Shown: positions 1-64,000 of the stretch, one piece after another
How positions within the stretch are numbered: the stretch's first letter is position 1
How the letters are laid out: each line of letters opens with the position of its first letter
Origin: Aquisphaera giovannonii
GTDB lineage: Bacteria > Planctomycetota > Planctomycetia > Isosphaerales > Isosphaeraceae
DNA length: 64,000 nt
Assembly (NCBI RefSeq): GCF_008087625.1
Contig: NZ_CP042997.1
Location: forward strand, 2,046,001-2,110,000
Direction of reading: 5' to 3'
The notes under the pieces: model-generated
What the model was told of the DNA's origin: nothing
Databases searched by the model: none
Seen by the model: the letters and a program-made list of their open reading frames with translations, nothing else
Program-made: the position numbers and the translations under genes

Positions 1-477
1 AAGGATTACCTCGGCCGCTACGGCGGGACCCAGGAGGAGCTCGCCGGCCGGCTCGGCCTCGACCGCTCCACGGTGTCCAACTTCATCCGCCTCCTGGAAT
101 TGCCGGAGGAGGTCCTGGGCGCCGTCCGCAACGGCGAGATCAGCCAGGGGCACGCCCGCGCCCTGCTCCCGCTCCCCGACGAGGAGAGCCGGATCGTCGC
201 CTGCCGTCGGGTCATCGCGGAAGGCCTCTCCGTCCGCCAGACCGAGGCCCTGGTCGCCACGGGCATCCCGACCCCCGCGAAGACGCGGGTCCGCCGCGAC
301 CCGGCACACGCCCCCGAGAAGCAGCCCCACCTGATCGAGCTCGAGCAGCACCTCCACCAGCGGTTCGGCACCGCGGTCCTCATCCGCGCCCGGACCCCGG
401 ATCGTGGACAGATCATCATCGACTACAACAACCGGGATGAATTCGAGCGGGTGACGTCGATGATCCGCGGCTCGTGA
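1..477 (+). CDS. parB: ParB/Spo0J chromosome-partitioning protein, C-terminal part (5' truncated by window)
   Basis: The reading frame is open from base 1 and ends at 477, giving the last 158 residues of a ParB family protein. The visible part starts inside the helix-turn-helix (T-Q-E-E-L-A-G-R-L-G-L-D-R-S-T-V-S-N-F-I-R), continues with the conserved L-P-E-E-V and G-E-I-S-x-G-H-A-R-A-L-L segments of the parS-binding core, and ends in a C-terminal dimerisation region with I-I-D-Y-N-N-R-D-E-F-E-R. The family binds parS sites near the origin, spreads on DNA using CTP and is moved by ParA. The N-terminal CTP-binding part and any parA lie outside the window. A hairpin directly after the stop is a likely terminator. 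Confidence 0.93.
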   Translation, partial: KDYLGRYGGTQEELAGRLGLDRSTVSNFIRLLELPEEVLGAVRNGEISQGHARALLPLPDEESRIVACRRVIAEGLSVRQTEALVATGIPTPAKTRVRRDPAHAPEKQPHLIELEQHLHQRFGTAVLIRARTPDRGQIIIDYNNRDEFERVTSMIRGS

Positions 478-490
478 GGCCGCAATCGGC

Positions 491-536
491 GCGGGCCGGC
501 TTCGCCTCGCGCGAAGTCCGGCCCGCGTGATCTTTT
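491..536 (+). terminator. Probable terminator of parB
   Basis: Long GC stem (491-505 against 511-526, one bulged A) with a 5-base loop region, followed by TCTTTT. It sits 14 bases after the parB stop. Confidence 0.7.
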
Positions 537-905
537 GTGCACATAAGACACCCGCGAATGCAGGAATCGGGCTTCCCGTTCTCCGGCGACGACGCCCCGA
601 TTGAGAACGGCGCTCGTCGCTTTTCGAACGGTGATGATTGCGGGCAATTCGCCGTTTCTTCACGTAAACAACGAAGCTCCTAGGAGGTATCGACGCGACC
701 TTCGATCCTGGCGCGTTTGGTACCTATCTTGCTTCCGCAGATGGCCACTCATCGAATACAGCCGGGACTGACTTGCGGATAGCCCTCGCGCCCCGACGGG
801 GCGGGGGACGAGCCCGGCGTCGGAGGAACGCGCAGGCCGGACCTCGTGACGTCGCGAGAGTCATCCCGGAGAGATTTCCTAGCAATCGACAACCAGGTGC
901 TGCCC
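537..905. other. Intergenic region without a recognised gene
   Basis: About 370 bases between the parB terminator and the histidine-kinase-like gene. It holds a 10-base palindrome CTCCTAGGAG (677-686) running into AGGAGGT, but no convincing start follows it. I see no RNA gene and no clear promoter pair. Confidence 0.5.
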
Positions 906-1700
906 ATGAGTCCGCGACCGCATGATGGACCTGCGGAAGGAGGACTAATATGTTCGTTGACACGGCTCGTGCAGGATGAGCGTCAGGTCGACCAGCTCCG
1001 AGAGACGCTGAGCTGCTTCAGCCATCGCTGCCGCAACATCCTCAACGGCATGAAGATGAGCCTCTATTTCGTGCGACGGTCGGCGTCCGGCTCGCTCCCC
1101 CCGTGGTGGGAGGAGCTGGAGGCGAGCTACGGGGGGATGGAGCGACTCTTCGACCACCTTCAGACGATCTACCGGCCGATGCCCCTCTCGGCGATCGAGG
1201 CGAAGGTCGGGTCGCTCATCCGCGACCTCGGCGCGACGTGGGGCGACCGGTTCGCCGCCTCCGGCCGGGTGCTGGAGCTGGCGCCGCCCGCCACCGAGGC
1301 GACCGGCTCGTTCGACCCGATGCGGCTCAGCATGGGGCTGGAGGCCTTCCTCCGCTGGAGGAGCGCGGACATGCCCCCCGGCTGGCGGGCCCGCCTGGAG
1401 TGGCGGACCGAGAAAGGGCGGTTCCAGGCCTGCTGGCAGGAAGCGGGCGGCCCGGAGCCGCCGCCGGGAGCCCCGCCCGAGGCCGCCGACGCAGGCCATG
1501 CCGCCCCCGCCCCGCCGGATACGCTCGCCCTGCCGCTCCTGACCCGGGTCGTCGCGGCGCACCGGGGGACGCTCTCCTGGTCGCGCTCGCCGGGCCTCCG
1601 GGTCGAGTTCGGATGGCCGCTCGCGGAGCCGGCCGCGGCGGCCCCCGCCGGCGTCAGGGTCGGCCGCTCTCCCTTGACCGCCGGGCGGGGGCCGGCTTAG
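906..1700 (+). CDS. Degenerate histidine-kinase-like protein
   Basis: 264 residues from the ATG at 906 (AGGTG lies 6 bases before it). An H-box-like segment S-H-R-C-R-N-I-L-N-G-M-K sits near residue 39 and is followed by a helical region, resembling a DHp dimerisation and phosphoacceptor domain. The C-terminal half ends with L-P-L-L-T-R-V-V-A-A-H-R-G, which matches the G2-end of HATPase_c domains, but the Asn of the N-box is replaced (D-P-M-R-L-S-M-G-L-E-A-F-L-R) and no clear D-x-G-x-G is present. ATP binding is therefore doubtful. The protein may be a phosphotransferase of the ChpT type or an inactive kinase; the partner regulator is not in the window. The start is uncertain: TTG 957 and GTG 969 are in frame, and the strongest Shine-Dalgarno in the area serves an out-of-frame ATG at 950. 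Confidence 0.55.
   Translation: MSPRPHDGPAEGGLICSLTRLVQDERQVDQLRETLSCFSHRCRNILNGMKMSLYFVRRSASGSLPPWWEELEASYGGMERLFDHLQTIYRPMPLSAIEAKVGSLIRDLGATWGDRFAASGRVLELAPPATEATGSFDPMRLSMGLEAFLRWRSADMPPGWRARLEWRTEKGRFQACWQEAGGPEPPPGAPPEAADAGHAAPAPPDTLALPLLTRVVAAHRGTLSWSRSPGLRVEFGWPLAEPAAAAPAGVRVGRSPLTAGRGPA
937..979 (+). promoter_or_regulatory. Strong RBS with 9-codon out-of-frame leader ORF
   Basis: AAGGAGG at 937-943 is followed 6 bases later by ATG 950, encoding only M-F-V-D-T-A-R-A-G before TGA (977-979). The ORF overlaps the histidine-kinase-like gene in another frame; a +1 shift at GGA-TGA would enter that gene at E (978). It could be a leader, a frameshift site or a sequence error. Confidence 0.45.
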
Positions 1701-1718
1701 GATGCGTCTGCCGTCTCG

Positions 1719-1793
1719 CGGGGTGTAGCGCAGCCTGGTTAGCGCGCCTGCCTTGGGAGCAGGAGGTCACCAGTTCGAATCTGGTCACCCCGA
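1719..1793 (+). tRNA. tRNA-Pro (anticodon TGG)
   Basis: Complete cloverleaf of 75 bases: acceptor CGGGGTG/CACCCCG with discriminator A, D arm GCGC...GCGC, anticodon stem CCTGC/GCAGG with loop CTTGGGA (anticodon TGG), and T arm ACCAG-TTCGAAT-CTGGT. CCA is not encoded. It reads proline CCN codons. It starts 19 bases after the kinase-like gene on the same strand. Confidence 0.96.
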
Positions 1794-1886
1794 TTCTCGC
1801 CATGAACGGGCGGACGTACGAAGGACGAGGCCCGCACGGCGGGGCCTTCGTCGCCGATCGAGTCACTTTGGGCGGGGTACTTTGCG

Positions 1887-2606
1887 GTGGCCAGCATCGA
1901 GGAACCCGCCAAGGAACGGGCGGCGCGGGAGGCGGCCGGGCTCGTCCAGTCGGGGATGACCGTCGGGCTGGGCTCCGGCACGACGGCGGCGATCCTGGTC
2001 CGGCGCCTGGGCGAGCGCATGCGGGAGGAGGGGCTGCGGTTCGTCGGCGTGCCCACGAGCGTGGCCACCGCCGAGCTGGCCCGCGGCCTGGGGATCCCGC
2101 TCCGCGAGCTCGACGAGGTGGACGCGCTGGACATCAACCTCGACGGCGCGGACGAGGTCGACCCGCAGTTCCGGATGATCAAGGGGCGGGGCGGGGCCCT
2201 GCTCAGGGAGAAGATCGTCGCCTGCGTCGCCCGCCGGCGGGTGACGGTCATCACCCAGGACAAGCGGGTCTCGAGGCTCGGCCAGAAGGCCCCGCTGCCG
2301 GTCGAGGTCAGCTCGATCGGGCTGCAGCACACCGAACGCCGGCTCCGGGCGATGGGCGCGGTGACGCGGATCCGCATGGGCCCTCCCGGGGTGCCGTTCC
2401 GGACCGACGGCGGCAACGCCATCATCGACTGCACCTTCGCGGGCCGGCATGAGCCGGAGGAGCTCGACGGGCTCCTCCGGTCCGTGGTCGGCGTCTTCGA
2501 GACGGGCCTCTTCCTGGGCCTCTGCGACCTCCTGGTCGTGGGGACCGACGACGGCGTCGAGCAGGTCCCCTCGACCTCGCCGCGCAACCGGGGCTGCGGC
2601 GGCTAA
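1887..2606 (+). CDS. rpiA: Ribose-5-phosphate isomerase A
   Basis: 239 residues from a GTG start. It interconverts ribose 5-phosphate and ribulose 5-phosphate in the non-oxidative pentose phosphate pathway, in the cytoplasm. Family motifs are present in order: V-G-L-G-S-G-T-T-A (phosphate-binding loop, near residue 26), the D-x-D-L-N-L-D-G-A-D-E-V-D-like segment (here D-A-L-D-I-N-L-D-G-A-D-E-V-D with catalytic Asp residues), I-K-G-R-G-G-A-L-L-R-E-K with the catalytic Glu and Lys, and D-G-G-N-A-I-I-D-C near the C-terminus. Length fits the family (about 220-235). The next gene, deoC, converges on it with a 28-base gap and also handles pentose phosphates. Confidence 0.96.
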   Translation: MASIEEPAKERAAREAAGLVQSGMTVGLGSGTTAAILVRRLGERMREEGLRFVGVPTSVATAELARGLGIPLRELDEVDALDINLDGADEVDPQFRMIKGRGGALLREKIVACVARRRVTVITQDKRVSRLGQKAPLPVEVSSIGLQHTERRLRAMGAVTRIRMGPPGVPFRTDGGNAIIDCTFAGRHEPEELDGLLRSVVGVFETGLFLGLCDLLVVGTDDGVEQVPSTSPRNRGCGG

Positions 2607-2634
2607 TCCCATGAGCCGGACCAGGTCGACCGGC

Positions 2635-3324
2635 TCACCGCGCCAGGCGGGCCTTCAGCTCGTCGAGGATCTCCGCGGTCCTCGAGGCGCCGAAGCGGTC
2701 GCACCCGAGCTCCACCACGGCGATGGCCTGATCCAGCGTCCGGACGCCGCCGGCCGCCTTGAGCTTCACGCCCGGCGGGGACGCCTCGCGCATCAGGATC
2801 AGGTCCGCGTTCGTGGCGCCGCCGGTGCCGTAGCCCGTGGAGGTCTTCACGTAGTCGGCCCCGACCTCGCCGCAGATCCGGCAGAGGCGCGTCTTCTGGG
2901 CGTCGTCGAGGTAGCAGTTCTCGAAGATGACCTTGACGATCCCCCCGCCGTCGTGGGCCGCGCGGGTCACCTCGGCGATGTCCCGCGACACGGCGTCCCA
3001 TTTGCCGCCGATCGCCTGGCCGATGTTGATCACCATGTCCAGCTCGGTGGCGCCGTCGTCCATCGCCCGCTGCGCCTCGAACACCTTGACGGCCGTGGCG
3101 TGCCCCCCATGGGGGAAGCCGATCGTGGTCCCGACGGCCACGTCGGTGCCCTTGAGGATTCCCGAGGCCAGGGCGACGGCGTAAGGTTTGATGCAGACGC
3201 TCGCCACGCGGTACCTCGCCGCCAGCTCGCAGCCGGCCTCGAGCTCCGCGTCCGTGAGCGTAGGCCCCAGGAGCGAATGGTCGATCCGGCGGGCGATGAG
3301 TTCGTAGGTCAGCGTCTGTCCCAT
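2635..3324 (-). CDS. deoC: Deoxyribose-phosphate aldolase
   Basis: 229 residues, class I aldolase that splits 2-deoxyribose 5-phosphate into glyceraldehyde 3-phosphate and acetaldehyde in deoxynucleoside salvage. Motifs: D-H-S-L-L-G-P at residues 15-21, G-F-P-H-G, E-L-D-M-V-I-N, the Schiff-base lysine in D-Y-V-K-T-S-T-G-Y-G, and the proton-relay lysine in V-K-L-K-A-A-G-G-V-R. Length is normal. It lies tail to tail with rpiA and is divergent from the CoA-binding gene (189-base gap). No other deo genes are visible. Confidence 0.95.
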   Translation of the reverse strand: MGQTLTYELIARRIDHSLLGPTLTDAELEAGCELAARYRVASVCIKPYAVALASGILKGTDVAVGTTIGFPHGGHATAVKVFEAQRAMDDGATELDMVINIGQAIGGKWDAVSRDIAEVTRAAHDGGGIVKVIFENCYLDDAQKTRLCRICGEVGADYVKTSTGYGTGGATNADLILMREASPPGVKLKAAGGVRTLDQAIAVVELGCDRFGASRTAEILDELKARLAR

Positions 3325-3513
3325 GACTGGCGGGCTCCTCGTGCGTGCCGATTGGCCTTGGCTCCGACTCGAGCCTCGATTCTGACGACGACGGCGAGGG
3401 CGGGCAAGGGAGGCCTTGCCCCCATCCCTCCCTCGCCTTTCCGGCCCCCGAGGCCGCGATCGTCGCAGCCGGGTTTCTCTCTGACTTCCTCACCCAGCCA
3501 GGAGATTCGTACC

Positions 3514-3897
3514 ATGTCCAGGAGACGTCCGACGGTCGCCATCATCGGCGCCAGCAACGACCCGAACAAGTTCGGCAACAAGGCCGTGCGAGCATTCGCC
3601 TCGAGGGGCTGGCAGGTCTTCCCCGTCAACCCGTCGCTCGACGAGGTGGAGGGGCTGCCCGCCTATCACGACATCCAATCGGTCCCGGCCGACCACCTCG
3701 ACCGCGTCACCTTCTACGTCCCGCCCCGCGTCGGGCTGGACGTGATCGACGAGGTCCCCGCCAAGCACGTGGACGAGGTCTGGCTCAACCCCGGCTCCGA
3801 GTCGCCCGAGCTCGTCCACAAGGCCGAGACGCTGGGCCTGAACGTCGTCCAGGCCTGCAGCATCCTGGACATCGGCGAGAGCCCGCGCGACTACTGA
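3514..3897 (+). CDS. CoA-binding domain protein (YccU-like)
   Basis: 127 residues forming a single Rossmann-fold CoA-binding domain. V-A-I-I-G-A-S-N-D-P-N-K-F-G-N at residues 8-22 is the nucleotide-binding loop, followed by the conserved V-F-P-V-N-P and the V-W-L-N-P-G-S-E-S motif. The ATG at 3514 lies after CCAGGAG (3498-3504) at a usable distance. Members of this stand-alone family (E. coli YccU) bind CoA and have no firmly established reaction. The open frame extends far upstream but that part overlaps deoC and is not coding. Confidence 0.88.
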   Translation: MSRRRPTVAIIGASNDPNKFGNKAVRAFASRGWQVFPVNPSLDEVEGLPAYHDIQSVPADHLDRVTFYVPPRVGLDVIDEVPAKHVDEVWLNPGSESPELVHKAETLGLNVVQACSILDIGESPRDY

Positions 3898-3998
3898 TCT
3901 CGCCGCCCGCCCCGGTGCGCCCCGGCGCCCGGGGCGGGGCCCGTCCGCCCCGGTTCCCCCCCGCCGCGGCCGGCGGGGGCCTCGAGCGATCGACCGCC

Positions 3999-4811
3999 AT
4001 GACTTCGCCGTTCCGCGTCGAGATGCTCCCCGAGCCCAGCCCGATCCCCGAGAGCCTCGGCGTGGTCGCGTTCTGCCGCCGCAACTGGAGGCAGGAGTAC
4101 TCGGCGGTCAAGCCGAACGCGATCATCTACCTGATCAAGACCGTCGCCAGCCTCCGCCGCTACGTCACCCGCTGCCGCGTGCTCGTCGGGACCGACGCCG
4201 ACCTGGCCCTGGTGCGGGCCCTGTCGCTGGGGGTCGAGGTGGAGCGGATCGCCGTCGCCCCCGAGCCGCTCGGTGAGGTGGACGTCCTGCCCGTCGCCCG
4301 CGCCGGCCTCGCGAGCCTGGACGCGAGCGGCTCCCGCTACGTCTTCTTCACCGAGGCCGACCAGATCGTCCACATCCGCGACCCCGGGCGGCTCGCCGGC
4401 GTGGTGGATGACCGCCGCTACGCGGTCCCGCATCGGATCGAGCGGGACTACAAGGGGGCCAATCGCCGAGGCCAGCCCCGCGTCCGGTTCAACTCGGCCG
4501 ACTTCGTGGTGTGGAACCATCCCGGCGAGGGGGAGGCGCGGCCGCCGATCGGCGACGGCTTCTTCCGGGCCGCGACCCCGCGGATCGCCTACGGCGCCGG
4601 GTGGCTGGCGCGGGCCGACGCCGTCTCGCGGATCGACTTCCTCGGCCCGACCGACGACCCGCTCGCCCACCCCTGCCACGCGCTCTTCGACGCGATGGAG
4701 GCCGTCAAGACGACCGACGTGTTCGAGTTCTTCGTGGAGCACCTCAGCGGCTTCGACAACGCGCTGGCGGCGTTCGGGCTGCGGATCGAGGACTACCCGA
4801 GCTTCTGGTGA
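3999..4811 (+). CDS. Unknown protein, possibly glycosyltransferase-like
   Basis: 270 residues from ATG 3999. The order of secondary-structure-like segments recalls a GT-A fold: a hydrophobic strand V-V-A-F-C-R-R-N-W, then L-V-G-T-D-A-D-L-A-L-V, then R-Y-V-F-F-T-E-A-D-Q-I-V-H-I, which sits where a metal-binding D-x-D would be (here E-A-D). A later aromatic stretch F-N-S-A-D-F-V-V-W-N-H-P could line an acceptor site. No signal peptide or membrane segment is seen. It converges on the polysaccharide deacetylase of the neighbouring cell-surface sugar operon (15-base gap), which fits a sugar-transfer role but does not prove it. Confidence 0.6.
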   Translation: MTSPFRVEMLPEPSPIPESLGVVAFCRRNWRQEYSAVKPNAIIYLIKTVASLRRYVTRCRVLVGTDADLALVRALSLGVEVERIAVAPEPLGEVDVLPVARAGLASLDASGSRYVFFTEADQIVHIRDPGRLAGVVDDRRYAVPHRIERDYKGANRRGQPRVRFNSADFVVWNHPGEGEARPPIGDGFFRAATPRIAYGAGWLARADAVSRIDFLGPTDDPLAHPCHALFDAMEAVKTTDVFEFFVEHLSGFDNALAAFGLRIEDYPSFW

Positions 4812-4826
4812 CGGCGGCCGGCAGGC

Positions 4827-5531
4827 TCAGGGCCGGCCGTCGCCCGCGGCCCGGACCGCCGGCAGGTCGGCGAGCGGCACGAACCGATAGCCTCCCCGCC
4901 GCAGGAAGGGGACCAGGAGGCGCAGCAACTCCTCGGTCCGATTGGCCGGGCCCAGCGACGGGTCCTCCGACCCGTCGTGGAGCAGGACGATGCCGCGGCG
5001 TCCCCCGGCGATCTCCTCGGCATAGCGCGCGGCGCAACGGTTCGCGGGATGCCCCTCCCGCCAGGCACGCCAGTCCGCGCCGTCGACGTCCCAGCCGATC
5101 GGGCCGAGGTAGCCTCGCAGGGCCTCGCACTCGTTGAGCCGGCGGGCGACCGCGGAGCCGGCCTCGGACGCGCCCCGCCAGGCCCCGTGCGGCGGCCGGA
5201 AGAGGGTCGGGGCCTCGCCGAGCGCGTCGGCGATCGCCGCGTGCCCGCGGGCGACATCCAGCGCCGGGTCGCCGCCGGCGGCCAGCAGGTCCGGCAGGTG
5301 CCGATGGTCGTGGCCGTGGTTCCCCACGAGGTGGCCGAGGGCCCGCAGGCGCCGCAGCTCCGGGCCGCGTCCCCTCGCGTTCCGGCCCAGGACGAAGAAC
5401 GTCGCGGAGATCCCCTCCGTCGCCAGGTATTCCGCGATCCCCGGCGTCGCGGGGCCGGGGCCGTCGTCGAACGTCAGGCAGAGTGCGTCGCGGTCCAGGC
5501 CGTCGCCGCGGATCTCGTGGTCCAGGAACAA
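4827..5531 (-). CDS. Polysaccharide deacetylase (CE4 / NodB domain)
   Basis: 234 residues from a TTG start at 5531, chosen because GGGAGG (5540-5545) lies 8 bases ahead and because the frame upstream overlaps the glycosyltransferase gene. NodB motifs: C-L-T-F-D-D-G-P-G (motif 1, catalytic base Asp and metal Asp, about residues 17-25), G-N-H-G-H-D-H-R-H-L (motif 2, metal His pair), R-P-P-H-G-A-W-R (motif 3), W-D-V-D-G-A-D-W (motif 4) and I-V-L-L-H-D-G (motif 5). The family removes N- or O-acetyl groups from cell-surface or peptidoglycan polysaccharides. No signal peptide is visible, so the site of action is unclear. Last gene of the sugar operon, 25 bases after the preceding stop. Confidence 0.9.
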   Translation of the reverse strand: MFLDHEIRGDGLDRDALCLTFDDGPGPATPGIAEYLATEGISATFFVLGRNARGRGPELRRLRALGHLVGNHGHDHRHLPDLLAAGGDPALDVARGHAAIADALGEAPTLFRPPHGAWRGASEAGSAVARRLNECEALRGYLGPIGWDVDGADWRAWREGHPANRCAARYAEEIAGGRRGIVLLHDGSEDPSLGPANRTEELLRLLVPFLRRGGYRFVPLADLPAVRAAGDGRP

Positions 5532-5539
5532 GGGGCACG

Positions 5540-5545
5540 CCTCCC
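5540..5545 (-). promoter_or_regulatory. RBS that fixes the TTG start of the deacetylase gene
   Basis: GGGAGG on the minus strand, 8 bases before TTG 5531. A GTG at 5538 is out of frame with the NodB motifs. Confidence 0.65.
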
Positions 5546-5556
5546 GCGAGTGATCG

Positions 5557-6807
5557 TCAGCCGGGCTCGACGTCCGCCAGGAACCGGTCCGCGCGCCGGT
5601 TCCCGACCGCCCTCTGGGACGGCCAGAGGACGCTGATGTCGCCCGTGTGCTGGGCGAGGCTGGGGCAGGGATAATGGATCGGGATCCCGCGCCGGGCCGC
5701 CCACCGGCCGATGAGCGCGTCGATGCCCGCCTTGCGGTCGCCGAGCGTCCCGCCCCACCGGTGCCCCCGCACGTCGGGGTCGGCCAGGAACGCCTCCAGG
5801 ACGGGGCGAGGGAAGACGAAGGCGAGCGCCCCCCACGCCCACGGCTCCTCGAGCCGGTGCCAGCCCGAGCCCGGCCGGGAATAGCAGGCCGAGCAGTAGA
5901 GCGAGACGAGCCCAGGCGGATCCGCGGGCCAGAGGATCGCCTCCAGGTAGGCGCGGACGTCCTGCCGGTCATAGAAGAGGACGTCGTCCTGGACCATCAG
6001 GAACGCATCGGCCTCGGGGGACCTCGCCAGCAGCTCGCCCAGGCCCAGGTAGTAGTTCGGCCAGGCCCCCGCGGCCGGCCGTCGCACGGTCCGCGGCAGG
6101 TGTTCGTGCCGCGGCGAGCCCCGGACGTCGCCGTCCGCGAACAGGTGGGCGCCCGGCCAGCCGGCGCGGCCGAGGCTGTCGAGCGTCCAGTCGAGCGTCG
6201 GCGTCGGGCGGCTCGAGGCCGTGACCCCCGCCGCCCAGCTTCGCACCGCCGGCCCGAGCCGGGGCGGCGGGGGGAGCAGCTCGGCCAGGGGACGCGGCGA
6301 GCCCCGCGGCCGGTCCGTCCAGTCGCGGCAGCCGTGGCAGCCGTCGCGGGACGTCGGCACGCCCGCGTGATCCGGGTGGAGGCAGGCCAGCGCGGGGGAA
6401 GGGCCCCGAGGGGTCGCGGTGGCGTCGAGCGGAGGCCCGAGGAAGTGGCAGGCTACTCGGTACCTCCGAGGCTCGGCCGAATCGCGATCCCCCGCGTACT
6501 CCACGGCGAGGTGCCGCCTCGCCAGCTCGCGGAGCTCCGCCACCCGGGCCCGCCCGACGTCCGACTGCGAGTCCAACTTCGAGGCCAGGCGGTCCAGCAT
6601 AGACGCGAGGACCGGGTTCAGCCTCATGGGGGTGGGGGCCCCGGAGGAGGCGCAGGCGAGGCACGCGTCCTCGGCGACGCGCAGGAGCGAGTCGTCGGAG
6701 ACGCCGGCGAGGCGGCCCAGCAGTCGGCACGCGAGGCCGCCCGCCGCGTGTTCGCGGTCGTCGCACGGGGGGAGCGAGGTCGTCACGAGACGGACCGGTG
6801 TGCGCAT
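5557..6807 (-). CDS. Glycosyltransferase-like protein with Cys-rich N-terminal module
   Basis: 416 residues from ATG 6807; the start overlaps the end of the upstream glycosyltransferase gene by 25 bases, so translation is probably coupled. The N-terminal 75 residues (A-C-L-A-C at 49-53, L-N-P-V-L-A-S-M-L-D-R-L-A near 63-75) closely resemble the first 70 residues of the upstream protein. Cys 142, 157 and 160 form a possible metal site. The C-terminal half has F-L-M-V-Q-D-D-V-L-F (Q-D-D at 273-275), a D-x-D-like sugar-nucleotide/metal motif, and a W-A-W-G-A-L-A-F-V-F-P segment typical of GT-A enzymes acting on an acceptor. Donor and acceptor cannot be told from sequence. Confidence 0.72.
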   Translation of the reverse strand: MRTPVRLVTTSLPPCDDREHAAGGLACRLLGRLAGVSDDSLLRVAEDACLACASSGAPTPMRLNPVLASMLDRLASKLDSQSDVGRARVAELRELARRHLAVEYAGDRDSAEPRRYRVACHFLGPPLDATATPRGPSPALACLHPDHAGVPTSRDGCHGCRDWTDRPRGSPRPLAELLPPPPRLGPAVRSWAAGVTASSRPTPTLDWTLDSLGRAGWPGAHLFADGDVRGSPRHEHLPRTVRRPAAGAWPNYYLGLGELLARSPEADAFLMVQDDVLFYDRQDVRAYLEAILWPADPPGLVSLYCSACYSRPGSGWHRLEEPWAWGALAFVFPRPVLEAFLADPDVRGHRWGGTLGDRKAGIDALIGRWAARRGIPIHYPCPSLAQHTGDISVLWPSQRAVGNRRADRFLADVEPG

Positions 6808-8456
6808 TCCTGCGACCAGTCCATCTTGATGGTCCAGCCATCGCGACGGAGGCGGCGGCAGAAAGCCGGGTCGAAGTCGATGGGCTCGGCGTATCCGTAG
6901 CTGAAGGTCGCATCCCGGAGCACGGAGGTGCGGATGAGCAGGCAGCCGAACCCGCAGCCCCCGATCGCCGCGACGCCCTCGCCGCCCGGGAGGTGTTCGC
7001 CCTCGTCGTCCCAGGCCACGTAATGCCCGAGGCCCCGCGAGCGGTAAGGCGCACCGACCGCCGCCGTCTCCCGGTCGAAGGCGCGGAGGAGACGCTCGAT
7101 CACGCCGGGCGGCGGCAGGATGTCGTCCTCCACCACGAGCACGAAGGGCGTCGTCACGTCGCGCGCCATCTGGTTGTAGATCCGCGCGCAGGCGAGGCGG
7201 ACCGCGGCGGAATTCGGGCCGCGGGGGAGGTCGGCCAGGCCCGGCTCCGAGACGGCGCGGGCGACGTACCGCACGTCGGCATATCGGGAGGCGGCCAGGT
7301 ACGAGCGCACGGACGCGGCGAACGCCGGGTCCTGCGACGTGTCCATCAGGAACAGCCGCGTCTGTTCGCGGGGCCAAGCCTGCGTCTCGAGCCAGTCGCG
7401 GTACGACGGCCACAGGGACGAGCGGCCCGAGAGCGCCGTGAAGAGGGTGACGTCGATGAGCCGCAGCGAGCCGTTGTCGAAATAGTTCCGGGGCTGGAGG
7501 AGGGACCGGCTCGGCCCCTCCGAGGCGTGCCGCCGATAGCGATAGAGCGCGGACTGCTTCGAGCCGATCCACCCCGCCGCGACGACCCGCCGCCAGACCA
7601 TCCAGTCCTCGTGGGCCTCGAAGAGGTCCGGCTCGCGGAAGGCGTCGGCGATCTCCAGGGCCATCCGCCGCACGAGCGATCCGGCGTGCATGAAGTTCTC
7701 GCGGTCGAACTCGACGGGATCCCACTCGGGCATCGCCTGCTTCCGGGAGAGGTCCCCGAACAGCTCGACGTCCGAGTAGACGATGCCCACCTCGGGGCTC
7801 TCGAACAGCGGCAGCCCGCGCTCGAGATAGTCGTGGGGCAGGACGTCGTCGGCGTCCAGGAAGCAGAGGACCTTCGATTGCGTCGCGAGCATGCCCGCCT
7901 TCCTCGACCGGTAGGCGCTGCGATGGTCGACCCGGAGGTATCCGACGCCGGAGTCGGCATGCCCCCGGGCGACCTCCGCCGTGTCGTCGTCGCTGGCGTC
8001 GTCGACGACGAGGATCTCGGCGGGGAGGATCGTCTGGTCGAGGACGCTGCGGATCGCCTCGCCGAGGTATCGTCCGTAGTTGTGGCAGGTGATGATCACC
8101 GCCACGGTCGGGAAGAGCCGCCGCCCGGGCGCGATCAGGGGCGCACCGGGCTTCCGCGCCAGCGGCTTCAGGTGCCTCCTCGCCCAGCGGCCCAGGGCGA
8201 GGGCCCGCTCCGGGTCGCAGCCCGACTCGCCCCCAGCCTCAACGAGGCGGCCCGCCAGCCGGTCGAGCAGCGAGCCGACCACCGGATTGAGCCGCGTCAG
8301 GCTGGGGGCCGGCGCGGCGCAGCAGGCGCGGCAGGCGTCGACCTCCACGCGCGTGAGGGGGGAGTCCCCCAGCCCGGCGATGCGTGCCAGGAGGTCGCAC
8401 CGGGTCGTGCCGTCGGCGACCGGCCTGCGATAGGGGCACGAATCGACCGTGCGCAT
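6783..8456 (-). CDS. Family 2 glycosyltransferase with a second GT-like domain
   Basis: 557 residues. Residues 1-75 are a Cys-rich module (C-R-A-C-C at 42-46, L-N-P-V-V-G-S-L-L-D-R-L-A) shared with the next gene. Residues 117-320 are a GT2 domain: V-A-V-I-I-T-C-H-N-Y-G, I-L-V-V-D-D-A-S-D-D-D-T and C-F-L-D-A-D-D (D-A-D at 201-203) are the nucleotide-sugar and metal motifs. From about residue 365 a second GT-A-like segment carries F-V-L-V-V-E-D-D-I-L (442-447) and G-G-C-G-F-G-C-L-L-I. A bidomain polymerase or a transferase fused to a processing domain is possible. Cytoplasmic by sequence; substrate unknown. It lies 16 bases after the small upstream gene and overlaps the downstream gene, so one operon is likely. 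Confidence 0.87.
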   Translation of the reverse strand: MRTVDSCPYRRPVADGTTRCDLLARIAGLGDSPLTRVEVDACRACCAAPAPSLTRLNPVVGSLLDRLAGRLVEAGGESGCDPERALALGRWARRHLKPLARKPGAPLIAPGRRLFPTVAVIITCHNYGRYLGEAIRSVLDQTILPAEILVVDDASDDDTAEVARGHADSGVGYLRVDHRSAYRSRKAGMLATQSKVLCFLDADDVLPHDYLERGLPLFESPEVGIVYSDVELFGDLSRKQAMPEWDPVEFDRENFMHAGSLVRRMALEIADAFREPDLFEAHEDWMVWRRVVAAGWIGSKQSALYRYRRHASEGPSRSLLQPRNYFDNGSLRLIDVTLFTALSGRSSLWPSYRDWLETQAWPREQTRLFLMDTSQDPAFAASVRSYLAASRYADVRYVARAVSEPGLADLPRGPNSAAVRLACARIYNQMARDVTTPFVLVVEDDILPPPGVIERLLRAFDRETAAVGAPYRSRGLGHYVAWDDEGEHLPGGEGVAAIGGCGFGCLLIRTSVLRDATFSYGYAEPIDFDPAFCRRLRRDGWTIKMDWSQECAHRSVS

Positions 8457-8472
8457 GGGCGAGGCCCCGGGC

Positions 8473-8703
8473 TCAGGCCAGGTCGCCGCGGGGGACGCAC
8501 GGTGTGATCACGCGCGCCCCCACGTAATCGCCGGGGTAGGCGGAGGGATCCAGCGGGACGCTCTCGTAGCCCGCCGCGCACTCGAAGGTCTCGATCACGA
8601 CCCACTCGCTGCCGGTCCACTCCTGGATGCAGGTCCCGCTGCTGTCCTCGAACCGGCTCGAATTCGGGGCGCCCGAGTCCGTGACCGAAGCGTCGCCTGC
8701 CAT
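8473..8703 (-). CDS. Small hypothetical protein
   Basis: 76 residues with a good RBS (AAAGGAG 8 bases before ATG 8703). Two Cys and several aromatic residues occur around W-T-G-S-E-W-V-V-I-E-T-F-E-C-A-A-G-Y. No signal peptide, membrane segment or known motif. It heads the glycosyltransferase-deacetylase operon. I do not recognise a family; a small accessory or peptide substrate role is conceivable but unsupported. Confidence 0.65.
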   Translation of the reverse strand: MAGDASVTDSGAPNSSRFEDSSGTCIQEWTGSEWVVIETFECAAGYESVPLDPSAYPGDYVGARVITPCVPRGDLA

Positions 8704-8775
8704 CGAGGGCTCCTTTCTGAAGGGTCGGCGATGAAGACATTCCCGATCGTTGGCACAGTCGACCAGAACCGTCCG

Positions 8776-11700
8776 CTACGGACAAGTCCTCGCTATCCGG
8801 AATCCGATGAACGGCTCCTGGAGACTCGGGCGGTTCTGGTTGCGATATCGCGTCCGGACCGTGCGGGTATGCCCGCCGTAGTATCCGCCCCGGAGCATCG
8901 CCATGGGCGGATCGGCCGGGTCCGCGATGACGCACGGCTCGGCCCGGTCCACCTCGACGCCCGACGACGGCGTCCACGTGCGGAGGTAGCACCATTCGTA
9001 GACGTTGCCCAGGACGTCGAAGAGGCCCAGGTCGTTGGGCTGGAGCCGGCCGACCGGGTGGACGCGGCCCTGCGCGTTGCTCATCCACCAGGCGAAACGC
9101 GGCAGCAGGGCCCCGTCGTCGCCGAAGGGCCAGGTCGTCGCCGCGCCGACGGCGCAGCCGTATTCCCATTCGGCCTCGGTGGGGAGGCGGTAGCCGGTCC
9201 GGTCCAGGTAGTCGGCCGCGAGCTCCATCCCCGGGCGGATCTCGTCCGCCGGGGGGTAGCACATCTGGCACTCCGGCACCTGCTCCTGCTCGCTGAGCCA
9301 GCGGCAGTAGCGTGCCGCCTCGTAGTAGGAGACGCCGGACGCGGGCTCCGCGTCATCCTGGCCGCGAGGCTTCTCGGCCGCGCCGAGGGATCGGGCGAAC
9401 TGCTCCCGCGTGACCTCCTTGGTCGCCAGGGCGAAGGTCCGGGGGATCCGCACGGTCCAGTGCTGATCGGCGTCCGGATCGCCCGTCGCGAAGGTCACCG
9501 GCCCGCGGACGACCGCCAGCGTCTGGCGCTGGCCGTTGGTGTACCAGCCGCGGCCGGGCCGCGGATCCCTCGCGGCGAGCCGCGAGTCCTGGGCGTCGAC
9601 CGCCGCGCCGCGGCCCCATCGTCGCAGCAGCAGGTCGATCGCGGAATGGACGGCCGGGTCGGTCTCCTCGGCATAGGCCTCGAGCAACCCCGCCGCGAAC
9701 CGGTCCGCCTGGGCCGCGGGCACGTCCTCCGACCGGTACCGGCTCAGCGCGCGGAGCAGGCCCGTGCGGAGCGAGGGCTCCCCCTCGGCGGCGGCGGCGT
9801 TCATCAGCGTCAGCGGGTCGACCCCCGACGGCTCCAGCCGCTCGATCAGGTACTCGCGCACGGGCCCGCCGGCCCGCGACAGCAGGGGCCACGCGGGGCC
9901 GCCCCGCCCGAGGCCGATGAGCACCGTCGCCGCCGCGGCCCGCCGGCGGGTGTCGGCGAACCGCGGGGCGTCCTCGGCCGGCCCGGGCGGAGTGGCGGCC
10001 AGCAACTCCCGGCAACGCGCCTCGACGTCGGCGGCGCGGTCGCGAAGGGGGGGCAGGAAGGCGCGCGACTGCTGCGGATCCGCCTCCAACGCGAGGGGCA
10101 GCAGCGCGTCCAGGTCGTCGCCCAGGTAGGCGGCCAGCGCGGCGGCCGCGACCGACCGCTCCTCGGCCGATCGCTCGCCGTCCGCGAACGCCGCCCTCAG
10201 CGCCGGGACCATCGCCTCGCGCACATTCCTCAGCGCGTCGATCCACCCCGCGACCGCGAGCGGGCCTTCCGCGACCAGGGTCGCCGCCAGGTCCGGCGCG
10301 ATCGCGTACCAGTCGGGGCCCTCGGGGTCGTAGGCGGCCAGCGCCGCGGCGGCGCGGAGGCGCCGCTCGCGATCGACCGCGGTGTCGCCGAGGATCGCCC
10401 AGAGCGGCCCCTCCAGCCGCGCCGCGTGGGGCCGCAGCGAATCGCGGATGAGGACCAGCTCCTCCGGGTCGGAGTCCAGCATGAGCCCGACCAGGTCCTC
10501 CACCTGCCGCGGGTCGCGGGGCAGCAGCGCCAGCGACAGCCGGATGCGGAGCGGCCGCGACGCCGGGCCCGCCGCCCGCACCAGCTCTCGCCGCAGCATG
10601 GGATCCAGCCAGCGCATGAAGGGACCCGTCTCCAGGAGCACGGCCGGCATGTCGGACGTGCGGGCGACGAGCAGCCGATGGCGGAGCTCCGAGGCGCGCA
10701 GCCAGCCGCGGAGCTCGATGCCCGCGAGGGCCAGGCAGAGCAGGGCCGCCGCCACGATCAGGCCCCGCGTCGCGTGGTACCGCGCCGCGGCCCGCAGGAA
10801 CCTCGCCTGCTGGGGGGTGCGGTCGGCCCGCCGGGTGAGCAGCCCCATCCGGAGGAACTCGGACGCCGACGGCAGGAGCCTGCGACGCGGGTGCGCCGCC
10901 CAGAGAGCGGCCTGGTCCGAGAGGGCCAGCGCCGCACGCCCCTGGCGGGTCTCGCGCTGCTTGCGATTCAGCCACTGGCGGATCGAGGGGACCAGGTAGT
11001 CGTGCGTGAGCTGATAGCACCGGGAATCGCCCTCCTGCGGCCCGGCCGCGTCGGCGGGGCCGGCCGCCGGCGCGGGCTCGCGCTCCGTCGGCGTGACGAG
11101 CCGCAGCCGGGCGTCGAGCAGGTGGATCAGGCCCGCGAAGTCCCCCGGCCGGTCGGCGTAGCCGGAGCCGCCGCGGAGCTCCGCCGCGGAGCGCATCTGG
11201 CCCCGGATGTTCGTGCCGCTCTCGGGCAGCAGGGCCTTGAGGACGGCCTGCGCCGCCTCCTGATGCAGCCGATGTTCCGGGGGCGCGTGGGGCGAGCAGA
11301 AGGTCTCCTCCAGGTAGGTCACGCCGACCCCCTCGGGCCCGCCCGACGCCTTGAGGCTCGACGGCGTCCAGGGCCTGCCCTTGACCATCTCCGCGAAGAG
11401 GGCCAGCCGGACGGGGATGACCTTGCCGTCGTTGACCAGGCCGGCGATCGCCCGGTCGAGGAACGCCCGGTGGTCCGGCGTGTCCTCGGAGGCCTTCTCG
11501 GGCAGGGCCCCGTAGGCGCGGCCGAAGGCGGCGAGCACGCGTCGCGCGTGGGACGGCTCGAAGAGGTCGACGGCCGCCGTGTTCTCCCCCTCCACCAGGG
11601 GGGTCTCGATCTCTCGCAGGAAGCGGGTCGCCGCCATCCAGAAGTCGTCCCGGACCATGAGGATGGCCTGCACGTGCTGGCCGTCGCACTGCCGCATCGC

Positions 11701-13275
11701 GGCGACCAGCTCGTCCGAGGAGTCCTCGACCCTCCCGAAGAGCCACTGCTCGAACTGGTCCAGGACCAGCAGGACCTTCTGCCCCGACCGGAGCACCCGG
11801 CCCCTGCGGAGCGTCGTGACGCACTCGGCCAGCCCCCGCTCCGCCGGGAGGTCGGGGCAGGCCGCCCGGAGCCCCCGGAGCACGCGGGACTCGGTCTCGC
11901 CCGCGGCCGCCTCCGCGTAGACCGGGATCACGTGGGGGGCCAGGCGGGGCAGGAGGCCCGCCTTCACGAGCGACGACTTGCCGCAGCCGGAGGGCCCGTA
12001 GATCAGCCCCACGCCGAAGCCGGCGGCGGCGTCGGTCGCCTCGACGCGCCGCTTCCAGAACCGCAGCGACTCGGGGAGCCCGTCCCGGTCCCGGGGCCCG
12101 GGCAGGAGCCGGAGGAAGAACTCCGCGTCGTGCTGGTCGAACGACCGCAGCCCCTTGGGAACGATCCGGGTTGCCGCCTCCCCCCGGGCCCAGCTCGTCG
12201 TCGACGGGGCGTTCTCCGGTCCCGGATCCGTCGCGGCGGCGAGCCCCGCCGGCGCCGGCCGACCCGGGGCCGCGGCGGCGTCGGTCTCGAGGAAGTGCTT
12301 CAGGTCCTCGGCCAGGTCGCCCGCCGTGCGGTAGCGGTCGGACGCCCGCTGGGCCATCGCCTTCATGCAGATCCGCTCCAGCTCCCGGGGGACCGCATCG
12401 TCGACCTGGCGGGGCGGGCGCGGATCGGCGGCGATGATCTGCTTGAGCAATTCGGCGCGGGACTCGGACCGGAACGGCCTACGCCCTGTCAGCATCTCGT
12501 AGAGCACGACGCCCAGGCTGAAGATGTCCGACCGGCCGTCGACCCGATGGCCCTCGCCGCGGGCCTGCTCCGGGCTCATGTAGCCCGGCGTGCCGGCGAT
12601 CGGGCTCCCCTTGCCGTAGTCCTCGTCCCGCAGCGCCAGGCCGAAGTCGGCCACGCACGGCCGGCCGCCGCCGTCGATCAGGATGTTGCCCGGCTTGACG
12701 TCCCGGTGGACCAGCCCTCGGGCGTGCGCATGGTGCAGCGCCTCGGCGATCGCCGCCGTCCACCCGGCGGCCTCGCGGATCGAGGGGCGCCCCTGGGCGA
12801 GCCGCGTCGCCAGGTCGGCCCCCTCGATGTACTTCGAGACCACGTAGCAGGCCGCGTTCTCGGCCCGGCCCACGTCGTAGACCGGGACGATGTGAGGGTG
12901 ATCCAGCCTGGCCAGCATCCTCGCCTCGGCCAGGTAGGCCTCGACGTCCTCGGGGCGGAGGTTCCTCCTGGGGTTGGGGACCTTGATCGCGACCCGCCGA
13001 TCGAGCTCCGAATCGTGCGCGAGGTAGACCCGGCCGAAGCCCCCCTCGCCCAGCAGGCGGATCAGCCGATATCGGCCGATCTCGGCGCAATCCGTCGGGG
13101 CCATCAAGGGGGCCGAGCTCACGGTCACGACGCTCGGGTCCTCCCGACCCCGCCCCCCCAAGTCGGCCTGGGTCTCCTCGATCGAGGGGCCGCCCGTGAC
13201 CGACGAGCCCCCGTCCGTCCCGGGTGCCGGCCACTGCCCGGGCACAGGTTCGGCGGGCCGCGTCGGATCGTCCAT
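8776..13275 (-). CDS. Ser/Thr kinase - STAND ATPase - membrane - FGE-sulfatase-like fusion
   Basis: 1,499 residues from ATG 13275 (an in-frame ATG at 13320 is an alternative). Residues 67-330 are a Hanks-type kinase with all key motifs: G-E-G-G-F-G-R-V, K98 in V-A-I-K-V-P, H-R-D-V-K-P-G-N (190-197), D-F-G (210-212) and S-P-E. Residues 400-770 are an nSTAND-like NTPase with Walker A G-P-S-G-C-G-K-S (427-434) and Walker B L-L-V-L-D-Q-F-E-Q-W (501-510). A membrane helix follows at about 837-853. Residues 860-1260 are Ala/Leu/Arg-rich and look HEAT-like. The last 230 residues are an FGE-sulfatase domain (K-E-V-T-R-E-Q-F, R-L-P-T-E-A-E-W-E-Y, G-L-F-D-V-L-G-N-V-Y-E-W, G-F-R-I-A-R), which would lie across the membrane. 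I do not see the active-site Cys in R-T-R-Y-R-N-Q-N-R-P, so it may be a binding domain. Role: transmembrane signalling, ligand unknown. Confidence 0.9.
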   Translation of the reverse strand: MDDPTRPAEPVPGQWPAPGTDGGSSVTGGPSIEETQADLGGRGREDPSVVTVSSAPLMAPTDCAEIGRYRLIRLLGEGGFGRVYLAHDSELDRRVAIKVPNPRRNLRPEDVEAYLAEARMLARLDHPHIVPVYDVGRAENAACYVVSKYIEGADLATRLAQGRPSIREAAGWTAAIAEALHHAHARGLVHRDVKPGNILIDGGGRPCVADFGLALRDEDYGKGSPIAGTPGYMSPEQARGEGHRVDGRSDIFSLGVVLYEMLTGRRPFRSESRAELLKQIIAADPRPPRQVDDAVPRELERICMKAMAQRASDRYRTAGDLAEDLKHFLETDAAAAPGRPAPAGLAAATDPGPENAPSTTSWARGEAATRIVPKGLRSFDQHDAEFFLRLLPGPRDRDGLPESLRFWKRRVEATDAAAGFGVGLIYGPSGCGKSSLVKAGLLPRLAPHVIPVYAEAAAGETESRVLRGLRAACPDLPAERGLAECVTTLRRGRVLRSGQKVLLVLDQFEQWLFGRVEDSSDELVAAMRQCDGQHVQAILMVRDDFWMAATRFLREIETPLVEGENTAAVDLFEPSHARRVLAAFGRAYGALPEKASEDTPDHRAFLDRAIAGLVNDGKVIPVRLALFAEMVKGRPWTPSSLKASGGPEGVGVTYLEETFCSPHAPPEHRLHQEAAQAVLKALLPESGTNIRGQMRSAAELRGGSGYADRPGDFAGLIHLLDARLRLVTPTEREPAPAAGPADAAGPQEGDSRCYQLTHDYLVPSIRQWLNRKQRETRQGRAALALSDQAALWAAHPRRRLLPSASEFLRMGLLTRRADRTPQQARFLRAAARYHATRGLIVAAALLCLALAGIELRGWLRASELRHRLLVARTSDMPAVLLETGPFMRWLDPMLRRELVRAAGPASRPLRIRLSLALLPRDPRQVEDLVGLMLDSDPEELVLIRDSLRPHAARLEGPLWAILGDTAVDRERRLRAAAALAAYDPEGPDWYAIAPDLAATLVAEGPLAVAGWIDALRNVREAMVPALRAAFADGERSAEERSVAAAALAAYLGDDLDALLPLALEADPQQSRAFLPPLRDRAADVEARCRELLAATPPGPAEDAPRFADTRRRAAAATVLIGLGRGGPAWPLLSRAGGPVREYLIERLEPSGVDPLTLMNAAAAEGEPSLRTGLLRALSRYRSEDVPAAQADRFAAGLLEAYAEETDPAVHSAIDLLLRRWGRGAAVDAQDSRLAARDPRPGRGWYTNGQRQTLAVVRGPVTFATGDPDADQHWTVRIPRTFALATKEVTREQFARSLGAAEKPRGQDDAEPASGVSYYEAARYCRWLSEQEQVPECQMCYPPADEIRPGMELAADYLDRTGYRLPTEAEWEYGCAVGAATTWPFGDDGALLPRFAWWMSNAQGRVHPVGRLQPNDLGLFDVLGNVYEWCYLRTWTPSSGVEVDRAEPCVIADPADPPMAMLRGGYYGGHTRTVRTRYRNQNRPSLQEPFIGFRIARTCP

Positions 13276-13373
13276 GCGTCGGAACCTCGCGGAGGCCGGA
13301 CTTCCCGGGTGCCCCAACATCGTCTCGGCCGGGCACTCGGATGCCAGGATCGAGGCCGAAGGCACAAGCCTAC

Positions 13374-13402
13374 ATGGTAGAGAACATGCGGCGGTGGGGC
13401 AA
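13374..13402 (-). promoter_or_regulatory. Possible promoter of the kinase-STAND-FGE gene
   Basis: TTGCCC (13397-13402 on the minus strand), 17-base spacer, TACCAT (13374-13379). Each box matches 4 of 6 consensus bases, about 100 bases before the start codon. Confidence 0.35.
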
Positions 13403-13536
13403 TCCGGCAAGCCCTTGATGACCATCAGGCCGGCCCGCGTCGTTCCGGATTCTGGAGCGGGCAGTCGCCGCCCCGGCGCCCCGCGCGGCCGCGGGATGAA
13501 GGAAGCTGTGCGGTTCGGGGCATGCCCGCGGGAGTG

Positions 13537-14802
13537 TCAGTTCCTGGTCGTCGCCGGCTGGAGCGGCGCCGCGACGGTCCGGCGGGCGACCATCGTGGGG
13601 CGGAACATCATCAGGATGACGAGCGGGAGGTAGAGGAGCACCAGGGTGCCCCCCTTGTCGAGGTACCAGAACTGGCTGGCGACGAGCAGGGCGGCCGAGA
13701 GGGCGATGAGCTCGGCCAGAGACTTCCGCCCGGGGAAGATCGTGAGGACGACGACCATGGCGAGGTAGCCGATCAGGACCGGCAGGCGGAAGGCCGTGTC
13801 GATGGCGGCCCAGAAGCTGGGGGACTTCGGCTCGAGCCAGGGCAGCAGCCCCGCCTCGGCGATGCTCCGGGCGCCCAGGGCCCGGGCCCATCGGGCCAAT
13901 TCCGGGATCGACGCCCCGAGCAGCGCGCACACGACCGCGACGCTGCAGCCGACGATCAGGAACCGGACCGTCCCGCGCCCGCGATAGAAGCTCGCCCAGA
14001 TCGGGATGAGCCCCAGGCAGGCCGGGATCCAGCCCGCCGCCAGGCCGATCAGGACGCCCGTCAGCGACGGGCGCGAGCTCCAGCAGACCGCGTGCAGGAT
14101 CAGGGCGGCGGAGATCAGCTGGCCGCTGTCCACGACGGCCATCCTCGTGTAGGGCAGGAGCAGGTAACACGCGGCCATCGACAGCCCCGCGATCGGCCGA
14201 TCGAAGACCCGCCAGCCGATGAGCATGAACGCGGCCACCAGCGCGCTGTGGGCCAGCATCGCCAGGACCCGCGACAGCACCACCTGCGCGGGCTCCTGCT
14301 TCAGCGAGTCCGGCAGGAGCTGGCCGATCACCTGGTTCACCGGCACGTCCGCCGAGTGGTCCCTCTCGCTGGAGGGCTGGCGGCCGTCGCGGCCCGCCGG
14401 CTCCGCGGGGTTGCGGAGGGCCCCGTCATGCACGGGCAGGCTGAGGGTCTCCGCCAGGAGCAGGCCGAGGATGCCGACCGACAGGCAGAGCAGGCCCGAC
14501 GCGTTGAGGTTCGGCTCCAGCAAGGGCCGCCGCACCAGGCCGAGGTCCAGCAGGCACCGGGTCAGGCAGGCGGCCGAGCCGGCGAACAGCCAGAGGAAGG
14601 CGAACCAGGGCGGGTGGACCTGGTCCCCGACGATCAGCATCATCCCGGGCACGAGGGCGAACAGGAGCAGCAGGTCGAGGTTCCGGACGCTCCACACGCG
14701 GCTGAACTTGAAGAAGATCGTCACGCAGCCGAGCAGCGACAGGAAGAGCCAGACCTCCGGGACCAGCCCAAGATCGGAAACGAGCGATCCGCGCACGGGC
14801 AC
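13537..14802 (-). CDS. Polytopic membrane protein, unknown function
   Basis: 421 residues with about ten hydrophobic segments, for example near 17-31, 42-58, 63-77, 103-118, 187-203 and 370-400 (L-V-L-L-Y-L-P-L-V-I-L-M-M). A polar periplasmic or cytoplasmic loop at about 120-175 contains R-D-G-R-Q-P-S-S-E-R-D-H. The overall shape recalls GT-C glycosyltransferases or polyprenyl-linked sugar enzymes, but I find no diagnostic D-x-E or D-x-D near the N-terminus. It begins 9 bases after the rnc stop and is the last gene of a trxA-trpF-rnc run, so it is probably cotranscribed with housekeeping genes. Confidence 0.75.
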   Translation of the reverse strand: MPVRGSLVSDLGLVPEVWLFLSLLGCVTIFFKFSRVWSVRNLDLLLLFALVPGMMLIVGDQVHPPWFAFLWLFAGSAACLTRCLLDLGLVRRPLLEPNLNASGLLCLSVGILGLLLAETLSLPVHDGALRNPAEPAGRDGRQPSSERDHSADVPVNQVIGQLLPDSLKQEPAQVVLSRVLAMLAHSALVAAFMLIGWRVFDRPIAGLSMAACYLLLPYTRMAVVDSGQLISAALILHAVCWSSRPSLTGVLIGLAAGWIPACLGLIPIWASFYRGRGTVRFLIVGCSVAVVCALLGASIPELARWARALGARSIAEAGLLPWLEPKSPSFWAAIDTAFRLPVLIGYLAMVVVLTIFPGRKSLAELIALSAALLVASQFWYLDKGGTLVLLYLPLVILMMFRPTMVARRTVAAPLQPATTRN

Positions 14803-14811
14803 CTCGCCTCG

Positions 14812-15537
14812 TCAGTCCGACTCGAAGGGGATCGGCTCGCCCGAGAGCTGGCAGATCGCGTTGAGCGCCGCACGCTGCTCCGCCTCTTTCTTGTTCCGCC
14901 CCCAGGCCGGCGCGTAGCTCTGGCGGCCGATCAGGGCCGAGATCTTGAAGCACTTCGAGTGATCCGGGCCCTTCTCGTCGAGCAGCAGGTACGTCGGCGT
15001 CTCGCCGAACTCCCGCTGGGCGACCTGCTGGAGGTTGCTCTTGTAGTTGCAACCGCCGTGGCCGTCGGCCGCCGCGTCGATCTCCGGGCCGATGTGGCGG
15101 ACGATGAACGTCCGCGCCACCTCCATCCCGCCGTCCAGGTAGATCGCCCCGATCAGGCTCTCGAAGACGTCGGCCAGCACCGAGGAAGGCGTCTGGTCGT
15201 GCCCCCCCATCCCCTTGCCCATCACCAGGAATTCATCGATCCCCAGCGCCTGGGAGATCCGCGCGCAGGTGTGCCGCGAGACGACGATCGACTTGATGCG
15301 CGTCAGCTCGCCTTCCTGGGACTCGGGGAACTTCCGGAACAGCAGGTCGCAGACGACCGCGCCGAGGATCGCGTCGCCCAGGAATTCGAGGCGCTCGTTG
15401 GACGACAGGCGGTGGTTCGCGCCCGATGCATGCGTCAACGCCTCGCGCAGGAGCATGGGTTCCCGGAACTGGTACTCGATCACCCTCTGGCAGTCGTCGA
15501 GCGGACTCGTCTCGTCCCTGCGAGTGATCGGACGCAT
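14812..15537 (-). CDS. rnc: Ribonuclease III
   Basis: 241 residues. Residues 15-160 form the RNase III domain with the signature N-E-R-L-E-F-L-G-D-A-I-L-G (metal-binding Glu and catalytic Asp) and D-V-F-E-S-L-I-G-A-I-Y-L-D-G-G (second metal site). Residues 165-235 are a double-stranded RNA-binding domain (N-Y-K-S-N-L-Q-Q, K-K-E-A-E-Q-R-A-A-L-N-A). The enzyme cuts double-stranded RNA and matures rRNA precursors. Length is standard. It lies between trpF (47-base gap) and a membrane-protein gene (9-base gap) on the same strand. Confidence 0.96.
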   Translation of the reverse strand: MRPITRRDETSPLDDCQRVIEYQFREPMLLREALTHASGANHRLSSNERLEFLGDAILGAVVCDLLFRKFPESQEGELTRIKSIVVSRHTCARISQALGIDEFLVMGKGMGGHDQTPSSVLADVFESLIGAIYLDGGMEVARTFIVRHIGPEIDAAADGHGGCNYKSNLQQVAQREFGETPTYLLLDEKGPDHSKCFKISALIGRQSYAPAWGRNKKEAEQRAALNAICQLSGEPIPFESD

Positions 15538-15584
15538 GTTGGAACCAGTGGTGCGACAAGGAGGTTGCGACCCGGTGATCGAGG

Positions 15585-16343
15585 CTAATCCGCCCCGGAG
15601 CCCTTGTCAACCGGCTGGCCCGGCCGCTCCCGCGGCTCCCCGCGGGCGGCCCGGATGAACGCCGCGACCAGGCGCGGATCCTTGCGCCCCGGGCCCGATT
15701 CCACCCCGCTGGCGACGTCCACCATCCATGGCCGCACGCGATCGACGCGGCCGCGGACGTTCTCCGGGTTGAGGCCGCCGGCCAGGATCATGGGGGGGAG
15801 CGAGTCGGAGGTGGCCATCGAGGCCAGACGGTCCAGGACGGGCCCCGCGACGACCGTGCCGGTCCCGCCCGCCACGCCGGCGACCAGGGCATCGACGAGG
15901 ACCGCATCCGGCACGCGCCCGAGCGACCGGGCCCGGTCCAGGTAGCCCGCCATGGCCTCCACGTCTTCCGGCCGGCCCAGCCGGAACGCGCGCACGATGC
16001 GCAGGTGGGTTAGGGCGACGAGATCCTCGGGAGGCTCGTCGCCGTGGAGTTGGACCGTCGAGATGCCGAGCCGCGCGGCGACCCGGGCCACCTCCGCGGC
16101 GGGCCGGTTCACGAACAGGCCGACGGCCCGCTCCGGGGAGCCGATCGCGGACACGATCTCGCCGGACCGATCGGGGTCCAGGAACCGCGGCGAGCCGGGA
16201 TGGAAGTTCAGGCCGATCCAGTCGGCCCCCGCGGCGATGCACGAGGCGGCCTCATCCGCACGCGTCAGCCCGCAGATCTTGACCAGCACGGCGGGGGCCG
16301 CGCCGGTCGGGAGGGTCGGGGACAGCTCCATGGCGGGCGTCAC
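15585..16343 (-). CDS. trpF: Phosphoribosylanthranilate isomerase
   Basis: 252 residues from GTG 16343; ATG 16331 (residue 5) is an equally possible start. TIM-barrel enzyme of tryptophan synthesis converting phosphoribosylanthranilate to CdRP. The catalytic Cys is in V-K-I-C-G-L-T (residues 21-27), followed by G-L-N-F-H-P-G-S-P-R-F, V-G-L-F-V-N, V-Q-L-H-G-D-E, L-A-G-G-L-N-P-E-N-V and the catalytic Asp in V-D-V-A-S-G-V-E. The C-terminal 25 residues are an Arg/Pro-rich extension. No other trp genes are nearby; it follows trxA by 12 bases, an unusual pairing. Confidence 0.95.
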   Translation of the reverse strand: MTPAMELSPTLPTGAAPAVLVKICGLTRADEAASCIAAGADWIGLNFHPGSPRFLDPDRSGEIVSAIGSPERAVGLFVNRPAAEVARVAARLGISTVQLHGDEPPEDLVALTHLRIVRAFRLGRPEDVEAMAGYLDRARSLGRVPDAVLVDALVAGVAGGTGTVVAGPVLDRLASMATSDSLPPMILAGGLNPENVRGRVDRVRPWMVDVASGVESGPGRKDPRLVAAFIRAARGEPRERPGQPVDKGSGAD

Positions 16344-16355
16344 ATCGAGTGGGCC

Positions 16356-16688
16356 TTAGGAGACGCCGAGCTTCGCCAGGGCGGCCTTGAACTTGCCCTC
16401 GGGATTGACGCCGACCAGGCGATCGACCTCCTTGCCCTGCTGGAAGACGAGGACCGTCGGGATCGCGGAGATCCGCAGGCTGCCGGGCGTGTCCTGGTTC
16501 TCGTCCGTGTTCAGCTTGCCGATCTTGACCTTGCCCTCGAACTCGCCCGCGAGCTTCTCGATGGTCGGGGCGAGGTTGCGGCACGGCCCGCACCAGGGAG
16601 CCCAGAAATCGACGACGACGGGAATCGTCGAATCGAGGACTTCCGACTTCCAGTTGGCGTCGGTAAACTCCTTCACGCTGCCGGCCAT
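16356..16688 (-). CDS. trxA: Thioredoxin
   Basis: 110 residues, standard length. W-A-P-W-C-G-P-C-R (redox Cys pair, residues 31-39) with the usual preceding V-V-V-D-F, later K-L-N-T-D-E-N and the cis-Pro loop I-S-A-I-P-T-V-L-V-F. It reduces protein disulfides in the cytoplasm with electrons from thioredoxin reductase. The ATG at 16688 starts at the usual family position. First gene of a run trxA-trpF-rnc-membrane protein, driven by a strong promoter at 16780-16807. Confidence 0.97.
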   Translation of the reverse strand: MAGSVKEFTDANWKSEVLDSTIPVVVDFWAPWCGPCRNLAPTIEKLAGEFEGKVKIGKLNTDENQDTPGSLRISAIPTVLVFQQGKEVDRLVGVNPEGKFKAALAKLGVS

Positions 16689-16779
16689 GATTTGTGCCTC
16701 TCGGACTTGGACGAAACCCCTGACGACCCAAAAACTTACGCGACTCGGAACGGAAGCGGTCCGATCCGAATATGGAGGC

Positions 16780-16807
16780 ATTATAAGGTGGCAGAGGCGC
16801 GAGTCAA
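16780..16807 (-). promoter_or_regulatory. Strong sigma-70-type promoter of trxA
   Basis: Minus strand TTGACT (16802-16807), 16-base spacer, TATAAT (16780-16785). Transcription would start near 16773, giving a leader of about 85 bases. The element spans the GTG start codon of the divergent antiporter gene. Confidence 0.75.
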
Positions 16808-18062
16808 CTCTCACGGGGCGGCCGGTCCGGGCCGCGGCAGGGCCCCCCGAAGGGGCCGCCTCGCGTGGCTGGACCCCCGCCGCGTGAACTGGCTCCGGCT
16901 GCTCCTCGTGGCCTCCCCGGTGGCGATCGGGCTGCGGTTCGCGGACGCGCCGGCGATCTGGCTCTTCGCGGCCTCCGCGCTGGCGATCATCCCCCTGGCC
17001 GGGCTGATGGGCGAGTCCACGGAGCAGCTCGCCCACCGGCTCGGGCCCGGCGTCGGCGGCCTCCTCAACGCCACGTTCGGGAACGCGGCGGAGCTGATCA
17101 TCGCCCTCTTCGCCCTGTTCAAAGGATATGACGAGGTCGTCAAGGCCTCGCTCACCGGCAGCATCATCGGCAACGTGCTCCTGGTGCTGGGCGCCAGCAT
17201 GCTCGCCGGGGGGTTGAAGTATCGGTCGCAGCACTTCAACCAGACCGCGGCGGGCGTGGGCGCGACCATGCTCGTCCTGGCGGCCTTCGGCCTGCTCATC
17301 CCGGCGATCTTCCACGAGCTGCCCGAGGTCTCGCGGGCGGACGTCGAGCTGGAGCACGAGCTGAGCGTCGGCGTGTCCCTCCTCCTCATGGCCACCTACC
17401 TGGGGCACCTGGTCTTCAGCCTGGTGACGCACAAGGACCTGTTCAATCCCAAGGGCAAGGAGCCGGACCTCTCGGAGGGGCCGCCGTGGTCGTCGAGGAA
17501 GGCGATCGCCGTCCTCCTGGCCGCGACGCTCGCCGTCGCCTGGATGAGCGAGATCCTGGTCGGCGCCGTCGAGAGGGCGAGCGACACCATGGGGATGAAC
17601 CACGTCTTCGTCGGGGTCGTCCTGGTCGCCATCGTCGGCAACGCGGCCGAGCACTCCACGGCGGTGCTCGTGGCCCTCAAGAACCAGATGGACCTGGCGG
17701 TCGGGATCGCGGTCGGCTCGGGCCTCCAGATCGCCCTCTTCGTCGCGCCGGTGCTCGTCTTCGCGAGCTACCTCCGGGCCGAGCCGATGGACCTGCGGTT
17801 CACCACCCTGGAGATCGTCGCCGTGATCCTGGCCGTGCTCACCGCCCGGATGGTGGCGGAGGACGGCGAGTCGAACTGGCTGGAAGGGCTGATGCTGCTG
17901 ATGGTCTACGGGATCCTCGGCCTCGCGTTCTTCTTCCTGCCCGACCTGGCCCGGCGCGGCGGCCGGAAGGACGCGGAGGGGCCGCCCCCCGCGGCGAGCG
18001 CCGCGGAGTCCCCGGGCCACGCCCCGGCGGCGGAGCCGCGGCGAGCCCCGGCGCCCGGGTGA
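16788..18062 (+). CDS. Ca2+/H+ antiporter (CaCA family)
   Basis: 424 residues from GTG 16788, chosen for GGAGG at 16774-16778 (9-base spacing). About ten membrane helices. The two alpha-repeats of the family are clear: G-L-L-N-A-T-F-G-N-A-A-E-L-I-I-A (about residues 86-101) and V-A-I-V-G-N-A-A-E-H-S-T-A-V (about 280-293), each carrying the G-N-A-x-E motif whose Glu binds cation. An acidic segment V-S-R-A-D-V-E-L-E-H-E lies between the halves. The protein exports Ca2+ in exchange for protons across the inner membrane. The first 30 residues are Arg/Gly-rich and unlike a transporter, so the true start could also be GTG 16884. Confidence 0.92.
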   Translation: MAEARVNSHGAAGPGRGRAPRRGRLAWLDPRRVNWLRLLLVASPVAIGLRFADAPAIWLFAASALAIIPLAGLMGESTEQLAHRLGPGVGGLLNATFGNAAELIIALFALFKGYDEVVKASLTGSIIGNVLLVLGASMLAGGLKYRSQHFNQTAAGVGATMLVLAAFGLLIPAIFHELPEVSRADVELEHELSVGVSLLLMATYLGHLVFSLVTHKDLFNPKGKEPDLSEGPPWSSRKAIAVLLAATLAVAWMSEILVGAVERASDTMGMNHVFVGVVLVAIVGNAAEHSTAVLVALKNQMDLAVGIAVGSGLQIALFVAPVLVFASYLRAEPMDLRFTTLEIVAVILAVLTARMVAEDGESNWLEGLMLLMVYGILGLAFFFLPDLARRGGRKDAEGPPPAASAAESPGHAPAAEPRRAPAPG

Positions 18063-18201
18063 GCCGGGGCCCGGGGTCGCACTCGCGGAGCAGGAGGCGA
18101 GGCCGAGGGTTCGCCCCGGCCCGCGCGTTCGCCGGCAGGAGGCGTGGTCATCGCCGGGGGAGCATCCGGCCCTCGCGACCCCGGTCCTCCGGGGCGGGCG
18201 C

Positions 18202-18948
18202 TCAGCCCCGGGCCTTGCTCTTCTTGACGGTCGGCTTGGCGTCCTCCTCGCCGAGGTAGAGGAGCCGGCCGCAGCTCTTGCAGAAGACGAGCATGTCGGC
18301 GGTGATCAGGTGGTTCACCATCTGGGGCGGCACCGCGGTGAAGCAGCCGAGGCAGGCGCCCCCCTCGCAGGCCGCCAGGGCGTCGGCGCCGAACTGGCGG
18401 ACGGTCCGCCGGTAGCGCTCGCGGTCGTCGGCCGGGATCGAGCCCTCGGCGCCCGCGATCGCGGCCTCGAGCTCGTCGAGCTGCGCCTTCTGGCCGACGG
18501 CCTGGGCGTCGATGTCGGCCTGCATGGCGGCCAGCTCCGTGGCCATCGCCTGGACCTCCGCCTCGACCGCCGCGACCGCCTTGGACTGGTCCTCGATGGC
18601 CTCGTAGCCCTTGAGGATCTCGTCCTCGACCTTGCTCATCGACGCCTTGTCGTGCGCGATCTGGTTCTGGAGGGCGCGGTATTCCTCATTCTTCTTCACC
18701 AAATTCAGCTTGACCTTGAGGTCGTCGATCTTGGCCTGCTGGGCCTGGAGCGAGTGCTCGTTCTTCTTGAGCGCCACCTTGGCGTCCTGGAGCGCCTTGC
18801 GGGCCTTCTCGAGCTCGGCCTGCCGGGCCGCGAGGGCGTTCTTCCGCGCGCTCAGGGTCTTGGGTACCGAGGCCATCCGGTCGCGGATGGCCTTCGCCCG
18901 CTGGTGGAGGATGTGGAGGTCGCGGAGGACATCGGCGGTCGCGGACAT
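18202..18948 (-). CDS. Coiled-coil protein with C4 zinc ribbon (COG1579-like)
   Basis: 248 residues. Residues 10-175 are a long heptad-rich coiled coil (A-R-Q-A-E-L-E-K-A-R-K-A-L-Q, L-K-V-K-L-N-L-V-K-K-N-E-E-Y). Residues 195-235 hold C-x-x-C (C-L-G-C) and, about 23 residues later, C-x-x-C (C-K-S-C-G-R-L-L-Y), a zinc ribbon. This architecture matches the HP0958/COG1579 family, members of which bind RNA or protein and affect flagellar sigma factor or mRNA turnover in Helicobacter; the role here is unknown. It follows the rpoD terminator by about 68 bases, so it is likely transcribed separately or by read-through. Confidence 0.85.
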   Translation of the reverse strand: MSATADVLRDLHILHQRAKAIRDRMASVPKTLSARKNALAARQAELEKARKALQDAKVALKKNEHSLQAQQAKIDDLKVKLNLVKKNEEYRALQNQIAHDKASMSKVEDEILKGYEAIEDQSKAVAAVEAEVQAMATELAAMQADIDAQAVGQKAQLDELEAAIAGAEGSIPADDRERYRRTVRQFGADALAACEGGACLGCFTAVPPQMVNHLITADMLVFCKSCGRLLYLGEEDAKPTVKKSKARG

Positions 18949-19016
18949 GGGGCATCGGCTCCTTCAGCATGCCTCGGTCGGGGGTGCTCCGGGTGCCCGC
19001 TCGTCGCGCCCGGGGT

Positions 19017-19054
19017 AAAAAAAAACCGCCGGTCGCCTGCGGGCGACCGGCGGT
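19017..19054 (-). terminator. Rho-independent terminator of the dnaG-rpoD operon
   Basis: Perfect 13-base-pair stem ACCGCCGGTCGCC (19025-19037) with 19042-19054, loop of 4, followed on the minus strand by a run of nine T residues (19017-19025). It begins 12 bases after the rpoD stop. Confidence 0.95.
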
Positions 19055-19066
19055 GATTGGCCGGGT

Positions 19067-20737
19067 TCAGCCGGTACTCTCGAGGAACCCCTCGAGCTGC
19101 CTGCTCCGGACGGGATGCTGGAGCTTGCGGACCGCCTTGGCCTCGATCTGGCGGACCCGCTCGCGGGTGACCTTGAAGATCCGGCCGACCTCCTCGAGGG
19201 TGTACGTGTAGCCGTCCCCGAGGCCGTAGCGGAGCTTGATGATCTCGCGCTCGCGGTAGGTCAGGGTCTTGAGGACCTGGTCGATCTTCTCCTTGAGCAT
19301 CTCCTGGGTCGCGGCGTTGATCGGGCTCTCGGCCGCCTCGTCCTCGATGAAGTCGCCGAAGTAGCTGTCCTCGCTCTCGCCGACGGGCCGGTCCAGCGAG
19401 ATCGGGTGCCGGCTGATCTTCATGACCCGCCGCGTCTCCTCGACGGAGATATTCGCGGCGCGGGCGGTCTCCTCGATGGTCGGCTCGCGGCCCTTCTCCT
19501 GGAGGAGCTTCTTGGAGACGTTGCGGAGCTTGGACATCGTCTCGATCATGTGGACCGGGATGCGGATCGTCCGGGCCTGGTCGGCGATGGCCCGGGTGAT
19601 CGCCTGGCGGATCCACCACGTCGCGTACGTGCTGAACTTGTATCCGCGGCGGTACTCGTACTTGTCCACGGCCCGCATCAGCCCGGTGTTCCCCTCCTGG
19701 ATCAGGTCCAGGAACGAGAGGCCGCGGTTGCGGTACTTCTTGGCGATCGAGACGACCAGCCGGAGGTTGCCGCCGGAGAGCTCGCGCTTGGCCTGCTCGT
19801 ACTCGCGGAACCGGGCGTTCATCAGCTCGGCCCGGCGCTTCAGGCTGCGCGGGGTCTCGAGCGTGATCCGCATCAGGTCCTTGAGCTCCTTGACGAGGTT
19901 GGCCCGGTCCTCCTTGCCGACGCGGCCGGCGCGGAGGTCGCGGAGCTGGGCCAGCAGCTCCTCCATGCGGACGGCCGTCTGCTCCAGCCGCTTCATGAGG
20001 GGCTGGACCTTCTGGGTCCGGATCGACAGCTCCTCGACGAGGTTGACGGCCTTGAACCGCCGCCGCTTGAGGTTGGCGACGAGCCCCTTGCGGGCCACCA
20101 CGTCGCGCTCGCGGACGAAGCTGCGGAAGTCGCGGACGTTGCACTCCATCAGGTGGTCGAGCGTCTTCAGGTTGTGCGGCATCCGGCCGAGGATCTGGTC
20201 CTTCTCGAGGTTCTCGGTGACCGAGACCTTGACTGTGCGGTCGAAGGGGAGGTCGCCGTCGTTGACCTTCTTGAGGACGTCCACCACCAGGGCCAGGGCG
20301 AAGTGGCACTCCAGGACCTTGCGGCGGAAGCGGCGGCGGGTGACCTCGATCTTCTTGGCGAGGTTGATCTCCTGGTCGCGGGTCAGGAGGGGGATCTCGC
20401 CCATCTGGGTGAGGTACATCCGGACCGGGTCGTCGATCCGCCGGGAGAGGTCGTCGATCTCCTCGGGGGTGAGCTCCAGCTCCTCGGCCTCGTCGGGCTC
20501 CTCGGCCAGCTCGTCCTCCGGCTCGTCCTCGATGCCGGCGGCCAGGAGCCGCGCCTCGGCCTCGTCCTCGTTGATGAGCTCGATGCCCATCTCGTCGAGC
20601 GTCTCGAGCAGTCCGTGGATCCGTTCGGGGCTCGATGCCTCGTCGGGCAGGAAGTCGTTGACCTGGTCGAAGGTGAGGAAGCCCCGCCTCTTGCCCAGGT
20701 CAAGCAGCGTCTTGATGCCCTCGTCCAACTTGTCCAT
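19067..20737 (-). CDS. rpoD: Primary sigma factor RpoD (sigma-70)
   Basis: 556 residues from ATG 20737, chosen because GGGAGGA lies 7 bases upstream; an in-frame codon at 20764 is an unlikely earlier start. N-terminal region 1.1 ([20 protein letters not shown]), an acidic linker, region 1.2 ([11 protein letters not shown]), region 2 with the -10 recognition helix ([26 protein letters not shown]), region 3 and region 4 with [20 protein letters not shown] for -35 recognition. This is the vegetative sigma factor. It lies 30 bases after dnaG in the classic macromolecular-synthesis arrangement. Confidence 0.97.
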
Positions 20738-20767
20738 CCAAGTCCTCCCTCGCGAACGAACCACGGA

Positions 20768-22711
20768 TCAGGACGCGTCTTTCTTCGTGTCCGGCCGCTG
20801 AAACATGAGCCGCAGGTATTCCAGGCGCAAGGCGCGATAGGCTTCCGGGTCGGCCTTCTCGTCGGTCTCGTCGAGGGCCAGGCCGAGGTCCCGGATGCGG
20901 GACTGCCGCTCGCGCCGCGTGATCGTGTCGAGCAACCCCTTGAGCCGGTCCCGCCAGGGGGCGGGCCGGACGTCGTCGGGCAGGGGGGCCGATTCCATGG
21001 AAAGCGTCATCGCGGCGGCCAGCGAGCGGAGCCGGGGGTCGTCGAGCCGGAGCATGACCTGCTCGCAGGTCGGCTCGGCCCCCTCCGCCAGCAGCCCGAA
21101 GGCCGCCTTCAGGATCTCGCGGAGCGGCTCGTCCCGGAGGGATTGGGCCGTGACCCGCGAGGCCAGGAGCCGGACCGAGCCCGGCTCGTTGAGGATGATC
21201 TCGATCAGCTCCCGGTCGATCGGGTCGAAGCCCCGGGGGTCGATCGGGCCCCGGTCGGCCGCCTCGGCCGGCCCGGGCGCCTCGGCGTCGGCCGGGGACG
21301 CGGCGGGCGTCGGCGGGGCCGCGGGGGCGGGCCGCGACGCCCGGGCCGCGCGGGCCGTCGCCGCCTTCCGCAGGCCCTGGAGCCGCTTGCGGAGCGCGGC
21401 GACGTCCATGCGGAGCGTCCGCCCCAGCGTGTCGAGGAACTTCTCCAGCTTGAGGTCCACCCCGGCCACCTTGCCGGCCGGGATCTTGCTGAGCACCTCC
21501 AGGATCGACTCCGCCGCCCGCCGGCCCCCCTCGATCGAGCCCAGGTCGAACCGGGCGCCGGCCCGCTCCAGCAGGAAGGCCAGCGGGTCGCCGGCCCTCT
21601 CCACCAGGCCGCGGAACGGCCCGGCCCCCTCCTTCAGGAGGAAGTCGCAGGGATCCAGGTTCTCGGGCAGGCTGAGCACGCGCACGTCGAGTTCGTGTCC
21701 CAGGAAGATGTCCAGCGCGCGATCCGCGGCGGATTGCCCCGCCGCGTCACCGTCGAAGATCAGGACGACGCGGTCCGACAGCCGCCGGAGGCCCTGCACG
21801 TGGCCCTCGCCCAGCGCCGTCCCGAGGGTGCCGACCACGTTGCAGACGCCCACCTGATGGGCGGCGATCACGTCGGTGTACCCCTCGACCACGGCGACCC
21901 ATCCCGACTCGCGGCTGGCCGCGCGGGCGAGGTCCGCCGCGTAGAGGAGCTTCCGCTTCTGGAAGAGCGCCGTCTCCGGGCTGTTGAGATATTTTGCGAC
22001 ATGTTTCCCTTGAGCGACGAATCCGCGCTCGACCGCCGGCAAAATTCTCCCCCCGAACCCGACTGTCCGGCCCCTCTCGTCCTGGATCGGAAAGATCAGC
22101 CGACCCCGAAATCTCTCGCGGACCGCCCCGGGCGAGTCTTCCGGCAGGGAGACCAGCCCGGCCTCCTCCAGCAGCCTCGGCGGGTAGCCCCGCCGCCTCG
22201 CCTCGGCCGCCAGCCAGCCCTTCTCCGCCGGGGCGTAGCCGAGCCAGAACCGCTCCGCCATCTCCGGCGAGAGCCCCCGGTCCCGCAGGTAGCCCGTCGC
22301 CTCCTCCGACTTCGCCAGCGCCTTGACGAACAGGTCGCGGGCCCAGGACTGCACCTCCAGCAGGTCGGACTTGGACGCCCCCGACGCGGACGGGCCGCGC
22401 CCGGCCGCCGCCGGCGGACGCTCCAGCTCGATGCCCGCTCGGTCGGCCAGCATGCGCAGCGCCTCGGGAAAGTCCACGTGGTCGCGGTTCATCACGAAAT
22501 CGAAGACGTCCCCCCCGGCGCCGCAGCTCCAGCACTTGAAGGACTGCCGCTCGGGGTTCACTTCGAGGGAGGGATTGTGATCATCGTGGAACGGGCAGAG
22601 CGCCTTGTACTTCGACCCCATGCGCCGAAGTTGCAACGTCTCCCCCGCGAGCGCGACGATGTCGATCGCGTTCTTGATAGCAGCCTTGATAGCGTCGGAA
22701 TGAGGGGGCAC
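20768..22711 (-). CDS. dnaG: DNA primase DnaG
   Basis: 647 residues from GTG 22711, chosen because AGGAG lies 6 bases upstream and the zinc domain then sits at the usual distance; ATG 22756 would add 15 residues. Zinc-binding residues C39, H42, C60 and C63 (C-P-F-H and C-W-S-C). The RNA polymerase core follows ([14 protein letters not shown]), then the Toprim motifs V-V-E-G-Y-T-D-V and F-D-G-D-A-A-G. An Ala/Pro linker near 435-470 precedes the C-terminal helicase-interacting domain. It makes RNA primers at replication forks. First gene of the dnaG-rpoD operon; rpsU, the usual first gene in proteobacteria, is absent. Confidence 0.95.
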
Positions 22712-22838
22712 CGGGTGCTCCTGATCGTCAGGTACGAGCCCGGGTCCATGGTCCACGATCGCGAAGGCCCGATCGACCGTCGGAGAGGCCCACGCGAAGC
22801 GTTCACCGTGCCCTGATTTCTATTCGGCGGTACGAGGA

Positions 22839-22911
22839 AATTCTAACTCCGGACCGATTTCGGTCAAGTTTTCGGGGCCATCCGCCGACGCCCCGGGGAT
22901 AATTCTAACTC
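22839..22911 (-). repeat. Direct repeat GAGTTAGAATT upstream of dnaG
   Basis: Two identical 11-base copies (minus strand) at 22839-22849 and 22901-22911, 62 bases apart. The first includes the -10 box; the second lies upstream of the -35 box without a -35 of its own. Possible regulator site or tandem promoter remnant. Confidence 0.5.
22840..22867 (-). promoter_or_regulatory. Promoter of the dnaG-rpoD operon
   Basis: Minus strand TTGACC (22862-22867), 16-base spacer, TAGAAT (22840-22845), about 125 bases before the dnaG start. Both boxes match 5 of 6 consensus bases. Confidence 0.7.
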
Positions 22912-23258
22912 GCGGGCATGGCCCCATTTCCGCCCCGCAGCCCGGCCTCGACGCGGCGTCCCGCGGAATCGCCATAATCCGCCCCGCGGCCTCCCCCGAA
23001 TCCCCCATCCCCCCGCCCGCCGGAGCCTTCATTTTTCCTTCCTTTCCAGAGGCCCTGCGGGGATTCCCCCAGCTTTGTCCTGCGAACCAGGTGTCCAAGT
23101 CAAGCCCCGGGTGCGATCTCCCGGTCAGCCCGTCGTCGCGGCCCGGCGGCGGGCCTCGCCGGGCGACGGCGGGAATGCGCCCGGGGGGCGCAATCGGTGC
23201 GGGCCCGGGCGTCGCCGGGCGGACCCTCATCCCGGAATTACGAGTCGCGATCGCCGGC
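22912..23258. other. Intergenic region between htrA end and dnaG promoter
   Basis: About 350 bases, Pro-codon-like C-rich stretches and one AT-rich patch (CATTTTTCCTTCCTTTCC near 23030). I see no gene, RNA or clear terminator here. Confidence 0.45.
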
Positions 23259-24785
23259 TCAGCGTCCGGGCCCGGCCTCGGGCGACTCCGGCTCGGCCGG
23301 CCGCGTCCGGCGGGGGCTCAGGGGGATCAGGATGGGCCGGCCGTCGGGGGACGAGACGAAGAGGGGGAGGGCGGATTCGGGGTCGAGCCCGTGGATGGCC
23401 TTCTGGAGCTCGCCCACGGAGCGGATCGGCATGCCGCCGACCCCGATGATCCTCATCCTGGGGAACAGGCCCGCGGCCGCGGCGGGGCTCCCTTCGCGGA
23501 CCGAATCCACCTCGACGGCCGTGTGCTTGCCGTCGGGGCCGGGCACGTCGATGACGTGGAACCCGAGGAACGCCGCCTCCGGGAAGTCGGGCAGCTCGCC
23601 GATGGTCACGTCCACCGTCCTGGTCTCCCCGTCCCGGTAGAAGACCATGGGGACGCGGGCACCGACGTCCAGCCCCGCGGTCAGCAGCCTCAGCTCGGCG
23701 GGATCGTTGACCCGGCGGCCGCTCAGCCGGACGATCACGTCGCCGCGCCTCAGCCCGCCGGCCGCCGCGGCGCTGCCCGGATACACGCCCGCCACGAGCA
23801 CACCCCGGGCCTCCGGGATGTTCAGCTTCTTGGCGACCTCCGCGTCGAGCGGGTTGAGCAGCAGGCCCAGGTAGCCCCGCACGACCTTGCCCGACTTGAT
23901 CAGGCTCTCGACGACCCGCTTCGCCAGGGAGGAAGGGATCGCCAGGCCGATCCCCTCATAGGCCCCGGTCCGGGTGATGATCGCGGTGTTGATGCCGACG
24001 ACCTTCCCCTCCAGGTTGATGAGCGGGCCGCCGGAGTTGCCCGGGTTGATCGCCGCGTCGGTCTGGATGAACGACTCGTACTCGGCGATCCGGACGTCGT
24101 TGCGCTCCGTGGCCGAGACGATGCCGGCGGTCACGGAATGGTCGAACCCGAGCGGGCTGCCGATCGCCAGCACCCAGTCGCCGATGTCGAGCTGGTCCGA
24201 ATCCCCCCAGCTGGCGTCCACCTTGAGCGTGGACCGGACCTGGAGGACGGCCAGGTCCGTCTTCGGATCCGCGCCGACGAGTCGGGCCCGGACGTCGTCC
24301 CCGGGGCCCAGCCGCACGAGGATCCGATCGGCGTCCTTCACCACGTGATGGTTGGTGACGATGTAGCCCCGGGCCTTGTCGATGATGACGCCCGAGCCGA
24401 GCTCGGTATCCTGGTAGAGCGGGCCGTTCGGGTTGCCGCCCACGGGCATCCCCGGCAGCCCGGCGGCCTCGCGCTTGGCCTTCTGGGACTGGACGTTCAC
24501 GACCGCCGGCGAGACCGCCGTCACGGCCATCCGGAAGAGCGAGGACGCCTGGACCAGCCCCGCCTTGTCCAGCTTCGCGATCGCCTCCGTCGCCGCGCGG
24601 GACCGGCCCGCTTCCCACGCGTAGCCGGTCCGCTCCGCCACGTAAGGCACCCCGTACACGATCAACGCCGAGGCCGCCAGCACGAAGAGGATCAGGAGGA
24701 AGCCCCGGCGGACCGGCGGCGTCTCCGGCCTGGGCGGCGGGGCCTCGTCGTCGAATCCGGACTCCGTAGGATTAAACGAGTCCAT
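23259..24785 (-). CDS. HtrA/DegP-type serine protease with two PDZ domains
   Basis: 508 residues. A single membrane helix at about 28-46 anchors the protein with the protease outside the cytoplasm. Catalytic triad: H147 (Y-I-V-T-N-H-H-V-V), D177 (K-T-D-L-A-V-L) and S251 (G-N-S-G-G-P-L). PDZ1 spans about 300-390 (R-G-Y-L-G-L, P-G-S-A-A-A-A-G-G-L-R-R-G-D-V-I) and PDZ2 about 415-490 (G-S-P-A-A-A-A-G-L-F-P-R). The family degrades misfolded envelope proteins. It is transcribed away from the bestrophin gene; I see only a weak AATAAT -10 candidate in the 262-base gap. Confidence 0.93.
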   Translation of the reverse strand: MDSFNPTESGFDDEAPPPRPETPPVRRGFLLILFVLAASALIVYGVPYVAERTGYAWEAGRSRAATEAIAKLDKAGLVQASSLFRMAVTAVSPAVVNVQSQKAKREAAGLPGMPVGGNPNGPLYQDTELGSGVIIDKARGYIVTNHHVVKDADRILVRLGPGDDVRARLVGADPKTDLAVLQVRSTLKVDASWGDSDQLDIGDWVLAIGSPLGFDHSVTAGIVSATERNDVRIAEYESFIQTDAAINPGNSGGPLINLEGKVVGINTAIITRTGAYEGIGLAIPSSLAKRVVESLIKSGKVVRGYLGLLLNPLDAEVAKKLNIPEARGVLVAGVYPGSAAAAGGLRRGDVIVRLSGRRVNDPAELRLLTAGLDVGARVPMVFYRDGETRTVDVTIGELPDFPEAAFLGFHVIDVPGPDGKHTAVEVDSVREGSPAAAAGLFPRMRIIGVGGMPIRSVGELQKAIHGLDPESALPLFVSSPDGRPILIPLSPRRTRPAEPESPEAGPGR

Positions 24786-24995
24786 CGGGGGTGCTCTCCG
24801 GGGCTCGGGCGAGGGAAGGGGCGGAGGCCTCGGCGCAGGCGCATGCGGGCCCGGCCTCGGCGGCGACGTGCGGGGTCAATTATTGTGAGCCGCCACCGCG
24901 CCGAAATCAACCCGTGGGCCGCGCCATCGCATGCCAGCATCCACATGAGAATTCCCGATGCGGCCGCAGGTCGCGGATCGGGTCGACAGCACGAT

Positions 24996-25004
24996 TGTTA
25001 TAAT
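24996..25004 (+). promoter_or_regulatory. Extended -10 promoter of the bestrophin-like gene
   Basis: TG-T-TATAAT (24996-25004), a perfect -10 with the extended TGn element and no good -35. Transcription would start near 25011, 37 bases before the ATG. Confidence 0.6.
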
Positions 25005-25047
25005 GTGTACGGTCCAGGTCCGCGGTCTCGATGGGGAGTTGCCTCGC

Positions 25048-26001
25048 ATGAAGTTGTTCCCGCAGGGCGTCCAGTTCTGGTCGGAAATCTATCGCTACCG
25101 GGGCTCGGCCACGCCCTACATCGTGGGCCGGACCCTGGCGTTCGGCCTGATCGCCCTGGCAGTGACGGCCATCCATCACCTCACCGCGTTCAACCTCGCG
25201 GTCCCGATCACACCGTACGAGGTGCTCGGGGCGGCCCTGGGCGCCCTGCTCGTCCTGCGGACCAACGCCGGCTATGAGCGGTGGTGGGAGGCCAGGAAGC
25301 TCTGGGGCGGGATCGTCAACCAGTGCCGCAACGTCGTGGTCCTCGCCGTGGCCCACGGCCCGGACGACCCCGCCTGGAAGCGTCAGGTCGCGGCCTGGAC
25401 CGCCGCCTTCCCCCACGCCTGCCGGCGGAGCCTGCGGAATCAGCGGGAGTCCGGCGACCTCGAATCGCTGATCGGCGCGGTGAAGGCCGAGCGGATCGTC
25501 TCCAGCGACCACATGCCGACCGCCGTCTCCCTCAGGATGTCCCAGCTCTTCCGCGAGGGCGCGGAGGCGGGCATGGACCGCTTCGCCTTCCTCCGCGTGG
25601 AGGACGAGCGGGCGAAGCTCATCGACCACCTGGGCGGCTGCGAGCGGATCCTCCGCTCCCCGCTGCCGCTGGCGTACTCGGTCCAGATCCGCCAGTTCAT
25701 CTTCGTCTTCCTCTTCACCCTGCCGTTCGGCCTGGTGGAGCAGCTCGAGTGGCTGACCCCCGTGGTGGTCATGCTCGTGGGCTTCCCGATCCTGGCGCTC
25801 GACGAGATCGGCGTGGAACTCCAGAACCCGTTCTCCGAGTCCCGCCTCAACCACCTCCCCCTGACCGAGCTCTGCGCGACGATCGAGCGCAACCTGACCG
25901 CCCTCGTCGCCGACCTCCCCGAGCCGTCGCCGGCCCGCAACGGCCAGGGCCCCGACCCCTCACGCCGGGACGCCGACGAGGCCGCCCGCCTCGCGTCCTG
26001 A
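25048..26001 (+). CDS. Bestrophin/UPF0187 family membrane channel
   Basis: 317 residues from ATG 25048. Four main hydrophobic helices (about 24-46, 52-70, 215-235, 238-255). Family signatures: L-R-T-N-A-G-Y-E-R-W-W-E-A-R-K-L-W-G (about 71-88), R-Q-F-I-F-V-F-L-F-T-L-P-F-G-L-V, and D-E-I-G-V-E-L-Q-N-P-F near 258-268. Bacterial homologues form pentameric ion channels, cation-selective in the one studied structurally (KpBest), while animal ones conduct chloride. The C-terminal 40 residues are a polar cytoplasmic tail. The frame is open upstream to 24958 but there it overlaps the promoter. Confidence 0.9.
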   Translation: MKLFPQGVQFWSEIYRYRGSATPYIVGRTLAFGLIALAVTAIHHLTAFNLAVPITPYEVLGAALGALLVLRTNAGYERWWEARKLWGGIVNQCRNVVVLAVAHGPDDPAWKRQVAAWTAAFPHACRRSLRNQRESGDLESLIGAVKAERIVSSDHMPTAVSLRMSQLFREGAEAGMDRFAFLRVEDERAKLIDHLGGCERILRSPLPLAYSVQIRQFIFVFLFTLPFGLVEQLEWLTPVVVMLVGFPILALDEIGVELQNPFSESRLNHLPLTELCATIERNLTALVADLPEPSPARNGQGPDPSRRDADEAARLAS

Positions 26002-26031
26002 TCGCGTCGGCCGCCGCCGGCCTCGCTGCCG

Positions 26032-26631
26032 CGCAGGGAGTTCCTCCACGCCCTGCCCGCCGACCGGCTCCCGTGCCCGGGCTGCGGCGAGGCCCGGCGG
26101 CGGATCGGCGAGGAGGTCCGCGAGCAGCTCGAGTATCTGCCGGCGTCGATGCTCGTCCTGCGCCACGTCCGGCCCGATTACGCCCGCCCTTCCTGCGTCG
26201 CCAACTTGGCCGTCGGCGAGCGGCACCCCGAGCCGATCGAGGAGGGGCTGCCCGGGCCCAGCCTGCTGGCCCAGGTCGCGGTGATACAGTATGCCGAACA
26301 CACGCCGTCGTATCGCCACGAGGGCTCCTTCCGCGGCCACACGTCGAGCTGCCTCGGTCGACGACCCGCGACTGGATGGCCGCGACGGCCGACCTGTTGA
26401 AGCCGCTGGACGTCGCGATGCACCGGCGGATCCTGCCGTCGCAGCTGATCGGCACAGACGACACGCCGGTGAAGCGGCATGGCTCACGCGCGGCGGAAGT
26501 TCCACGAGGCGCGGAAGGCGGACCCGGAGCGCTCGCACGTGGCGCGGGCGTGGATCAAGCGGCTCTACGAGGTCGCGGACGAGGCGGAGGCGGAGGCGGA
26601 GATCGCCGCGGCGACGGCGGGCTCGTGGTGA
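26032..26631 (+). pseudogene. Decayed IS66-type transposase fragment
   Basis: Three pieces of an IS66 transposase (TnpC) in changing frames. The first (26038-26345) has the zinc-binding segment C-P-G-C-G-E and E-Q-L-E-Y-L-P-A-S-M-L-V-L-R-H-V-R-P, then G-L-P-G-P-S-L-L-A-Q-V-A-V-I-Q-Y. A frameshift near 26345 leads to T-T-R-D-W-M-A-A-T-A-D-L-L and the first catalytic region L-I-G-T-D-D-T-P-V. The segment with the next catalytic Asp is deleted, and the last piece (26479-26631) is A-H-A-R-R-K-F-H-E-A-R-K, cut short by a stop. No terminal inverted repeats are seen. It cannot make an active enzyme. It sits directly beside the 3' end of ssrA. Confidence 0.85.
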
Positions 26632-26698
26632 AGAGCTGCAAGCTGCACGGGGTCGAACGGAGCGCCGTTTTCACACCGGCGATCGACACAAGTCCAAG

Positions 26699-26730
26699 AA
26701 AAAACCTCCTTGCGGCGAAGCACAAGGAGG
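26699..26730 (-). terminator. Rho-independent terminator of ssrA
   Basis: Stem CCTCCTTG/CAAGGAGG (26705-26712 with 26723-26730), 10-base loop, followed on the minus strand by six T residues (26699-26704). It begins 9 bases after the tmRNA 3' end. Confidence 0.92.
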
Positions 26731-26738
26731 CTTGGTAG

Positions 26739-27102
26739 TGGAGGCGGCGGGAATTGCACCCGCGTCCCGAGAAGCGTCGATGAGGGCCTCTACGTGCGTA
26801 GCCGCTGTTTTGATTGTCGGCGTCTGGGCTCCCAGCGGCAGGATCCCATTCGGCTTATCTCGTCATGAGTTTAACCCAAGCCGCAACAAGAAGTTAGGCT
26901 CAGGCGATCCCGAATTGGCGTCCCCGGCCGGGTCTCTCGGGAGAAGACTCGGCGCGAGGCCGTCGCTGTTTTTCAGGCAGCGAGACGGAGACCAACAGTG
27001 TTGTTGGCAGTTAAGTTTCGGTCGGCTTTTTACGAGGCCTGCTGACCAACCTCGGCACGCCACCACACATCTCTGACATCCGGTCGATCCTGGTTCGCCC
27101 CC
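26739..27102 (-). ncRNA. ssrA: Transfer-messenger RNA (tmRNA)
   Basis: 364 bases. Ends pair as an acceptor stem: 5' GGGGGCG (27096-27102) with 3' CGCCTCC (26740-26746) and discriminator A at 26739; the T arm GCGGG-TGCAATT-CCCGC is intact. CCA is not encoded. The tag reading frame (26973-27008) starts after a TTAACT context and encodes A-N-N-T-V-G-L-R-L-A-A followed by TGA; the L-A-A end is the usual protease signal. tmRNA rescues stalled ribosomes and marks the unfinished protein for degradation together with SmpB, whose gene lies just upstream. Confidence 0.95.
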
Positions 27103-27149
27103 CTGGATTGCGACGGCTGGGCGGCCCTGATACCGCCCTCGCCGGTCAC

Positions 27150-27177
27150 ATTATTGCCCGCGCCCCGCGGGAATCAA
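27150..27177 (-). promoter_or_regulatory. Promoter of ssrA
   Basis: Minus strand TTGATT (27172-27177), 16-base spacer, AATAAT (27150-27155), leaving a 5' leader of roughly 40 bases for RNase P processing. Confidence 0.55.
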
Positions 27178-27218
27178 GGACATTCACCACCTCGGAAGGC
27201 GGGGGACCGGCCCGGGCC

Positions 27219-27722
27219 TCAACGGCGACGCATCGCTCGGTCGATGTCCCGCTTCGCGTCCTGCTTCTTGATCGCCTCGCGCTTGTCGTAGGTCTTGCGG
27301 CCCTTGGCGATGAAGAGCTCCACCTTCGCCATCCCCTTCTTGAAGTAGATGGATAGGGGGATGATCGTCAGGCCCTTCTCGCTGGTCCTCGCGCCCAGCT
27401 TGTCGATCTCGCGGCGGTGCAGCAGGAGCTTCCGCTTCCGCTTGGGGACGTGGTTCATCCGGTTGGCCTGGAGGTATTCCGGGATGTCGCAGCCGTGCAG
27501 CCAGACCTCCTCGCGATCCACCTCGGCGTAGGCATCCTCCAAGTTCGCCTTGCCGTTGCGCAGGCTCTTCACCTCGGTCCCGGTCAGGACGATCCCCGCC
27601 TCGAGCTTCTCGAGCAGGTCGTACTCGTGCTTAGCCTTGCGGTTGCGGGCGACGACCTTGATCCCGTCGTCGGCGGGGGGCTTCCCCTTGGCCGCGGCCT
27701 TCCCGCCATCTTTCTTGGCCAT
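27219..27722 (-). CDS. smpB: SsrA-binding protein SmpB
   Basis: 167 residues from ATG 27722; a GTG at 27749 would add 9 residues. OB-fold core with family motifs V-A-R-N-R-K-A-K-H-E-Y, G-I-V-L-T-G-T-E-V-K-S-L-R, A-Y-A-E-V, E-V-W-L-H-G-C-D-I-P-E-Y and the R-K-L-L-L-H-R-R-E-I segment, then G-L-T-I-I-P-L-S-I-Y-F. The basic C-terminal tail (K-T-Y-D-K-R-E-A-I-K-K) mimics the anticodon stem in the decoding centre. It binds tmRNA for trans-translation; ssrA lies about 115 bases downstream on the same strand, so the two partners are linked. Confidence 0.96.
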   Translation of the reverse strand: MAKKDGGKAAAKGKPPADDGIKVVARNRKAKHEYDLLEKLEAGIVLTGTEVKSLRNGKANLEDAYAEVDREEVWLHGCDIPEYLQANRMNHVPKRKRKLLLHRREIDKLGARTSEKGLTIIPLSIYFKKGMAKVELFIAKGRKTYDKREAIKKQDAKRDIDRAMRRR

Positions 27723-27771
27723 GACTCGGTTGCCGCCTGGTTGGGACACGATCGGCCGCGCCGATCACGAC

Positions 27772-28767
27772 TCATTCCGCTGCATCGTATCTTAACACGG
27801 GGGGAACACGGGACGCGTCGGCCACCGTCGCCGGGGACCTGGCGGCGTTGCAGGCGTCGATCATCCGCTCCGAGAGCTCGTCCGGGCTGTCCGAAGCGAG
27901 GAGGAGCGTCGGCACGCCGTCCTCCCGGATCCCGAGCCGGCGGATCGAGTTCGCCGAGGTCGGCGCCCGTTGCACGACGATCGTGGGCCGGAGGAGCGAT
28001 CGAACCCGGACCGCCCGCCTCCGGCTCAACCGTGCGATCCGGCGCCTCTCCGCGTCCTCGGCGAAGTCCGCCGGAGAGAAATCGGCGACGATCCAGCGAT
28101 CGCCGTCGGACTTCCACCACTCCAGTTGCTGCGCAAGGTTCCTGAGGCTGATGAGACGGCCCCGGGCCGTGTCCCGGGAGAGGAAGGGATCTCCGAGCGA
28201 GACGACGTGGGCGTTCAGGGCCCGCACGACTCGCTCGAATGCGGATCGCCAGGCGGCGACTCCGTCCCTCCAGCAGCCCCCGAGGCACACGAGGCTCGGC
28301 CGGCGTTCGAGGTTCTCCAGCAAGGACTGGACCGAAGTCCCGGTGACCGGATCGACCCGATCCGGCGCGATCTCGCAGAGGGGGGCCAGGACGAAGCGGC
28401 GGACGGCCATCCAGGGGTGCGGCACCGAGAGAGTCGGGGTGTCGAGGACCGTCCCGCCGAAGAGCAGGAGGTCGAGATCGAGCGTCCGCTCGCCCCATCG
28501 CACGACCCTGACCCGGCCGGCCTTCGTCTCGATCTCCTGGAGCCCGGCGAGGAGCGTCAACGGTTCGAGCGTCGTCTCGAGCGCGGCGGCGGCGTTGAGG
28601 AAGGGGCCCTGGTCGGGCGGGCCGCCCACCGGCGCGGTCTCGTAGTACCGGCTGACGGCCGAAACCCGGCTCCCGGGCAGGCGGCCGAGGGATTCGACCG
28701 CCGCGTCGAGGATCGCGCGGCGGTCGCCCAGGTTGGACCCCATTCCGATGTACGCGGGCGTGCCCAT
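27772..28767 (-). CDS. folK: FolK (HPPK) with an unknown C-terminal extension
   Basis: 331 residues, about twice the usual length of 6-hydroxymethyl-7,8-dihydropterin pyrophosphokinase. Residues 1-155 are HPPK: Y-I-G-M-G-S-N-L-G-D-R, Y-Y-E-T-A-P-V-G, F-L-N-A-A-A, W-G-E-R-T-L-D-L-D-L-L-L-F (metal-binding Asp pair) and P-H-P-W-M-A-V-R-R-F-V. It makes the pterin pyrophosphate for folate synthesis. Residues about 160-331 match nothing I know: P-S-L-V-C-L-G-G-C-W-R-D-G-V, W-I-V-A-D-F-S-P-A-D-F and R-R-R-A-V-R-V-R-S-L-L-R-P-T-I-V-V. In Bacteroidetes HPPK is fused to a deoxynucleoside kinase, but no P-loop G-x-x-x-x-G-K is present here. It lies 40 bases after dapL. Confidence 0.88.
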   Translation of the reverse strand: MGTPAYIGMGSNLGDRRAILDAAVESLGRLPGSRVSAVSRYYETAPVGGPPDQGPFLNAAAALETTLEPLTLLAGLQEIETKAGRVRVVRWGERTLDLDLLLFGGTVLDTPTLSVPHPWMAVRRFVLAPLCEIAPDRVDPVTGTSVQSLLENLERRPSLVCLGGCWRDGVAAWRSAFERVVRALNAHVVSLGDPFLSRDTARGRLISLRNLAQQLEWWKSDGDRWIVADFSPADFAEDAERRRIARLSRRRAVRVRSLLRPTIVVQRAPTSANSIRRLGIREDGVPTLLLASDSPDELSERMIDACNAARSPATVADASRVPPVLRYDAAE

Positions 28768-28807
28768 TCGGACCTCGGATCGGGGCCCGTCGGATCGGGA
28801 TGGTCGT

Positions 28808-29980
28808 CTACAGCGAGAGCTTGCCGATGCGGTCCACGGCCTCGAGGAGCCTCGGCGTTTCCACGGTGAGCGCCGCGCGGATGTAGCCGTCGGCCGTCCG
28901 GCCGAAGCCCAGGCCCGGGGTCGTCACGACGTTCGCCTCGTCGAGGAGGCGGCCGCAGAGCTCGGTGGAGGTGTAGCCGGCGGGGCAGGGGATCCAGACG
29001 TAGAACGTGGCCTCGGGCGTCGGGACGTCCCAGCCGAGCTTCTTGAGGGCGCCCACGAACGCGTCGCGACGCTCCTTGTAGAGGGCCCGGATGGGGGGCG
29101 TGAGGGTGGCGTACTCGTCCAGCGCGGTCTTCGCGGCGAACTGGATCGCGGTGAAGATGCCGGAGTCGGTGTTGGCCTTCACCTGGCCGAGGGCGGCGAT
29201 CAGGGGCGCCCCGCCGATGGCGAATCCGACGCGCCAGCCGGTCATGTTGAAGGTCTTGGAGAGGCTGTGGAACTCGATGGCGACGTCCTTCGCGCCGGGC
29301 ACCTGGAGGATGCTCGGGACGGGCGAGTCGAAGTACATCTCGTTGTAGGCGGCGTCCTGGGCCACGACGAAGTCGTGGGCCCGGGCGAGGTTGACGACCC
29401 GTTCGAAGTAGGGCAGGTCGGCGGTGCCGCCGGTCGGGTTGTTCGGGTAGTTGAGGAACATCAGGCGGGCCAGCCGCAGGACGTCGGCCGGGATGGCGTC
29501 GAGGTCCGGGCGGAACCCGTGCGACCGCTCCAGGGGCATCGTGTACACATCGGCGCCGGCGAACATGCTGCTCGAACGGTAGACCGGGTAGCACGGGTCG
29601 GGGACGAGGCTGATCTCCTGCGGGTTGAGCACGGCCAGGGGCAGGTGGGCGATCCCCTCCTTGGAGCCGATCAGCGGCAGGATCTCGGAGGCCGGGTCGA
29701 GTTCGATCCCGTAGCGGGCCTTGCAGAAGGCGGCGATCGACTCCCGGAGCTCGGGCGCGCCCTGGTCGAGGGCGTACTGGTGGAAGGCCGGATTCTCGAC
29801 GTGGTGCTGGAGGCTCCGGATGATCGGCGCCGGGGTGGGCCGGTCGGGGTCGCCGACGCCGAGGTTGATCACGTCGCGGCCGGCGGCGATGGCGGCCTTC
29901 TTCTTCCTGTCGATCTCGGCGAACAGATAAGGGGGAAGCTTCTGGAGCCGCTCTGACTTCACGAAGGAGGGAGTCGCCAT
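28808..29980 (-). CDS. LL-diaminopimelate aminotransferase (DapL-like)
   Basis: 390 residues, fold type I PLP aminotransferase. N-L-G-V-G-D-P-D and A-L-D-Q-G-A-P-E-L-R-E near the N-terminus, N-Y-P-N-N-P-T-G-G (PLP-binding Asn), D-A-A-Y-N-E-M and the PLP lysine in S-L-S-K-T-F-N-M-T-G-W-R. The D-P-D, D-P-C-Y-P-V-Y and S-K-T-F-N-M-T-G-W pattern fits the DapL clade, which converts tetrahydrodipicolinate directly to LL-diaminopimelate for lysine and peptidoglycan; DapL occurs in planctomycetes and chlamydiae. A different aspartate-family aminotransferase remains possible. It sits between yebC and folK in one direction. Confidence 0.85.
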   Translation of the reverse strand: MATPSFVKSERLQKLPPYLFAEIDRKKKAAIAAGRDVINLGVGDPDRPTPAPIIRSLQHHVENPAFHQYALDQGAPELRESIAAFCKARYGIELDPASEILPLIGSKEGIAHLPLAVLNPQEISLVPDPCYPVYRSSSMFAGADVYTMPLERSHGFRPDLDAIPADVLRLARLMFLNYPNNPTGGTADLPYFERVVNLARAHDFVVAQDAAYNEMYFDSPVPSILQVPGAKDVAIEFHSLSKTFNMTGWRVGFAIGGAPLIAALGQVKANTDSGIFTAIQFAAKTALDEYATLTPPIRALYKERRDAFVGALKKLGWDVPTPEATFYVWIPCPAGYTSTELCGRLLDEANVVTTPGLGFGRTADGYIRAALTVETPRLLEAVDRIGKLSL

Positions 29981-30070
29981 CGAGCCGTACGTCCTTCTGC
30001 CGGGGCTTGCCTTGGGGTCTTTGGTCGGTCGGGTCGGGTCGGAACGCGGTCGGTCGGGCGATCGGGCCGA

Positions 30071-30811
30071 TCAGCCCGCCATGACCTCCTCGGGGATGTT
30101 GTCGTTCGCGTAGACGTTCTGGATGTCGTCATTCTCGTCCAGGACGTCGCGGAGCTTGAGCATCTTCCTGCCGGCCTCGACGTCCAGGTCCACGTAGTTG
30201 GTCGGGATGTAGCTCGTCTCGGCGCTCTCGGTCGGGATCTTGGCGTCCTCGAGGGCCTTGCGGACGGCTTCGAACACCTTCGGGTCGCAGGTGACCTCGT
30301 AGAGGCCTTCCACCAGCTCGACGTCGTCGGCCCCCGCCTCGAGTGCGACCTCCATTAGCTGTTCCTCGGCGGCGTTCTTCGGGTCGACGACGAAGAGGCC
30401 CTTGAAGTTGAAGAGGTAGCTCACGCAGCCGCTGCCGCCCAGGTTGCCCCCGGCGAGCTCGAAGGCGCGGCGGAGCTCGCCGGCGGTCCGGTTCCGGTTG
30501 TCCGTCAGGGCCTCGCAGAGGACGGCCACGCCGCCGGGTCCGTAGCCCTCGTAGAGGACCTCTTCGAAGTTCTCGGCGCCGAGCTCGCCGGTGGCCTTCT
30601 TGATCGACCGCTCGATGTTGTCCTTGGGGCAGCTGAAGGACCGGGCCTTGTCGATCGCGTAGCGGAGGCGGATATTGGCGGCCGGGTCGCCCCCGCCCAC
30701 GCGAGCGGCCACGTAGATGGCGCGGCAGAGCTTGCTGAAGAGCTTGCCCCGCTTGGCGTCGACGAGCCCCTTGCGGTGGGCGATGTTGGCCGAATGGGAA
30801 TGTCCTGCCAT
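30071..30811 (-). CDS. yebC: YebC/PmpR family protein
   Basis: 246 residues, standard length. Family motifs: M-A-G-H-S-x-x-A-N-I-A-H-R-K-G (start), F-S-K-L-C-R-A-I-Y-V-A-A-R-x-G-G-G-D, P-K-D-N-I-E-R-S-I-K-K-A, Y-E-G-Y-G-P-G-G-V-A and C-E-A-L-T-D-N-R-N-R-T. Long annotated as a transcription regulator, but recent work on members points to relief of ribosome stalling at proline runs; with so many Pro-rich proteins here, that role is attractive (inference). It lies downstream of the TPR gene (105-base gap). Confidence 0.94.
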   Translation of the reverse strand: MAGHSHSANIAHRKGLVDAKRGKLFSKLCRAIYVAARVGGGDPAANIRLRYAIDKARSFSCPKDNIERSIKKATGELGAENFEEVLYEGYGPGGVAVLCEALTDNRNRTAGELRRAFELAGGNLGGSGCVSYLFNFKGLFVVDPKNAAEEQLMEVALEAGADDVELVEGLYEVTCDPKVFEAVRKALEDAKIPTESAETSYIPTNYVDLDVEAGRKMLKLRDVLDENDDIQNVYANDNIPEEVMAG

Positions 30812-30916
30812 CTCGAACGGAGCTCCTCCGGGGATCGTCGATCGTCGCGATGCGGGTCGGGTCGGATCACGCGCGGCCGGGCGACGCGGCCGCGCCAGGG
30901 CCTCCCCCCACGGGCG

Positions 30917-33394
30917 TCAGGGGGTGTGGTCGCTGGAAGCCTTGGGCGTGCTGCCCAGCTGCTTCAGCGACTGGATCTTCTTGCGGATCTCGGGCAGGCG
31001 CCTGTCGGGCGGGACGGCCTTGGCGGCGATCGTCTCGGCGTCGGCCCAGACTTCCCGGGCCTTGTCGACCTGGTTCAGCCGGAGGTAGACGTCGCCGAGG
31101 TGCTCGCGGATGGTCGCGTCCGGGGGGGACGCACCGGACTTCTCCTTGGCCTTCTGGAGCTCCACCGCCCTGGTCAGCGGATCGAGGGCCTCGCCGGCCT
31201 TGCCGCGCTTGAAGAGCACCCAGCCGAGGCTGTCCAGATACGCCGAATTGTCCGGCTCCTCCTGGACGGCCTTGCGGATCATGGATTCTGCCTTCTCCAG
31301 GTTCTTGCCCTGGTCGGCGTAGAGGTAGCCGAGGTCGTTGTTCACCCCGGGGTCGTCGGGCGATTTCTGGTAGAGGACCTCCAGCTCGGCCTCGCCCCGG
31401 GCGTAGTCGCCCTGGTTGACGTAGATGATCGAGAGGTTCGAGTGGCAGATCCGGACGATGGTGTCGTTGGCCGAGAACCGCTTCAGCAGGTCCTGGAAGA
31501 CGCCGATGGCCTCCTCGTTGCGGCCGAACTTGGTCAGGATGGCGCCCAGGGCGAACAGGAACTTGGGGTTGTCGCCGTCCGACTTGACCACCTTGCGGAG
31601 GATGTCCACGGCCTCGTCCACCTTCCCGGATTCGCCCAGGATGTCGGCGAGGACGGACTGGACCTCCAGGTCGTTGGGCTCGGACTTCACGGCCGAGCGG
31701 GCGGTCTCCAGCGCCGCGTCGAGCTGGCCGGCGTATCGCTGATATTCGGCGAGCTGGCCGAGCGAACGGCCATTCTTCTCGGCCGGGTACTTCTCCTGCA
31801 TCTGCGCGAAGGTGGCCGCCGCCTCCGCGTTCCGGTCCAGGCGGTGGAGCGTCTCGGCGAGGTCCTTGTATCCCTGCGGCGACGGATTCTGCTCCGTGAC
31901 GTACCGCTGGAGTTTGACCAGCCTCTCGAGCCGGCCGGACTTCTCCGAGCCTCGGTCCGGATTGGCGACGATGCCGAGGATGAGGAGCACCGGGCGTTGG
32001 GGGAGCGTCGGGGGCTTCGCCTGGAGCTGCTTGAGGCCCTCGTCGAGCATCTCGACCGCCAGGCTGTCGTCGGCCGCGACCGCCTGGAGCTGGGCCGCGA
32101 CGGCGTCCAGGCCGTTGGGGCGGGTGATCGCCTCGCACATCACCTTCAACAGGTCCGCCATCTTGCGCCGCTTGAGCAGCGAGGCGGCCAGAGCGCGGTA
32201 GGTCTGCGGGGTCGGGGCGGACTTCAGCAGGGTCCGGTAGAGGGCGTCGGCCTTCTCGACCTGGCCGGTCTCCCGGTAGCGGTCGGCCAGCACGTATTGC
32301 AGGGGGACGTTCTTGGAGTCGCGGCGGGCCGCCTCCTCGAGCCGGGGCGTGATCTCGTCCTGCCTCTTGAGCGCCGTGAGCACCTTCGCCAGCAGGTCGT
32401 ACGCCTCCAGGGCCTGCGGCTGGCGCTTGATGTAGCGGTCCACCAGGGCGAGGGCCTGCGCCCCCTTGTCCTGCTTCAGGAGGGTCTCCGCCAGGAGGAG
32501 CGGGATCTGGGGATTCTCCTCGTCATACACGAGCCCCCGCTCGAAGGCACGGGTGGCGAGGTCCACCTGGTTGGCGGCCAGCAGCACGGTGCCGAATCCG
32601 AGATAGGCCGTGGCCGGTTCGTTGGTGAGGATGCGGGCCAGGTCCACCGGCGACAGCCTGTTGGCGGCCTTCTCGTCCAGGCCCTTGACGACCTCGCCGA
32701 ACTCCTTCGCGGCCTTGTCCACCTGATTGAGGCGGAGGGCGTAGAGCTTGCCGAGCTCGTTGTGGAGGAGCAGGCGGGACGGCGAACCGGCGGGGAGCTT
32801 GGGGTTGGCGAGCGTGGACTTCAGGAGGCCCTCGAGGGCCGTCGTGGACGCCGCGTCGTTCTTCCTGGCGTAGAAGTCGACCATCCTGGCGAGGGTGTCG
32901 GAGTCCTCGGGGTCGGTCTCCAGCACCTTCTTGCCGTATTCCAGGGCGAGCTCCGGCTTGCCGAGGGCACCGACGTAGATCCGGGCGAGCCGGCGGAGGA
33001 CGGCGAGGGAATCGGGATCGAGCTTCTGCGCCTGCTGGAGGAGGGCCACCGCCTCCTGATACGAGCCCCGGTCCTCGCAGGCCCGGGCCGCGGCGTAGAG
33101 CTGGGTGGCCTCGGCCTGCTGGCGGTCTTCGACGGTGCTCGCGTGGAGCGGGACGAAGTCGCGGGGGGGCTCGTCGCCCGGCTGCTTGTAGAGCGAGGAG
33201 ATGTCCGGCTTCGCGGCCGGCGCCTGGCCGGGGGCCCCGGGGTTGGACGCCTCCCGGGCCTGCTTCGGAGCCGGCGGCTCCTGGGCGTCGGGGCGGGCCT
33301 CGGCGGCCGCGACGGCCGCCTGGGACGCGACGGCCGCGACCACCATCGTCAGGCACCATGCGGCCCATCCTGGCCTTCGCATGCCATTGATCAT
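30917..33394 (-). CDS. Secreted or periplasmic TPR-repeat protein
   Basis: 825 residues from ATG 33394 (GGAGG 7 bases upstream). Residues 1-30 form a signal peptide (A-A-W-C-L-T-M-V-V-A-A-V-A-S with Ala-rich cleavage region), then a Pro/Ala linker to about residue 65. The rest is made of tetratricopeptide-type helical pairs, e.g. Y-Q-E-A-V-A-L-L-Q-Q-A-Q-K-L-D-P-D, L-E-Y-G-K-K-V-L-E-T-D-P-E, A-I-G-V-F-Q-D-L-L-K-R and the last clear pair N-N-D-L-G-Y-L-Y-A-D-Q-G-K-N. No catalytic domain. TPR proteins act as scaffolds, for example in outer-membrane or secretion assembly; partners are not known. Confidence 0.9.
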   Translation of the reverse strand: MINGMRRPGWAAWCLTMVVAAVASQAAVAAAEARPDAQEPPAPKQAREASNPGAPGQAPAAKPDISSLYKQPGDEPPRDFVPLHASTVEDRQQAEATQLYAAARACEDRGSYQEAVALLQQAQKLDPDSLAVLRRLARIYVGALGKPELALEYGKKVLETDPEDSDTLARMVDFYARKNDAASTTALEGLLKSTLANPKLPAGSPSRLLLHNELGKLYALRLNQVDKAAKEFGEVVKGLDEKAANRLSPVDLARILTNEPATAYLGFGTVLLAANQVDLATRAFERGLVYDEENPQIPLLLAETLLKQDKGAQALALVDRYIKRQPQALEAYDLLAKVLTALKRQDEITPRLEEAARRDSKNVPLQYVLADRYRETGQVEKADALYRTLLKSAPTPQTYRALAASLLKRRKMADLLKVMCEAITRPNGLDAVAAQLQAVAADDSLAVEMLDEGLKQLQAKPPTLPQRPVLLILGIVANPDRGSEKSGRLERLVKLQRYVTEQNPSPQGYKDLAETLHRLDRNAEAAATFAQMQEKYPAEKNGRSLGQLAEYQRYAGQLDAALETARSAVKSEPNDLEVQSVLADILGESGKVDEAVDILRKVVKSDGDNPKFLFALGAILTKFGRNEEAIGVFQDLLKRFSANDTIVRICHSNLSIIYVNQGDYARGEAELEVLYQKSPDDPGVNNDLGYLYADQGKNLEKAESMIRKAVQEEPDNSAYLDSLGWVLFKRGKAGEALDPLTRAVELQKAKEKSGASPPDATIREHLGDVYLRLNQVDKAREVWADAETIAAKAVPPDRRLPEIRKKIQSLKQLGSTPKASSDHTP

Positions 33395-33486
33395 GCTCGA
33401 ACCTCCACGAACTTCGACTGCCGAGCCGTCCCGATCCTCGCCGTGGGAGACAGTTAGGGCCGATGCGCCACGACGTTGCGAGGGGC

Positions 33487-33516
33487 ATCGTAGCACGCTG
33501 AGAAGCGGGCTGCCAA
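33487..33516 (-). promoter_or_regulatory. Probable promoter of the TPR gene
   Basis: Minus strand TTGGCA (33511-33516), 18-base spacer, TACGAT (33487-33492), about 95 bases before the start codon. Confidence 0.5.
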
Positions 33517-33701
33517 GCCCGGGAATGGGCCCCGGGACGACTCCCGGGGGCCCGGAACCCCGCGGCCCGAGGCCCGGCTCGCCCGCTTCGCGGGCCGGTC
33601 GGGATTTCCCCGGCGCGGGGCGGAAATATAGGATAAACTCCGTGCGAAGGTTCCCGCGGGGCATCGATGAGCACAACACCGGGGCGGAGGGCTCGGCCGT
33701 G
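33517..33701 (+). other. Intergenic region before clpS
   Basis: The remainder of the 307-base divergent gap. A weak promoter for clpS may lie at TAGGAT (33629-33634) with TTTCCC (33605-33610) 18 bases upstream. Otherwise GC-rich with short palindromes, none convincing. Confidence 0.3.
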
Positions 33702-34055
33702 ATGGAGGAAATGTCCGAGGACATGGTGATCCGTACGGTGCCCGCCGAGCAGCCGCGGGTGAAGTCCTCGCCGCGGCGACAGCCGCCTTACGCGGTCGTC
33801 CTGCACAATGACGACGTCAACGGGCTCGGGTTCGTGGTGAACGTCCTGAGGCGGGTCTTCGGCTATCGGCCGTTGAAGGCCTTCCGGCTGGCGATCACGG
33901 CCCACGTGCGGGGCCGGAGCACGGTGTGGGTGGGCACCCTCGAGGTGGCCGAGCTCAAGGCCGAGCAGGTCCTCGCTTGCGGCCCGGACCCGGCCGCGAC
34001 CCGGGCGTCGGCCCGGCCGCTCCGGACGTCGCTCGAGCCGCGCCCGGCGGGCTGA
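33702..34055 (+). CDS. clpS: ClpS-like N-degron adaptor
   Basis: 117 residues from ATG 33702 (GTG 33699 just before it is an alternative). The core Y-A-V-V-L-H-N-D-D-V-N-G-L-G-F-V-V-N-V-L-R-R-V-F matches the ClpS motif (V-L-x-N-D-D) whose Asp residues and hydrophobic pocket bind N-terminal destabilising residues; A-I-T-A-H-V-R-G-R-S (H and G of the family) and V-A-E-L-K-A-E-Q-V follow. The first 25 residues are the flexible tail that enters ClpA. The C-terminal 20 residues are Arg/Pro-rich. It delivers substrates to ClpAP-type proteases; no clpA is next to it. Confidence 0.85.
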   Translation: MEEMSEDMVIRTVPAEQPRVKSSPRRQPPYAVVLHNDDVNGLGFVVNVLRRVFGYRPLKAFRLAITAHVRGRSTVWVGTLEVAELKAEQVLACGPDPAATRASARPLRTSLEPRPAG

Positions 34056-34080
34056 GGGCCGCCGGGCCGGCCCGCCTCGC

Positions 34081-34986
34081 TTACTTGCCGCCTCGCTTGG
34101 TGGGCGGGGGCTTGGGCGGCTCCGGGGGGGCCGAGGCGCGGGGCGGGGGCTTCTTCGCGGGCGGCGGCGGGGCAGGGGCCGAGGCGCCCGGTTTCTTCGC
34201 GTGTTCCTTGGCCGCGTCCCTGGGCTTCTTGTCGTCCTTCTCGGGTGCGGCGGGTGCGGCGGGTGCCTCCGCCGGCTTGGTCGCGCCCGAGCGGCCCCCG
34301 GCCTTCGCGGCCTCCTTCGCGGAATGCGCGTACGGGCAGAGCTTCCGGAGCTCGCAGCGGGGGCAGTCCGGCGTGCCGGGCACGCACGTGTCGTGCGCCA
34401 GCTCCTCGACGAGCTCGATGAATTCCTGCCCGCGGTTCTTGGGCACCGCCCGCTCCAGGACGGCCCGCAGCGTCGGGATGTCGGGCTCGGCGACCCCCAG
34501 CCGGTCGAGGGCGCGCCGGGTGGACGAGTCCACCGGGATGGCGTGGCCGCCGAGGGCGAGCTGGGTCACGGTCGCGGTGACGAAGTCGGAATGGAAGGCT
34601 TCGTAGGCCTGCAGGGCCTTGAGGGCCTCCTTCAGGGGCTTCTTCGCCAGGGCGTCGAGATTGAACCCGTAGGTCTTCTCGAAGAGCTGGCGCAGGAACC
34701 TGCGGATCCGCTGGGCTCGGGCCTCCGGGTCGGGGATGTCCGCGAGCGCTTCGCGGACCTCGTCGATGTGGCTGACGCGGACGTCGTTCCAATCGAAGAA
34801 GCTGTCCTTGAAGCGGGAGAGCGCCTGGTTGGCCTGCTCCCGCGTGACGTCCTCGTGGCAGACCCCGTAGACGACGGCCTCGAGGATGCTGAGGCGCCCG
34901 GGGGCCCGGTCCGGCTTGGGCTTGTACCTGCGCTTCAGGTGGGAGTGGATGTCGTTGAGGAACTGGGATTTGCTTTGTGTGGCCAT
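34081..34986 (-). CDS. Endonuclease III-like (HhH-GPD, 4Fe-4S) protein with Pro/Lys tail
   Basis: 301 residues. Residues 20-195 have the fold of base-excision glycosylases, ending in the Fe-S loop C-V-P-G-T-P-D-C-P-R-C-E-L-R-K-L-C, with the C-x6-C-x2-C-x5-C spacing of endonuclease III and MutY. A conserved Asp stands in I-P-V-D-S-S-T-R-R-A-L-D-R-L-G (equivalent of V-D-T-H-V-x-R). The helix-hairpin-helix segment L-P-G-V-G-x-K-T-A with the lyase lysine is replaced by L-Q-A-Y-E-A-F-H-S-D-F-V-T-A-T-V, so it may lack lyase activity or act on a different substrate. Residues 210-301 are a Lys/Pro/Ala-rich tail, likely disordered and DNA-binding. Last gene of the nusA-infB-rbfA run. Confidence 0.82.
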   Translation of the reverse strand: MATQSKSQFLNDIHSHLKRRYKPKPDRAPGRLSILEAVVYGVCHEDVTREQANQALSRFKDSFFDWNDVRVSHIDEVREALADIPDPEARAQRIRRFLRQLFEKTYGFNLDALAKKPLKEALKALQAYEAFHSDFVTATVTQLALGGHAIPVDSSTRRALDRLGVAEPDIPTLRAVLERAVPKNRGQEFIELVEELAHDTCVPGTPDCPRCELRKLCPYAHSAKEAAKAGGRSGATKPAEAPAAPAAPEKDDKKPRDAAKEHAKKPGASAPAPPPPAKKPPPRASAPPEPPKPPPTKRGGK

Positions 34987-35103
34987 GGGGGAGATTGTGT
35001 CTGGATGCGGTTGGAGCGTCGCCTTGCGAGGGGCCTCGACGCGGGTATTCGACGGCGTCAGGGGCGGGGGCCGGGCGCCCGCCGGGGCCGGCCGGGCGAG
35101 CGA

Positions 35104-35580
35104 TCAGGGGTCGCGGGGCTCGGACGCGGGTCCGGGCCGCGGGAGGACGTCGCCCTCGTCCTCGCGGCCGCCCTCGTCCTCGTCGTCGGCCCCCTCCGGT
35201 CCGGGGGCCGGGGCGTCGCCCTCGCCCGGCTTGCGGTCCGAGGCGACGGCCTCGGCGATGAGGCGGGCCATCTCGACCGACTTCTTGACGCTGTCGTCGA
35301 TCTTGAAGGAGAGGACCGGGGTGACCTTGGTCTGGAGGCGTGCGGCGACCTTGGCCTGGAGGAATCCGGCGGCGTGCTTGAGGCCCGCGAGGGCGAGCTT
35401 CTGCTCCCCCGGCGTGCCCATGACGCTCACGTAGACGGTGGCGTTCCTGAGGTCGCCGGAAACCTCCGAGCGGAGGACCGTGACGCCGCGGATGCGCGGA
35501 TCCGAGGCCTCGAAGAGGACGGCGGAGGCCACGACTTCGCGGATCGCTTCGGCGACTCGGAGGCTTCGATGGGACGGCAT
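35104..35580 (-). CDS. rbfA: Ribosome-binding factor A
   Basis: 158 residues. A KH-type fold with R-S-L-R-V-A-E-A-I-R-E-V-V at the N-terminus, D-P-R-I-R-G-V-T-V-L-R-S-E-V-S-G-D-L-R-N-A-T-V-Y-V-S-V, and L-Q-T-K-V-T-P-V-L-S-F-K-I-D-D-S-V. Residues 125-158 are an acidic, low-complexity tail beyond the usual domain. RbfA helps mature the 30S subunit 5' domain of 16S rRNA and cold adaptation. It follows infB by 112 bases, the normal neighbour in nusA-infB operons. Confidence 0.94.
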   Translation of the reverse strand: MPSHRSLRVAEAIREVVASAVLFEASDPRIRGVTVLRSEVSGDLRNATVYVSVMGTPGEQKLALAGLKHAAGFLQAKVAARLQTKVTPVLSFKIDDSVKKSVEMARLIAEAVASDRKPGEGDAPAPGPEGADDEDEGGREDEGDVLPRPGPASEPRDP

Positions 35581-35692
35581 ACCGGGGCCTCGGGGTGTTC
35601 CAACGGCAGGCGGCCGGGGGGCAGGGCGGGTGCCCTTGCGCCCCGGCCGTCCCGGGAGGGCCGATCCGGGCGCGGGGCCCGGCGCGGCGTCG

Positions 35693-38905
<3,213 letters not shown>

Positions 38906-38918
38906 AGGCAACTCCTCC
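38906..38918 (-). promoter_or_regulatory. RBS that fixes the TTG start of infB
   Basis: GGGAGGAG on the minus strand 6 bases before TTG 38905. The frame stays open upstream into nusA (to 39316) but has no family signature there. Confidence 0.7.
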
Positions 38919-39182
38919 CGGAGGGGGCTCCGGATGGCCGTGGTCTTCACGGCCGCGTCTTGGATTCGTCGTGTGCGGGCGTCGCTGCCGGGGCCGCCCG
39001 TTCCCAGGGACGAGGCCGCGACCGGAAGCGTGGGGCGGGTTGCCCGGCCCCCGCGGCGCCCGCCCCGGCCTGGGGCCGGCGGGCGTCTCGCGGGTCGGGG
39101 ACCGCGTCTCGTCTGTGTCAATCCTGCGGGAAGACGGCAAGGGGGCCCCGCCGCGGCGCGGGACGAGGCCCAGGAGGGTTCG

Positions 39183-40859
39183 CTACGACACGTCGCCGCC
39201 GTGCGGCGTGACCTCGGGGGATTCACGATCGTCGGGGTGAGTCTCCGCGGAGTGGGCCGGGGGCGTCTCGGGCTCCGGGGGCGCCGGCCGGCCGGCGCCC
39301 CCGCTCTCGACCGCATCGGTGACGATGCGGATGGACGCCCCCTGGTCGTCGTCGCTGGGCCTGGACGTCACCTCATGGCCCTGGCGTGAGCGGCCATACT
39401 TCTCTTCGGACAGGGCCACGTCGTGAATCTCGTCGTCGCTCGCCTCGTCGGCCTCCGGATCCGGGTTCTCGTCGGTGGGTAAGTCGTCCGCGGCCGCGTC
39501 GTCGAGTTCGGGGGGCAAGGCCGAATCGACCTCGGCGGCCGAGTTGCCGTCGTGCATCGTCTGGGATTCGACTGGATCGGACTCGTCGCCCGCCGGCGCC
39601 TCGTCGGGGCTCGCCGCGGCGGACTCGTCGCCCTCGGCGGCCGCCTCCTGGCTCGCGAACTGCTCGAGGAGCGCGGCGGCGGCCCGCCCCCCCTTGCGCC
39701 TGGGGAGGTCCTCGGATTGCTCCTCGGCCATGACCTCGGCCCGCGCGACGATGTCCGTGGCCTGTTCTTCGCTCAGGCCCTCGATCGTGTTCACAAGATC
39801 AGGGATTTCCATGACCGAGAGGTCGTCGTAGCTGAGGATCCCCTGCTCGACGAGGCGCTCGGCCAGCTCGGTCTCGACGCCCTCGATCTTCTCGAAGGAC
39901 TTCACGGCCTTCTCGATGACCTCGTCGAGCTCCTCGGCGGTCATGATCTCGATGTCCCAGCCCACCAGCTTGGAGGCCAGGCGGACGTTCTGGCCGCGGC
40001 GGCCGATCGCCAGCGAGAGCTGGTCGTCGCGGACCAGGACGATGGCCCGGCCCAGCAGGTGGCACAGCATCACCTCGTCGATCTCGGCCGGCTGCAAGGC
40101 GTTGGGGATCAGGACCTGGAGCGACTCGTTCCAGCGCACGATGTCGATCCGCTCGCCGGCCAGCTCGTCCACGATGTTCTTGATGCGGGTGCCGCGGACG
40201 CCCACGCAGGCGCCGACGGCGTCGATCTTGGTGTCGATCGAGGTGACGGCGACCTTGGAGCGGTACCCGGCCTCGCGGGCGAGCGCGCGGATGGCGATGA
40301 TCTGGTCGGCGATCTCGGGGATCTCGAGCTCGAAGAGGCGGCGGACGAAGTCCGGGTGGGTGCGGCTGAGGATGATCTTGACCCGCTGGCCGACCTTGCG
40401 GACGTCCAGGATGATCGCGCGGATCCGCTCGTTGGGGTGGTAGCTCTCGCCGGGGATCTGCTCGCCGCGGGGCAGGATGGCGTCGGTCTTGCCCAGATTG
40501 ACGATGACGGCGCCGCCCTCGAACCGCACCACCGTCCCGGTGACGAGGTCCCCGCGCTGGTCCTCGAACTCGTCGAAGAGGCTATCCCGCTCGGCCTCCC
40601 GGAACTTCTGGATGATCACCTGCTTGGCCGTCTGGGCGGAGATCCGCCCCAGCTCCGCGGGATCCATCCGGACGCCGTCCATGGTCGCGTCCAGCGAGCC
40701 GGTGTCCGGGTCGAAGTTCACCTCGATCGATTCGGCGTCCGGATAATGCTTCCGCGCGGCGGTCTGCACGGCGGACCGGATCCCCTCGATCAGGACCTCC
40801 TTGGGGATGTTCTTGTCGCGGTGGATGCTGTCCACGATCCGGACGAGGTCAACGCTCAT
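39183..40859 (-). CDS. nusA: Transcription termination/antitermination factor NusA
   Basis: 558 residues. N-terminal RNA-polymerase-binding domain (1-125; [14 protein letters not shown]), S1 domain (about 130-200; [13 protein letters not shown]), KH1 ([14 protein letters not shown]) and KH2 ([15 protein letters not shown]) carrying the G-x-x-G loops. After about residue 410 comes an acidic, Ala/Asp/Glu/Ser-rich tail of about 140 residues with no known motif. NusA binds elongating polymerase and nascent RNA to regulate pausing, termination and antitermination. First gene of nusA-infB-rbfA; rimP, usually just upstream, is absent. Confidence 0.96.
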
Positions 40860-40947
40860 TCAATCCCTCCGAAGGCCTGCTCGCCACCGTCTCGATGGTT
40901 ACCGAATCGTACCGCGGAAAACCACGCCGGGCGACCCGGAAACGCAA

Positions 40948-40978
40948 CGAGCCGCGCCCGGCTTGCGGGCGGGGCTCG
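40948..40978 (-). promoter_or_regulatory. Hairpin in the nusA leader
   Basis: 13-base stem (40948-40960 with 40966-40978, one mismatch) and 5-base loop, about 90 bases before nusA and inside the transcript expected from the 41144 promoter. Only a weak T-rich stretch follows, so attenuation is possible but unproven. Confidence 0.4.
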
Positions 40979-41143
40979 GTCTTCCTGTCGCATTGCCATC
41001 GAGCAGAGCAACGCCTCCCCTCGGATCCATCCCCGCGAGTCGACCGCACGGCCCGACCCGGCGCTCATGATGGAACCAAGCCCCGCATGGGCCATGCCCG
41101 AAAACCCCTCGGTTCTCCCGGCCTCGACCCAACACCTAATTTA

Positions 41144-41167
41144 TCAAAGAGTTGACAGGCCTGTCAA
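41144..41167 (-). promoter_or_regulatory. Promoter of nusA operon (shares palindromic -35 with tatD)
   Basis: Minus strand TTGACA (41162-41167) within the palindrome TTGACAGGCCTGTCAA (41152-41167); 18-base spacer; TAAATT near 41138-41143. Leader of about 275 bases to nusA. Confidence 0.5.
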
Positions 41168-41180
41168 GCGTCCCAACAAT
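41152..41180 (+). promoter_or_regulatory. Promoter of tatD (shares palindromic -35 with nusA)
   Basis: Plus strand TTGACA (41152-41157) is the left half of the same palindrome; 17-base spacer; AACAAT (41175-41180). The remaining 41181-41401 shows no gene. Confidence 0.5.
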
Positions 41181-41401
41181 GCTCGGGCAAATCGCGGCAA
41201 ATCTCCATGGAGCCCGCCTCCCTTGGCCCGTCGCCCGGGGCGATTCGCCGCGCGGCCGCGGCAGGCCGGACGTGCCCGTGAGATATCCCGGACGCCGAGT
41301 TCAAGGCCGCGGGCCGACTGTCGGGGCCCCTCGGCCCGTGCCTCCGGGAGCCGCCGAGACCGTGCGGCGCCCGCAGACGTGACGCCCCAGGGAAGCCGAG
41401 C

Positions 41402-42217
41402 ATGAAGCCACCCATCCCGCGGCATGAGCCGCTCGTCGACACGCACGCCCACCTCGCCGACGACCGCCTCCGCGGCGAGCTCGACGGGGTCCTCGCCCGG
41501 GCCCGCGACGCCGGCCTCCGGCAGGTCCTCGCCATCGGCACGACCGCCGAGGATAGCCGTTCAGTCGTGCAGATTGCACAGCGGCACGCGGGCGTCCACG
41601 CGGCCGTCGGTGTGCAGCCCAATCACGTGGCGGAGGCGGGGCCGGGGGACTGGGAGGAGATTGTCGTCCTGAGTCGCGAGAGGAAGGTCGTGGCGATCGG
41701 CGAGACCGGGCTGGATCGGTACTGGGACCGGGCCCCGTTCGGACTCCAGCAGGACTGGTTCGACAGGCACCTCGCGCTGGCGTACGAGCGCGACCTGCCC
41801 GTCGTCATCCACTGCCGGGATTGCGAGGGCGACATCATCGAGCAGCTGGGCCGCCTGGGGCGGCCGGTGCGGGGCGTCCTGCACTCGTTCACGGGCAACG
41901 CCGGGCACGCGGCCGCCTTCCTGGGCCTGGGACTGCACATCTCCGTCGCGGGGATGATCACCTTTTCCAACAAATCTCTCGACGCCCTCCGCGACGCCGT
42001 CCGGACGATCCCGGATGATCGGCTGCTCATCGAGACGGACAGCCCCTATCTCAGTCCGCAGCCGGTTCGCGGTCGGCCCAATCAGCCCGCACACCTCGCC
42101 TGGACGGCGGAGTTCGTCGCGGGCATCCGCGGGACCTCCCCCGAGGCCCTCGCCCGCCAGACGACATCGAACGCCCGCGAGCTCTTCCGATTGCCCGCCG
42201 GTGAGACGATCGGCTGA
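41402..42217 (+). CDS. tatD: TatD family metal-dependent deoxyribonuclease
   Basis: 271 residues. TIM-barrel metallohydrolase motifs in order: V-D-T-H-A-H-L (metal His pair, residues 12-18), A-I-G-E-T-G-L-D (metal Glu), P-V-V-I-H-C-R-D, G-V-L-H-S-F-T-G and L-L-I-E-T-D-S-P-Y-L (metal Asp). The C-terminal helix ends N-A-R-E-L-F-R-L-P, as usual. Members remove nucleotides from DNA 3' ends and are linked to repair of oxidative damage. It is divergent from the nusA operon. Confidence 0.94.
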   Translation: MKPPIPRHEPLVDTHAHLADDRLRGELDGVLARARDAGLRQVLAIGTTAEDSRSVVQIAQRHAGVHAAVGVQPNHVAEAGPGDWEEIVVLSRERKVVAIGETGLDRYWDRAPFGLQQDWFDRHLALAYERDLPVVIHCRDCEGDIIEQLGRLGRPVRGVLHSFTGNAGHAAAFLGLGLHISVAGMITFSNKSLDALRDAVRTIPDDRLLIETDSPYLSPQPVRGRPNQPAHLAWTAEFVAGIRGTSPEALARQTTSNARELFRLPAGETIG

Positions 42218-42437
42218 GGCGATGAGGTCCGGGTGCGTGGCACGCCCTATGCATATAGTGCCACCCGCAAATCGAGAACGATATCCCCGGTGATCCTGGC
42301 GTTTCGCCTCGACGGGGACGCCAATCTCCATTCTAATCACGCACTCGCACGGGCCCGCCGTCTTATGGCGGACGGTGTCCGGACGAGTGGGCTTGGGTCG
42401 GTGTTCGGGTCGGGCGAAGGCCCGCCCGGGGGATCCC

Positions 42438-42674
42438 ATGACGATGAGCGCGGCCAACCTGGAAAGCGTCCTGATCTTCGGGCCCATCCTGCTCCTGGTC
42501 GCGGCCGGCGCGATGATCGCTTCGCGGAGCGGCGTGACCCGGTTGAGCACCGGCCAGGACTATCTCAAGGTGGCGGGCAACCTTTCCCAGATGATGCTCC
42601 GCATCTTCGGGTACGTGATCATCCTCATGGGGATCCAGTACATGATCGGGATGCGACCGAGCCTCGGATGGTGA
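42438..42674 (+). CDS. Small two-helix membrane protein
   Basis: 78 residues from ATG 42438 (a second ATG two codons later). Hydrophobic segments at about 11-29 (V-L-I-F-G-P-I-L-L-L-V-A-A-G-A-M-I-A) and 54-70 (I-F-G-Y-V-I-I-L-M-G-I-Q-Y-M). The loop holds S-R-S-G-V-T-R-L-S-T-G-Q-D-Y. No known motif. It lies 220 bases after tatD on the same strand and converges on queE. Function not recognised. Confidence 0.65.
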   Translation: MTMSAANLESVLIFGPILLLVAAGAMIASRSGVTRLSTGQDYLKVAGNLSQMMLRIFGYVIILMGIQYMIGMRPSLGW

Positions 42675-42701
42675 GGGGTCGGGGAGCCGCATCGCATCGG
42701 A

Positions 42702-43427
42702 TCAGACGCCCCGAGCGTTCGGGTCCCAGAGGACCTTGTGCTGCTGGATCTGGAGCCGGATCGGCAGCCGCGTCTCCAGGATCCAGCCGGCGAGTTCGGT
42801 CGCGTTCAGGCGTCCGGCGGCCGCGCTGAAGAGGACGGGGCAACGCTCCAGCAGGCGGAGCTCGCGGACAATTTCGACGGCCCAGTCGAAGTCGCGGCGG
42901 TCGCAGAGGACCAGCTTGAGCTCGTCCGTCGGCCGGAGATGATCGAGGTTGCGCCAGATGTTCGCGGCCACCTCGCCCGAGCCGGGCGTCTTGAGATCCA
43001 GGATGACCCGTACCCGGGGATCGACCGCCGAGGTGTCCACGGCCCCGCTCGTTTCGAGGAGGACCGTCTTCCCCAAGTCCGCCAGCCGGGACATGAGCGG
43101 CAGGACTTCGGGCTGGAGCAGGGGCTCCCCGCCGGTGATCTCGACGAGGTCGTCGCCGAAGCCCAGGGCCCGCTCGACGACCTCATCGAGGGTCATCGGC
43201 CCGCCCTCGTGGAAGGCGTGCCGCGTGTCGCAGTAGACGCAGCGCAGGTGACAGGCCGTGAGCCGGATGAAGACGCACGGGAGCCCCATGAACGTGCTTT
43301 CGCCCTGGAGGCTCCGGTAGATCTCGTGGATGACGAGGGAGCCGGGAGGCTTGCTCCGCAGCGCCTTGAGTCGCCGCGCGAGGGCGTCGGCGGGGTGATC
43401 CACGGAATTGCTCGCCGCGCTGATCAT
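42702..43427 (-). CDS. queE: 7-carboxy-7-deazaguanine synthase-like radical SAM protein
   Basis: 241 residues from ATG 43427. Radical SAM C-x3-C-x2-C motif is C-H-L-R-C-V-Y-C (C residues bind the 4Fe-4S cluster); preceding E-I-Y-R-S-L-Q-G-E-S-T-F-M-G and F-I-R-L-T are QueE signatures, as are E-I-T-G-G-E-P-L-L-Q and the later W-x-x-D-H-L-R-P-T-D-E-L-K. It makes CDG from carboxytetrahydropterin in the preQ0/queuosine pathway. No queC, queD or queF is seen in the window. A NADAR-domain gene lies upstream on the same strand (113-base gap). Confidence 0.9.
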   Translation of the reverse strand: MISAASNSVDHPADALARRLKALRSKPPGSLVIHEIYRSLQGESTFMGLPCVFIRLTACHLRCVYCDTRHAFHEGGPMTLDEVVERALGFGDDLVEITGGEPLLQPEVLPLMSRLADLGKTVLLETSGAVDTSAVDPRVRVILDLKTPGSGEVAANIWRNLDHLRPTDELKLVLCDRRDFDWAVEIVRELRLLERCPVLFSAAAGRLNATELAGWILETRLPIRLQIQQHKVLWDPNARGV

Positions 43428-43540
43428 GGGCCTGGGAGGTCCGGAGGCAGGGCCCCTGGGGCGGCCCTCGGGTCGGGATGGAGACGCGTCCAGCGTATCC
43501 GAGGGCCCCGGCCATTGAGAACCCCAGGGCGAGCGATGCC

Positions 43541-43978
43541 TCAGCGCCGCAACTCGTCTCGCACCCGCATGAGGATCTCGCCGAGCCGATTCCTGCCGCT
43601 GCCGTCGCCGCCGTCGCCCCAGTAGGCGTCGTTCGCCGTGTGCTCCACGATCGTCGCGTCGCCGGTCGCCAGGAGCAGCTTGCGGAGCGGCTCGTGCTGG
43701 GTGAACTTGGCGAGGACGGCCTCGTGCATGATCGACTCCTTGACGGCCTCCCAATCCGGCCGCAGGGGTCGCGAGCGGCTGCGGCCCATCCTCGCGGCGA
43801 TCATCGGCGACTTCGCCCGGCGTACGGCCTCCTCGTCGGGCGACCCGGCGAACTTCTGCGCCTGGAAGTAGTGCTCGCTCGTCGGCCAGGTCCGGCCCTT
43901 CAGCACGACGGGATGGGGGGAGAAGTTCGAGAAGGCCCCGTGCGACCCGGTGACGGAATAGAAGCGGATCACGGCCAT
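43541..43978 (-). CDS. NADAR/YbiA-like protein
   Basis: 145 residues from ATG 43978; the open frame upstream (to 44188) is not supported. Motifs of the NADAR (YbiA) superfamily: I-R-F-Y-S-V-T-G-S-H-G-A-F-S-N-F-S-P-H-P-V (F-S-N-F-S/Y core), W-P-T-S-E-H-Y-F-Q-A-Q-K-F and the C-terminal D-A-Y-W-G-D-G-G-D-G-S-G-R-N-R-L-G-E-I-L. Family members act on ADP-ribose derivatives and related N-glycosides (for example YbiA hydrolyses riboflavin intermediates, others remove ADP-ribose from guanine). Which of these applies here cannot be read from sequence. It is divergent from the methyltransferase gene (208-base gap). Confidence 0.88.
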   Translation of the reverse strand: MAVIRFYSVTGSHGAFSNFSPHPVVLKGRTWPTSEHYFQAQKFAGSPDEEAVRRAKSPMIAARMGRSRSRPLRPDWEAVKESIMHEAVLAKFTQHEPLRKLLLATGDATIVEHTANDAYWGDGGDGSGRNRLGEILMRVRDELRR

Positions 43979-44186
43979 GATCGGTACGACTCGCCAGGTG
44001 GAACGGCCCTCGCCCCGGGCCGATGGTCTCGCCCCACATTGCCGGAGGACACGCCGGGGAATCCTCGGGTTCGATGAGCCGGGTCGTCTGGCCTTGTCCG
44101 GGGCGGCCGATCCGACTATGGTGTCGGGCCTCAGGAGAACCGCGCCCAGGATACGCGGCCGCTGCTGCATCAAGGAGGATCGCCCC

Positions 44187-44987
44187 ATGCTCCGCGCCTA
44201 CACGGAAGACCTCTCGCCCGCCACGCGCGCCCGCCTCTTGCTCAAGACGCTGATGTTCCCCGGGACCAACTGGGTCAGCCGGGACAAGTCCCGCGTGGCC
44301 CGGATGTTCCTGCAGGGGACGCCGGAACGGCCGGTCCGGACGCTCGACTGCGGGTGCGGCAATGCGTACTTCTCCATCGAGGCGGTGCGCCGCGGCTCCC
44401 GCTGCCTCGGGATCACGATCCACGAGTGGGAGAAGCGGAACTGCGAGGAGATGCGGGCCTTCCGCGGCCTCTCCCCCGAGGCCCTCGAGTTCCGCCAGGC
44501 GACCCTCGAGACCCTCGCGGCGGAGCCCGAACAGAACGGCCGGTACGACCAGGTGATCCTCCTGGACGTGATCGAGCATATCCTGGACGCCCGCAAGGCC
44601 CTCCGCCAGATCCACGGCCTGCTCGACGAGGACGGCCTCGTCTACATCACGACGCCGGACCGCGACTGGCAAGCCCACTCCGACCGGATCCGGGTGACCC
44701 GATACGAGGATGGCTGGCACGTCCGCAACGGCTACACGTTCGAGCAGCTGGAGCGGGTCCTCGAGGAGTCCGGCTTCGAGCCCGTGGATCGCCTCCGCTT
44801 CGGCAACCTGGGCTCCACCGCGGTGACCTGGATCCAGCACAGGATCTTCCGGTCGTGGACCGACCCCCTGACGGTCGCCTTCTACCCGCTCCTGAAGCTG
44901 CTGGCGGTCGCCCTCTCGCCCTGGAAGGATCCGCACACGATCTTCGTCCTCGCCCGCAAGAGGCGAGCGGCCGCGCCCTCTCATTGA
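44187..44987 (+). CDS. Class I SAM-dependent methyltransferase
   Basis: 266 residues from ATG 44187 (AAGGAGG at 44173-44179, 7-base spacing). Motif I L-D-C-G-C-G-N-A-Y-F-S (SAM-binding, about residues 53-63), a post-I region C-L-G-I-T-I-H-E, motif IV V-I-L-L-D-V-I-E-H-I, and the downstream helix with H-G-L-L-D-E-D-G. A C-terminal segment (about 215-255) is hydrophobic, T-V-A-F-Y-P-L-L-K-L-L-A-V-A-L-S, and could contact the membrane. UbiG/lipid- or quinone-type methyltransferases have similar shape, but the substrate is unknown. Confidence 0.82.
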   Translation: MLRAYTEDLSPATRARLLLKTLMFPGTNWVSRDKSRVARMFLQGTPERPVRTLDCGCGNAYFSIEAVRRGSRCLGITIHEWEKRNCEEMRAFRGLSPEALEFRQATLETLAAEPEQNGRYDQVILLDVIEHILDARKALRQIHGLLDEDGLVYITTPDRDWQAHSDRIRVTRYEDGWHVRNGYTFEQLERVLEESGFEPVDRLRFGNLGSTAVTWIQHRIFRSWTDPLTVAFYPLLKLLAVALSPWKDPHTIFVLARKRRAAAPSH

Positions 44988-44988
44988 G

Positions 44989-45018
44989 TTGACCCCATCC
45001 GCCCGGGGGGCGTAGATT
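44989..45018 (+). promoter_or_regulatory. Promoter of the ROK kinase gene
   Basis: TTGACC (44989-44994), 18-base spacer, TAGATT (45013-45018), immediately after the methyltransferase stop and about 58 bases before ATG 45076. Confidence 0.55.
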
Positions 45019-45075
45019 AGCCCGTCCCTGGGTGTCCTCGGTCTCGGATGGTTCGTGCAGCGGGGTGTGAGGTCC

Positions 45076-46065
45076 ATGGCTTCCGGCGAGCGGCGTCCGC
45101 CTTATTATCTCGGGATCGACCTCGGGGGAACGAACATCAAGGCGGGCGTCGTCGATGACGCCGGCAAGGCCCTGTCCTCCGTGAGCGTGGAGACCCTCGC
45201 GGAGCACGGGCCCGATTCGGGCATCGACAGGCTCGCCGAGGCCGCGGGCCGGGCCGTGGGGGAGAGCGGCATCCCCTGGGCCGACGTGGCGGGGGTCGGG
45301 CTGGGATCGCCGGGGACGATGGACCTCTCGCGGGGCGTCCTCCTGGAGCCTTCCAACCTGCCCGGCTGGGACCAGTTCCCGATCCGCGACCGGCTGGCGG
45401 AGCGGCTCCAGAAGAGGACCGTCCTCGAGAACGACGCCAACGCCGCGGCCCTGGGCGAACACTGGGTGGGGGCCGGGCGCGACTCGAACAGCCTGGTCCT
45501 GTTCACGCTCGGCACGGGGATCGGCTGCGGCATCATCCACGAGGGCCGCGTGCTCCAGGGCCGCCACAGCCACGGCGGCGAGTGCGGCCACATGATCATC
45601 CAGGCCGACGACGGCCGCCTCTGCTCCTGCGGCCGACGCGGGCACCTCGAGGCCTACGCCTCGGCGACCTCGCTGGTGAAGCGGGCCGTCGAGGCCCTGG
45701 CCGAGGACGACGCGCCGAGCCTCCTCCGCGACCTCGCGCCCGCCGAGCTGACGAGCCTCGCGATCGACGAGGCCGCTCGCTCCGGCGACGCACTGGCCTC
45801 GCGGCTGATGAGCGAGACGGCCCGGTATCTGGCCGTCGGCGCCGTGAGCGTGATGCACACGGTCGATCCGGACCTCATCCTCTTCGGCGGCGGGATGATC
45901 GGCGCCGGGCGGCCCTTCCTGGACGAGATCCACTCCCGCATCCGCTCCCTCACCTTCGCGATCCTGGCACGGGCCGTCCGGGTCGAGTACGCCGAGCTCG
46001 GCGGCGAGGCCGGCTTCATCGGGGCCGCGGCGTGCATCAGGGCGGCGGTCGGCGGCAGGGGGTGA
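45076..46065 (+). CDS. ROK family sugar kinase (glucokinase-like)
   Basis: 329 residues from ATG 45076. Phosphate-1 loop G-I-D-L-G-G-T-N-I-K-A-G (residues 13-24), V-G-L-G-S-P-G-T-M-D near residue 75, the catalytic region V-L-E-N-D-A-N-A-A-A-L-G-E (base Asp), L-G-T-G-I-G-C-G-I-I, and E-C-G-H-M-I with the zinc motif C-S-C-G-R-R-G-H-L-E-A-Y. The fourth position of the usual C-x-C-G-x2-G-C-x-E is His here, still a metal ligand. Adenosine motif F-G-G-G-M-I near the end. Glucose or another hexose is the likely substrate; ROK repressors are unlikely because no DNA-binding N-terminus exists. Confidence 0.9.
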   Translation: MASGERRPPYYLGIDLGGTNIKAGVVDDAGKALSSVSVETLAEHGPDSGIDRLAEAAGRAVGESGIPWADVAGVGLGSPGTMDLSRGVLLEPSNLPGWDQFPIRDRLAERLQKRTVLENDANAAALGEHWVGAGRDSNSLVLFTLGTGIGCGIIHEGRVLQGRHSHGGECGHMIIQADDGRLCSCGRRGHLEAYASATSLVKRAVEALAEDDAPSLLRDLAPAELTSLAIDEAARSGDALASRLMSETARYLAVGAVSVMHTVDPDLILFGGGMIGAGRPFLDEIHSRIRSLTFAILARAVRVEYAELGGEAGFIGAAACIRAAVGGRG

Positions 46066-46287
46066 AGGTCGGCTCCCGTCCCGACGACGCGGGATCGCGG
46101 CGGCAGCACCGCGCAAATCATCGCCATCCACATTCATCGTTAAAATCGATAAAGTTCGCACGCCGCCCGCCCGATAATCCTCTTGAAGACACCAATTCTT
46201 GACACGGGTCCCCGCCGTTCTGGCACGGGGGCGTCGTGTGGCTCCCATCCGCTGCATTCGATCACTTCCCAGCGAGGAGACGTGCCC

Positions 46288-47544
46288 ATGCCGGGACCAG
46301 GTGCATGGAGGACGACGGCTGGCATCGACGCCCGGCTGTCGTCGCTGCTGAAAGTCGGTTTCGTGGGGCTGCTCGGCCTCGCGGGATGGTCGGGAGAGGC
46401 CAGGGCCCAGGCGATCCCCGGGGTGCCCGGGGTCGGGGCGGGGGCCGTGCCCTCGGCGGTCTCCACGCTCGGCGGTGCCGCGGTGACGCCGGCTGCGGCG
46501 ACCGCCGCCCCGAGGTCGCTCTGGGGCTTCCTCGGCCTGACGCCGCAGAACTTCCAGGCGTGCAAGGACAAGCTGTGCAGCTGCCAGATCGGCCAGATGC
46601 TCAACAGCCTGCTGACGGGCCCGGTCGGGGCGGTCTCCGGCGGCTTCATCTCCCACCTCTGCCCCGTGGCGCCTTCGCAGGACGCCATCAATCAACTGGC
46701 GGCCAAGCCCAACGGCGCCGCGCAGGCCGCCGCGGCCAAGATCCAGGCCAGCGAGGCCGACGCCAAGGCCCGCGTCGCCGCGGTCGAGTACCTCGGCACG
46801 GTGGACTGCAGCCGCTTCCCGGAGGCCAAGGTCGGCCTGCTGGACGCCCTCTCGCTGGACCCGAATGAGTGCGTCCGCTACGCGGCGGCCCGGGCCCTCG
46901 GCAACGGATGCTGCTGCGACCAGGACGTCATCGAGAAGTTGCGGCTCTGCGTCGCGGGCGAGAAGGGTAAGGGGATCCCGGCGGAGACGTCGCCGCGGGT
47001 CCGGGCCGCGGCCTTCGCGGCGCTCCAGGGTTGCCTCACTCGCGTCCCCGAGGAGATCGAGGCGCCGGCCGAGCCCCCCCGCCGCCAGGTCTCCCCCGAG
47101 GGCGTCCTCCCCCAGCCCCTGCCGGATGACCGGAAGCGGGTCCGGCCCGAGGGCGCCGCGGCGAACACGTCCGACCCGTCGGCGGTGGTGGCCTCCGTCC
47201 GGCCGGCCCCCCGGGCCAAGTCGTTCGAGCAGACCGTCGTCGAGGCCCGCCGGACGCTCGTCGAGGCCTCGCAGCATCCCGTCCCCCAGAATAATCTCGC
47301 CCCCGGCCACAAGTCGGTCTTCGGGGCCCTCGCCAAGGCGCGGCGGGACATCGACGCGAAGTCACGCCAGGCCCGCCCGGCGGGCAGCGACGCCGCGGCC
47401 GCCCCGATGGACCCATCGGTCGTGCCCAGCTCGTATGCCCCGGCGGCCCAGGGCGGCTCCCGCGACGAGGCACAGGCGCCCTCGCAGAGCCCCGGCAAGC
47501 GCGGGCTGTTCGGGCTCCTCGTCCGCCCCCGGAGTCCGGGATGA
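46288..47544 (+). CDS. Secreted Cys-rich protein with HEAT-like helices
   Basis: 418 residues from ATG 46288 (GAGGAG about 8 bases upstream). A signal peptide spans about 1-41 (S-S-L-L-K-V-G-F-V-G-L-L-G-L-A-G-W ending A-R-A-Q-A). Then P-G-V-P-G-V-G-A-G-A, a Cys cluster A-C-K-D-K-L-C-S-C-Q-I-G near residue 90, and alpha-helical repeats with N-E-C-V-R-Y-A-A-A-R-A-L-G-N-G-C-C-C-D-Q-D-V (HEAT or PBS-lyase-like; about 150-250). The C-terminal 170 residues are Pro/Arg/Ala-rich. Found next to, and in the same direction as, another Cys-rich secreted gene. No catalytic family recognised. Confidence 0.75.
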   Translation: MPGPGAWRTTAGIDARLSSLLKVGFVGLLGLAGWSGEARAQAIPGVPGVGAGAVPSAVSTLGGAAVTPAAATAAPRSLWGFLGLTPQNFQACKDKLCSCQIGQMLNSLLTGPVGAVSGGFISHLCPVAPSQDAINQLAAKPNGAAQAAAAKIQASEADAKARVAAVEYLGTVDCSRFPEAKVGLLDALSLDPNECVRYAAARALGNGCCCDQDVIEKLRLCVAGEKGKGIPAETSPRVRAAAFAALQGCLTRVPEEIEAPAEPPRRQVSPEGVLPQPLPDDRKRVRPEGAAANTSDPSAVVASVRPAPRAKSFEQTVVEARRTLVEASQHPVPQNNLAPGHKSVFGALAKARRDIDAKSRQARPAGSDAAAAPMDPSVVPSSYAPAAQGGSRDEAQAPSQSPGKRGLFGLLVRPRSPG

Positions 47545-47720
47545 TCCGGGCCCGGATCCCGAGCGCAACGCCCCGTCCGTTCCCGTCCCCACACGTCGTC
47601 CGATGCAGGTCCTTAACGCCTCGTCCACATCTCCCATCGAACACATCTCCCCGAATCGGTCTCGACCGCTCGTGCGGCAGGGCGCAAACCCCCTGCCCAG
47701 GGATGAAAGGAGTCAGTCAC

Positions 47721-49937
47721 GTGAAAGCGGAGGCTTCGCGTCGAAACTGGATTCGGAAGGGGGCCTGGGCCGTCCTCGCCGCCCTGGTACCGGCATCCGA
47801 GTCCCCGGCCATCGCCGACGGCGATCGGGCCCAGGGGCAGGCGTTCTCGCCGATCGCGGCCGCGTCGCCGAGCGACCCGGGGGCGGCTGCATCGGGCTCC
47901 GGCCGCCGCACCACGGTCCCGCCGCCTCGCCCGTTCAGCGAGGTGAAGCGGCGAGGGCTCCTCGGGCGTACGGACGATGCTCGCAGGTCCGCCCCGATCC
48001 CGCCGCCTCGCATCTTCGTGGCCGACAAGCCCGCGGTCACGGCCTCGGCGTCGGTCTCGCCGCCCGAAGTCCCGGCCCCCGCGCCGGCCGATGCCCCGGC
48101 CCCCGCGCCGGCCGTTGCCCCGGCCCCGGCTACCGCGGCTGCCGCGGTTCCTGCCCTGGCCGAGGCCCCGGCCCCCGCGCCGCCCGCGGCCCCTCCGGTC
48201 GAGACACAACCCGTGCTCGCCGCGAGCCCGATGGCGGACCCCATCGAAGTCGGGCCGTCGGCCGCCGAGCGGCCGCGGGAACTGGAAGCCGCGTTGAAGT
48301 CGCTCGGAGCGAGGTCGACGTCCCCGAGCGATTCGGGGCCCGCCCCCGACTCCGCGGCGGCGAAGCTCGACGAGCCCGTCGGGGAGCCCGCGCGACCCGT
48401 CCCGTCGAGCATCGACCAGTCACCTGCGCCGTCCCCTGCGGCCGATGACGCCTCGCCAGCGGCCACGCCCGCTCCCGCCCTCGCCGTGCCGGAACTTGAT
48501 GCCCGACCCGCGATCGAGCCCGCCGCCGAGGCGAAGCCGGAGCCCGAGCACGTCGAGGCGAAGCCCGCCGTCGATGCCAAGCCGGCGCCGGTGCCCGCCG
48601 AGGCCCCCGCTGCTCCGGCCGCCGCGTCCGAGCCCGCCGGGCAGCAGACCCCGAAGCCCTCACCCGCGCCGGTGCCGGCCAGGGCCGTCGCGGCGTCCGC
48701 GGCCACCTCGACCGGGCCAGGGCCCGACGCCCCCACGAGCCCCGCGGGAGCGGCGACGCCCGCCGACGCCGCCGCCGCCCTCGTCCTGAAGCAGCCGGAT
48801 GCGGCGAAGACGGCCGACGACGAAGTCGAGAAGGCCGCCTGCACGACCTGCGGCAGCCATCACGGCATCTCCGACGGCCATGTCTTCACCGGTTGTGCCA
48901 ACGGCAAGTGCATCCCGGGCCGCCCGCCGTGCAACCCCCCGGCCAATGAATGCGATACGATCGTCGGGGCCTTCTGCCAGAGGCTCTACGAATGCCTCTG
49001 CTGCCCCGATCCTTGCTACAAGCCCGTCTGGGAGCCCGCGGCCAACGCGTCGTTCTTCGCGGACTACGCACGGCCCCGCACCGTGACGCGGCTCCGCTAC
49101 GACAACCTCGAGGCCATGAGCCGCCCGGACCGCAACCAGTTCATGATGAACCAGGTGAATCCCAGGGGCCGAGGCGTCTTCAATCCCATGGCGCGGCTCC
49201 AGCAGGTCTCCGTCTACCAGGAGGCGGCGGGCGAGCGCGGCAGCCTGTTCGTGGAGTACCCTTACCGCCAGCTCAACTCGAACTGGGCCCCCACCCAGGC
49301 CGGCTTCGGCGACGTCAACTTCGGCATCAAGTCGCTCTGGTTCGACTGCGAGATGCTCCAGGTCGCCTTCCAGCTGCGCACCTACATGCCCAGCGGCAAC
49401 TTCCAGGACAACCTGGGGACCGGCCAGTTCGCCATCGACCCTTCGATCCTGACGTCCTTGAAGCTCGGGCCGACGACCTTCTTCCAGGGGCAGTTCGGCA
49501 ACTGGACGCCCCTGGGCGGACCCTCGAGCGCGACCCTCAACATCCCGGCGCGGATGCCGGGCACGGGGGCACTGACGTCCATCAACGGCGGCAAGCAGGC
49601 GGGCGGCATCTTCTACTGGTTCATGAGCCTGAACCAGGTGCTGTGGTACTACACGCCGGACAGCCCGCTGACCGCGACCCTCGAGATGGACGGCTGGTCG
49701 TTCGAGAACGGGGGCTACACCACGGCCGTGCGGCCGAAGATCGGGTCGGGAGGGACCGGTGCGCTGACGCGATACGGCCGGGCGGACGGCGGCGGGGTGT
49801 CGTACTTCAACATCGGCCCGGGCCTCCGGCAGTCGATCTGCAACCGGGTGGACTTCGGCGGCGCCATCACCTGGGCGACCGACACGGCCCACTGGGCCCA
49901 GCCCTGGTTCCGCTTCGAGGTCCGCTTCCTCTTCTGA
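47721..49937 (+). CDS. Outer-membrane beta-barrel protein with Pro/Ala stalk and Cys-rich head
   Basis: 738 residues from GTG 47721, chosen for AAAGGAG at 47706-47712; in-frame ATG 47703 overlaps that site. A weak signal sequence W-A-V-L-A-A-L-V-P-A-S is near residue 15. Residues about 80-370 are a Pro/Ala-rich stalk with short tandem repeats (P-A-P-A-D-A-P-A-P-A-P-A-V-A). Residues 373-434 carry 14 or more Cys (A-C-T-T-C, G-C-A-N-G-K-C, Y-E-C-L-C-C-P-D-P-C). Residues 440-738 alternate polar and aromatic residues and end in E-V-R-F-L-F, the terminal Phe typical of outer-membrane barrels. It may link the outer membrane to the envelope. Confidence 0.75.
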   Translation: MKAEASRRNWIRKGAWAVLAALVPASESPAIADGDRAQGQAFSPIAAASPSDPGAAASGSGRRTTVPPPRPFSEVKRRGLLGRTDDARRSAPIPPPRIFVADKPAVTASASVSPPEVPAPAPADAPAPAPAVAPAPATAAAAVPALAEAPAPAPPAAPPVETQPVLAASPMADPIEVGPSAAERPRELEAALKSLGARSTSPSDSGPAPDSAAAKLDEPVGEPARPVPSSIDQSPAPSPAADDASPAATPAPALAVPELDARPAIEPAAEAKPEPEHVEAKPAVDAKPAPVPAEAPAAPAAASEPAGQQTPKPSPAPVPARAVAASAATSTGPGPDAPTSPAGAATPADAAAALVLKQPDAAKTADDEVEKAACTTCGSHHGISDGHVFTGCANGKCIPGRPPCNPPANECDTIVGAFCQRLYECLCCPDPCYKPVWEPAANASFFADYARPRTVTRLRYDNLEAMSRPDRNQFMMNQVNPRGRGVFNPMARLQQVSVYQEAAGERGSLFVEYPYRQLNSNWAPTQAGFGDVNFGIKSLWFDCEMLQVAFQLRTYMPSGNFQDNLGTGQFAIDPSILTSLKLGPTTFFQGQFGNWTPLGGPSSATLNIPARMPGTGALTSINGGKQAGGIFYWFMSLNQVLWYYTPDSPLTATLEMDGWSFENGGYTTAVRPKIGSGGTGALTRYGRADGGGVSYFNIGPGLRQSICNRVDFGGAITWATDTAHWAQPWFRFEVRFLF
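48070..48200 (+). repeat. Pro/Ala-coding tandem repeats
   Basis: Short GCCCCGGCCCCCGC-type units repeated in the stalk of the barrel protein gene, coding P-A-P-A motifs. Low-complexity coding repeats, prone to length change. Confidence 0.5.
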
Positions 49938-49973
49938 GCCGCCACGGACCTTGATGTATCGGACCACCCGCGC

Positions 49974-49994
49974 GGGGGCCCCTCGGGCCCCCGT
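49974..49994 (+). terminator. Possible terminator after the beta-barrel gene
   Basis: Nine-pair GC stem (49974-49982 with 49986-49994, 3-base loop) about 37 bases after the stop; no T-run follows, so it may be Rho-assisted or structural. Confidence 0.4.
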
Positions 49995-50094
49995 TCGCGT
50001 TGGCCCTTCGGTGCGAGCGGCACGGCGATGATTTTCATGGCGGGCGGACCCCATCCCGCGCCGCAGAAAATGGCCGGCGGGGCCTGTTTTCCGG

Positions 50095-50124
50095 TTCAGC
50101 AATCCGGCCCCGGCTCGTTATGAT
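50095..50124 (+). promoter_or_regulatory. Possible promoter of the VWA-caspase gene
   Basis: TATGAT (50119-50124) with weak TTCAGC (50095-50100) 18 bases upstream; transcript would begin about 45 bases before ATG 50176. Confidence 0.4.
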
Positions 50125-50175
50125 CCATGGATCGAGCGAGGCATTTCCGCTCCGGCAACTCGAGGTACCACGTTC

Positions 50176-53100
50176 ATGGCGGACGAGCGCGCCCGGCCCT
50201 CCCGGCCTTCCTGGAAGCGAGCAGGGGGCGATCCCCGGGCCGTCGAGCCGTCGTCCCACGCCTGGTCCCGGCGGAGCGTCTCCTCGGTCGCCCGCCCCGA
50301 TGCCCCCCGAACGAAGACCTGGAAGGTGGCCGGCGTGGTCGCGGCCCTGGCCGCCTGCATCGCGCTGATCCTGTTCCTGATCCTCGTCTTCCGCCCGCCC
50401 CGCCCCGCCGCCGTCGTGCTGGTGGGGGCCGACTACGCGGGCAACCTGGCCGTCCCGCACAACCTGCTGGGCTGGAAGGGGCTCCAGGGGCTGGAGGCGG
50501 TATCGAGGACGCCGCCCCGCTTCTCGCTCTTCCCGCCCCCGATGCTGCAGCTGGTGAGGGGCGGGGGCACGCCGCTGAACCTGGCCGAGGACTGGAAGGC
50601 CCTGGTCGACGACCTGAAGGTGTCCGCCAAGGGCTACCGGACGCTCCTGATCGCGGTCGCGCTCCACGGCGGCACGACCGCGGACTCGGCCTACCTGCTC
50701 CCCGGCAAGGCCACGGGGCGGGAGGCGGATCGGCTCGACCTGCTGCAGGTCATCCGGTCGATGGACGAGCTGCCGCAGGAGCAGAACAAGGTCCTGGTCC
50801 TCGAGGGCGCCCTCGTGCCGGCGGACTGGCGGCTCGGGATGCTCTACAACGACTTCGGCCGCCGGCTCAGGGACCTCGAGCCCGAGATCCGGAAGGTGAA
50901 GAACCTCTGGGTGCTCAGCGGCTGCGACGTGGACCAGCAATGCTGGGCGTCGGAGGGCATGGGCCGCACCGCGTTCTTCCACTACATCATCGAGGCCCTG
51001 AGCGGCGAGGCGGCCGGCCACGGCATGCGGCTGAACCTCCAGACGCTCCACGACTACGTCCGCCGCAAGGTCCGCAACTGGGCCTGGAACGCGCGGGGGG
51101 CCATCCAGGAGCCGGTACTCCTGCCGAGGACGGCGGACACGGCGGGGAGCGGCGGCGAGCCACCTCGCCGCCCGGCGGCCGGCGTCCACCTCGCCACGGC
51201 GGAGGCGGCCCCCGCCTCCGAGACCCCGCCGGAGCTCGACCGGACGATGCTGTCGGAGCGATGGCGGGCCTTCCACGAGCTGGACGGCCTGCTGCCCCAC
51301 CCCTCCACCTACTCGCCCCGGCGATGGCGCGAATACCGCGCGACCCTGGTCCGGCTCGAAGAGCTGGCCCGCGCGGGCGCCTCGGCCCAGCAGCTCGCGC
51401 CGCTGGACGAGCGGCTGGGCGTCCTGGGCGCCCGGCTCCGCGCCGACAGGTCCTTCGCGAAGATCACGGAGTCGCCCCAGCACAACCTCGTCATGGGCGT
51501 GGTCCAGGGGGCGGTGATCGACCCCAGGCGGGGGAGCGAGCCCGAATTCAGCCGGCTGTGGAGCCCGCCCCCGGGCACCGACCCGTCGAAGGTGTGGGAC
51601 GAGCTCCGGGGCAAGTTCCCGGACGGCGACGCCGAGCCGGCCCAGCCGCTCCGCTGCCGGGTCGACGACTACCTGCTTCAGCGGGCCGCCGCCGACCCGC
51701 AGCATGACCTCGCGACCGCGGTCGACCGGCTGAGGCAGCAGACGCGCGGCACGCAGTATCCCCAGCCGGTCGAGGCCCACTTCGCGGCCATGCTGGAGCG
51801 GTCCCTCCGCGGCGAGCGGGCCCGCCCCCAGGCCTTCTGGCCGCGCGTCCGGCGGGCGCTCCTGGTGCGTCGCCTCGCGGAGCGGGTGACGCTCGGCATC
51901 CCGGAGGGCCGGCCCGGCTATGCCGCCAGCGAGCGGCTCGCCCCCTGGCTCCGCGAGCTCGTGGACCGGGCCGACGACCAGCGTCGCCTCGGCGAGGACC
52001 AGCTCCTCGCCTCGGACGAGGCGGCCTGGGCCCGCGCGGATCAGTCCCTGGCCGCCGCGGAGCAGCTCTACCGCGAGGCGTCCTCGCGCGGCGAGCTGGT
52101 CCGCAAGGCGATCCTCGCCCGCGACCTCGCCCTCTCGACGCTGCCGGACTACGCCCGGTGGATGGGGCGTCGCCGGCCGGAGGACCTCGGCAAGGACGAC
52201 CTCGCCGCGGTGGTCCTGGAGCTCTGGGACCAGGTGCATCGCCTCTCCGATCGCCTGGAGGCGCCGGGCGAGGAATCGGCGGCCTCGCTCGAGAAGCTCC
52301 AGAAGGGACTCTCCACGGGCCTGGAGGCGCTCGGCAGGCGGTTCCGCCAGCACGCCGGCGGCCTGGCGGGTGATCGTCGCCCGGAGGAGTGCGAGCCCAC
52401 CGCGTCCGCGGCGGCCGTGCCGTTCGCCGACGCCGCGGAGGACTCGCTCCGCGGGGCCCTCTGGGACCGACTGGACGCCATCCGGAAGCATGACCGGAAG
52501 CTCTCCGAGGGCGGCGATACCCCCGAGCCGGCGGCGGCCGACGCCGACCGCGTCGCCGACTCCCTCCGCCGCCGGAGCCGCCTCCAGGGACGCATGGCGA
52601 TGGCGACGCTCGGGCGCGACCGGTTCGACGCGCCGGCGTTCAAGGATGCCCCCCCGTTCGATCAGGTCCTCAAGCGGATCGAGAGCGCCTTCGAGGAGGG
52701 CGGCCAGCAGGCCTGGTGGCGGTCCATCGCCGAGGCCGGGGACGCGATCGGGCTGCGATGGCGGGGCCTGGGCCCCGAGGTCGAGGGCCTGACGAAGGAG
52801 GAAGGTCCCGACGCCGACCCGGCGCGGCTCCTGACCAGGCTCTCCCTCGCCGAGCGCCTCGATCGCCTGATCGACGGGGGCGAGGAGCCGCTCCCGGACT
52901 CCCGGCCCGAGGCCGCGTCGCTCGGCCGCGGGCTGCGGATCCGCGGCCTCCTGCTCTGGCTGGCCGAGCGAGCGTGGCGAGACCACTGGTTCGACGAGGA
53001 TCCGAAGGCCGTCTCCCCCTATTACCGCACGGTCGCCACGCGGCTGGTCGGCGACGCGGCCCGGATCGCCGCGAAGGGGCCCGACCTCGCGCGCATCCGC

Positions 53101-55338
53101 CAGCTCGTGGCCAGGAACGATCGCCTGAAGCTCGAGGGCCCTTCGAAGATCATCATGACGACCGAGCCGGCCGCCGACGCCACCTACCGGATCGCGGCGG
53201 AGGGGGATCCGGAGTCCATCCCCCCCGGCCTGCCCGTGATCCGGCCGCGCGTCGAGCCCGAGCTCGGGCTCCTCGACGGCGCGGCGGGGTACCGCCTGGC
53301 CCCCTGGCGGACCGGCGGCGACGTCGCCCGCTTCTCCGTGTCCTCGGCGACGATCCGCTCCGCGGAGTCCGACGAGTCCATGGACCGGCCCTTCATCCGG
53401 ACCTCGCCGCTCCTGATCGAGGGCGTCTTCCGCGGCCAGCTCTTCACCAAGCGAACGGACGTGGAGCTGCACCCCGTCCCCGACGAGGTCTCGGTCAACC
53501 CCGCCCCGGTCGACCCCCGGGCCAGCCTGGCGGTCCGGGCCGACGGCGAGCTGCTCGCCCGCTTCGGCGCCGGCAGCGGGTCCATCGCCATCGTGCTCGA
53601 CATGTCCGGGAGCATGAGGGAGCCGACCCCCTCCGGGCGTTCGAAGCTGGCCGAGGCGAAGATCGCCCTCGGCCAGGTCCTGGAGATCATCCCCGCGGGG
53701 ACCACCGTCAGCCTCTGGACCTTCAGCCAGATCGGCGCCAAGGAAGCCGACCTGTTCGAGGACGACCCGAGGCACCTGGCCCCGGAGAAGACCATCCAGC
53801 GCCTCAGGGAGCCGGTGCGATGGGACCGGGCGGAGCTCCCCGGGCTGGTCGCCCGGCTGGAGGCGTACCGGCCGTTCTGCGACACCCCCCTCGTGGAGGC
53901 CATGTGGAGGGCGGCCGCGACCGACCTCGGGAAGGCCCAGGGGCTGAAGACGCTGCTCGTGCTCACCGACGGGAATGACACCGAATTCCAGAAGCATCGC
54001 GAGTTCAACCCCTTGAAGGACGGCAAGCCGACCTACAAGGACATCCCGGAGTTCATCCGCACCGCCTTCGACCCGACCGGCGTGCAGATCAATATGATCT
54101 ACTTCGACACCGCGAGCGACGGCGGCAAGCAGCTCGAGGAGGCCAGGAAGAACTTCGAGGAGCCCCTGAGGGGCCTCGACCGGCCCGGCACGTTCACGGC
54201 GGTGAAGGACGTGGATCAGCTGCTCGCGGGCCTGAAGAAGGGGATCCGCCAGGAGCTGGCCTGCCGCATCCGCGACGAGGCCGGCAAGCCGGTGTCCGAG
54301 GAGCTCCTGGGCGTCACGCGGGTCGGCGAGCCTGACCGGTGGTGGCCCGACGGGCTGGACGCCGGCCTCTACACCCTCAGCGTGCTCGCCGACCACACCT
54401 ACGAGCACCAGGTGGAGCTGAAGAAGGGCGAACGCCTGCTCGTCAGGCTCGTGGACGCCGGCGGGAAGATCGACTTCCGTCGCGACCTCTACAGCGGCGA
54501 CTTCGCCGACCGGGCCGCGGAGGATCGCTCGGAATGGCGGGCGAGCGGCCTGGCGACCGTCATCCCGGCCCAGCAGGCCGGGGACCGGATCCAGGTCCTG
54601 GCGTCCCTGGAGCAGACGGCGATGAGGGTGCCCGACCCGGATCCCATCCGTCAGGTCCACCCCAGGATGAGCTGGATGCGGCTCGCGGCGCAGGGCATCC
54701 CCAATCCCTCGGGCGCCTTCTCGACCCGGTGGCGCGACCTGGGCGAGTATCCCGCGCCGGCCTGGGTGGCCGACGTGCCGCGATGGCCGCGGGATCCCGC
54801 CGGCGCCGGGCCCGCGCAGCCCGTGCTCCGGATCTGGTGGCTGGCGCCCGGCCTGAAGGACCGGTCCCTCCCGGCGATCGCGCTGGACGGCGACCTGCCG
54901 CGCCGGCTCCGGCTCGCCGACGGCGAGGAGGTGGTGCTCGAGGGCCTGGGGATCGAAAGCCACAAGGTCGAGGTGAGCCCGGGCAGCCGCGTCGATAGGC
55001 GCTGCCTCGCGATCCGAATCGCGTACCCCAAGGATCAGCTCCACATCGTCGACCCCAGGAGCCTGCTCGCCGCGGGCATCGGCACCGAGGGCGCCGAGCT
55101 CCGGATCTTCTCCCGGGCCCGTCGCTCCACCGCGCTCCTCTGGCCGGTCAGCGAGACGAGCCTCGACGCGCTCAAGTCCGTCGGCCTGTACCCGGTGGAC
55201 GAGCTCCTCAAGCTGGCCGAGAAGCAGCAGACCGCCGCCGCGATCACGCTGCCGATCCCTCGGCGAGGGAACCTGCCGGAGCCCCCGCCGCCGCTGCGAG
55301 ACCCGCGCAGGCCCCTGGGGCCCCCGGCGCCGGGATGA
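50176..55338 (+). CDS. Giant membrane protein with caspase-like head and VWA domain
   Basis: 1,720 residues. A basic N-terminus and one membrane helix at about 51-73 are followed by a caspase-like domain: L-I-A-V-A-L-H-G-G-T-T-A-D-S-A-Y-L-L-P (His164) and N-L-W-V-L-S-G-C-D-V-D-Q-Q-C-W (Cys250), the order of the p20 catalytic dyad; W-x-S-E-G and F-F-H-Y-I-I-E-A-L follow as in bacterial metacaspases. A long helical region (about 350-900) is rich in Arg, Leu and Glu. A VWA domain occupies about 1136-1330 with the MIDAS D-M-S-G-S (D1142, S1144, S1146) and L-V-L-T-D-G-N-D-T. The rest to the end is mixed beta-rich. VWA domains bind metal and protein partners. Whether the caspase dyad is active is unknown. 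A same-strand partner gene follows. Confidence 0.82.
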   Translation: MADERARPSRPSWKRAGGDPRAVEPSSHAWSRRSVSSVARPDAPRTKTWKVAGVVAALAACIALILFLILVFRPPRPAAVVLVGADYAGNLAVPHNLLGWKGLQGLEAVSRTPPRFSLFPPPMLQLVRGGGTPLNLAEDWKALVDDLKVSAKGYRTLLIAVALHGGTTADSAYLLPGKATGREADRLDLLQVIRSMDELPQEQNKVLVLEGALVPADWRLGMLYNDFGRRLRDLEPEIRKVKNLWVLSGCDVDQQCWASEGMGRTAFFHYIIEALSGEAAGHGMRLNLQTLHDYVRRKVRNWAWNARGAIQEPVLLPRTADTAGSGGEPPRRPAAGVHLATAEAAPASETPPELDRTMLSERWRAFHELDGLLPHPSTYSPRRWREYRATLVRLEELARAGASAQQLAPLDERLGVLGARLRADRSFAKITESPQHNLVMGVVQGAVIDPRRGSEPEFSRLWSPPPGTDPSKVWDELRGKFPDGDAEPAQPLRCRVDDYLLQRAAADPQHDLATAVDRLRQQTRGTQYPQPVEAHFAAMLERSLRGERARPQAFWPRVRRALLVRRLAERVTLGIPEGRPGYAASERLAPWLRELVDRADDQRRLGEDQLLASDEAAWARADQSLAAAEQLYREASSRGELVRKAILARDLALSTLPDYARWMGRRRPEDLGKDDLAAVVLELWDQVHRLSDRLEAPGEESAASLEKLQKGLSTGLEALGRRFRQHAGGLAGDRRPEECEPTASAAAVPFADAAEDSLRGALWDRLDAIRKHDRKLSEGGDTPEPAAADADRVADSLRRRSRLQGRMAMATLGRDRFDAPAFKDAPPFDQVLKRIESAFEEGGQQAWWRSIAEAGDAIGLRWRGLGPEVEGLTKEEGPDADPARLLTRLSLAERLDRLIDGGEEPLPDSRPEAASLGRGLRIRGLLLWLAERAWRDHWFDEDPKAVSPYYRTVATRLVGDAARIAAKGPDLARIRQLVARNDRLKLEGPSKIIMTTEPAADATYRIAAEGDPESIPPGLPVIRPRVEPELGLLDGAAGYRLAPWRTGGDVARFSVSSATIRSAESDESMDRPFIRTSPLLIEGVFRGQLFTKRTDVELHPVPDEVSVNPAPVDPRASLAVRADGELLARFGAGSGSIAIVLDMSGSMREPTPSGRSKLAEAKIALGQVLEIIPAGTTVSLWTFSQIGAKEADLFEDDPRHLAPEKTIQRLREPVRWDRAELPGLVARLEAYRPFCDTPLVEAMWRAAATDLGKAQGLKTLLVLTDGNDTEFQKHREFNPLKDGKPTYKDIPEFIRTAFDPTGVQINMIYFDTASDGGKQLEEARKNFEEPLRGLDRPGTFTAVKDVDQLLAGLKKGIRQELACRIRDEAGKPVSEELLGVTRVGEPDRWWPDGLDAGLYTLSVLADHTYEHQVELKKGERLLVRLVDAGGKIDFRRDLYSGDFADRAAEDRSEWRASGLATVIPAQQAGDRIQVLASLEQTAMRVPDPDPIRQVHPRMSWMRLAAQGIPNPSGAFSTRWRDLGEYPAPAWVADVPRWPRDPAGAGPAQPVLRIWWLAPGLKDRSLPAIALDGDLPRRLRLADGEEVVLEGLGIESHKVEVSPGSRVDRRCLAIRIAYPKDQLHIVDPRSLLAAGIGTEGAELRIFSRARRSTALLWPVSETSLDALKSVGLYPVDELLKLAEKQQTAAAITLPIPRRGNLPEPPPPLRDPRRPLGPPAPG

Positions 55339-55437
55339 CCGGCCCTCGGCCCGAGCGTCCCCGCGGACGAGGCCCGACGAAGTGACCCGAGACGGAGCCC
55401 ATCGGATGAGGCGGACCGCCGCCGCAGGAGCGAGACG

Positions 55438-58400
55438 ATGACCAGGCCTTCCACCACGGGGCGCGGCCGATGGCGGGACGCGGGAGCCGCGACCCGCACG
55501 CGGCCGTCGGGGCCCACGAAAGCAGGCAAGGGGCTGCTGGCGGCCCTGGTCTCCGCGATCGTGCTCGCGACGGTCGGATTCCTCGGATTCCTCATCTACA
55601 TCTTCGTCTTCGGCCCGGAAAATCGGACGTCCCTCATCCCCTTCCTGGTCACCTCGTATCGGAGGGATCAGATCTCGCCGGTCCCGGGGGCCGCGGCCGA
55701 GCGGCGGGCGATGGCCGCGACGGGCCTCCAGCTTCGCCACGATCCCCTGGACGCCGACGGCGACCTCACCCTGGAGAACTTCGCCACCAAGCTGAACAAC
55801 CTCCGCGGCGAGAAGCCCGCGGTGCCGATCGTGGCCTACGTTTCCGCGTACGCGATGGTGGACGAAGCGGGCCGGGTCCAGATCCTCGCCAGCCGGTCCG
55901 ACCCGTTCTCGGCCGACTCCATGCTCCCGCTCGGCCAGGTGCTCAGGGCCCTTCGCGAGTGCCCCTCTCGCCAGAAGCTGCTGATCCTGGACATCATGAA
56001 GCCCACGAGCGACCCGCTGGACCTCGGCGGGACCCCCGACGGGGTCGCCGACGCGGTCCCCCTGGAGGTCGCCGCGGCCGCCGTGGGGAAGGAGCAGGGG
56101 GGCACCCCGCCGCTCGTGCTCGTCGCCTGCTCGCCCGGCGAGACGGGGCTCTGGTCGGAGCACCTCGGCCGGTCGGTATTCGGCCATTTCTTCGCCGGGG
56201 CGTTCGCGGACACGAAGGCGGACCTGGACGGGGGCGGCACCCTCTCCGCCTCCGAGCTCGAGAAGTACCTCGCGGAGAGGGTGAATGCCTACGCGCGCAA
56301 GACCCGAGGCGTCACCCAGCGCCCGTACCTGATCGGGGACGGCGACTTCTCGATCGGTGCGATCGTCCCGGCGGCGGCATCGGCCCCGGTCGCCTCCCGT
56401 GCGGCGGACAAGGACGCACCCGCCGAGGAGGCCGCGGGCGGCGACCCGGCGAAGTCCGCCGAGAAGGGAAAGCCCGCGGCGACGGCGGTCGCGAAGAAGG
56501 ACGAAGGCTCGGCGGCCGCCCCATCGGACGGCCTCGCCTACCCCGATTGGCTGAAGAAGGGCTGGGAGCTGAGGCGGGACTGGTGGGCCGACCCGACGAC
56601 CGGCAGGTTCGCCGGCGCGGCGTCCCCTCGGGCCTTCCGCAGGCTCGGGGCGATCCTCCTCCGCGCCGAGGCCCGGTGGCGATCCGGCGACGACCCGGCC
56701 GCCGTCGCGGCCGATCTCCAGGCGGGCGTGGCGCCCCTCGTCGAGGCGATGAACCACGACCGGGCCGTCGACGGCCCCTCGGCCATCCGCTCGGTCGGGC
56801 AGGCCGTGGCGGGCGGTTGGAAGCCGGACGCCGCGCTGGTCTCCAGGCTCCGCGTGCTCCTGGACGACCTCCGGAACTCGGACCAGCCCGCCGATGCGGA
56901 TGCCGCGGCCGCCCGCAAGAAGGCGGCGGGCGAGCTCGCCGCCGCGATCAAGGCCAGGCCGAGGCCGTCCCTGGAGCTGGCCGGGATCCTGATCGAGGCC
57001 ACGTCCGGCGTCCGCCTCATCCCCGACACGTTCCGGCTCCTCGACGGCCTGATCCGGGACAGCGGCGCGAAGGCGGACATCGTGGAGCTGAGGCTCTTCC
57101 AGGACCTCGCGGTGCGGGCCACGGCCCCTCCGGCCGAGTGGCCCGACGAGGCCGCCGAGGCCGCCAGGCTCGCCTGGGATTCGCTCTGCCTCGCCGAGCG
57201 GGCCGCCCACCATCCCTCGGCGTTCCCCTGGACCGCCGGCCTCCTCGACCACGCCGACCGCGCCCGCCACGAGGCCCGCGTGCTGCTCCTCGCCGACGTC
57301 CGGGGATTCGACTCCTGGCGGGGCGTGCAGGAGGCCTGGAGCAGGGCGGCGGAGGAGCTGAGGAAGGCGGACGACGCCCAGACGCTCATCGAGGAGGCGC
57401 GGACCGAGCTCGACCGGTCGCGGACGCTCCTGTCGGATGACCTCGCGTTCCTCCAGGCGTCGGGCCGGCCCGGGCTGGAGACGGCCTGGCACGAGGCGGC
57501 GAGGGCGTCGGCCGAGGTGGCCCACATCCTGGGGCCGGCGCGCGACGGCAAGGCCGACCCGGGCGACGGAGCCGGGCGTCCCCCGATCGAGACGCTGCTG
57601 AACGAGCTGGAGCCGGCGCTCCGCGCGCTCCGGGCCGGCGACGAGGCGCTGCTGCGGCCCTTCACCGACGAGGCGATCCGCGAGGCAATCGCCCGCACCG
57701 AGGCGGCGAGGCCCGACCCGAGGGCGGCGGCGGAGATCGACGCCCTGCTCGCCAGCCCCTTGCCGCCGCCCGACGCCAGGCCGCGGCTGATCGCCGCCTG
57801 CCGGGCGCTCGATGCCAGGCTCGCGGCGTCGGCCCAGGCCTCCATCCCGGACGCGGCGGAGGCCGCCGAGGCCGGCAGCGCCGCCCGGCTGGAGCAGGCT
57901 CGCCCGCTGGTCGTCCGCCGGGCCAGGCGGCTCCAGACGCTCCTCTCCCTGCTGGGCGAGGAGGCGCTCGCCAGCAACCTCTGCGCGGGCGTCGAGCTGG
58001 AGCCGGAGATCCGGTCGATGGCGGGCGGCTCGGCCTCGACCGCATCGACGCCGGGGGAGGTCATCGTCAAGCTCTGGGGCAGCCACGCCCGGATAGCCGC
58101 GGCGGCCTGGTGCCGGCTGAATGCCCTTCTGGAACGGTCGGAGCGGGGCGACGACGCCGCGGGCTGGATCGCCCCGCCGTTCCTGCCGGTCGTGACCGCG
58201 AACCCGCGGTACGCGGCCAGGCAGGCCGAGTCGCAGCGACACGGCCGCTGGCTCGCCGCGCGATACGTCCAGGAGGAGCGCGACCTCCACGAGCGCATGG
58301 CCCCCGCCCGATTCTACGAGGAGGCCGCGGCGGAATGCCAGGGCCACGAGGACGCGGCCGCGCCGGCGATCGAGCTCGGCCTCGCCTCCGCCGCGACCCC

Positions 58401-60477
58401 GACGCTGTCCTCGTCGGGCGGCTTGAGCGTCGGCGTCAGGATCGCTCTCATCGGCGGGCCGGGTGCCACCGCCCAGGCGAGGGTCGCCGTCCATACGCCC
58501 GGCGACGGCCGCCTGAAAGTCCAGATGGCCCAGGAGGAGCCGGTCGATTTGAGCTCGCTGAGCCCCGCGGTCGTCAACCTCGAGCTGCGATGGGACGAGG
58601 ACGGCGGGCCGGTCGACCGGGAGCCCCCGCCCGGATTCCTGTTCGAGGCCACCCTGGCCGACGGCCGGGCGTTCCACCTCAAGGTCCCCATTCGCATCGA
58701 GTCCGGCCGGATGCTCCCCTCGTTCGCCGTCGTCCCGAAGGACGGCGACGCCGTCGGGGTGCCGCTCGACCCGTTCCGCCTGAGGACGCTCCCCGGCCGG
58801 CAGCCGTTCCAGCTCTCGCTCCGGAACCCTTCGCCTCGGGCTCGCGAGGTGAAGGTGGAGCTCATGGCCGGCGACGCCGTCCTGGCGAGCACCGGCGAGA
58901 AGCCGATCCCGCTGCCCGGGAACTCGACGGTCCCGGTCAAGGCCCTCGCACCGGCCTCGGCCGGGATGACGCCCCCCAAGGAGAACGAGCCGCTCATCGA
59001 GGCTCCCGCCGCACTCCGCCTGCGGATGAGCGAGCCCGCCGCGGGCGGCGGCGGACTCGTCGTGGTGCAACCGATCCGCCCGGAGATCGCCAACCCGGCC
59101 GACTACGTCGGCGTCATGCTGGCCCAGTTCACGCCGGAGTTCCAGGGCCAGCCGAATCAACTCAAGCTGGTCTTCCGCGCCCTGCCGGGGATGACCGGCC
59201 CGCCCTGCCAGGTCGAGCTCGTCCTCCCCGCCGACCGGGCCCTGTTCCCCGCCCTCCTCAGCCCCGAGACGGCGGGCAAGCGTGCCGACCTGCTCAGGAA
59301 AGGCGACGACCTCACGCTCGTCGCCGAGGGCCTCCGGCTCGATCCCGGCGTGGCCCAGCAGAGGGGCAGCTTCCAGGTCAACCTCGACGGGGTGAAGAGG
59401 GCGCTCTGGTATCAGGCGCAGTTCAACAACGCCGGCGGCGTCGAACGCGCGGTCGTCGAGGCCGCCCCGCCGCGCGTCCGGTTCCGCACCGAGCGGACCG
59501 TGAAGCCGAACGAGTCCACCGACCTCCGGGTCTTCTACCAGGTGGACAAGGCGCCGGCGAACTCCCGGCTAACCTTCGCGCTGGGCCGTCCCGCCGCCGG
59601 GGGCTTCGCGGCCGACAAGGAGGCCGAGCCGCGGCCTCCCCGGCGCAGCCACGTCGGCCTCGCGGTCGGCGACGGCGGCGTGCTGCTCTTCGAGGCCGCG
59701 GTCGAGGACTGGGCCGACGCGTATCGCCTGAACATCCGAGGCAAGCGTCTGGCCGTCGCGCGGCTGCTCGACCCGGCCGGCCGGGAGCTCGACCGCTACG
59801 AGGAGGAGCTCGTCCTCGACGATCAGCCGCCGGCAATCAGGGAGATCGCGGTCCCCCCGGAGGTTGAGGACGGGGGCGCACCGTTCGACGCCCGGATCGT
59901 CGTGACGCCGCCCGTCTCGGGCGTCAGGGAGGTCGTGTACGTCGCGGGGCCGAAGGCGCTCGACGACGCGGAATTCGCGAAGGCCCACGCCGAGAAGAAG
60001 ACGGCGCAGGCCAGGCGCTCCGGGGGCGACCGCGAATGGATCGCCCCGGTATCAATCCCGAAGGACGCGACGGGCCGCCTCTTCATCACGGCGAGGGCGG
60101 AGAGCGGCGTCGGGCTGACGGGGCTCCGCGGCGACGTCGTCAAGATCCGCCCCCGCCCCGCCCCGGCCGACGACATGGCCGCCAAGAAGAAGGACCAGCC
60201 GCCCGCCCCGGGGGCCATCGAGGGGACGGTCATCGAGGCCGGGTTGCCGCAGCCGAACCTGCGGGTCCTCCTGATGAACGAGAAGGAGAAGGACCCGGCG
60301 AAGGCCGTGGTGAAGAACACAACGACCGACGACGACGGCAAGTTCAAGCTCACCGATATCGCGCCGGGCGAATACTACATCTACAGCATGAACGACGTCT
60401 CCAAGCGTTACTACTACAAGCCGGTCAGCGTACCGCCGGGCCAGACCGCGACGCTCAAGATGGAGCTCCTTCGCTAA
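55438..60477 (+). CDS. Giant membrane protein with degenerate caspase-like head and carboxypeptidase-regulatory-like tail
   Basis: 1,679 residues. Basic N-terminus and one membrane helix at about 33-58, as in the preceding protein. A caspase-like segment at about 100-300 keeps the order of the family: V-A-Y-V-S-A-Y-A-M-V-D-E replaces the S-G-H-G of the catalytic His, while L-V-L-V-A-C-S-P-G-E keeps a Cys at 231; D-L-D-G-G-G-T-L-S-A-S-E-L recalls the acidic loop of caspase-like proteins. The middle 900 residues are helical and Ala/Arg/Glu-rich, then beta-rich domains; residues about 1593-1679 form a carboxypeptidase-regulatory-like beta domain with D-D-D-G-K-F-K-L-T-D-I-A-P-G-E-Y. Probably a pseudo-protease paired with the previous gene (98-base gap). 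Confidence 0.78.
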   Translation: MTRPSTTGRGRWRDAGAATRTRPSGPTKAGKGLLAALVSAIVLATVGFLGFLIYIFVFGPENRTSLIPFLVTSYRRDQISPVPGAAAERRAMAATGLQLRHDPLDADGDLTLENFATKLNNLRGEKPAVPIVAYVSAYAMVDEAGRVQILASRSDPFSADSMLPLGQVLRALRECPSRQKLLILDIMKPTSDPLDLGGTPDGVADAVPLEVAAAAVGKEQGGTPPLVLVACSPGETGLWSEHLGRSVFGHFFAGAFADTKADLDGGGTLSASELEKYLAERVNAYARKTRGVTQRPYLIGDGDFSIGAIVPAAASAPVASRAADKDAPAEEAAGGDPAKSAEKGKPAATAVAKKDEGSAAAPSDGLAYPDWLKKGWELRRDWWADPTTGRFAGAASPRAFRRLGAILLRAEARWRSGDDPAAVAADLQAGVAPLVEAMNHDRAVDGPSAIRSVGQAVAGGWKPDAALVSRLRVLLDDLRNSDQPADADAAAARKKAAGELAAAIKARPRPSLELAGILIEATSGVRLIPDTFRLLDGLIRDSGAKADIVELRLFQDLAVRATAPPAEWPDEAAEAARLAWDSLCLAERAAHHPSAFPWTAGLLDHADRARHEARVLLLADVRGFDSWRGVQEAWSRAAEELRKADDAQTLIEEARTELDRSRTLLSDDLAFLQASGRPGLETAWHEAARASAEVAHILGPARDGKADPGDGAGRPPIETLLNELEPALRALRAGDEALLRPFTDEAIREAIARTEAARPDPRAAAEIDALLASPLPPPDARPRLIAACRALDARLAASAQASIPDAAEAAEAGSAARLEQARPLVVRRARRLQTLLSLLGEEALASNLCAGVELEPEIRSMAGGSASTASTPGEVIVKLWGSHARIAAAAWCRLNALLERSERGDDAAGWIAPPFLPVVTANPRYAARQAESQRHGRWLAARYVQEERDLHERMAPARFYEEAAAECQGHEDAAAPAIELGLASAATPTLSSSGGLSVGVRIALIGGPGATAQARVAVHTPGDGRLKVQMAQEEPVDLSSLSPAVVNLELRWDEDGGPVDREPPPGFLFEATLADGRAFHLKVPIRIESGRMLPSFAVVPKDGDAVGVPLDPFRLRTLPGRQPFQLSLRNPSPRAREVKVELMAGDAVLASTGEKPIPLPGNSTVPVKALAPASAGMTPPKENEPLIEAPAALRLRMSEPAAGGGGLVVVQPIRPEIANPADYVGVMLAQFTPEFQGQPNQLKLVFRALPGMTGPPCQVELVLPADRALFPALLSPETAGKRADLLRKGDDLTLVAEGLRLDPGVAQQRGSFQVNLDGVKRALWYQAQFNNAGGVERAVVEAAPPRVRFRTERTVKPNESTDLRVFYQVDKAPANSRLTFALGRPAAGGFAADKEAEPRPPRRSHVGLAVGDGGVLLFEAAVEDWADAYRLNIRGKRLAVARLLDPAGRELDRYEEELVLDDQPPAIREIAVPPEVEDGGAPFDARIVVTPPVSGVREVVYVAGPKALDDAEFAKAHAEKKTAQARRSGGDREWIAPVSIPKDATGRLFITARAESGVGLTGLRGDVVKIRPRPAPADDMAAKKKDQPPAPGAIEGTVIEAGLPQPNLRVLLMNEKEKDPAKAVVKNTTTDDDGKFKLTDIAPGEYYIYSMNDVSKRYYYKPVSVPPGQTATLKMELLR

Positions 60478-60731
60478 CGGCCGCGGCCGCAGAGGCCGGT
60501 CGTCCCCCCCCGTAGGAGGCGGCTGCCGGGCCGCGGCGCCGGAGTCGGCTCGCGTGTTCGGTGGTTGGATCCGACTCCTATCGGGGCCGGGCAGAGGGAC
60601 TTGCGGGCGCTGGAAGCACCGGTCGGGGTGCATGAGCGACCCGCGGGGCGTGGATGGTCCCCGCAGGATCATCGAGGCGAAGCGGGCCCCGGATCGTGCG
60701 CTCGCGCCGGCGTCGAGGGACTTCCGCGATC
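60478..60731. other. Short convergent gap
   Basis: About 250 bases between the caspase-like gene and tssM, which end facing each other. It holds an NotI-like GC palindrome (CGGCCGCGGCCG) but no T-run terminator or leftover TssM coding sequence. Confidence 0.45.
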
Positions 60732-62312
60732 CTAGCTTCCCCGGCCGGCGAACCGCATGACGAGGAGGCCGACGATCCCCAGGACGAGGACGCCCGCGAC
60801 GGCCATGAAGATCTTCCGGACGACGCCGGCGGTCCGCGCGAAGGTCGCGTCCTCGGCCATGGCCTGCTCGGTCCAGGAGACGAGGTCCTGCTCCTGGACC
60901 AGGCGGTTCAGGACGCCGGAGGCGAACGCACGCTCCGCGTCGTCCCCCTCGCCGGTGGCGGCGAAGTAGCAGCCGCCGAACATCAGCTTCTCGTCGGCGA
61001 CCGCGGGGATGCAGTCGCGCACCAGCCTGGCCAGCCGCTCCCGACGCTCGCGGATCTTGCCGAGGAACTGGAAGAGGGCCTGGTTGCCGCGGAGCACCTC
61101 CGCGATCTCGTCGATGCTCCGGTTCGATTCGACGCGGAAGAGGGAGTAGACCATCGTGCCGAAGAGGCTGTTGATCACCCATTCGACCGAGCCCTCCACC
61201 TTCGCCGGCACCTCCTCCTCGCGGACGTCCGGGACGAGCGGGAAGCGCTGTCCCATCCGGTTGTTGAGCTGGGAGGCGGGCAGGCGGCCCACCAGGTCGG
61301 CGAAGCCGGGCACGCGTTCCAGGTCGGCGATCAGGAACAGGATGGGGCAGCGCATCCGGAAGCTGGCGAAGCTCTCCTGCAGGTCCTGGCGGCAGGCCGC
61401 GGCGATTTCCTCCGGGCGCGAGCGGGGGTCGGCCGAGGAGATCGGCAGGACGACGAGCACGCCGTTCACCGGGCAGAACCCCAGCCGGTCGCGCCGGATC
61501 AGTCGGCAGAGGTGGCGGAGCCGGGCGAGGTACTTCTCGCGGTCGATGTTACGGACCGGCCGGCCGGCGGCCCGGCCCGCGTCGATCTCCTTGCGGGCGT
61601 CCTCCATGGCGCCCTCGAGGCCGCCGGTGGCCATCCCCACGCCCATGGTCTTGAACGGGTCCGGCTGTTCTTCCATCATCGTGGCGAGGACCGCCCCCCC
61701 GCCGCCGCTCTCCTGGCCGATGAACGAGGGATCCTGCTGGCCCAGCAGCGAGGCGCCGGGGCAGGTCACCCAGATGCTGTCGCGGTCCGCCGTCACGTGG
61801 AGCGGCTCCAGCTTGTCGGTCGGCACCTGCTTGACCCGGGCCTTGATGCCCGCCGCCTTGAAGAGGGCCTCCTCGGAGCCGGAGCTCCAGCCCAGGACGA
61901 GGTACAGCGGCGTGGCGTCGAGCCGGATCTCGGCGCGGGAGAGGGCCTCCATGGCCTGGGCCCACGCCCGGTCGATGTCCGGGAAGTCCGAGGCCTCCTC
62001 CTGGACCTCCATGCTGAGGATCCGGTAGAGCCACCATCCCAGCCAGAGCAGGACGTACAGGCTCAGGAAGAAGAGCGGCAGCCAGTTCCGGGCGAGGGCG
62101 GGGTACTGAGGGATCAGGTTCTGGAGCCCGACCGTCGGGAGCCGGTTGATCGCCCCCAGGAGGGCCAGGACGATCGCCAGCAGGACGATGCGGCCGGACC
62201 AGCGCGCGGCGGGGGCCGCCTTCTCCGCGGCCTCCTGCGAGGAGAACATCGGGAAGACGAGTCCCCAGAGCCAGCACGCCCATTCCCAGGGCTTGGCGAT
62301 GATCTTGATCAT
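60732..62312 (-). CDS. tssM: Short TssM/IcmF-like T6SS membrane protein
   Basis: 526 residues, less than half of a normal TssM (about 1,100). Two N-terminal membrane helices (about 41-58 and 78-98) bracket a short loop, then a cytoplasmic IcmF-type domain: a degenerate NTP site Y-L-V-L-G-W-S-S-G-S-E-E-A-L-F (no Walker A Lys), N-G-V-L-V-V-L-P-I, P-I-L-F-L-I-A-D-L-E-R-V-P-G-F (the family's K-C-D-L-L position here A-D-L-E) and a helical region to residue 490. The third membrane helix is at about 503-522 and the protein stops 4 residues later, so the large periplasmic domain that contacts TssJ is missing. It lies 16 bases after tssL. It would anchor the inner-membrane complex. Confidence 0.8.
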   Translation of the reverse strand: MIKIIAKPWEWACWLWGLVFPMFSSQEAAEKAAPAARWSGRIVLLAIVLALLGAINRLPTVGLQNLIPQYPALARNWLPLFFLSLYVLLWLGWWLYRILSMEVQEEASDFPDIDRAWAQAMEALSRAEIRLDATPLYLVLGWSSGSEEALFKAAGIKARVKQVPTDKLEPLHVTADRDSIWVTCPGASLLGQQDPSFIGQESGGGGAVLATMMEEQPDPFKTMGVGMATGGLEGAMEDARKEIDAGRAAGRPVRNIDREKYLARLRHLCRLIRRDRLGFCPVNGVLVVLPISSADPRSRPEEIAAACRQDLQESFASFRMRCPILFLIADLERVPGFADLVGRLPASQLNNRMGQRFPLVPDVREEEVPAKVEGSVEWVINSLFGTMVYSLFRVESNRSIDEIAEVLRGNQALFQFLGKIRERRERLARLVRDCIPAVADEKLMFGGCYFAATGEGDDAERAFASGVLNRLVQEQDLVSWTEQAMAEDATFARTAGVVRKIFMAVAGVLVLGIVGLLVMRFAGRGS

Positions 62313-62328
62313 GGTGCCCTCGGCGCCC

Positions 62329-62991
62329 TCAGCGACCCAGGAAGCCCAGGGCGCTCAGCAGGATCAGGAAGACGATGAGCAGGGCCAGGCAGAGGCCCCC
62401 GTAGACGGCGATGGCCCGGCCCAGGGCCGCCCGGCCCGCGAGCGGCTCGACGTTCGTCCCGGCGCCCAGGTCGCGGGGGGCGGGCCAGGGCGAGGTCCGC
62501 GTGACCTGCGGGCGCATCTCCTCCATCAGCTCCCGGACCTTCGCCGGGTTCTCCAGGTACTTCCCGCGGAAGCCCAGCGCCGTGCAGAGGAAGAACGCCT
62601 CCAGGGCGTCCGGCCCGGGCGGGGTCGCGACCCGCGGGGCGTTCGGGCGCCGCAGGGCGATCTCGGCCTGGTCCCAGAACTTCCAGGCCCGGTCGCGGCT
62701 GCCGTAGAGGGCCAGCTCCAGGATCCGCTCCTTCCAGGCGTCGGCCCACGGGCTGTACACGATGAACAGCTCGTCGATCCAGCAGGTCAGCGCGTAGCGG
62801 GCCCCCAGGAAGACCGAGCCGTCGCCCGCGTAGTCGGCCAGCCGGCGCACCTCGGTCTCGGATCGCAGGCGATCCATGAGCTGACGCTGCTCGGCCTCGA
62901 GGTCGAGGTCCTCCCCCTCGTCGAGCCGGTCCTTCAGGTCCAGGGCGTAGGTCATCACCGGGAAGACCAGTTCGCTGAGCTGTGGGGTCAT
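62329..62991 (-). CDS. tssL: TssL/DotU-like T6SS membrane protein
   Basis: 220 residues from ATG 62991. The cytoplasmic helical bundle has the DotU pattern: F-P-V-M-T-Y-A-L near the N-terminus, Y-A-L-T-C-W-I-D-E-L-F-I (the conserved C-x-x-D-E), W-K-E-R-I-L-E-L-A-L-Y-G, F-F-L-C-T-A-L-G-F-R-G-K-Y, then a single membrane helix at about 193-217 (V-Y-G-G-L-C-L-A-L-L-I-V-F-L-I). No peptidoglycan-binding OmpA domain is fused. TssL binds TssM and the baseplate TssK at the inner membrane. Gene order tssK-tssL-tssM matches T6SS clusters. Confidence 0.9.
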   Translation of the reverse strand: MTPQLSELVFPVMTYALDLKDRLDEGEDLDLEAEQRQLMDRLRSETEVRRLADYAGDGSVFLGARYALTCWIDELFIVYSPWADAWKERILELALYGSRDRAWKFWDQAEIALRRPNAPRVATPPGPDALEAFFLCTALGFRGKYLENPAKVRELMEEMRPQVTRTSPWPAPRDLGAGTNVEPLAGRAALGRAIAVYGGLCLALLIVFLILLSALGFLGR

Positions 62992-63079
62992 GATTCCTTC
63001 GATTGAGGGTCGGGGTTGGGGAGGATCGGGGCCGCCGTCGCCGCGGCCGCGCGGGGCCGATGGGCCGTCGCGCCTCGGA

Positions 63080-64000
63080 TCAGGGCTTCCTCGCCGCCCC
63101 CGCGCCGAGCATGAACAGGGCGAAGCGGAAGGGCATCTCCGAGGCGAGCCTCAGGCTGATGGTCTCCTGGCCGTCGATGTTACCGACAATCTTGCTCTCG
63201 TTGAACCGGATGGCCAGCGTCAGGGACCGTTCCACGTACTGCCATTCGTTCTGCTGCTGCTCGCGGTTGATCTCGAAGTAGATGAGGCCCTTGTCGCGGG
63301 GGAGGGCCTGCGGCAGCGACGGCGCGGGGACGTGGCTGAACTTCAGGCCGAGGTCGCCCAGCCGGTAGATCGTCTCGATGCGGTCGGAGCTCCCCACCTT
63401 CATGTCGATGCCGCGCGGGCCCATGAGCTCCACGCAGGCGTCGGCGTCGAGCGGGCTGCGGACGCCGAAGTAGAGGTGGACCGACTGGTCCAGCCAGCCC
63501 CGCTCCAGCGAGACCTGCATCCTCAGCCCGTTGCCCACGAACGGGCGCTCCTGGTAGTCGGGCTCCGGCACGATCGAGAGCAGGTCGTCGAGGTAGTTCT
63601 TGATCCGGTGGAAGCAGCCGCCGAGGTCGTCGTGGTCGTACCGCGGGATCGCCGGCGTGCGCCGGGTCTGGCTGAAGACCGAGAGCTGGCCGACCAGCCG
63701 GCAGAGCTCGAGGTAGGCCGGGAGCGGGTGGATCCCCTCCAGGAAGGCGAGGTTCGTCAGCGTCGCGTACGCCTCGTTGAGCTCGCGGAGCTGGGAGAAG
63801 ATCAGCACGTCCCCCGGCGCGGTGCTCTCCAGGCTCAGGCCCCGCGAGACCGCCTGGTTCGCGAGCTTCTCGACCTTCCGGCCGATCCGGTCGTAGACCA
63901 CCTGGAGGATCTCCACCGACAGCTCGTGCCAGGCGTCGCAGGCCAGCAGCGGCGGGATGTAGCCGGCGTCGAGCTGCGGCGTCGCCTCGGCCCGCTCGGA
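63080..64000 (-). CDS. tssK: TssK T6SS baseplate subunit, C-terminal part (cut by window end)
   Basis: The frame is open from base 64000 to 63080, giving the last 306 residues of a protein of about 440. D-A-G-Y-I-P-P-L-L-A near the visible start is a conserved TssK segment, as are L-R-E-L-N-E-A-Y-A-T-L-T-N-L, H-P-L-P-A-Y-L-E-L-C-R-L-V-G-Q-L, D-L-G-G-C-F-H-R-I-K-N-Y-L and E-R-S-L-T-L-A-I-R near the C-terminus. TssK is a trimeric baseplate adaptor that joins the sheath and baseplate to TssL/TssM. Upstream T6SS genes (tssB/C, hcp, clpV) must lie outside the window, if present. Confidence 0.88.
   Translation of the reverse strand, partial: SERAEATPQLDAGYIPPLLACDAWHELSVEILQVVYDRIGRKVEKLANQAVSRGLSLESTAPGDVLIFSQLRELNEAYATLTNLAFLEGIHPLPAYLELCRLVGQLSVFSQTRRTPAIPRYDHDDLGGCFHRIKNYLDDLLSIVPEPDYQERPFVGNGLRMQVSLERGWLDQSVHLYFGVRSPLDADACVELMGPRGIDMKVGSSDRIETIYRLGDLGLKFSHVPAPSLPQALPRDKGLIYFEINREQQQNEWQYVERSLTLAIRFNESKIVGNIDGQETISLRLASEMPFRFALFMLGAGAARKP

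Follow-up and report, generated by a model that had tools for sequence, protein, structure and literature searches.

The closest described counterparts of the gene reported here are STAND-FGS proteins, which together with S/T/Y-kinase effectors and DGR links have been proposed as candidate counter-invader systems (Kaur et al. 2021, PMC8195603). In addition, STAND-CLec sensors of multicellular bacteria are diversified by DGRs (PMC10907252), FGS domains with DGRs have been described in ternary systems (PMC7159879), and DGRs have been surveyed more generally (PMC8144416). Cyanobacteria have DGR kinase-CLec proteins (PMC7517822), and planctomycetes have kinases that span the membrane once and carry a periplasmic FGE domain (PMC11032199).

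The window analysed here is a stretch of 64,000 nucleotides (C1:2046001-2110000) from the 10.5-Mb genome of Aquisphaera giovannonii, which consists of three contigs. The gene at 8776..13275 on the minus strand encodes a protein of 1,499 residues (ATG at 13275, stop at 8776-8778), and the GC content per codon position in this frame fits a real coding gene. An alternative ATG at 13425 would add 50 residues in frame at the N-terminus (13276..13425, minus strand) and result in a protein of 1,549 residues; the relatives compared become similar only from about residue 45-65 of the 1,499-residue form onward. The preliminary description had read the frame as a fusion of a kinase, a STAND ATPase, a transmembrane helix, a helical-repeat region and an FGE-like domain, and the fusion is real. 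All parts were found in that order by Pfam (hmmscan; Pkinase with an E-value of 3e-45, nSTAND1 1.6e-17, FGE-sulfatase 2.4e-33), hydropathy and AlphaFold. Full-length relatives with the same order of parts recur across the Planctomycetota, and the fusion is therefore not a chance assembly. The genome encodes four full family genes, namely the window gene (100% self match) and three paralogues with 40-49% identity to its protein, one of which is located on contig C2 (131,698 bases). Elsewhere in the window (50176-60477, plus strand) there are two very large adjoining ORFs of 1,720 and 1,679 residues, one with a weak VWA match and the other with a CarboxypepD_reg domain at its end.

Like the STAND-FGS systems (PMC8195603), the window protein combines a central STAND NTPase with intact Walker A and B motifs (nSTAND1 is named in that paper), a C-terminal FGS domain of CLec fold and an N-terminal effector, which is a kinase here and possibly an S/T/Y kinase there. 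Both also occur in multiple copies per genome, and in both some members are linked to a DGR. In contrast to these systems, a transmembrane helix and a long solenoid are placed between the NTPase and the FGS domain, which is predicted to lie outside. There are also no EAD adaptors or conserved effector genes near the family, such extra neighbours being typical but not universal in STAND-FGS systems. A DGR association, which is frequent but again not universal there, is found for the relatives at our loci L072, L073, L064, and L089 and not for the window gene. The planctomycete single-spanning Ser/Thr kinases (PMC11032199) belong to the same phylum and share the cytoplasmic kinase, the one transmembrane helix, and the periplasmic FGE-type domain. 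A STAND ATPase, a solenoid or a DGR is not part of their description in the text available, which contains zero matches for the whole word 'stand' and for words beginning with 'ATPase' or 'P-loop'. The cyanobacterial serine kinase-CLec proteins (PMC7517822) have an N-terminal Hanks kinase, a C-terminal DGR-diversified CLec domain and dispersed paralogues as well, but unlike the window family they are mostly predicted to be cytosolic, and 'NACHT' has zero matches in the available text of that paper. In the literature available to us we found no description of the exact kinase-nSTAND1-TM-solenoid-FGS family, or of a DGR in it, although supplementary domain lists may contain it. The parts and most of the pairings are thus already published, and as far as these sources go the combination is new among STAND-FGS systems.

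Taken as a whole, the protein is probably a receptor kinase that crosses the membrane once and has an NLR-like architecture, with an outer FGS sensor and a STAND-gated kinase. At the C-terminus, a HEAT-like solenoid carries the FGS domain, whose C-type-lectin fold resembles that of TvpA; this domain would be located outside the cytoplasmic membrane and bind a ligand. Its outer location is suggested by the conserved helix and the charge bias around it, and ligand binding by the fold and by the diversification through DGRs that this surface shows in sister proteins. The signal would then be relayed via the transmembrane helix to the cytoplasmic nSTAND1 module, which might oligomerise with ATP given its membership in the STAND class. 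Such clustering could join the N-terminal Hanks kinases, allow their activation in trans, and lead to the phosphorylation of presumed cytoplasmic targets.

The kinase domain comprises residues 69-314 (12334..13071, minus strand; Pfam 3e-45) and is of the Hanks Ser/Thr type. The family alignment, to which relatives from the searches were added and from which known duplicates were dropped, contains 55 proteins including that of the window. In all 55 aligned members the glycine loop (G76/G78), the VAIK lysine (K98), the alphaC glutamate (E117), the HRD aspartate (D192), the asparagine (N197), the DFG aspartate (D210), and the APE-type glutamate (E236) are invariant, and the same is true for K194 and D250. 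The kinase had been credited with all catalytic motifs before, and with this set it looks active. The STAND NTPase with its C-terminal helical arm follows at residues ~370-830 (10786..12168, minus strand; Pfam, AlphaFold, and Foldseek). Pfam nSTAND1 matches residues 375-555 with 64.7 bits against a cut-off of 27.1. According to the alignment column counts, K433 of the Walker A motif GPSGCGKSS (11971..11997, minus strand) as well as D506 and E509 of the Walker B motif LDQFEQW (11743..11763, minus strand) are present in 55/55 members. R542 and H758 are also invariant (55/55). These data bear out the nSTAND-type P-loop ATPase that had been noticed from the sequence. The AlphaFold model of residues 330-900, built with 38 sequences, has a mean pLDDT of 86, and its Foldseek matches are ORC/Cdc6-type ATPases, CED-4, and plant NLR resistosome chains. 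A related nSTAND1 protein of 669 residues (L150:3788-5794) has no Pfam kinase match, lacks the solenoid and the FGS domain, and ends in a hydrophobic C-terminal segment.

The part behind the helix was modelled with AlphaFold as residues 858-1499, using 31 sequences, and the model (mean pLDDT 92.1) consists of an all-helical solenoid of ~376 residues followed by the FGS domain. The helical repeat region of the preliminary description is thus a HEAT-like alpha-solenoid between helix and FGE domain (residues 858-1233; 9577..10704, minus strand). It matches designed alphaRep proteins by profile and importin/CAND1-type solenoids by Foldseek. The FGS domain of C-type-lectin fold extends over residues 1243-1499 (8779..9549, minus strand; Pfam FGE-sulfatase, profile, and fold). 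Its best match in the PDB is TvpA (Treponema denticola variable protein 1, PDB 2y3c), a DGR variable protein of 294 residues without kinase, ATPase, or solenoid. Searching with the ectodomain profile, TvpA was found with 1.2e-52, PvdO with 4.2e-36 and the best FGE with 4e-31; by fold, TvpA is the top Foldseek match (9.3e-12) and there is no FGE among the best 50 matches listed. The tail at residues 1458-1493 (8797..8904, minus strand) is equivalent to the variable region of TvpA and of the DGR members, with no DGR match in the window gene. Median identity to the window protein is 62% for the kinase, 61% for nSTAND, 50% for the STAND arm, 29% for helix plus solenoid, and 38% for the FGS domain. 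Among the soluble parts, highly variable columns make up the largest share in the solenoid and in the FGS tail. Variability of the tail is equally expected of any surface loop, and we count this against the receptor reading.

Diversification of the FGE-like domain by a DGR had been suspected in the preliminary description; this holds for relatives, based on codon skew and adenine bias, but not for the window gene, which has no template match. A search for the nearby reverse transcriptase (RT) gene found none in the window, and all five RVT_1 matches of the genome are located elsewhere on the chromosome. This absence alone is not decisive because other DGRs have remote targets. The genome does contain a complete DGR (L105:5538-9294, corresponding to G000 C1:9251.5-9255.3 kb) with an FGE-fold target, an HRDC protein, an RT, and a template. 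The target is a 533-residue FGE-fold protein distinct from the window protein, and it differs from the template at 15/128 positions, 14 of them at template adenines. Besides itself, the template matches at E<1e-9 its target (C1:9253700) and, more weakly, a site at C1:9812423. The window gene does not appear among these matches and showed no match when aligned with the template either. Compared to the relative from Aquisphaera insulae, the tail codons of the window gene have 8 synonymous and 26 non-synonymous changes, with no non-synonymous excess over the rest of the gene (p 0.35). DGR targeting of the window gene was thus rejected on three grounds, namely the missing template match, the missing nearby RT, and the synonymous changes in the tail. 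Near the own-genome DGR and transposase-like ORFs, tandem 25-base units are found at L105:4764-4854.

Among the relatives, L072 and L073 belong to one Pirellula metagenome-assembled genome, and what is left of an HRDC gene and an RT gene, the same in both cases, lies directly downstream of them. Both RTs are truncated, the receptor gene of L073 is split over two frames, and a template repeat was not found on these two stretches. Their tail codons contain 0 synonymous and 14 non-synonymous changes compared to 350 and 203 elsewhere (p 1.1e-6). For L064 and L089, from one Planctomicrobium genome, the numbers are 1 and 15 compared to 181 and 134 (p 4.1e-5), and for the between-genome pair L056/L264 the skew is weaker, with 3 and 16 compared to 452 and 541 (p 0.0099). 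The tail differences in the L072/L073 and L064/L089 pairs are mostly at codon positions 1 and 2. All of ten control pairs, the window gene included, retain synonymous changes at 6 to 17 tail codons, with p-values from 0.035 to 1, the lowest being that of L034/L035 and pointing toward more non-synonymous changes. Aligned to the L214 template, which is from another genome, the tail of L064 has mismatches at 16/28 A versus 7/88 non-A positions and that of L089 at 20/30 A versus 8/88 non-A positions. A 3' nucleotide stretch is common to five of 213 loci (L064, L072, L073, L089, and L206), of which L206, an RT match at G425:C113, appears to be the same region as L073 again. More DGR-type tails are present in the same genomes, for example in the full member L264. 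The DGR-bearing relatives are metagenome-assembled genomes. The RTs were assigned to the DGR type because of the adenine bias and the pairing of template and variable repeats, not because of a family model; NCBIfam has no model naming a DGR-type RT, and the matches are to group II and antiviral RT models below threshold. RT matches occur in 9 of 19 genomes, a non-random sample that was picked for holding family members. DGR-tailed members are found at three separate places in a quick tree, so that the trait was repeatedly acquired or lost, or it moved.

In the phylum, DGR-type RTs (E<=1e-60) are found in 19 of 392 genomes, and an FGE-fold ORF is located near 14 of the 20 RT loci analysed (phmmer with the window protein), out of 22 places outside its own genome. 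Neighbours of these RTs include kinase-FGE, kinase-NACHT-FGE, and metallophosphatase-NACHT-FGE proteins; kinase-NACHT-FGE and kinase-FGE proteins are located, for example, at L191:8850-12545 and L181:4094-7027. In the L056 genome, an intact DGR is adjoined by a gene that looks TIR-like by eye. The region L214:4066-7280, on the contig of this DGR, covers the apparent TIR-like gene and another DGR variable region within an FGE-fold protein. As judged from codon changes and repeats, the family would contain members with a fixed sensor, like the window gene, and members with a DGR-hypermutated sensor tip. The wider proposal of a receptor class, in which an NLR-type STAND switch sits on a membrane-spanning kinase and fixed and hypermutable sensors coexist in one family, is tentative and leans to the doubtful side.

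As a special case of the receptor reading, the protein could be a membrane STAND-FGS anti-invader receptor, whose FGS domain would recognise phage or competitor surface molecules and whose kinase would act as growth-arrest or suicide effector. We regard this as a serious possibility that falls somewhat short of an even chance. It is in line with the proposal of STAND-FGS proteins with S/T/Y-kinase N-termini as counter-invader systems (PMC8195603), with the DGR-diversified STAND-CLec sensors (PMC10907252), and with the DGR signature in family members, and the DGRs of the phylum also adjoin the metallophosphatase- and kinase-NACHT-FGE proteins. The several paralogues per genome, with one on contig C2, and the patchy distribution fit as well. 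At E<=1e-30 the family is present in 11 of 40 relatives, some of the matches not being full-length genes, and at E<=1e-80 in 11 of 392 phylum genomes, the own genome counted in both cases. A scan of genome contigs resulted in 71 loci with matches, and 48 ORFs from the scan and the own-genome loci, duplicates counted, passed the full-length filter. Where the taxon is named, all loci matching beyond the kinase are planctomycete, and a few are titled only 'bacterium'; the matches of three Clostridia/Oscillibacter loci are confined to the kinase region. Members of about 2,000 residues are encoded at L139:447-6833, L143:5588-11599, L039:2946-9161, and L053:2266-8475, those of L139 and L143 having ~500 extra residues from the start of the solenoid to the FGS domain. 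The surroundings of the genes speak against an anti-invader function. The window gene is not part of a defence island but has ordinary neighbours (aldolase, polysaccharide deacetylase, glycosyltransferase, RNase III, exchanger, and sigma-70). Clustering of 261 neighbouring ORFs of the family loci did not reveal a generally recurring operon partner, the largest cluster comprising 8 loci with a piece of a family paralogue as example and the second largest being an ECF-type sigma factor (5 loci), and an extra EAD or effector gene was found neither beside the window gene nor recurrently among these ORFs. The PADLOC matches were discarded as uninformative because they are confined to the kinase domain and belong to broad models.

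To about the same degree, and thus not quite on an even footing with its opposite, the protein could be a sensor kinase with an environmental or developmental role, responding for example to extracellular glycans. Its output would be transcriptional, and the DGR of some relatives would tune the range of ligands instead of serving immunity. An ECF-type sigma factor adjoins the family genes at five loci (L049, L067, L080, L081, and L087), and there is an additional ECF-type sigma match upstream of L052. This link concerns a minority of the loci and is absent at the window gene, so that a transcriptional output is possible for a few members. The interpretation of the cyanobacterial DGR serine kinase-CLec proteins as regulatory tuning (PMC7517822) and the common presence of periplasmic accessory domains on planctomycete Ser/Thr kinases (PMC11032199) also agree with an environmental role.

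In the receptor proposed here, a single transmembrane helix at residues 835-853 (10717..10773, minus strand; hydropathy) lies between the kinase and the accessory domain, as in single-pass planctomycete receptor kinases. The segment is the one hydrophobic segment of the window protein (Kyte-Doolittle 2.08), and values above 1.6 are found at the equivalent place in 48 of the 55 members, so that the membrane helix of the preliminary description withstood the check by hydropathy. The seven members below this cut include the own-genome paralogue L010 (1.33); the DGR member L072 is also below it (1.59), and L073, which is outside the 55, reaches only 1.36. It seems improbable that the segment is instead a buried helix of the STAND arm, in which case the protein would be wholly cytoplasmic and the FGS domain would sense intracellular molecules like the cytosolic NLRs do. 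The seven members would fit such an arrangement, as would the position of the segment within a long model helix (residues ~821-870) and the predicted cytosolic location of most cyanobacterial DGR variable proteins (PMC7517822). However, the columns of the segment have a mean entropy of 2.79, and those of the adjoining STAND arm one of 1.55. The sequence is variable beside a conserved arm, and thus hydrophobicity and not sequence seems to be conserved. In addition, K/R residues flanking the helix are more numerous on the N side in 32 of 55 members, less numerous in 9, and equal in 14. Conservation of the helix and this bias fit a predicted N-in/C-out orientation, which agrees with the survey of planctomycete kinases, whose sulfatase-modifying FGE domains are mostly predicted to be periplasmic (PMC11032199).

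The preliminary description had also noted that the FGE domain lacks the expected active-site cysteine, and no FGE-like cysteine appeared after alignment. A C-x4-C motif within the last 60 residues is present in 0/55 members (L061 ends at the contig end before the tail), and the family profile lacks the three-residue insertion on which FGEs carry the cysteine motif. FGE (SUMF1 and bacterial FGE) is of the same fold family, but the window family has neither its cysteine pair nor its insertion. Sulfatases are abundant in planctomycetes and the domain carries the Pfam name FGE-sulfatase (116 bits), but with the cysteines and their insertion missing, TvpA and not FGE as closest solved relative by profile and fold, and the equivalent surface hypermutated in DGR members, an enzyme for formylglycine generation or of the PvdO/EgtB type, through which the protein would regulate sulfatase maturation, is highly improbable and was rejected.

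If the receptor reading is true, planctomycetes would have a receptor kinase with a switch of the NLR/apoptosome class and an outer sensor that is either fixed or hypermutated. It would become testable how a binding event at a lectin fold reaches a STAND ATPase and a kinase on the other side of the membrane, and the same receptor would be available in matched versions, fixed and DGR-diversified, for comparison. On the wider proposal of a receptor class, bacteria would own both an innate-like and an adaptive-like version of the same membrane-spanning receptor kinase.

What the first reader, a model, noticed from the sequence alone, without database searches (positions are those of the whole stretch)
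50176..60477. Pair of giant membrane proteins with caspase-like heads, one with VWA and one with a CarboxypepD-reg-like tail
Both start with a basic tail, a single membrane helix and a caspase-like domain, share gene order and length (1,720 and 1,679 residues), and differ in the middle. The first keeps a His164/Cys250 pair; in the second the His motif S-G-H-G is lost (S-A-Y-A) while a Cys remains, as in pseudo-proteases. They look like a duplicated and diverged pair that may form a heteromeric envelope complex. I do not know a described system with this architecture.
Basis: partly seen in the sequence, partly recalled or inferred. Interest (0 to 1): 0.7.

Follow-up and report, generated by a model that had tools for sequence, protein, structure and literature searches.

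The report
Pseudo-caspase pair in planctomycete T6SS
Two giant inner-membrane proteins with dead caspase-like heads always come as a pair beside a type VI secretion ("molecular spear gun") locus whose usual envelope-spanning part is missing, so they probably form a previously undescribed planctomycete replacement for it.

Summary
The two giant genes are real: A, 50176-55338, 1720 aa; B, 55438-60477, 1679 aa. AlphaFold models of both heads are caspase folds (Z 19.4 each). A and B are ancient paralogues that share the membrane helix, caspase head and helical body; A ends in a VWA domain, B in Ig-like domains and a CarboxypepD_reg domain. Both heads look catalytically dead.

The convergent genes next door encode TssM-N, TssL and TssK of a type VI secretion system (T6SS). 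This TssM stops right after its third membrane helix. The canonical TssM periplasmic domain and TssJ were found in 0 of 45 genomes of the order. In class Planctomycetia, giants were detected in 10 of 12 TssK+ genomes and 0 of 15 TssK- genomes; outside the class some T6SSs keep full-length TssM and none has giants.

Best explanation: A and B are the trans-envelope part of a planctomycete-specific T6SS membrane complex (inferred, not shown). Closest precedent: Bacteroidota TssNQOPR, which also has a VWA component. No description was found in the open-access library.

The parts
50176..55338 (+). Protein A, 1720 aa: basic tail, one TM helix, pseudo-caspase head, helical body, beta domain, VWA domain, C-terminal region
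   Evidence: ORF; homologues 66-18% identical; model
50335..50391 (+). A transmembrane helix, residues 54-72
   Evidence: hydropathy
50398..51195 (+). A caspase-fold head, residues 75-340; His164 kept, catalytic Cys position is Ala ('LEGA')
   Evidence: VIA Z 19.4 to caspase-7; alignment
51238..53115 (+). A helical body, about residues 355-980, shared with B
   Evidence: model; hhalign A54-958 with B38-913
53575..54210 (+). A VWA domain, about residues 1134-1345, MIDAS DMSGS and TDG conserved
   Evidence: Pfam VWA_2 1138-1201, E 5.1e-5, below the gathering cut-off; motif
55438..60477 (+). Protein B, 1679 aa: basic tail, one TM helix, pseudo-caspase head, helical body, Ig-like domains, CarboxypepD_reg domain
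   Evidence: ORF; homologues; model
55555..55611 (+). B transmembrane helix, residues 40-58
   Evidence: hydropathy
55612..56367 (+). B caspase-fold head, about residues 59-310; neither catalytic residue kept
   Evidence: VIA Z 19.4 to procaspase-6; alignment
60217..60468 (+). B C-terminal CarboxypepD_reg domain, residues 1594-1677
   Evidence: Pfam E 2.6e-8
60732..62312 (-). Short TssM: IcmF-related N-terminal domain only, 526 aa, ends after TM3 (501-519)
   Evidence: PF14331 E 1.8e-18; TM positions
62329..62991 (-). TssL (DotU), 220 aa
   Evidence: PF09850 E 1e-18
63080..64000 (-). TssK (VasE); the window cuts it, full gene L005:14081-15484 or longer
   Evidence: PF05936 E 3.5e-75
46363..47544 (+). 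HEAT-repeat envelope protein recurring in T6SS loci; homologues look like lipoproteins (start uncertain)
   Evidence: Pfam HEAT; recurrence
48231..49937 (+). Putative outer-membrane beta-barrel protein recurring in T6SS loci (start uncertain, frame open from 47541)
   Evidence: homologues beside T6SS genes; one homologue hits PF13557

Best explanation
A and B are structural subunits of the T6SS membrane complex of Planctomycetia. Shown by sequence: both are predicted single-pass inner-membrane proteins with inactive caspase-fold heads, linked by genomic position and co-occurrence to T6SS, in a lineage where TssM has lost its whole periplasmic domain and TssJ is not found. Inferred: the basic tail lies in the cytoplasm near TssK, TssL and the TssM N-domain, and the roughly 1600-residue bodies cross the periplasm as a heteromeric ring or cage. 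The pseudo-caspase heads act as protein-protein assembly modules, as dimerising caspase folds can. The VWA domain of A and the Ig-like and CarboxypepD_reg domains of B would contact peptidoglycan or outer-membrane partners (candidates: the HEAT lipoprotein-like and barrel proteins encoded just upstream). They thus replace the missing TssM periplasmic domain and TssJ as the channel through which the spike is fired.
For: Neighbouring TssM-N, TssL and TssK. Short TssM of 459-565 aa in the Planctomycetia loci examined, ending at or just after the last TM helix, against 1147 aa with periplasmic IcmF domains in a relative outside the class. IcmF_C and TssJ each in 0 of 45 genomes of the order, E. 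coli control positive. In the order, all 13 genomes with an A match are TssK+ (24 of 45 are; p 3e-5). In class Planctomycetia giants in 10 of 12 TssK+ and 0 of 15 TssK- genomes (p 8e-6), and no sampled genome has both giants and a canonical TssM periplasmic domain. Loci with giant-TssM-TssL-TssK-giant order (L141) or giant-TssM-giant order (L085, L151). The rest of the machine (TssA, B, C, E, F, G, Hcp-like, ClpV) is at a second locus of this genome, with one TssC and one TssK copy. Ancient A and B groups. Literature precedents: Bacteroidota TssNQOPR, with a VWA domain in TssR and one TM plus PKD domains in TssP (PMC10781749); Acinetobacter TsmK, a degenerate enzyme fold used in the membrane complex (PMC10564176).
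Against: No interaction, localisation or knockout data. No sequence similarity of A or B to TssM or TssJ structures was found. Two TssK+ genomes of the class (G143, G168) show no giant, and in the order 11 of 24 TssK+ genomes gave no A match in the single-sequence search (at least one of these, G037, carries a divergent single giant). In sister species G001 the pair is not beside TssKLM, and in G013 no T6SS gene lies beside the pair. Single-giant loci show that a pair is not always needed. Absence of TssJ rests on one Pfam model. A periplasmic regulator would give the same neighbourhood.
Confidence: 0.62

Rival explanations
1. A and B are periplasmic sensors or regulators of T6SS firing, comparable in role to the PpkA-TagQRST threonine phosphorylation pathway, rather than part of the channel.
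For: VWA, Ig-like and CarboxypepD_reg domains are binding domains; canonical PpkA carries a periplasmic VWA (own knowledge); homologues of a kinase-FGE fusion and a caspase-WD40 protein lie in the genome's second T6SS locus.
Against: That kinase-FGE module already exists separately; A and B have no kinase or other output domain, only short cytoplasmic tails; it leaves the missing periplasmic part of TssM unexplained; size and strict pairing fit a scaffold better.
Confidence: 0.2
2. A is an active envelope protease (caspase-like) and B its inactive regulatory partner, processing T6SS or envelope proteins.
For: His164-Gly invariant in the eight close homologues; two Blastopirellula-type A heads keep HG plus DSC; caspase-8 with c-FLIP shows an active-inactive caspase pair (own knowledge).
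Against: The catalytic Cys position is Ala here and not Cys in 18 of 20 A heads examined; Cys250 is on another strand and not conserved.
Confidence: 0.07
3. The proteins are secreted T6SS effectors or surface adhesins that merely sit in T6SS loci.
For: VgrG and PAAR genes are close in several loci; VWA and Ig-like domains occur in adhesins.
Against: N-terminal membrane anchor with a conserved cytoplasmic tail; no toxin domain or variable C-terminus; no adjacent immunity gene pattern; neighbourhood is the TssKLM trio; loss tracks loss of TssK.
Confidence: 0.05
4. The T6SS neighbourhood is coincidental and the pair serves another envelope function.
For: In G001, G013 and L142 no tss gene is immediately adjacent.
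Against: T6SS genes flank the giants in most other loci across several families; giants were not seen in TssK- genomes.
Confidence: 0.03

Closest known systems
Canonical T6SS membrane complex TssJLM (T6SS-i)
   Same: TssL (DotU), TssM N-terminal domain and TssK are recognisable homologues beside the pair
   Different: TssM has no periplasmic domain, TssJ not found; two giant pseudo-caspase proteins instead
Bacteroidota T6SS-iii membrane complex TssNQOPR (PMC10781749)
   Same: Lineage-specific replacement of the trans-envelope part; one component has a VWA domain (TssR), another has one TM helix and PKD (Ig-like) domains (TssP)
   Different: Bacteroidota lack TssL and TssM altogether; TssR is a lipoprotein of about 790 aa; no caspase fold was reported; homology not tested
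Acinetobacter T6SS membrane complex with TsmK (PMC10564176)
   Same: Absence of TssJ compensated by a lineage-specific membrane protein derived from a dead enzyme fold
   Different: Full-length TssM is kept; TsmK is a ketoacyl-synthase-like cytoplasmic domain
Prokaryotic caspase homologues (Peptidase C14; PMC3501461)
   Same: Caspase fold; loss of Cys or His was already noted as common in Planctomycetes (64% conserved)
   Different: Head is a small part of a 1700-aa anchored protein without dyad and tied to T6SS; no such architecture found in that survey's passages read here
Rhodopirellula baltica T6SS (PMC2660368, PMC5394234)
   Same: A T6SS in Planctomycetes has been on record since 2009
   Different: Its membrane complex and these giant proteins were not discussed in the passages found

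Membership tests
T6SS-i membrane complex (TssJLM) | TssL/DotU present | tested here: met
   PF09850 E 1e-18 in the adjacent gene
T6SS-i membrane complex (TssJLM) | TssM cytoplasmic IcmF-N domain present | tested here: met
   PF14331 E 1.8e-18
T6SS-i membrane complex (TssJLM) | TssM periplasmic domain (PF06761, PF06744) | tested here: not met
   PF06744 0 of 45 order genomes; PF06744 and PF06761 in no sampled class genome; TssM ends at TM3
T6SS-i membrane complex (TssJLM) | TssJ/SciN lipoprotein | tested here: not met
   PF12790 0 of 45, E. coli control positive; a very divergent TssJ is not excluded
T6SS as a whole | Sheath, baseplate, tube and ClpV in the genome | tested here: met
   TssC E 1.8e-133 and TssA, B, E, F, G, Hcp-like, ClpV genes at C1:3162-3184k
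Peptidase C14 (caspase/metacaspase) | Caspase fold | tested here: met
   Z 19.4 for A and for B
Peptidase C14 (caspase/metacaspase) | Catalytic His-Cys dyad | tested here: not met
   A: His kept, Cys position Ala; B: both lost
Bacteroidota TssNQOPR complex | TssL and TssM absent | tested here: not met
   TssL and TssM-N are present
Bacteroidota TssNQOPR complex | Homology of A or B to TssR or TssP | not tested
   Only the domain types were compared, from the paper
T6SS membrane-complex subunit (function) | Physical complex with TssL/TssM and need for firing | not testable with these tools
   needs pull-down and knockout

The most novel reading that the evidence does not exclude
Planctomycetia carry a new T6SS subtype whose trans-envelope channel is a hetero-oligomer of two pseudo-caspase giants (A with VWA, B with Ig-like and CarboxypepD_reg domains), while TssM is reduced to an inner-membrane and cytoplasmic adaptor; a dead protease fold has been recruited as a structural module of an injection machine.
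Probability: 0.5. Interest if true: 0.82.

Novelty: new variant of a known kind. Interest (0 to 1): 0.7.

Why it matters
How T6SSs cross the envelope without TssJ and the TssM periplasmic domain is open outside Proteobacteria and Bacteroidota. This gives named candidate genes, a genome-wide pattern and testable predictions for a whole bacterial class, and a role for some of the many inactive planctomycete caspase homologues as structural parts rather than death proteases.

Tried and rejected
Sequence search of the heads against PDB chains gave no caspase; only fold comparison did. Whole-protein profiles against PDB showed no TssM or TssJ relative. Top Foldseek hits Raptor and similar were long, poorly superposed alignments (rmsd about 36 A) and were set aside. 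The helical bodies were not searched alone, so nothing is claimed about their fold being new. Cys250 as catalytic residue rejected. The 3041-aa antisense frame at 50035-59160 and the 574-aa + frame at 60654-62378 rejected as GC-rich shadow frames of conserved genes. Active-site recovery in G033 (LDCE) considered: Cys is one position off, so not counted. The 742-aa protein in G143/G168 considered as a short giant: no match to the A or B profiles; its sequence looks TolC-like. Conserved W-R/K motif in tails: 18 of 20 A and 14 of 16 B tails, but 11.4 and 6.4 expected after shuffling the W- and R-rich tails, so only a lead. Many phylum-wide A-profile matches outside the class were VWA-only or ordinary caspase proteins and were not counted as giants.

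Full report
What is there. The window is G000:C1:2046001-2110000 of a 10.5 Mb genome. Named relatives carrying the pair are Singulisphaera, Gemmataceae, Blastopirellula marina and other Planctomycetes. The two reading frames are at the stated places: A 50176-55338 (1720 aa) and B 55438-60477 (1679 aa), 99 bases apart, same strand. They are conserved end to end at 66% and 62% identity in a sister species and down to 17-18% in distant ones.

Caspase heads. AlphaFold2 on A residues 58-1115 with 13 sequences gave pLDDT 83.5 and pTM 0.82. On B residues 50-1245 with 16 sequences it gave 76.8 and 0.70. VIA-align puts both heads on caspases: A Z 19.4, rmsd 2.5 A, 197 residues (4hq0_B); B Z 19.4, rmsd 3.0 A, 211 residues (4n5d_A). 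Sequence profiles agree weakly: Peptidase_C14 in 5 of 13 A heads, best E 2.9e-5, and 1 of 11 B heads, E 0.005.

The heads are probably inactive. In A, His164-Gly lies at the end of strand 3, as in caspases. The strand-4 end, where caspases read LDAC, reads LEGA in A (LDAT in several homologues). Cys250 follows strand 5 and is Ser in five of eight close homologues. B has lost His (SAYA) and Cys (LDIM). Of 20 A heads only the two Blastopirellula-type proteins (L076, L146) keep HG plus DSC, so an active ancestor is plausible (inference).

Duplication. Profiles of A and B match over 807 columns (A 54-958 with B 38-913), probability 99.9, E 1.3e-36. In a tree of 45 cores, A, B and a third set of nine single giants each need one change; the single giants form a group with support 100, but the A and B branches themselves have only 66-68. 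The tails differ: VWA with MIDAS residues in A; Ig-like domains and CarboxypepD_reg in B. Divergent partners in other families keep the same assignment.

Convergent to B lie TssM-N (PF14331 1.8e-18), TssL (PF09850 1e-18) and TssK (PF05936 3.5e-75). TssK continues beyond the window end. The genome holds one TssK and one TssC hit. TssC lies in a second locus at C1:3162-3184k with ClpV, TssA, TssB, an Hcp-like gene, TssE, TssF and TssG; no TssK, TssL or TssM was seen there. So the window locus is the membrane half of this genome's T6SS. In relatives the pair lies beside TssKLM, VgrG, PAAR, TssA, ClpV or TssEFG. Two loci have giant-TssM-giant order (L085, L151), and one has giant-TssM-TssL-TssK-giant (L141).

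The missing part. TssM in the Planctomycetia loci examined is 459-565 aa and ends at or just after its last TM helix. In a TssK+ genome outside the class it is 1147 aa with PF06761 and IcmF_C after TM3. IcmF_C and TssJ are absent from all 45 genomes of the order, with E. coli positive as control.

Co-occurrence. In the order, 13 genomes have A matches and all are among the 24 TssK+ genomes of 45 (Fisher p 3e-5). In 195 genomes of the phylum, the class has 12 TssK+ genomes, of which 10 have giants; none of its 15 TssK- genomes does (p 8e-6). Outside the class 24 are TssK+: none has a giant, and 10 have a canonical TssM periplasmic domain. No genome has both. Limits: the samples are related by descent, so p values overstate independence; 14 of the 24 outside genomes have neither.

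Mechanism. Shown: predicted anchored single-pass topology, caspase folds without the dyad, pairing, T6SS linkage, complementary distribution. Inferred: A and B cross the periplasm and replace the TssM periplasmic domain and TssJ; the heads oligomerise; the tails dock to TssK/TssL/TssM-N. TssJ itself has a transthyretin fold (PMC3213119); CarboxypepD_reg is also transthyretin-like (own knowledge), which makes B's C-terminus a possible functional counterpart, but no homology was shown. Alternatives are listed with their weights.

Known or new. T6SS in Planctomycetes is known since 2009 (PMC2660368; PMC5394234). Lineage-specific membrane complexes are known in Bacteroidota (TssNQOPR, VWA in TssR; PMC10781749) and Acinetobacter (pseudo-enzyme TsmK; PMC10564176). 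Searches of an open-access library found no description of caspase-fold T6SS components; subscription papers were not searched. I therefore rate it a new variant of a known kind.

Noticed in passing
G000:C1:3162000-3184266 (L159, L160): Second T6SS locus holds an 826-aa homologue of a Ser/Thr kinase-FGE-sulfatase fusion and a 1476-aa homologue of a caspase-WD40 protein next to TssG; it resembles a fused PpkA-TagR regulatory module.
   Followed up: partly
window 46363-49937: HEAT-repeat protein (lipobox-like start in homologues of G033 and G038) and a barrel-like protein recur in T6SS loci; candidate outer-membrane partners of the complex.
   Followed up: partly
L057, L058, L062, L155 and L059-L061, L063, L064: A third group of single giants (1244-1413 aa) with the shared core but no VWA or CarboxypepD_reg tail, several beside TssKLM.
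   Followed up: partly
L141, L148, L151, L152 and the window N-termini: Cytoplasmic tails of A and B carry recurring W-R/K motifs (often WRxG), up to three per tail; a possible docking motif.
   Followed up: partly
L065:5415-6377 and L067:6564-7535: A gene (CorA-like Mg transporter by Pfam in L065) sits between A and B in two genomes.
   Followed up: partly
phylum sample outside the class: 14 of 24 TssK+ genomes show neither canonical TssM periplasmic domains nor giants; further unknown membrane complexes may exist.
   Followed up: no
L138, L140 (G143, G168): TssK and TssL beside VgrG but no TssM or giant found; a TolC-like gene lies next to them.
   Followed up: partly
G000:C1:5651126-5652052 (L002, L006): A protein (869 aa as called) with a VWA region 38% identical to that of A, near ExbD- and MotA-like genes.
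   Followed up: no

What the first reader, a model, noticed from the sequence alone, without database searches (positions are those of the whole stretch)
60732..64000. T6SS-type TssK-TssL-TssM module with a TssM that lacks its periplasmic domain
Seen: tssK (partial), tssL and tssM-like genes in one direction; the TssM-like protein keeps its membrane helices and the IcmF-type cytoplasmic domain (A-D-L-E-R-V-P-G-F) but stops 4 residues after its last helix, and no leftover coding sequence follows. Known: in described T6SS the periplasmic TssM part binds lipoprotein TssJ. Inference: the machine here may use a shortened core complex or an unrelated outer part, i.e. a divergent T6SS-like system in a planctomycete.
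Basis: partly seen in the sequence, partly recalled or inferred. Interest (0 to 1): 0.78.

Follow-up and report, generated by a model that had tools for sequence, protein, structure and literature searches.

The report
Planctomycete T6SS with rebuilt membrane anchor
A whole class of planctomycete bacteria carries a complete type VI secretion machine (a molecular spear gun) in which the usual part that crosses the cell envelope is missing, and a pair of giant membrane proteins encoded beside it is the best candidate for its replacement, which would be a new way of anchoring this machine.

Summary
The window holds tssK (its 3' part), tssL and a 526-aa tssM that ends 7 residues after its third membrane helix. 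This is not a broken gene. The genome holds the rest of a T6SS elsewhere: tssA-B-C-hcp-tagJ-E-F-G, clpV and two vgrG. In the class Planctomycetia, short TssM occurs in 48 of 118 genomes and TssC in 47, with 45 shared. The TssM C-terminal domain (IcmF_C) and TssJ occur in none. Other classes of the same phylum keep TssM of about 1,000-1,700 aa, mostly with TssJ, so the short form is specific to this class. Next to the short tssM lie two giant paralogous proteins (window 50176-55338 and 55438-60477; 1720 and 1679 aa), each with a membrane anchor, a degenerate caspase-like domain and a helical region, then a vWA module or a chain of Ig-like domains. Full-length giants occur in 41 T6SS-positive genomes by profile (two more by inspection), in none of 68 T6SS-negative ones and in none of 63 genomes with the other-class TssM. 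Best reading: TssK/L/short TssM form an inner-membrane platform and the giants take over the periplasmic part. The variant is well supported; the giants' role is inferred.

The parts
60732..62312 (-). tssM, short form, 526 aa: 3 TM helices, cytoplasmic IcmF-related_N domain, 7-residue tail after TM3, no periplasmic domain
62329..62991 (-). tssL (DotU), 220 aa, short form
63080..64000 (-). tssK, 3' part; the gene continues outside the window (478 aa in all, only tssK of the genome)
50176..55338 (+). giant A, 1720 aa: cytoplasmic N-tail, TM 54-72, degenerate caspase-like domain, helical region, beta domains around a vWA domain with MIDAS motif; candidate periplasmic component
55438..60477 (+). 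giant B, 1679 aa: cytoplasmic N-tail, TM 40-58, degenerate caspase-like domain, helical region, chain of beta-sandwich domains ending in a CNA-B/prealbumin-like domain; candidate periplasmic component
60478..60731 (.). gap between the convergent stops of giant B and tssM; no leftover tssM coding sequence, no A-tract

Best explanation
This is the membrane-platform module of a genuine T6SS of a lineage-specific type found in the class Planctomycetia. TssK links the baseplate to TssL and a short TssM in the inner membrane. TssM consists only of three membrane helices and the cytoplasmic domain. The periplasmic TssM domain and the lipoprotein TssJ were lost. Their task, to hold the machine across the (in planctomycetes wide and variable) periplasm, is most likely taken over by one or two giant proteins whose single membrane helix sits beside TssM. 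Their roughly 1,600 extracytoplasmic residues (dead caspase fold, helical stalk, then vWA or Ig-like chain) would reach toward the outer membrane or cell wall. Shown: the gene set, the class-wide short TssM, the absence of TssJ and IcmF_C matches, the linkage and mutually exclusive distribution of the giants, and their predicted topology. Inferred: that the giants bind TssM, span the periplasm and are needed for firing.
For: T6SS tail, baseplate, ClpV and VgrG are in the genome, with a single TssK. Short TssM in 48/118 relatives and TssC in 47/118, 45 shared (Fisher p=2e-26). IcmF_C 0/118 and TssJ 0/118 with the E. coli control positive. 57 of 61 TssM sequences end 0-24 residues after the last helix. 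In the phylum sample, 13 class genomes have 540-611-aa frames and 63 other-class genomes mostly >1,000 aa; 43 other-class genomes have TssJ and 23 have IcmF_C. Giants: 41 of 50 T6SS+ genomes by profile, 0 of 68 T6SS- (p=2.6e-23); two of the nine 'missing' have divergent giants flanking tssM; 0 of 63 genomes with other-class TssM. A giant lies within the fetched stretch at 24 of 59 short-TssM loci fetched by TssM alone, 17 of them within 1 kb of tssK/L/M. Giant-tssM-giant order on one strand in L054, L081, L084, L085, L088, L100, L113, L114, L139, L140. Positive-inside counts give N-in/C-out for 19 of 23 giants, 1 opposite, p=1e-4.
Against: No physical interaction or function was shown. In some genomes the giants lie far from tssM (G070, G091, G071, G048). 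One sublineage has a single giant, mostly of about 1,300 aa. G082 has tssM, but neither TssC nor a full-length giant was found. The giant matches of G007 and G024 are weak. The structure search gave no resemblance of the giants to the TssM periplasmic domain, so they would be an unrelated replacement. The giants could instead be sensors, adhesins or regulators of the T6SS.
Confidence: 0.68

Rival explanations
1. Minimal core: TssL and short TssM suffice as docking platform, and the giants are accessory surface proteins (contact sensors, adhesins or regulators) that co-occur with T6SS but do not replace the periplasmic part.
For: vWA with intact MIDAS motif and CNA-B-like domains are typical of adhesins; giants are unlinked from tssM in some genomes.
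Against: In several families tssM alone, without tssK or tssL, sits between two giants. Giants are absent from genomes with long TssM, although many of those also carry TssJ and so a canonical T6SS platform, which fits replacement better than general T6SS sensing.
Confidence: 0.2
2. A TssM periplasmic domain or TssJ is present but too diverged for the profiles, encoded as a separate gene.
For: TssJ is short and fast-evolving; profiles are not proof of absence. Giant B ends in a transthyretin-like domain, and TssJ has a transthyretin-like fold (the latter from general knowledge).
Against: The same profiles find TssJ in 43 and IcmF_C in 23 genomes of the same phylum but none in the class; the PDB searches with the giants did not list TssM or TssJ.
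Confidence: 0.07
3. The contractile tail does not leave the cell by an envelope channel; the platform only holds it at the inner membrane, and release needs lysis or another exit.
For: No outer-membrane component is known here; no TssJ.
Against: TssL, TssM, ClpV and VgrG are all kept; ClpV recycling implies repeated firing from living cells (general knowledge).
Confidence: 0.04
4. tssM is truncated by mutation, sequencing error or Citrobacter-type transcriptional slippage that would restore a long form.
For: C. rodentium tssM1 makes two lengths by slippage at 11 A's (PMC4256274).
Against: No A-tract and no room: 254 bp to the convergent gene; no IcmF_C in any frame of the genome; same end point in 57 of 61 sequences.
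Confidence: 0.01

Closest known systems
Canonical T6SS(i) with TssJLM membrane complex
   Same: TssA, B, C, Hcp, VgrG, E, F, G, K, ClpV and TssL are recognisable, most above curated cut-offs; TssM has the same helices and cytoplasmic domain
   Different: TssM lacks the whole periplasmic domain; TssJ not found; tssKLM lie 1.07 Mb from the tail cluster in this genome
Bacteroidota T6SS(iii) membrane complex TssNQOPR (PMC10781749)
   Same: precedent for a phylum replacing the canonical membrane complex with unrelated proteins
   Different: Bacteroidota lack canonical membrane-complex homologues altogether; here TssK, TssL and the TssM platform are kept and only the periplasmic part is gone
Acinetobacter T6SS without TssJ (PMC10564176)
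   Same: TssJ absent, lineage-specific envelope proteins (TsmK and others) compensate
   Different: Acinetobacter TssM keeps its C-terminal part, with a lineage-specific glycine-serine linker; here the whole periplasmic domain is absent
Citrobacter rodentium CTS1 tssM1 (PMC4256274)
   Same: tssM reading frame that stops before the TssJ-binding C-terminal domain
   Different: there a long form is made by slippage and needed, and the short form has 807 aa; here no long form is possible and the stop is right after TM3

Membership tests
T6SS (broad: contractile tail, baseplate, TssKL platform) | sheath TssB/TssC | tested here: met
   PF05591 3.9e-58; PF05943 1.8e-133
T6SS (broad: contractile tail, baseplate, TssKL platform) | Hcp tube and VgrG spike | tested here: met
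   PF05638 6.8e-36; two VgrG, TIGR03361 over cut-off
T6SS (broad: contractile tail, baseplate, TssKL platform) | baseplate TssE, F, G, K | tested here: met
   PF04965, PF05947, PF06996; PF05936 and TIGR03353
T6SS (broad: contractile tail, baseplate, TssKL platform) | ClpV/TssH ATPase | tested here: met
   TIGR03345 1292 bits, cut-off 885
T6SS (broad: contractile tail, baseplate, TssKL platform) | TssL (DotU) | tested here: met
   PF09850 1e-18, over the Pfam cut-off; below the NCBIfam cut-off
Canonical T6SS(i) | TssM with periplasmic IcmF_C domain | tested here: not met
   no PF06744 match in the own genome or in any of the 118 class genomes; TIGR03348 33 bits against a cut-off of 388
Canonical T6SS(i) | TssJ outer-membrane lipoprotein | tested here: not met
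   PF12790 0 of 118 in the class, 43 of 343 in the phylum, all in other classes
Canonical T6SS(i) | PAAR tip | not tested
   not searched in this genome; a gene whose start looks PAAR-like lies at L057:4047-4415 in a relative (by eye only)
Bacteroidota T6SS(iii) | TssNQOPR instead of TssL/TssM | tested here: not met
   TssL and TssM are present; TssNQOPR themselves were not searched for
Caspase (peptidase C14) domain in the giants | catalytic His and Cys | tested here: not met
   PF00656 matches 2 of 12 giants weakly; the giants' profile matches the caspase domain of a WD40-caspase protein (4e-36); the Cys of Asp-x-Cys is absent in 12 of 12 and the His kept in 4 of 12 (read by eye from the alignment)

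The most novel reading that the evidence does not exclude
Planctomycetia replaced the TssM-C/TssJ conduit with two giant bitopic proteins with dead caspase-like folds and vWA or Ig-chain arms, forming a third kind of T6SS membrane complex beside TssJLM and TssNQOPR, fitted to a wide and variable periplasm.
Probability: 0.6. Interest if true: 0.87.

Novelty: new variant of a known kind. Interest (0 to 1): 0.77.

Why it matters
The TssM C-terminal domain is needed for T6SS function and binds TssJ (PMC4256274), and TssJ is regarded as central to nucleating and anchoring the membrane complex (PMC10564176). A class that keeps the rest of the machine but not these parts shows that they can be exchanged. 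It separates the inner-membrane docking job of TssM from the envelope-crossing job, and makes the question of how a T6SS crosses an enlarged, variable periplasm (PMC5394234) directly testable. It also explains why annotation models score these TssM proteins far below their cut-off, so planctomycete T6SS may be under-counted. In the held open-access library no paper describing this was found.

Tried and rejected
Hypothesis that the giants contain a displaced TssM periplasmic domain: not supported. Two AlphaFold2 models matched Ig-like chains, CNA-B and vWA folds in the PDB; no TssM was listed, though absence from such a list is not proof. PDB sequence searches with the short TssM and the giants gave only chance matches. 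The long TssM loci of other planctomycete classes came with too little flank to join the TssM tree, so the direction of change could not be tested by rooting there; the tree has only two acidobacterial long forms outside, and two sequences of the single-giant lineage join them weakly (79/82). The 3041-aa antisense ORF 50035-59160 was rejected as a shadow frame: the + strand frames have GC3 of 0.94-0.95 and no IcmF_C match lies in any frame.

Full report
1. What is in the window. The three genes at the right edge are real and lie in one operon-like run on the minus strand: tssK (3' part), tssL, tssM. Pfam and NCBIfam place them as T6SS_VasE/TssK, DotU/TssL and IcmF-related_N. TssM is 526 aa. 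It has helices at 42-60, 77-95 and 501-519, and 7 residues follow the last one. It lacks the IcmF_C domain. The gene ends 254 bp from a convergent gene, without any A-tract or coding remnant.

2. The rest of the machine. The window is G000:C1:2046001-2110000 of a 10.5-Mb genome. Its closest named relative is Aquisphaera insulae (TssM 80% identical), so it is an Isosphaeraceae planctomycete, probably of the genus Aquisphaera. The genome has one TssK. A tail and baseplate cluster 1.07 Mb away holds tssA, tssB, tssC, hcp, tagJ/impE, tssE, tssF, tssG, a Ser/Thr kinase fused to an FGE-type domain, and a WD40-caspase protein. ClpV lies about 6 kb beyond that cluster (TIGR03345, 1292 bits), and two VgrG lie elsewhere. 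This is a near-full T6SS set without TssJ and without the TssM periplasmic domain; PAAR was not searched.

3. The short TssM is the rule of the class. Among 118 genomes of the class, short TssM was found in 48 and TssC in 47, with 45 shared (p=2e-26). IcmF_C and TssJ were found in none, while the control (E. coli) rang. Of 61 TssM sequences from fetched loci, 57 end 0-24 residues after the final helix; the four others appear to be sequences cut at contig ends or helices missed by the simple hydropathy rule. Two acidobacterial relatives have frames of 1437 and 1601 aa with the same N-terminal domain.

4. Contrast within the phylum. In 343 Planctomycetota genomes, 76 have IcmF-related_N: 13 in the class, all with frames of 540-611 aa, and 63 in other classes, 57 of them with a best frame over 1,000 aa (counted). 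IcmF_C occurs in 23 genomes and TssJ in 43, all of other classes; 42 of those 43 also have the IcmF-related_N match. So the same profiles work in this phylum, and the loss is specific to Planctomycetia as far as sampled.

5. The giants. Convergent with tssM lie two paralogous genes of 1720 and 1679 aa (window 50176-55338 and 55438-60477). They share about 930 N-terminal residues: a basic tail, one membrane helix, a caspase-like domain without the catalytic Cys and a helical region. Giant A then has beta domains around a vWA domain with invariant MIDAS residues (Z about 20 to vWA folds, rmsd 2.0 over 180 residues). Giant B has a chain of beta-sandwich domains and a C-terminal CNA-B/prealbumin-like domain (best Z 11.4, rmsd 1.8 over 80 residues). 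Charge around the helix gives N-in/C-out for 19 of 23 with one opposite, so the bulk should be periplasmic.

6. The giants belong to this T6SS. Matches with E<=1e-30 in frames of at least 1,200 aa occur in 41 genomes of the class sample. All 41 are T6SS-positive; none of the 68 T6SS-negative genomes has one (p=2.6e-23, relatedness of genomes not corrected for). The negatives have only caspase-domain matches. Nine T6SS-positive genomes lacked such a match: four are fragmentary assemblies (G031, G033, G038, G043), two (G007, G024) have weaker matches in frames of 1333 and 1689 aa, two (G063, G072) turned out to carry a 1604-aa giant, tssM and a 1653-aa giant in a row, and G082 remains unexplained. 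In the phylum sample no full-length giant lies in any of the 63 genomes with the other-class TssM; one genome without a detected TssM (G395) has a giant. Of 59 short-TssM loci fetched by TssM alone, 24 have a giant within the fetched stretch of up to 10 kb a side, 17 of them less than 1 kb from tssK/L/M (counted). Many contigs end earlier, so this is a lower bound; by a rough estimate, two giants placed at random in about 7 Mb would give less than one. In L054, L081, L084, L085, L088, L100, L113, L114, L139 and L140 tssM stands between two giants on one strand, often with gaps under 150 bp or overlaps. Copy numbers follow: G047 has two tssM and four giants.

7. Mechanism. TssK, TssL and TssM as an inner-membrane dock for the baseplate follows from the known families. 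That the giants form the envelope-crossing part is inferred from linkage, mutually exclusive distribution with TssM-C/TssJ, and topology. A wide and variable periplasm, documented for planctomycetes (PMC5394234), would be a reason to trade a compact TssM-TssJ channel for long arms. The weakest step is the physical one: nothing shows that the giants touch TssM. They could be sensors or adhesins of the T6SS instead.

8. Known and new. T6SS genes in Planctomycetes are mentioned in a review (PMC11385963). Replacement of the membrane complex is known from Bacteroidota (TssNQOPR, PMC10781749), and TssJ loss with TssM kept from Acinetobacter (PMC10564176). A class that keeps TssKL and only the cytoplasmic half of TssM, with giant caspase-like partners, was not found in the held library. 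Most subscription papers and all preprints are outside that library.

Noticed in passing
L042:3-1280 and 1457-3028; G112:C1:973732-976340 and others: Many genomes of the class have two tandem TssC paralogues, and some a third TssC-like gene of 500-800 aa further away; a mixed sheath is possible.
   Followed up: no
G000:C1:3168459-3175435 (L036:6459-13435): Next to tssG lie a Ser/Thr kinase fused to an FGE-sulfatase domain and a 1548-aa WD40 plus caspase protein; relatives of the pair sit beside tssK in L039. The caspase there keeps an apparent His and Cys, unlike the giants.
   Followed up: partly
L049, L057 (and G015, G018, G022, G027, G029, G039, G040): A sublineage has a single giant of about 1,300-1,900 aa, and in L049 and L057 TssM has two helices at the C-terminus and an extra one at the N-terminus.
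   Followed up: partly
L077 and L088: MAG contigs labelled Alphaproteobacteria and Candidatus Kuenenia carry TssM nested among Planctomycetia sequences; probably misbinned or transferred.
   Followed up: no
L105:11376-20037: Giant B is split over two overlapping frames in this contig (704 and 957 aa), a frameshift or assembly error.
   Followed up: no
G395:C54: A 1648-aa giant near the end of a small contig in a genome of the same phylum, outside the class, without detected IcmF-related_N; assembly 83% complete.
   Followed up: partly
window 50035-59160 (-): A 3041-aa open frame antisense to both giants, a shadow of high-GC coding sequence and not a gene.
   Followed up: yes
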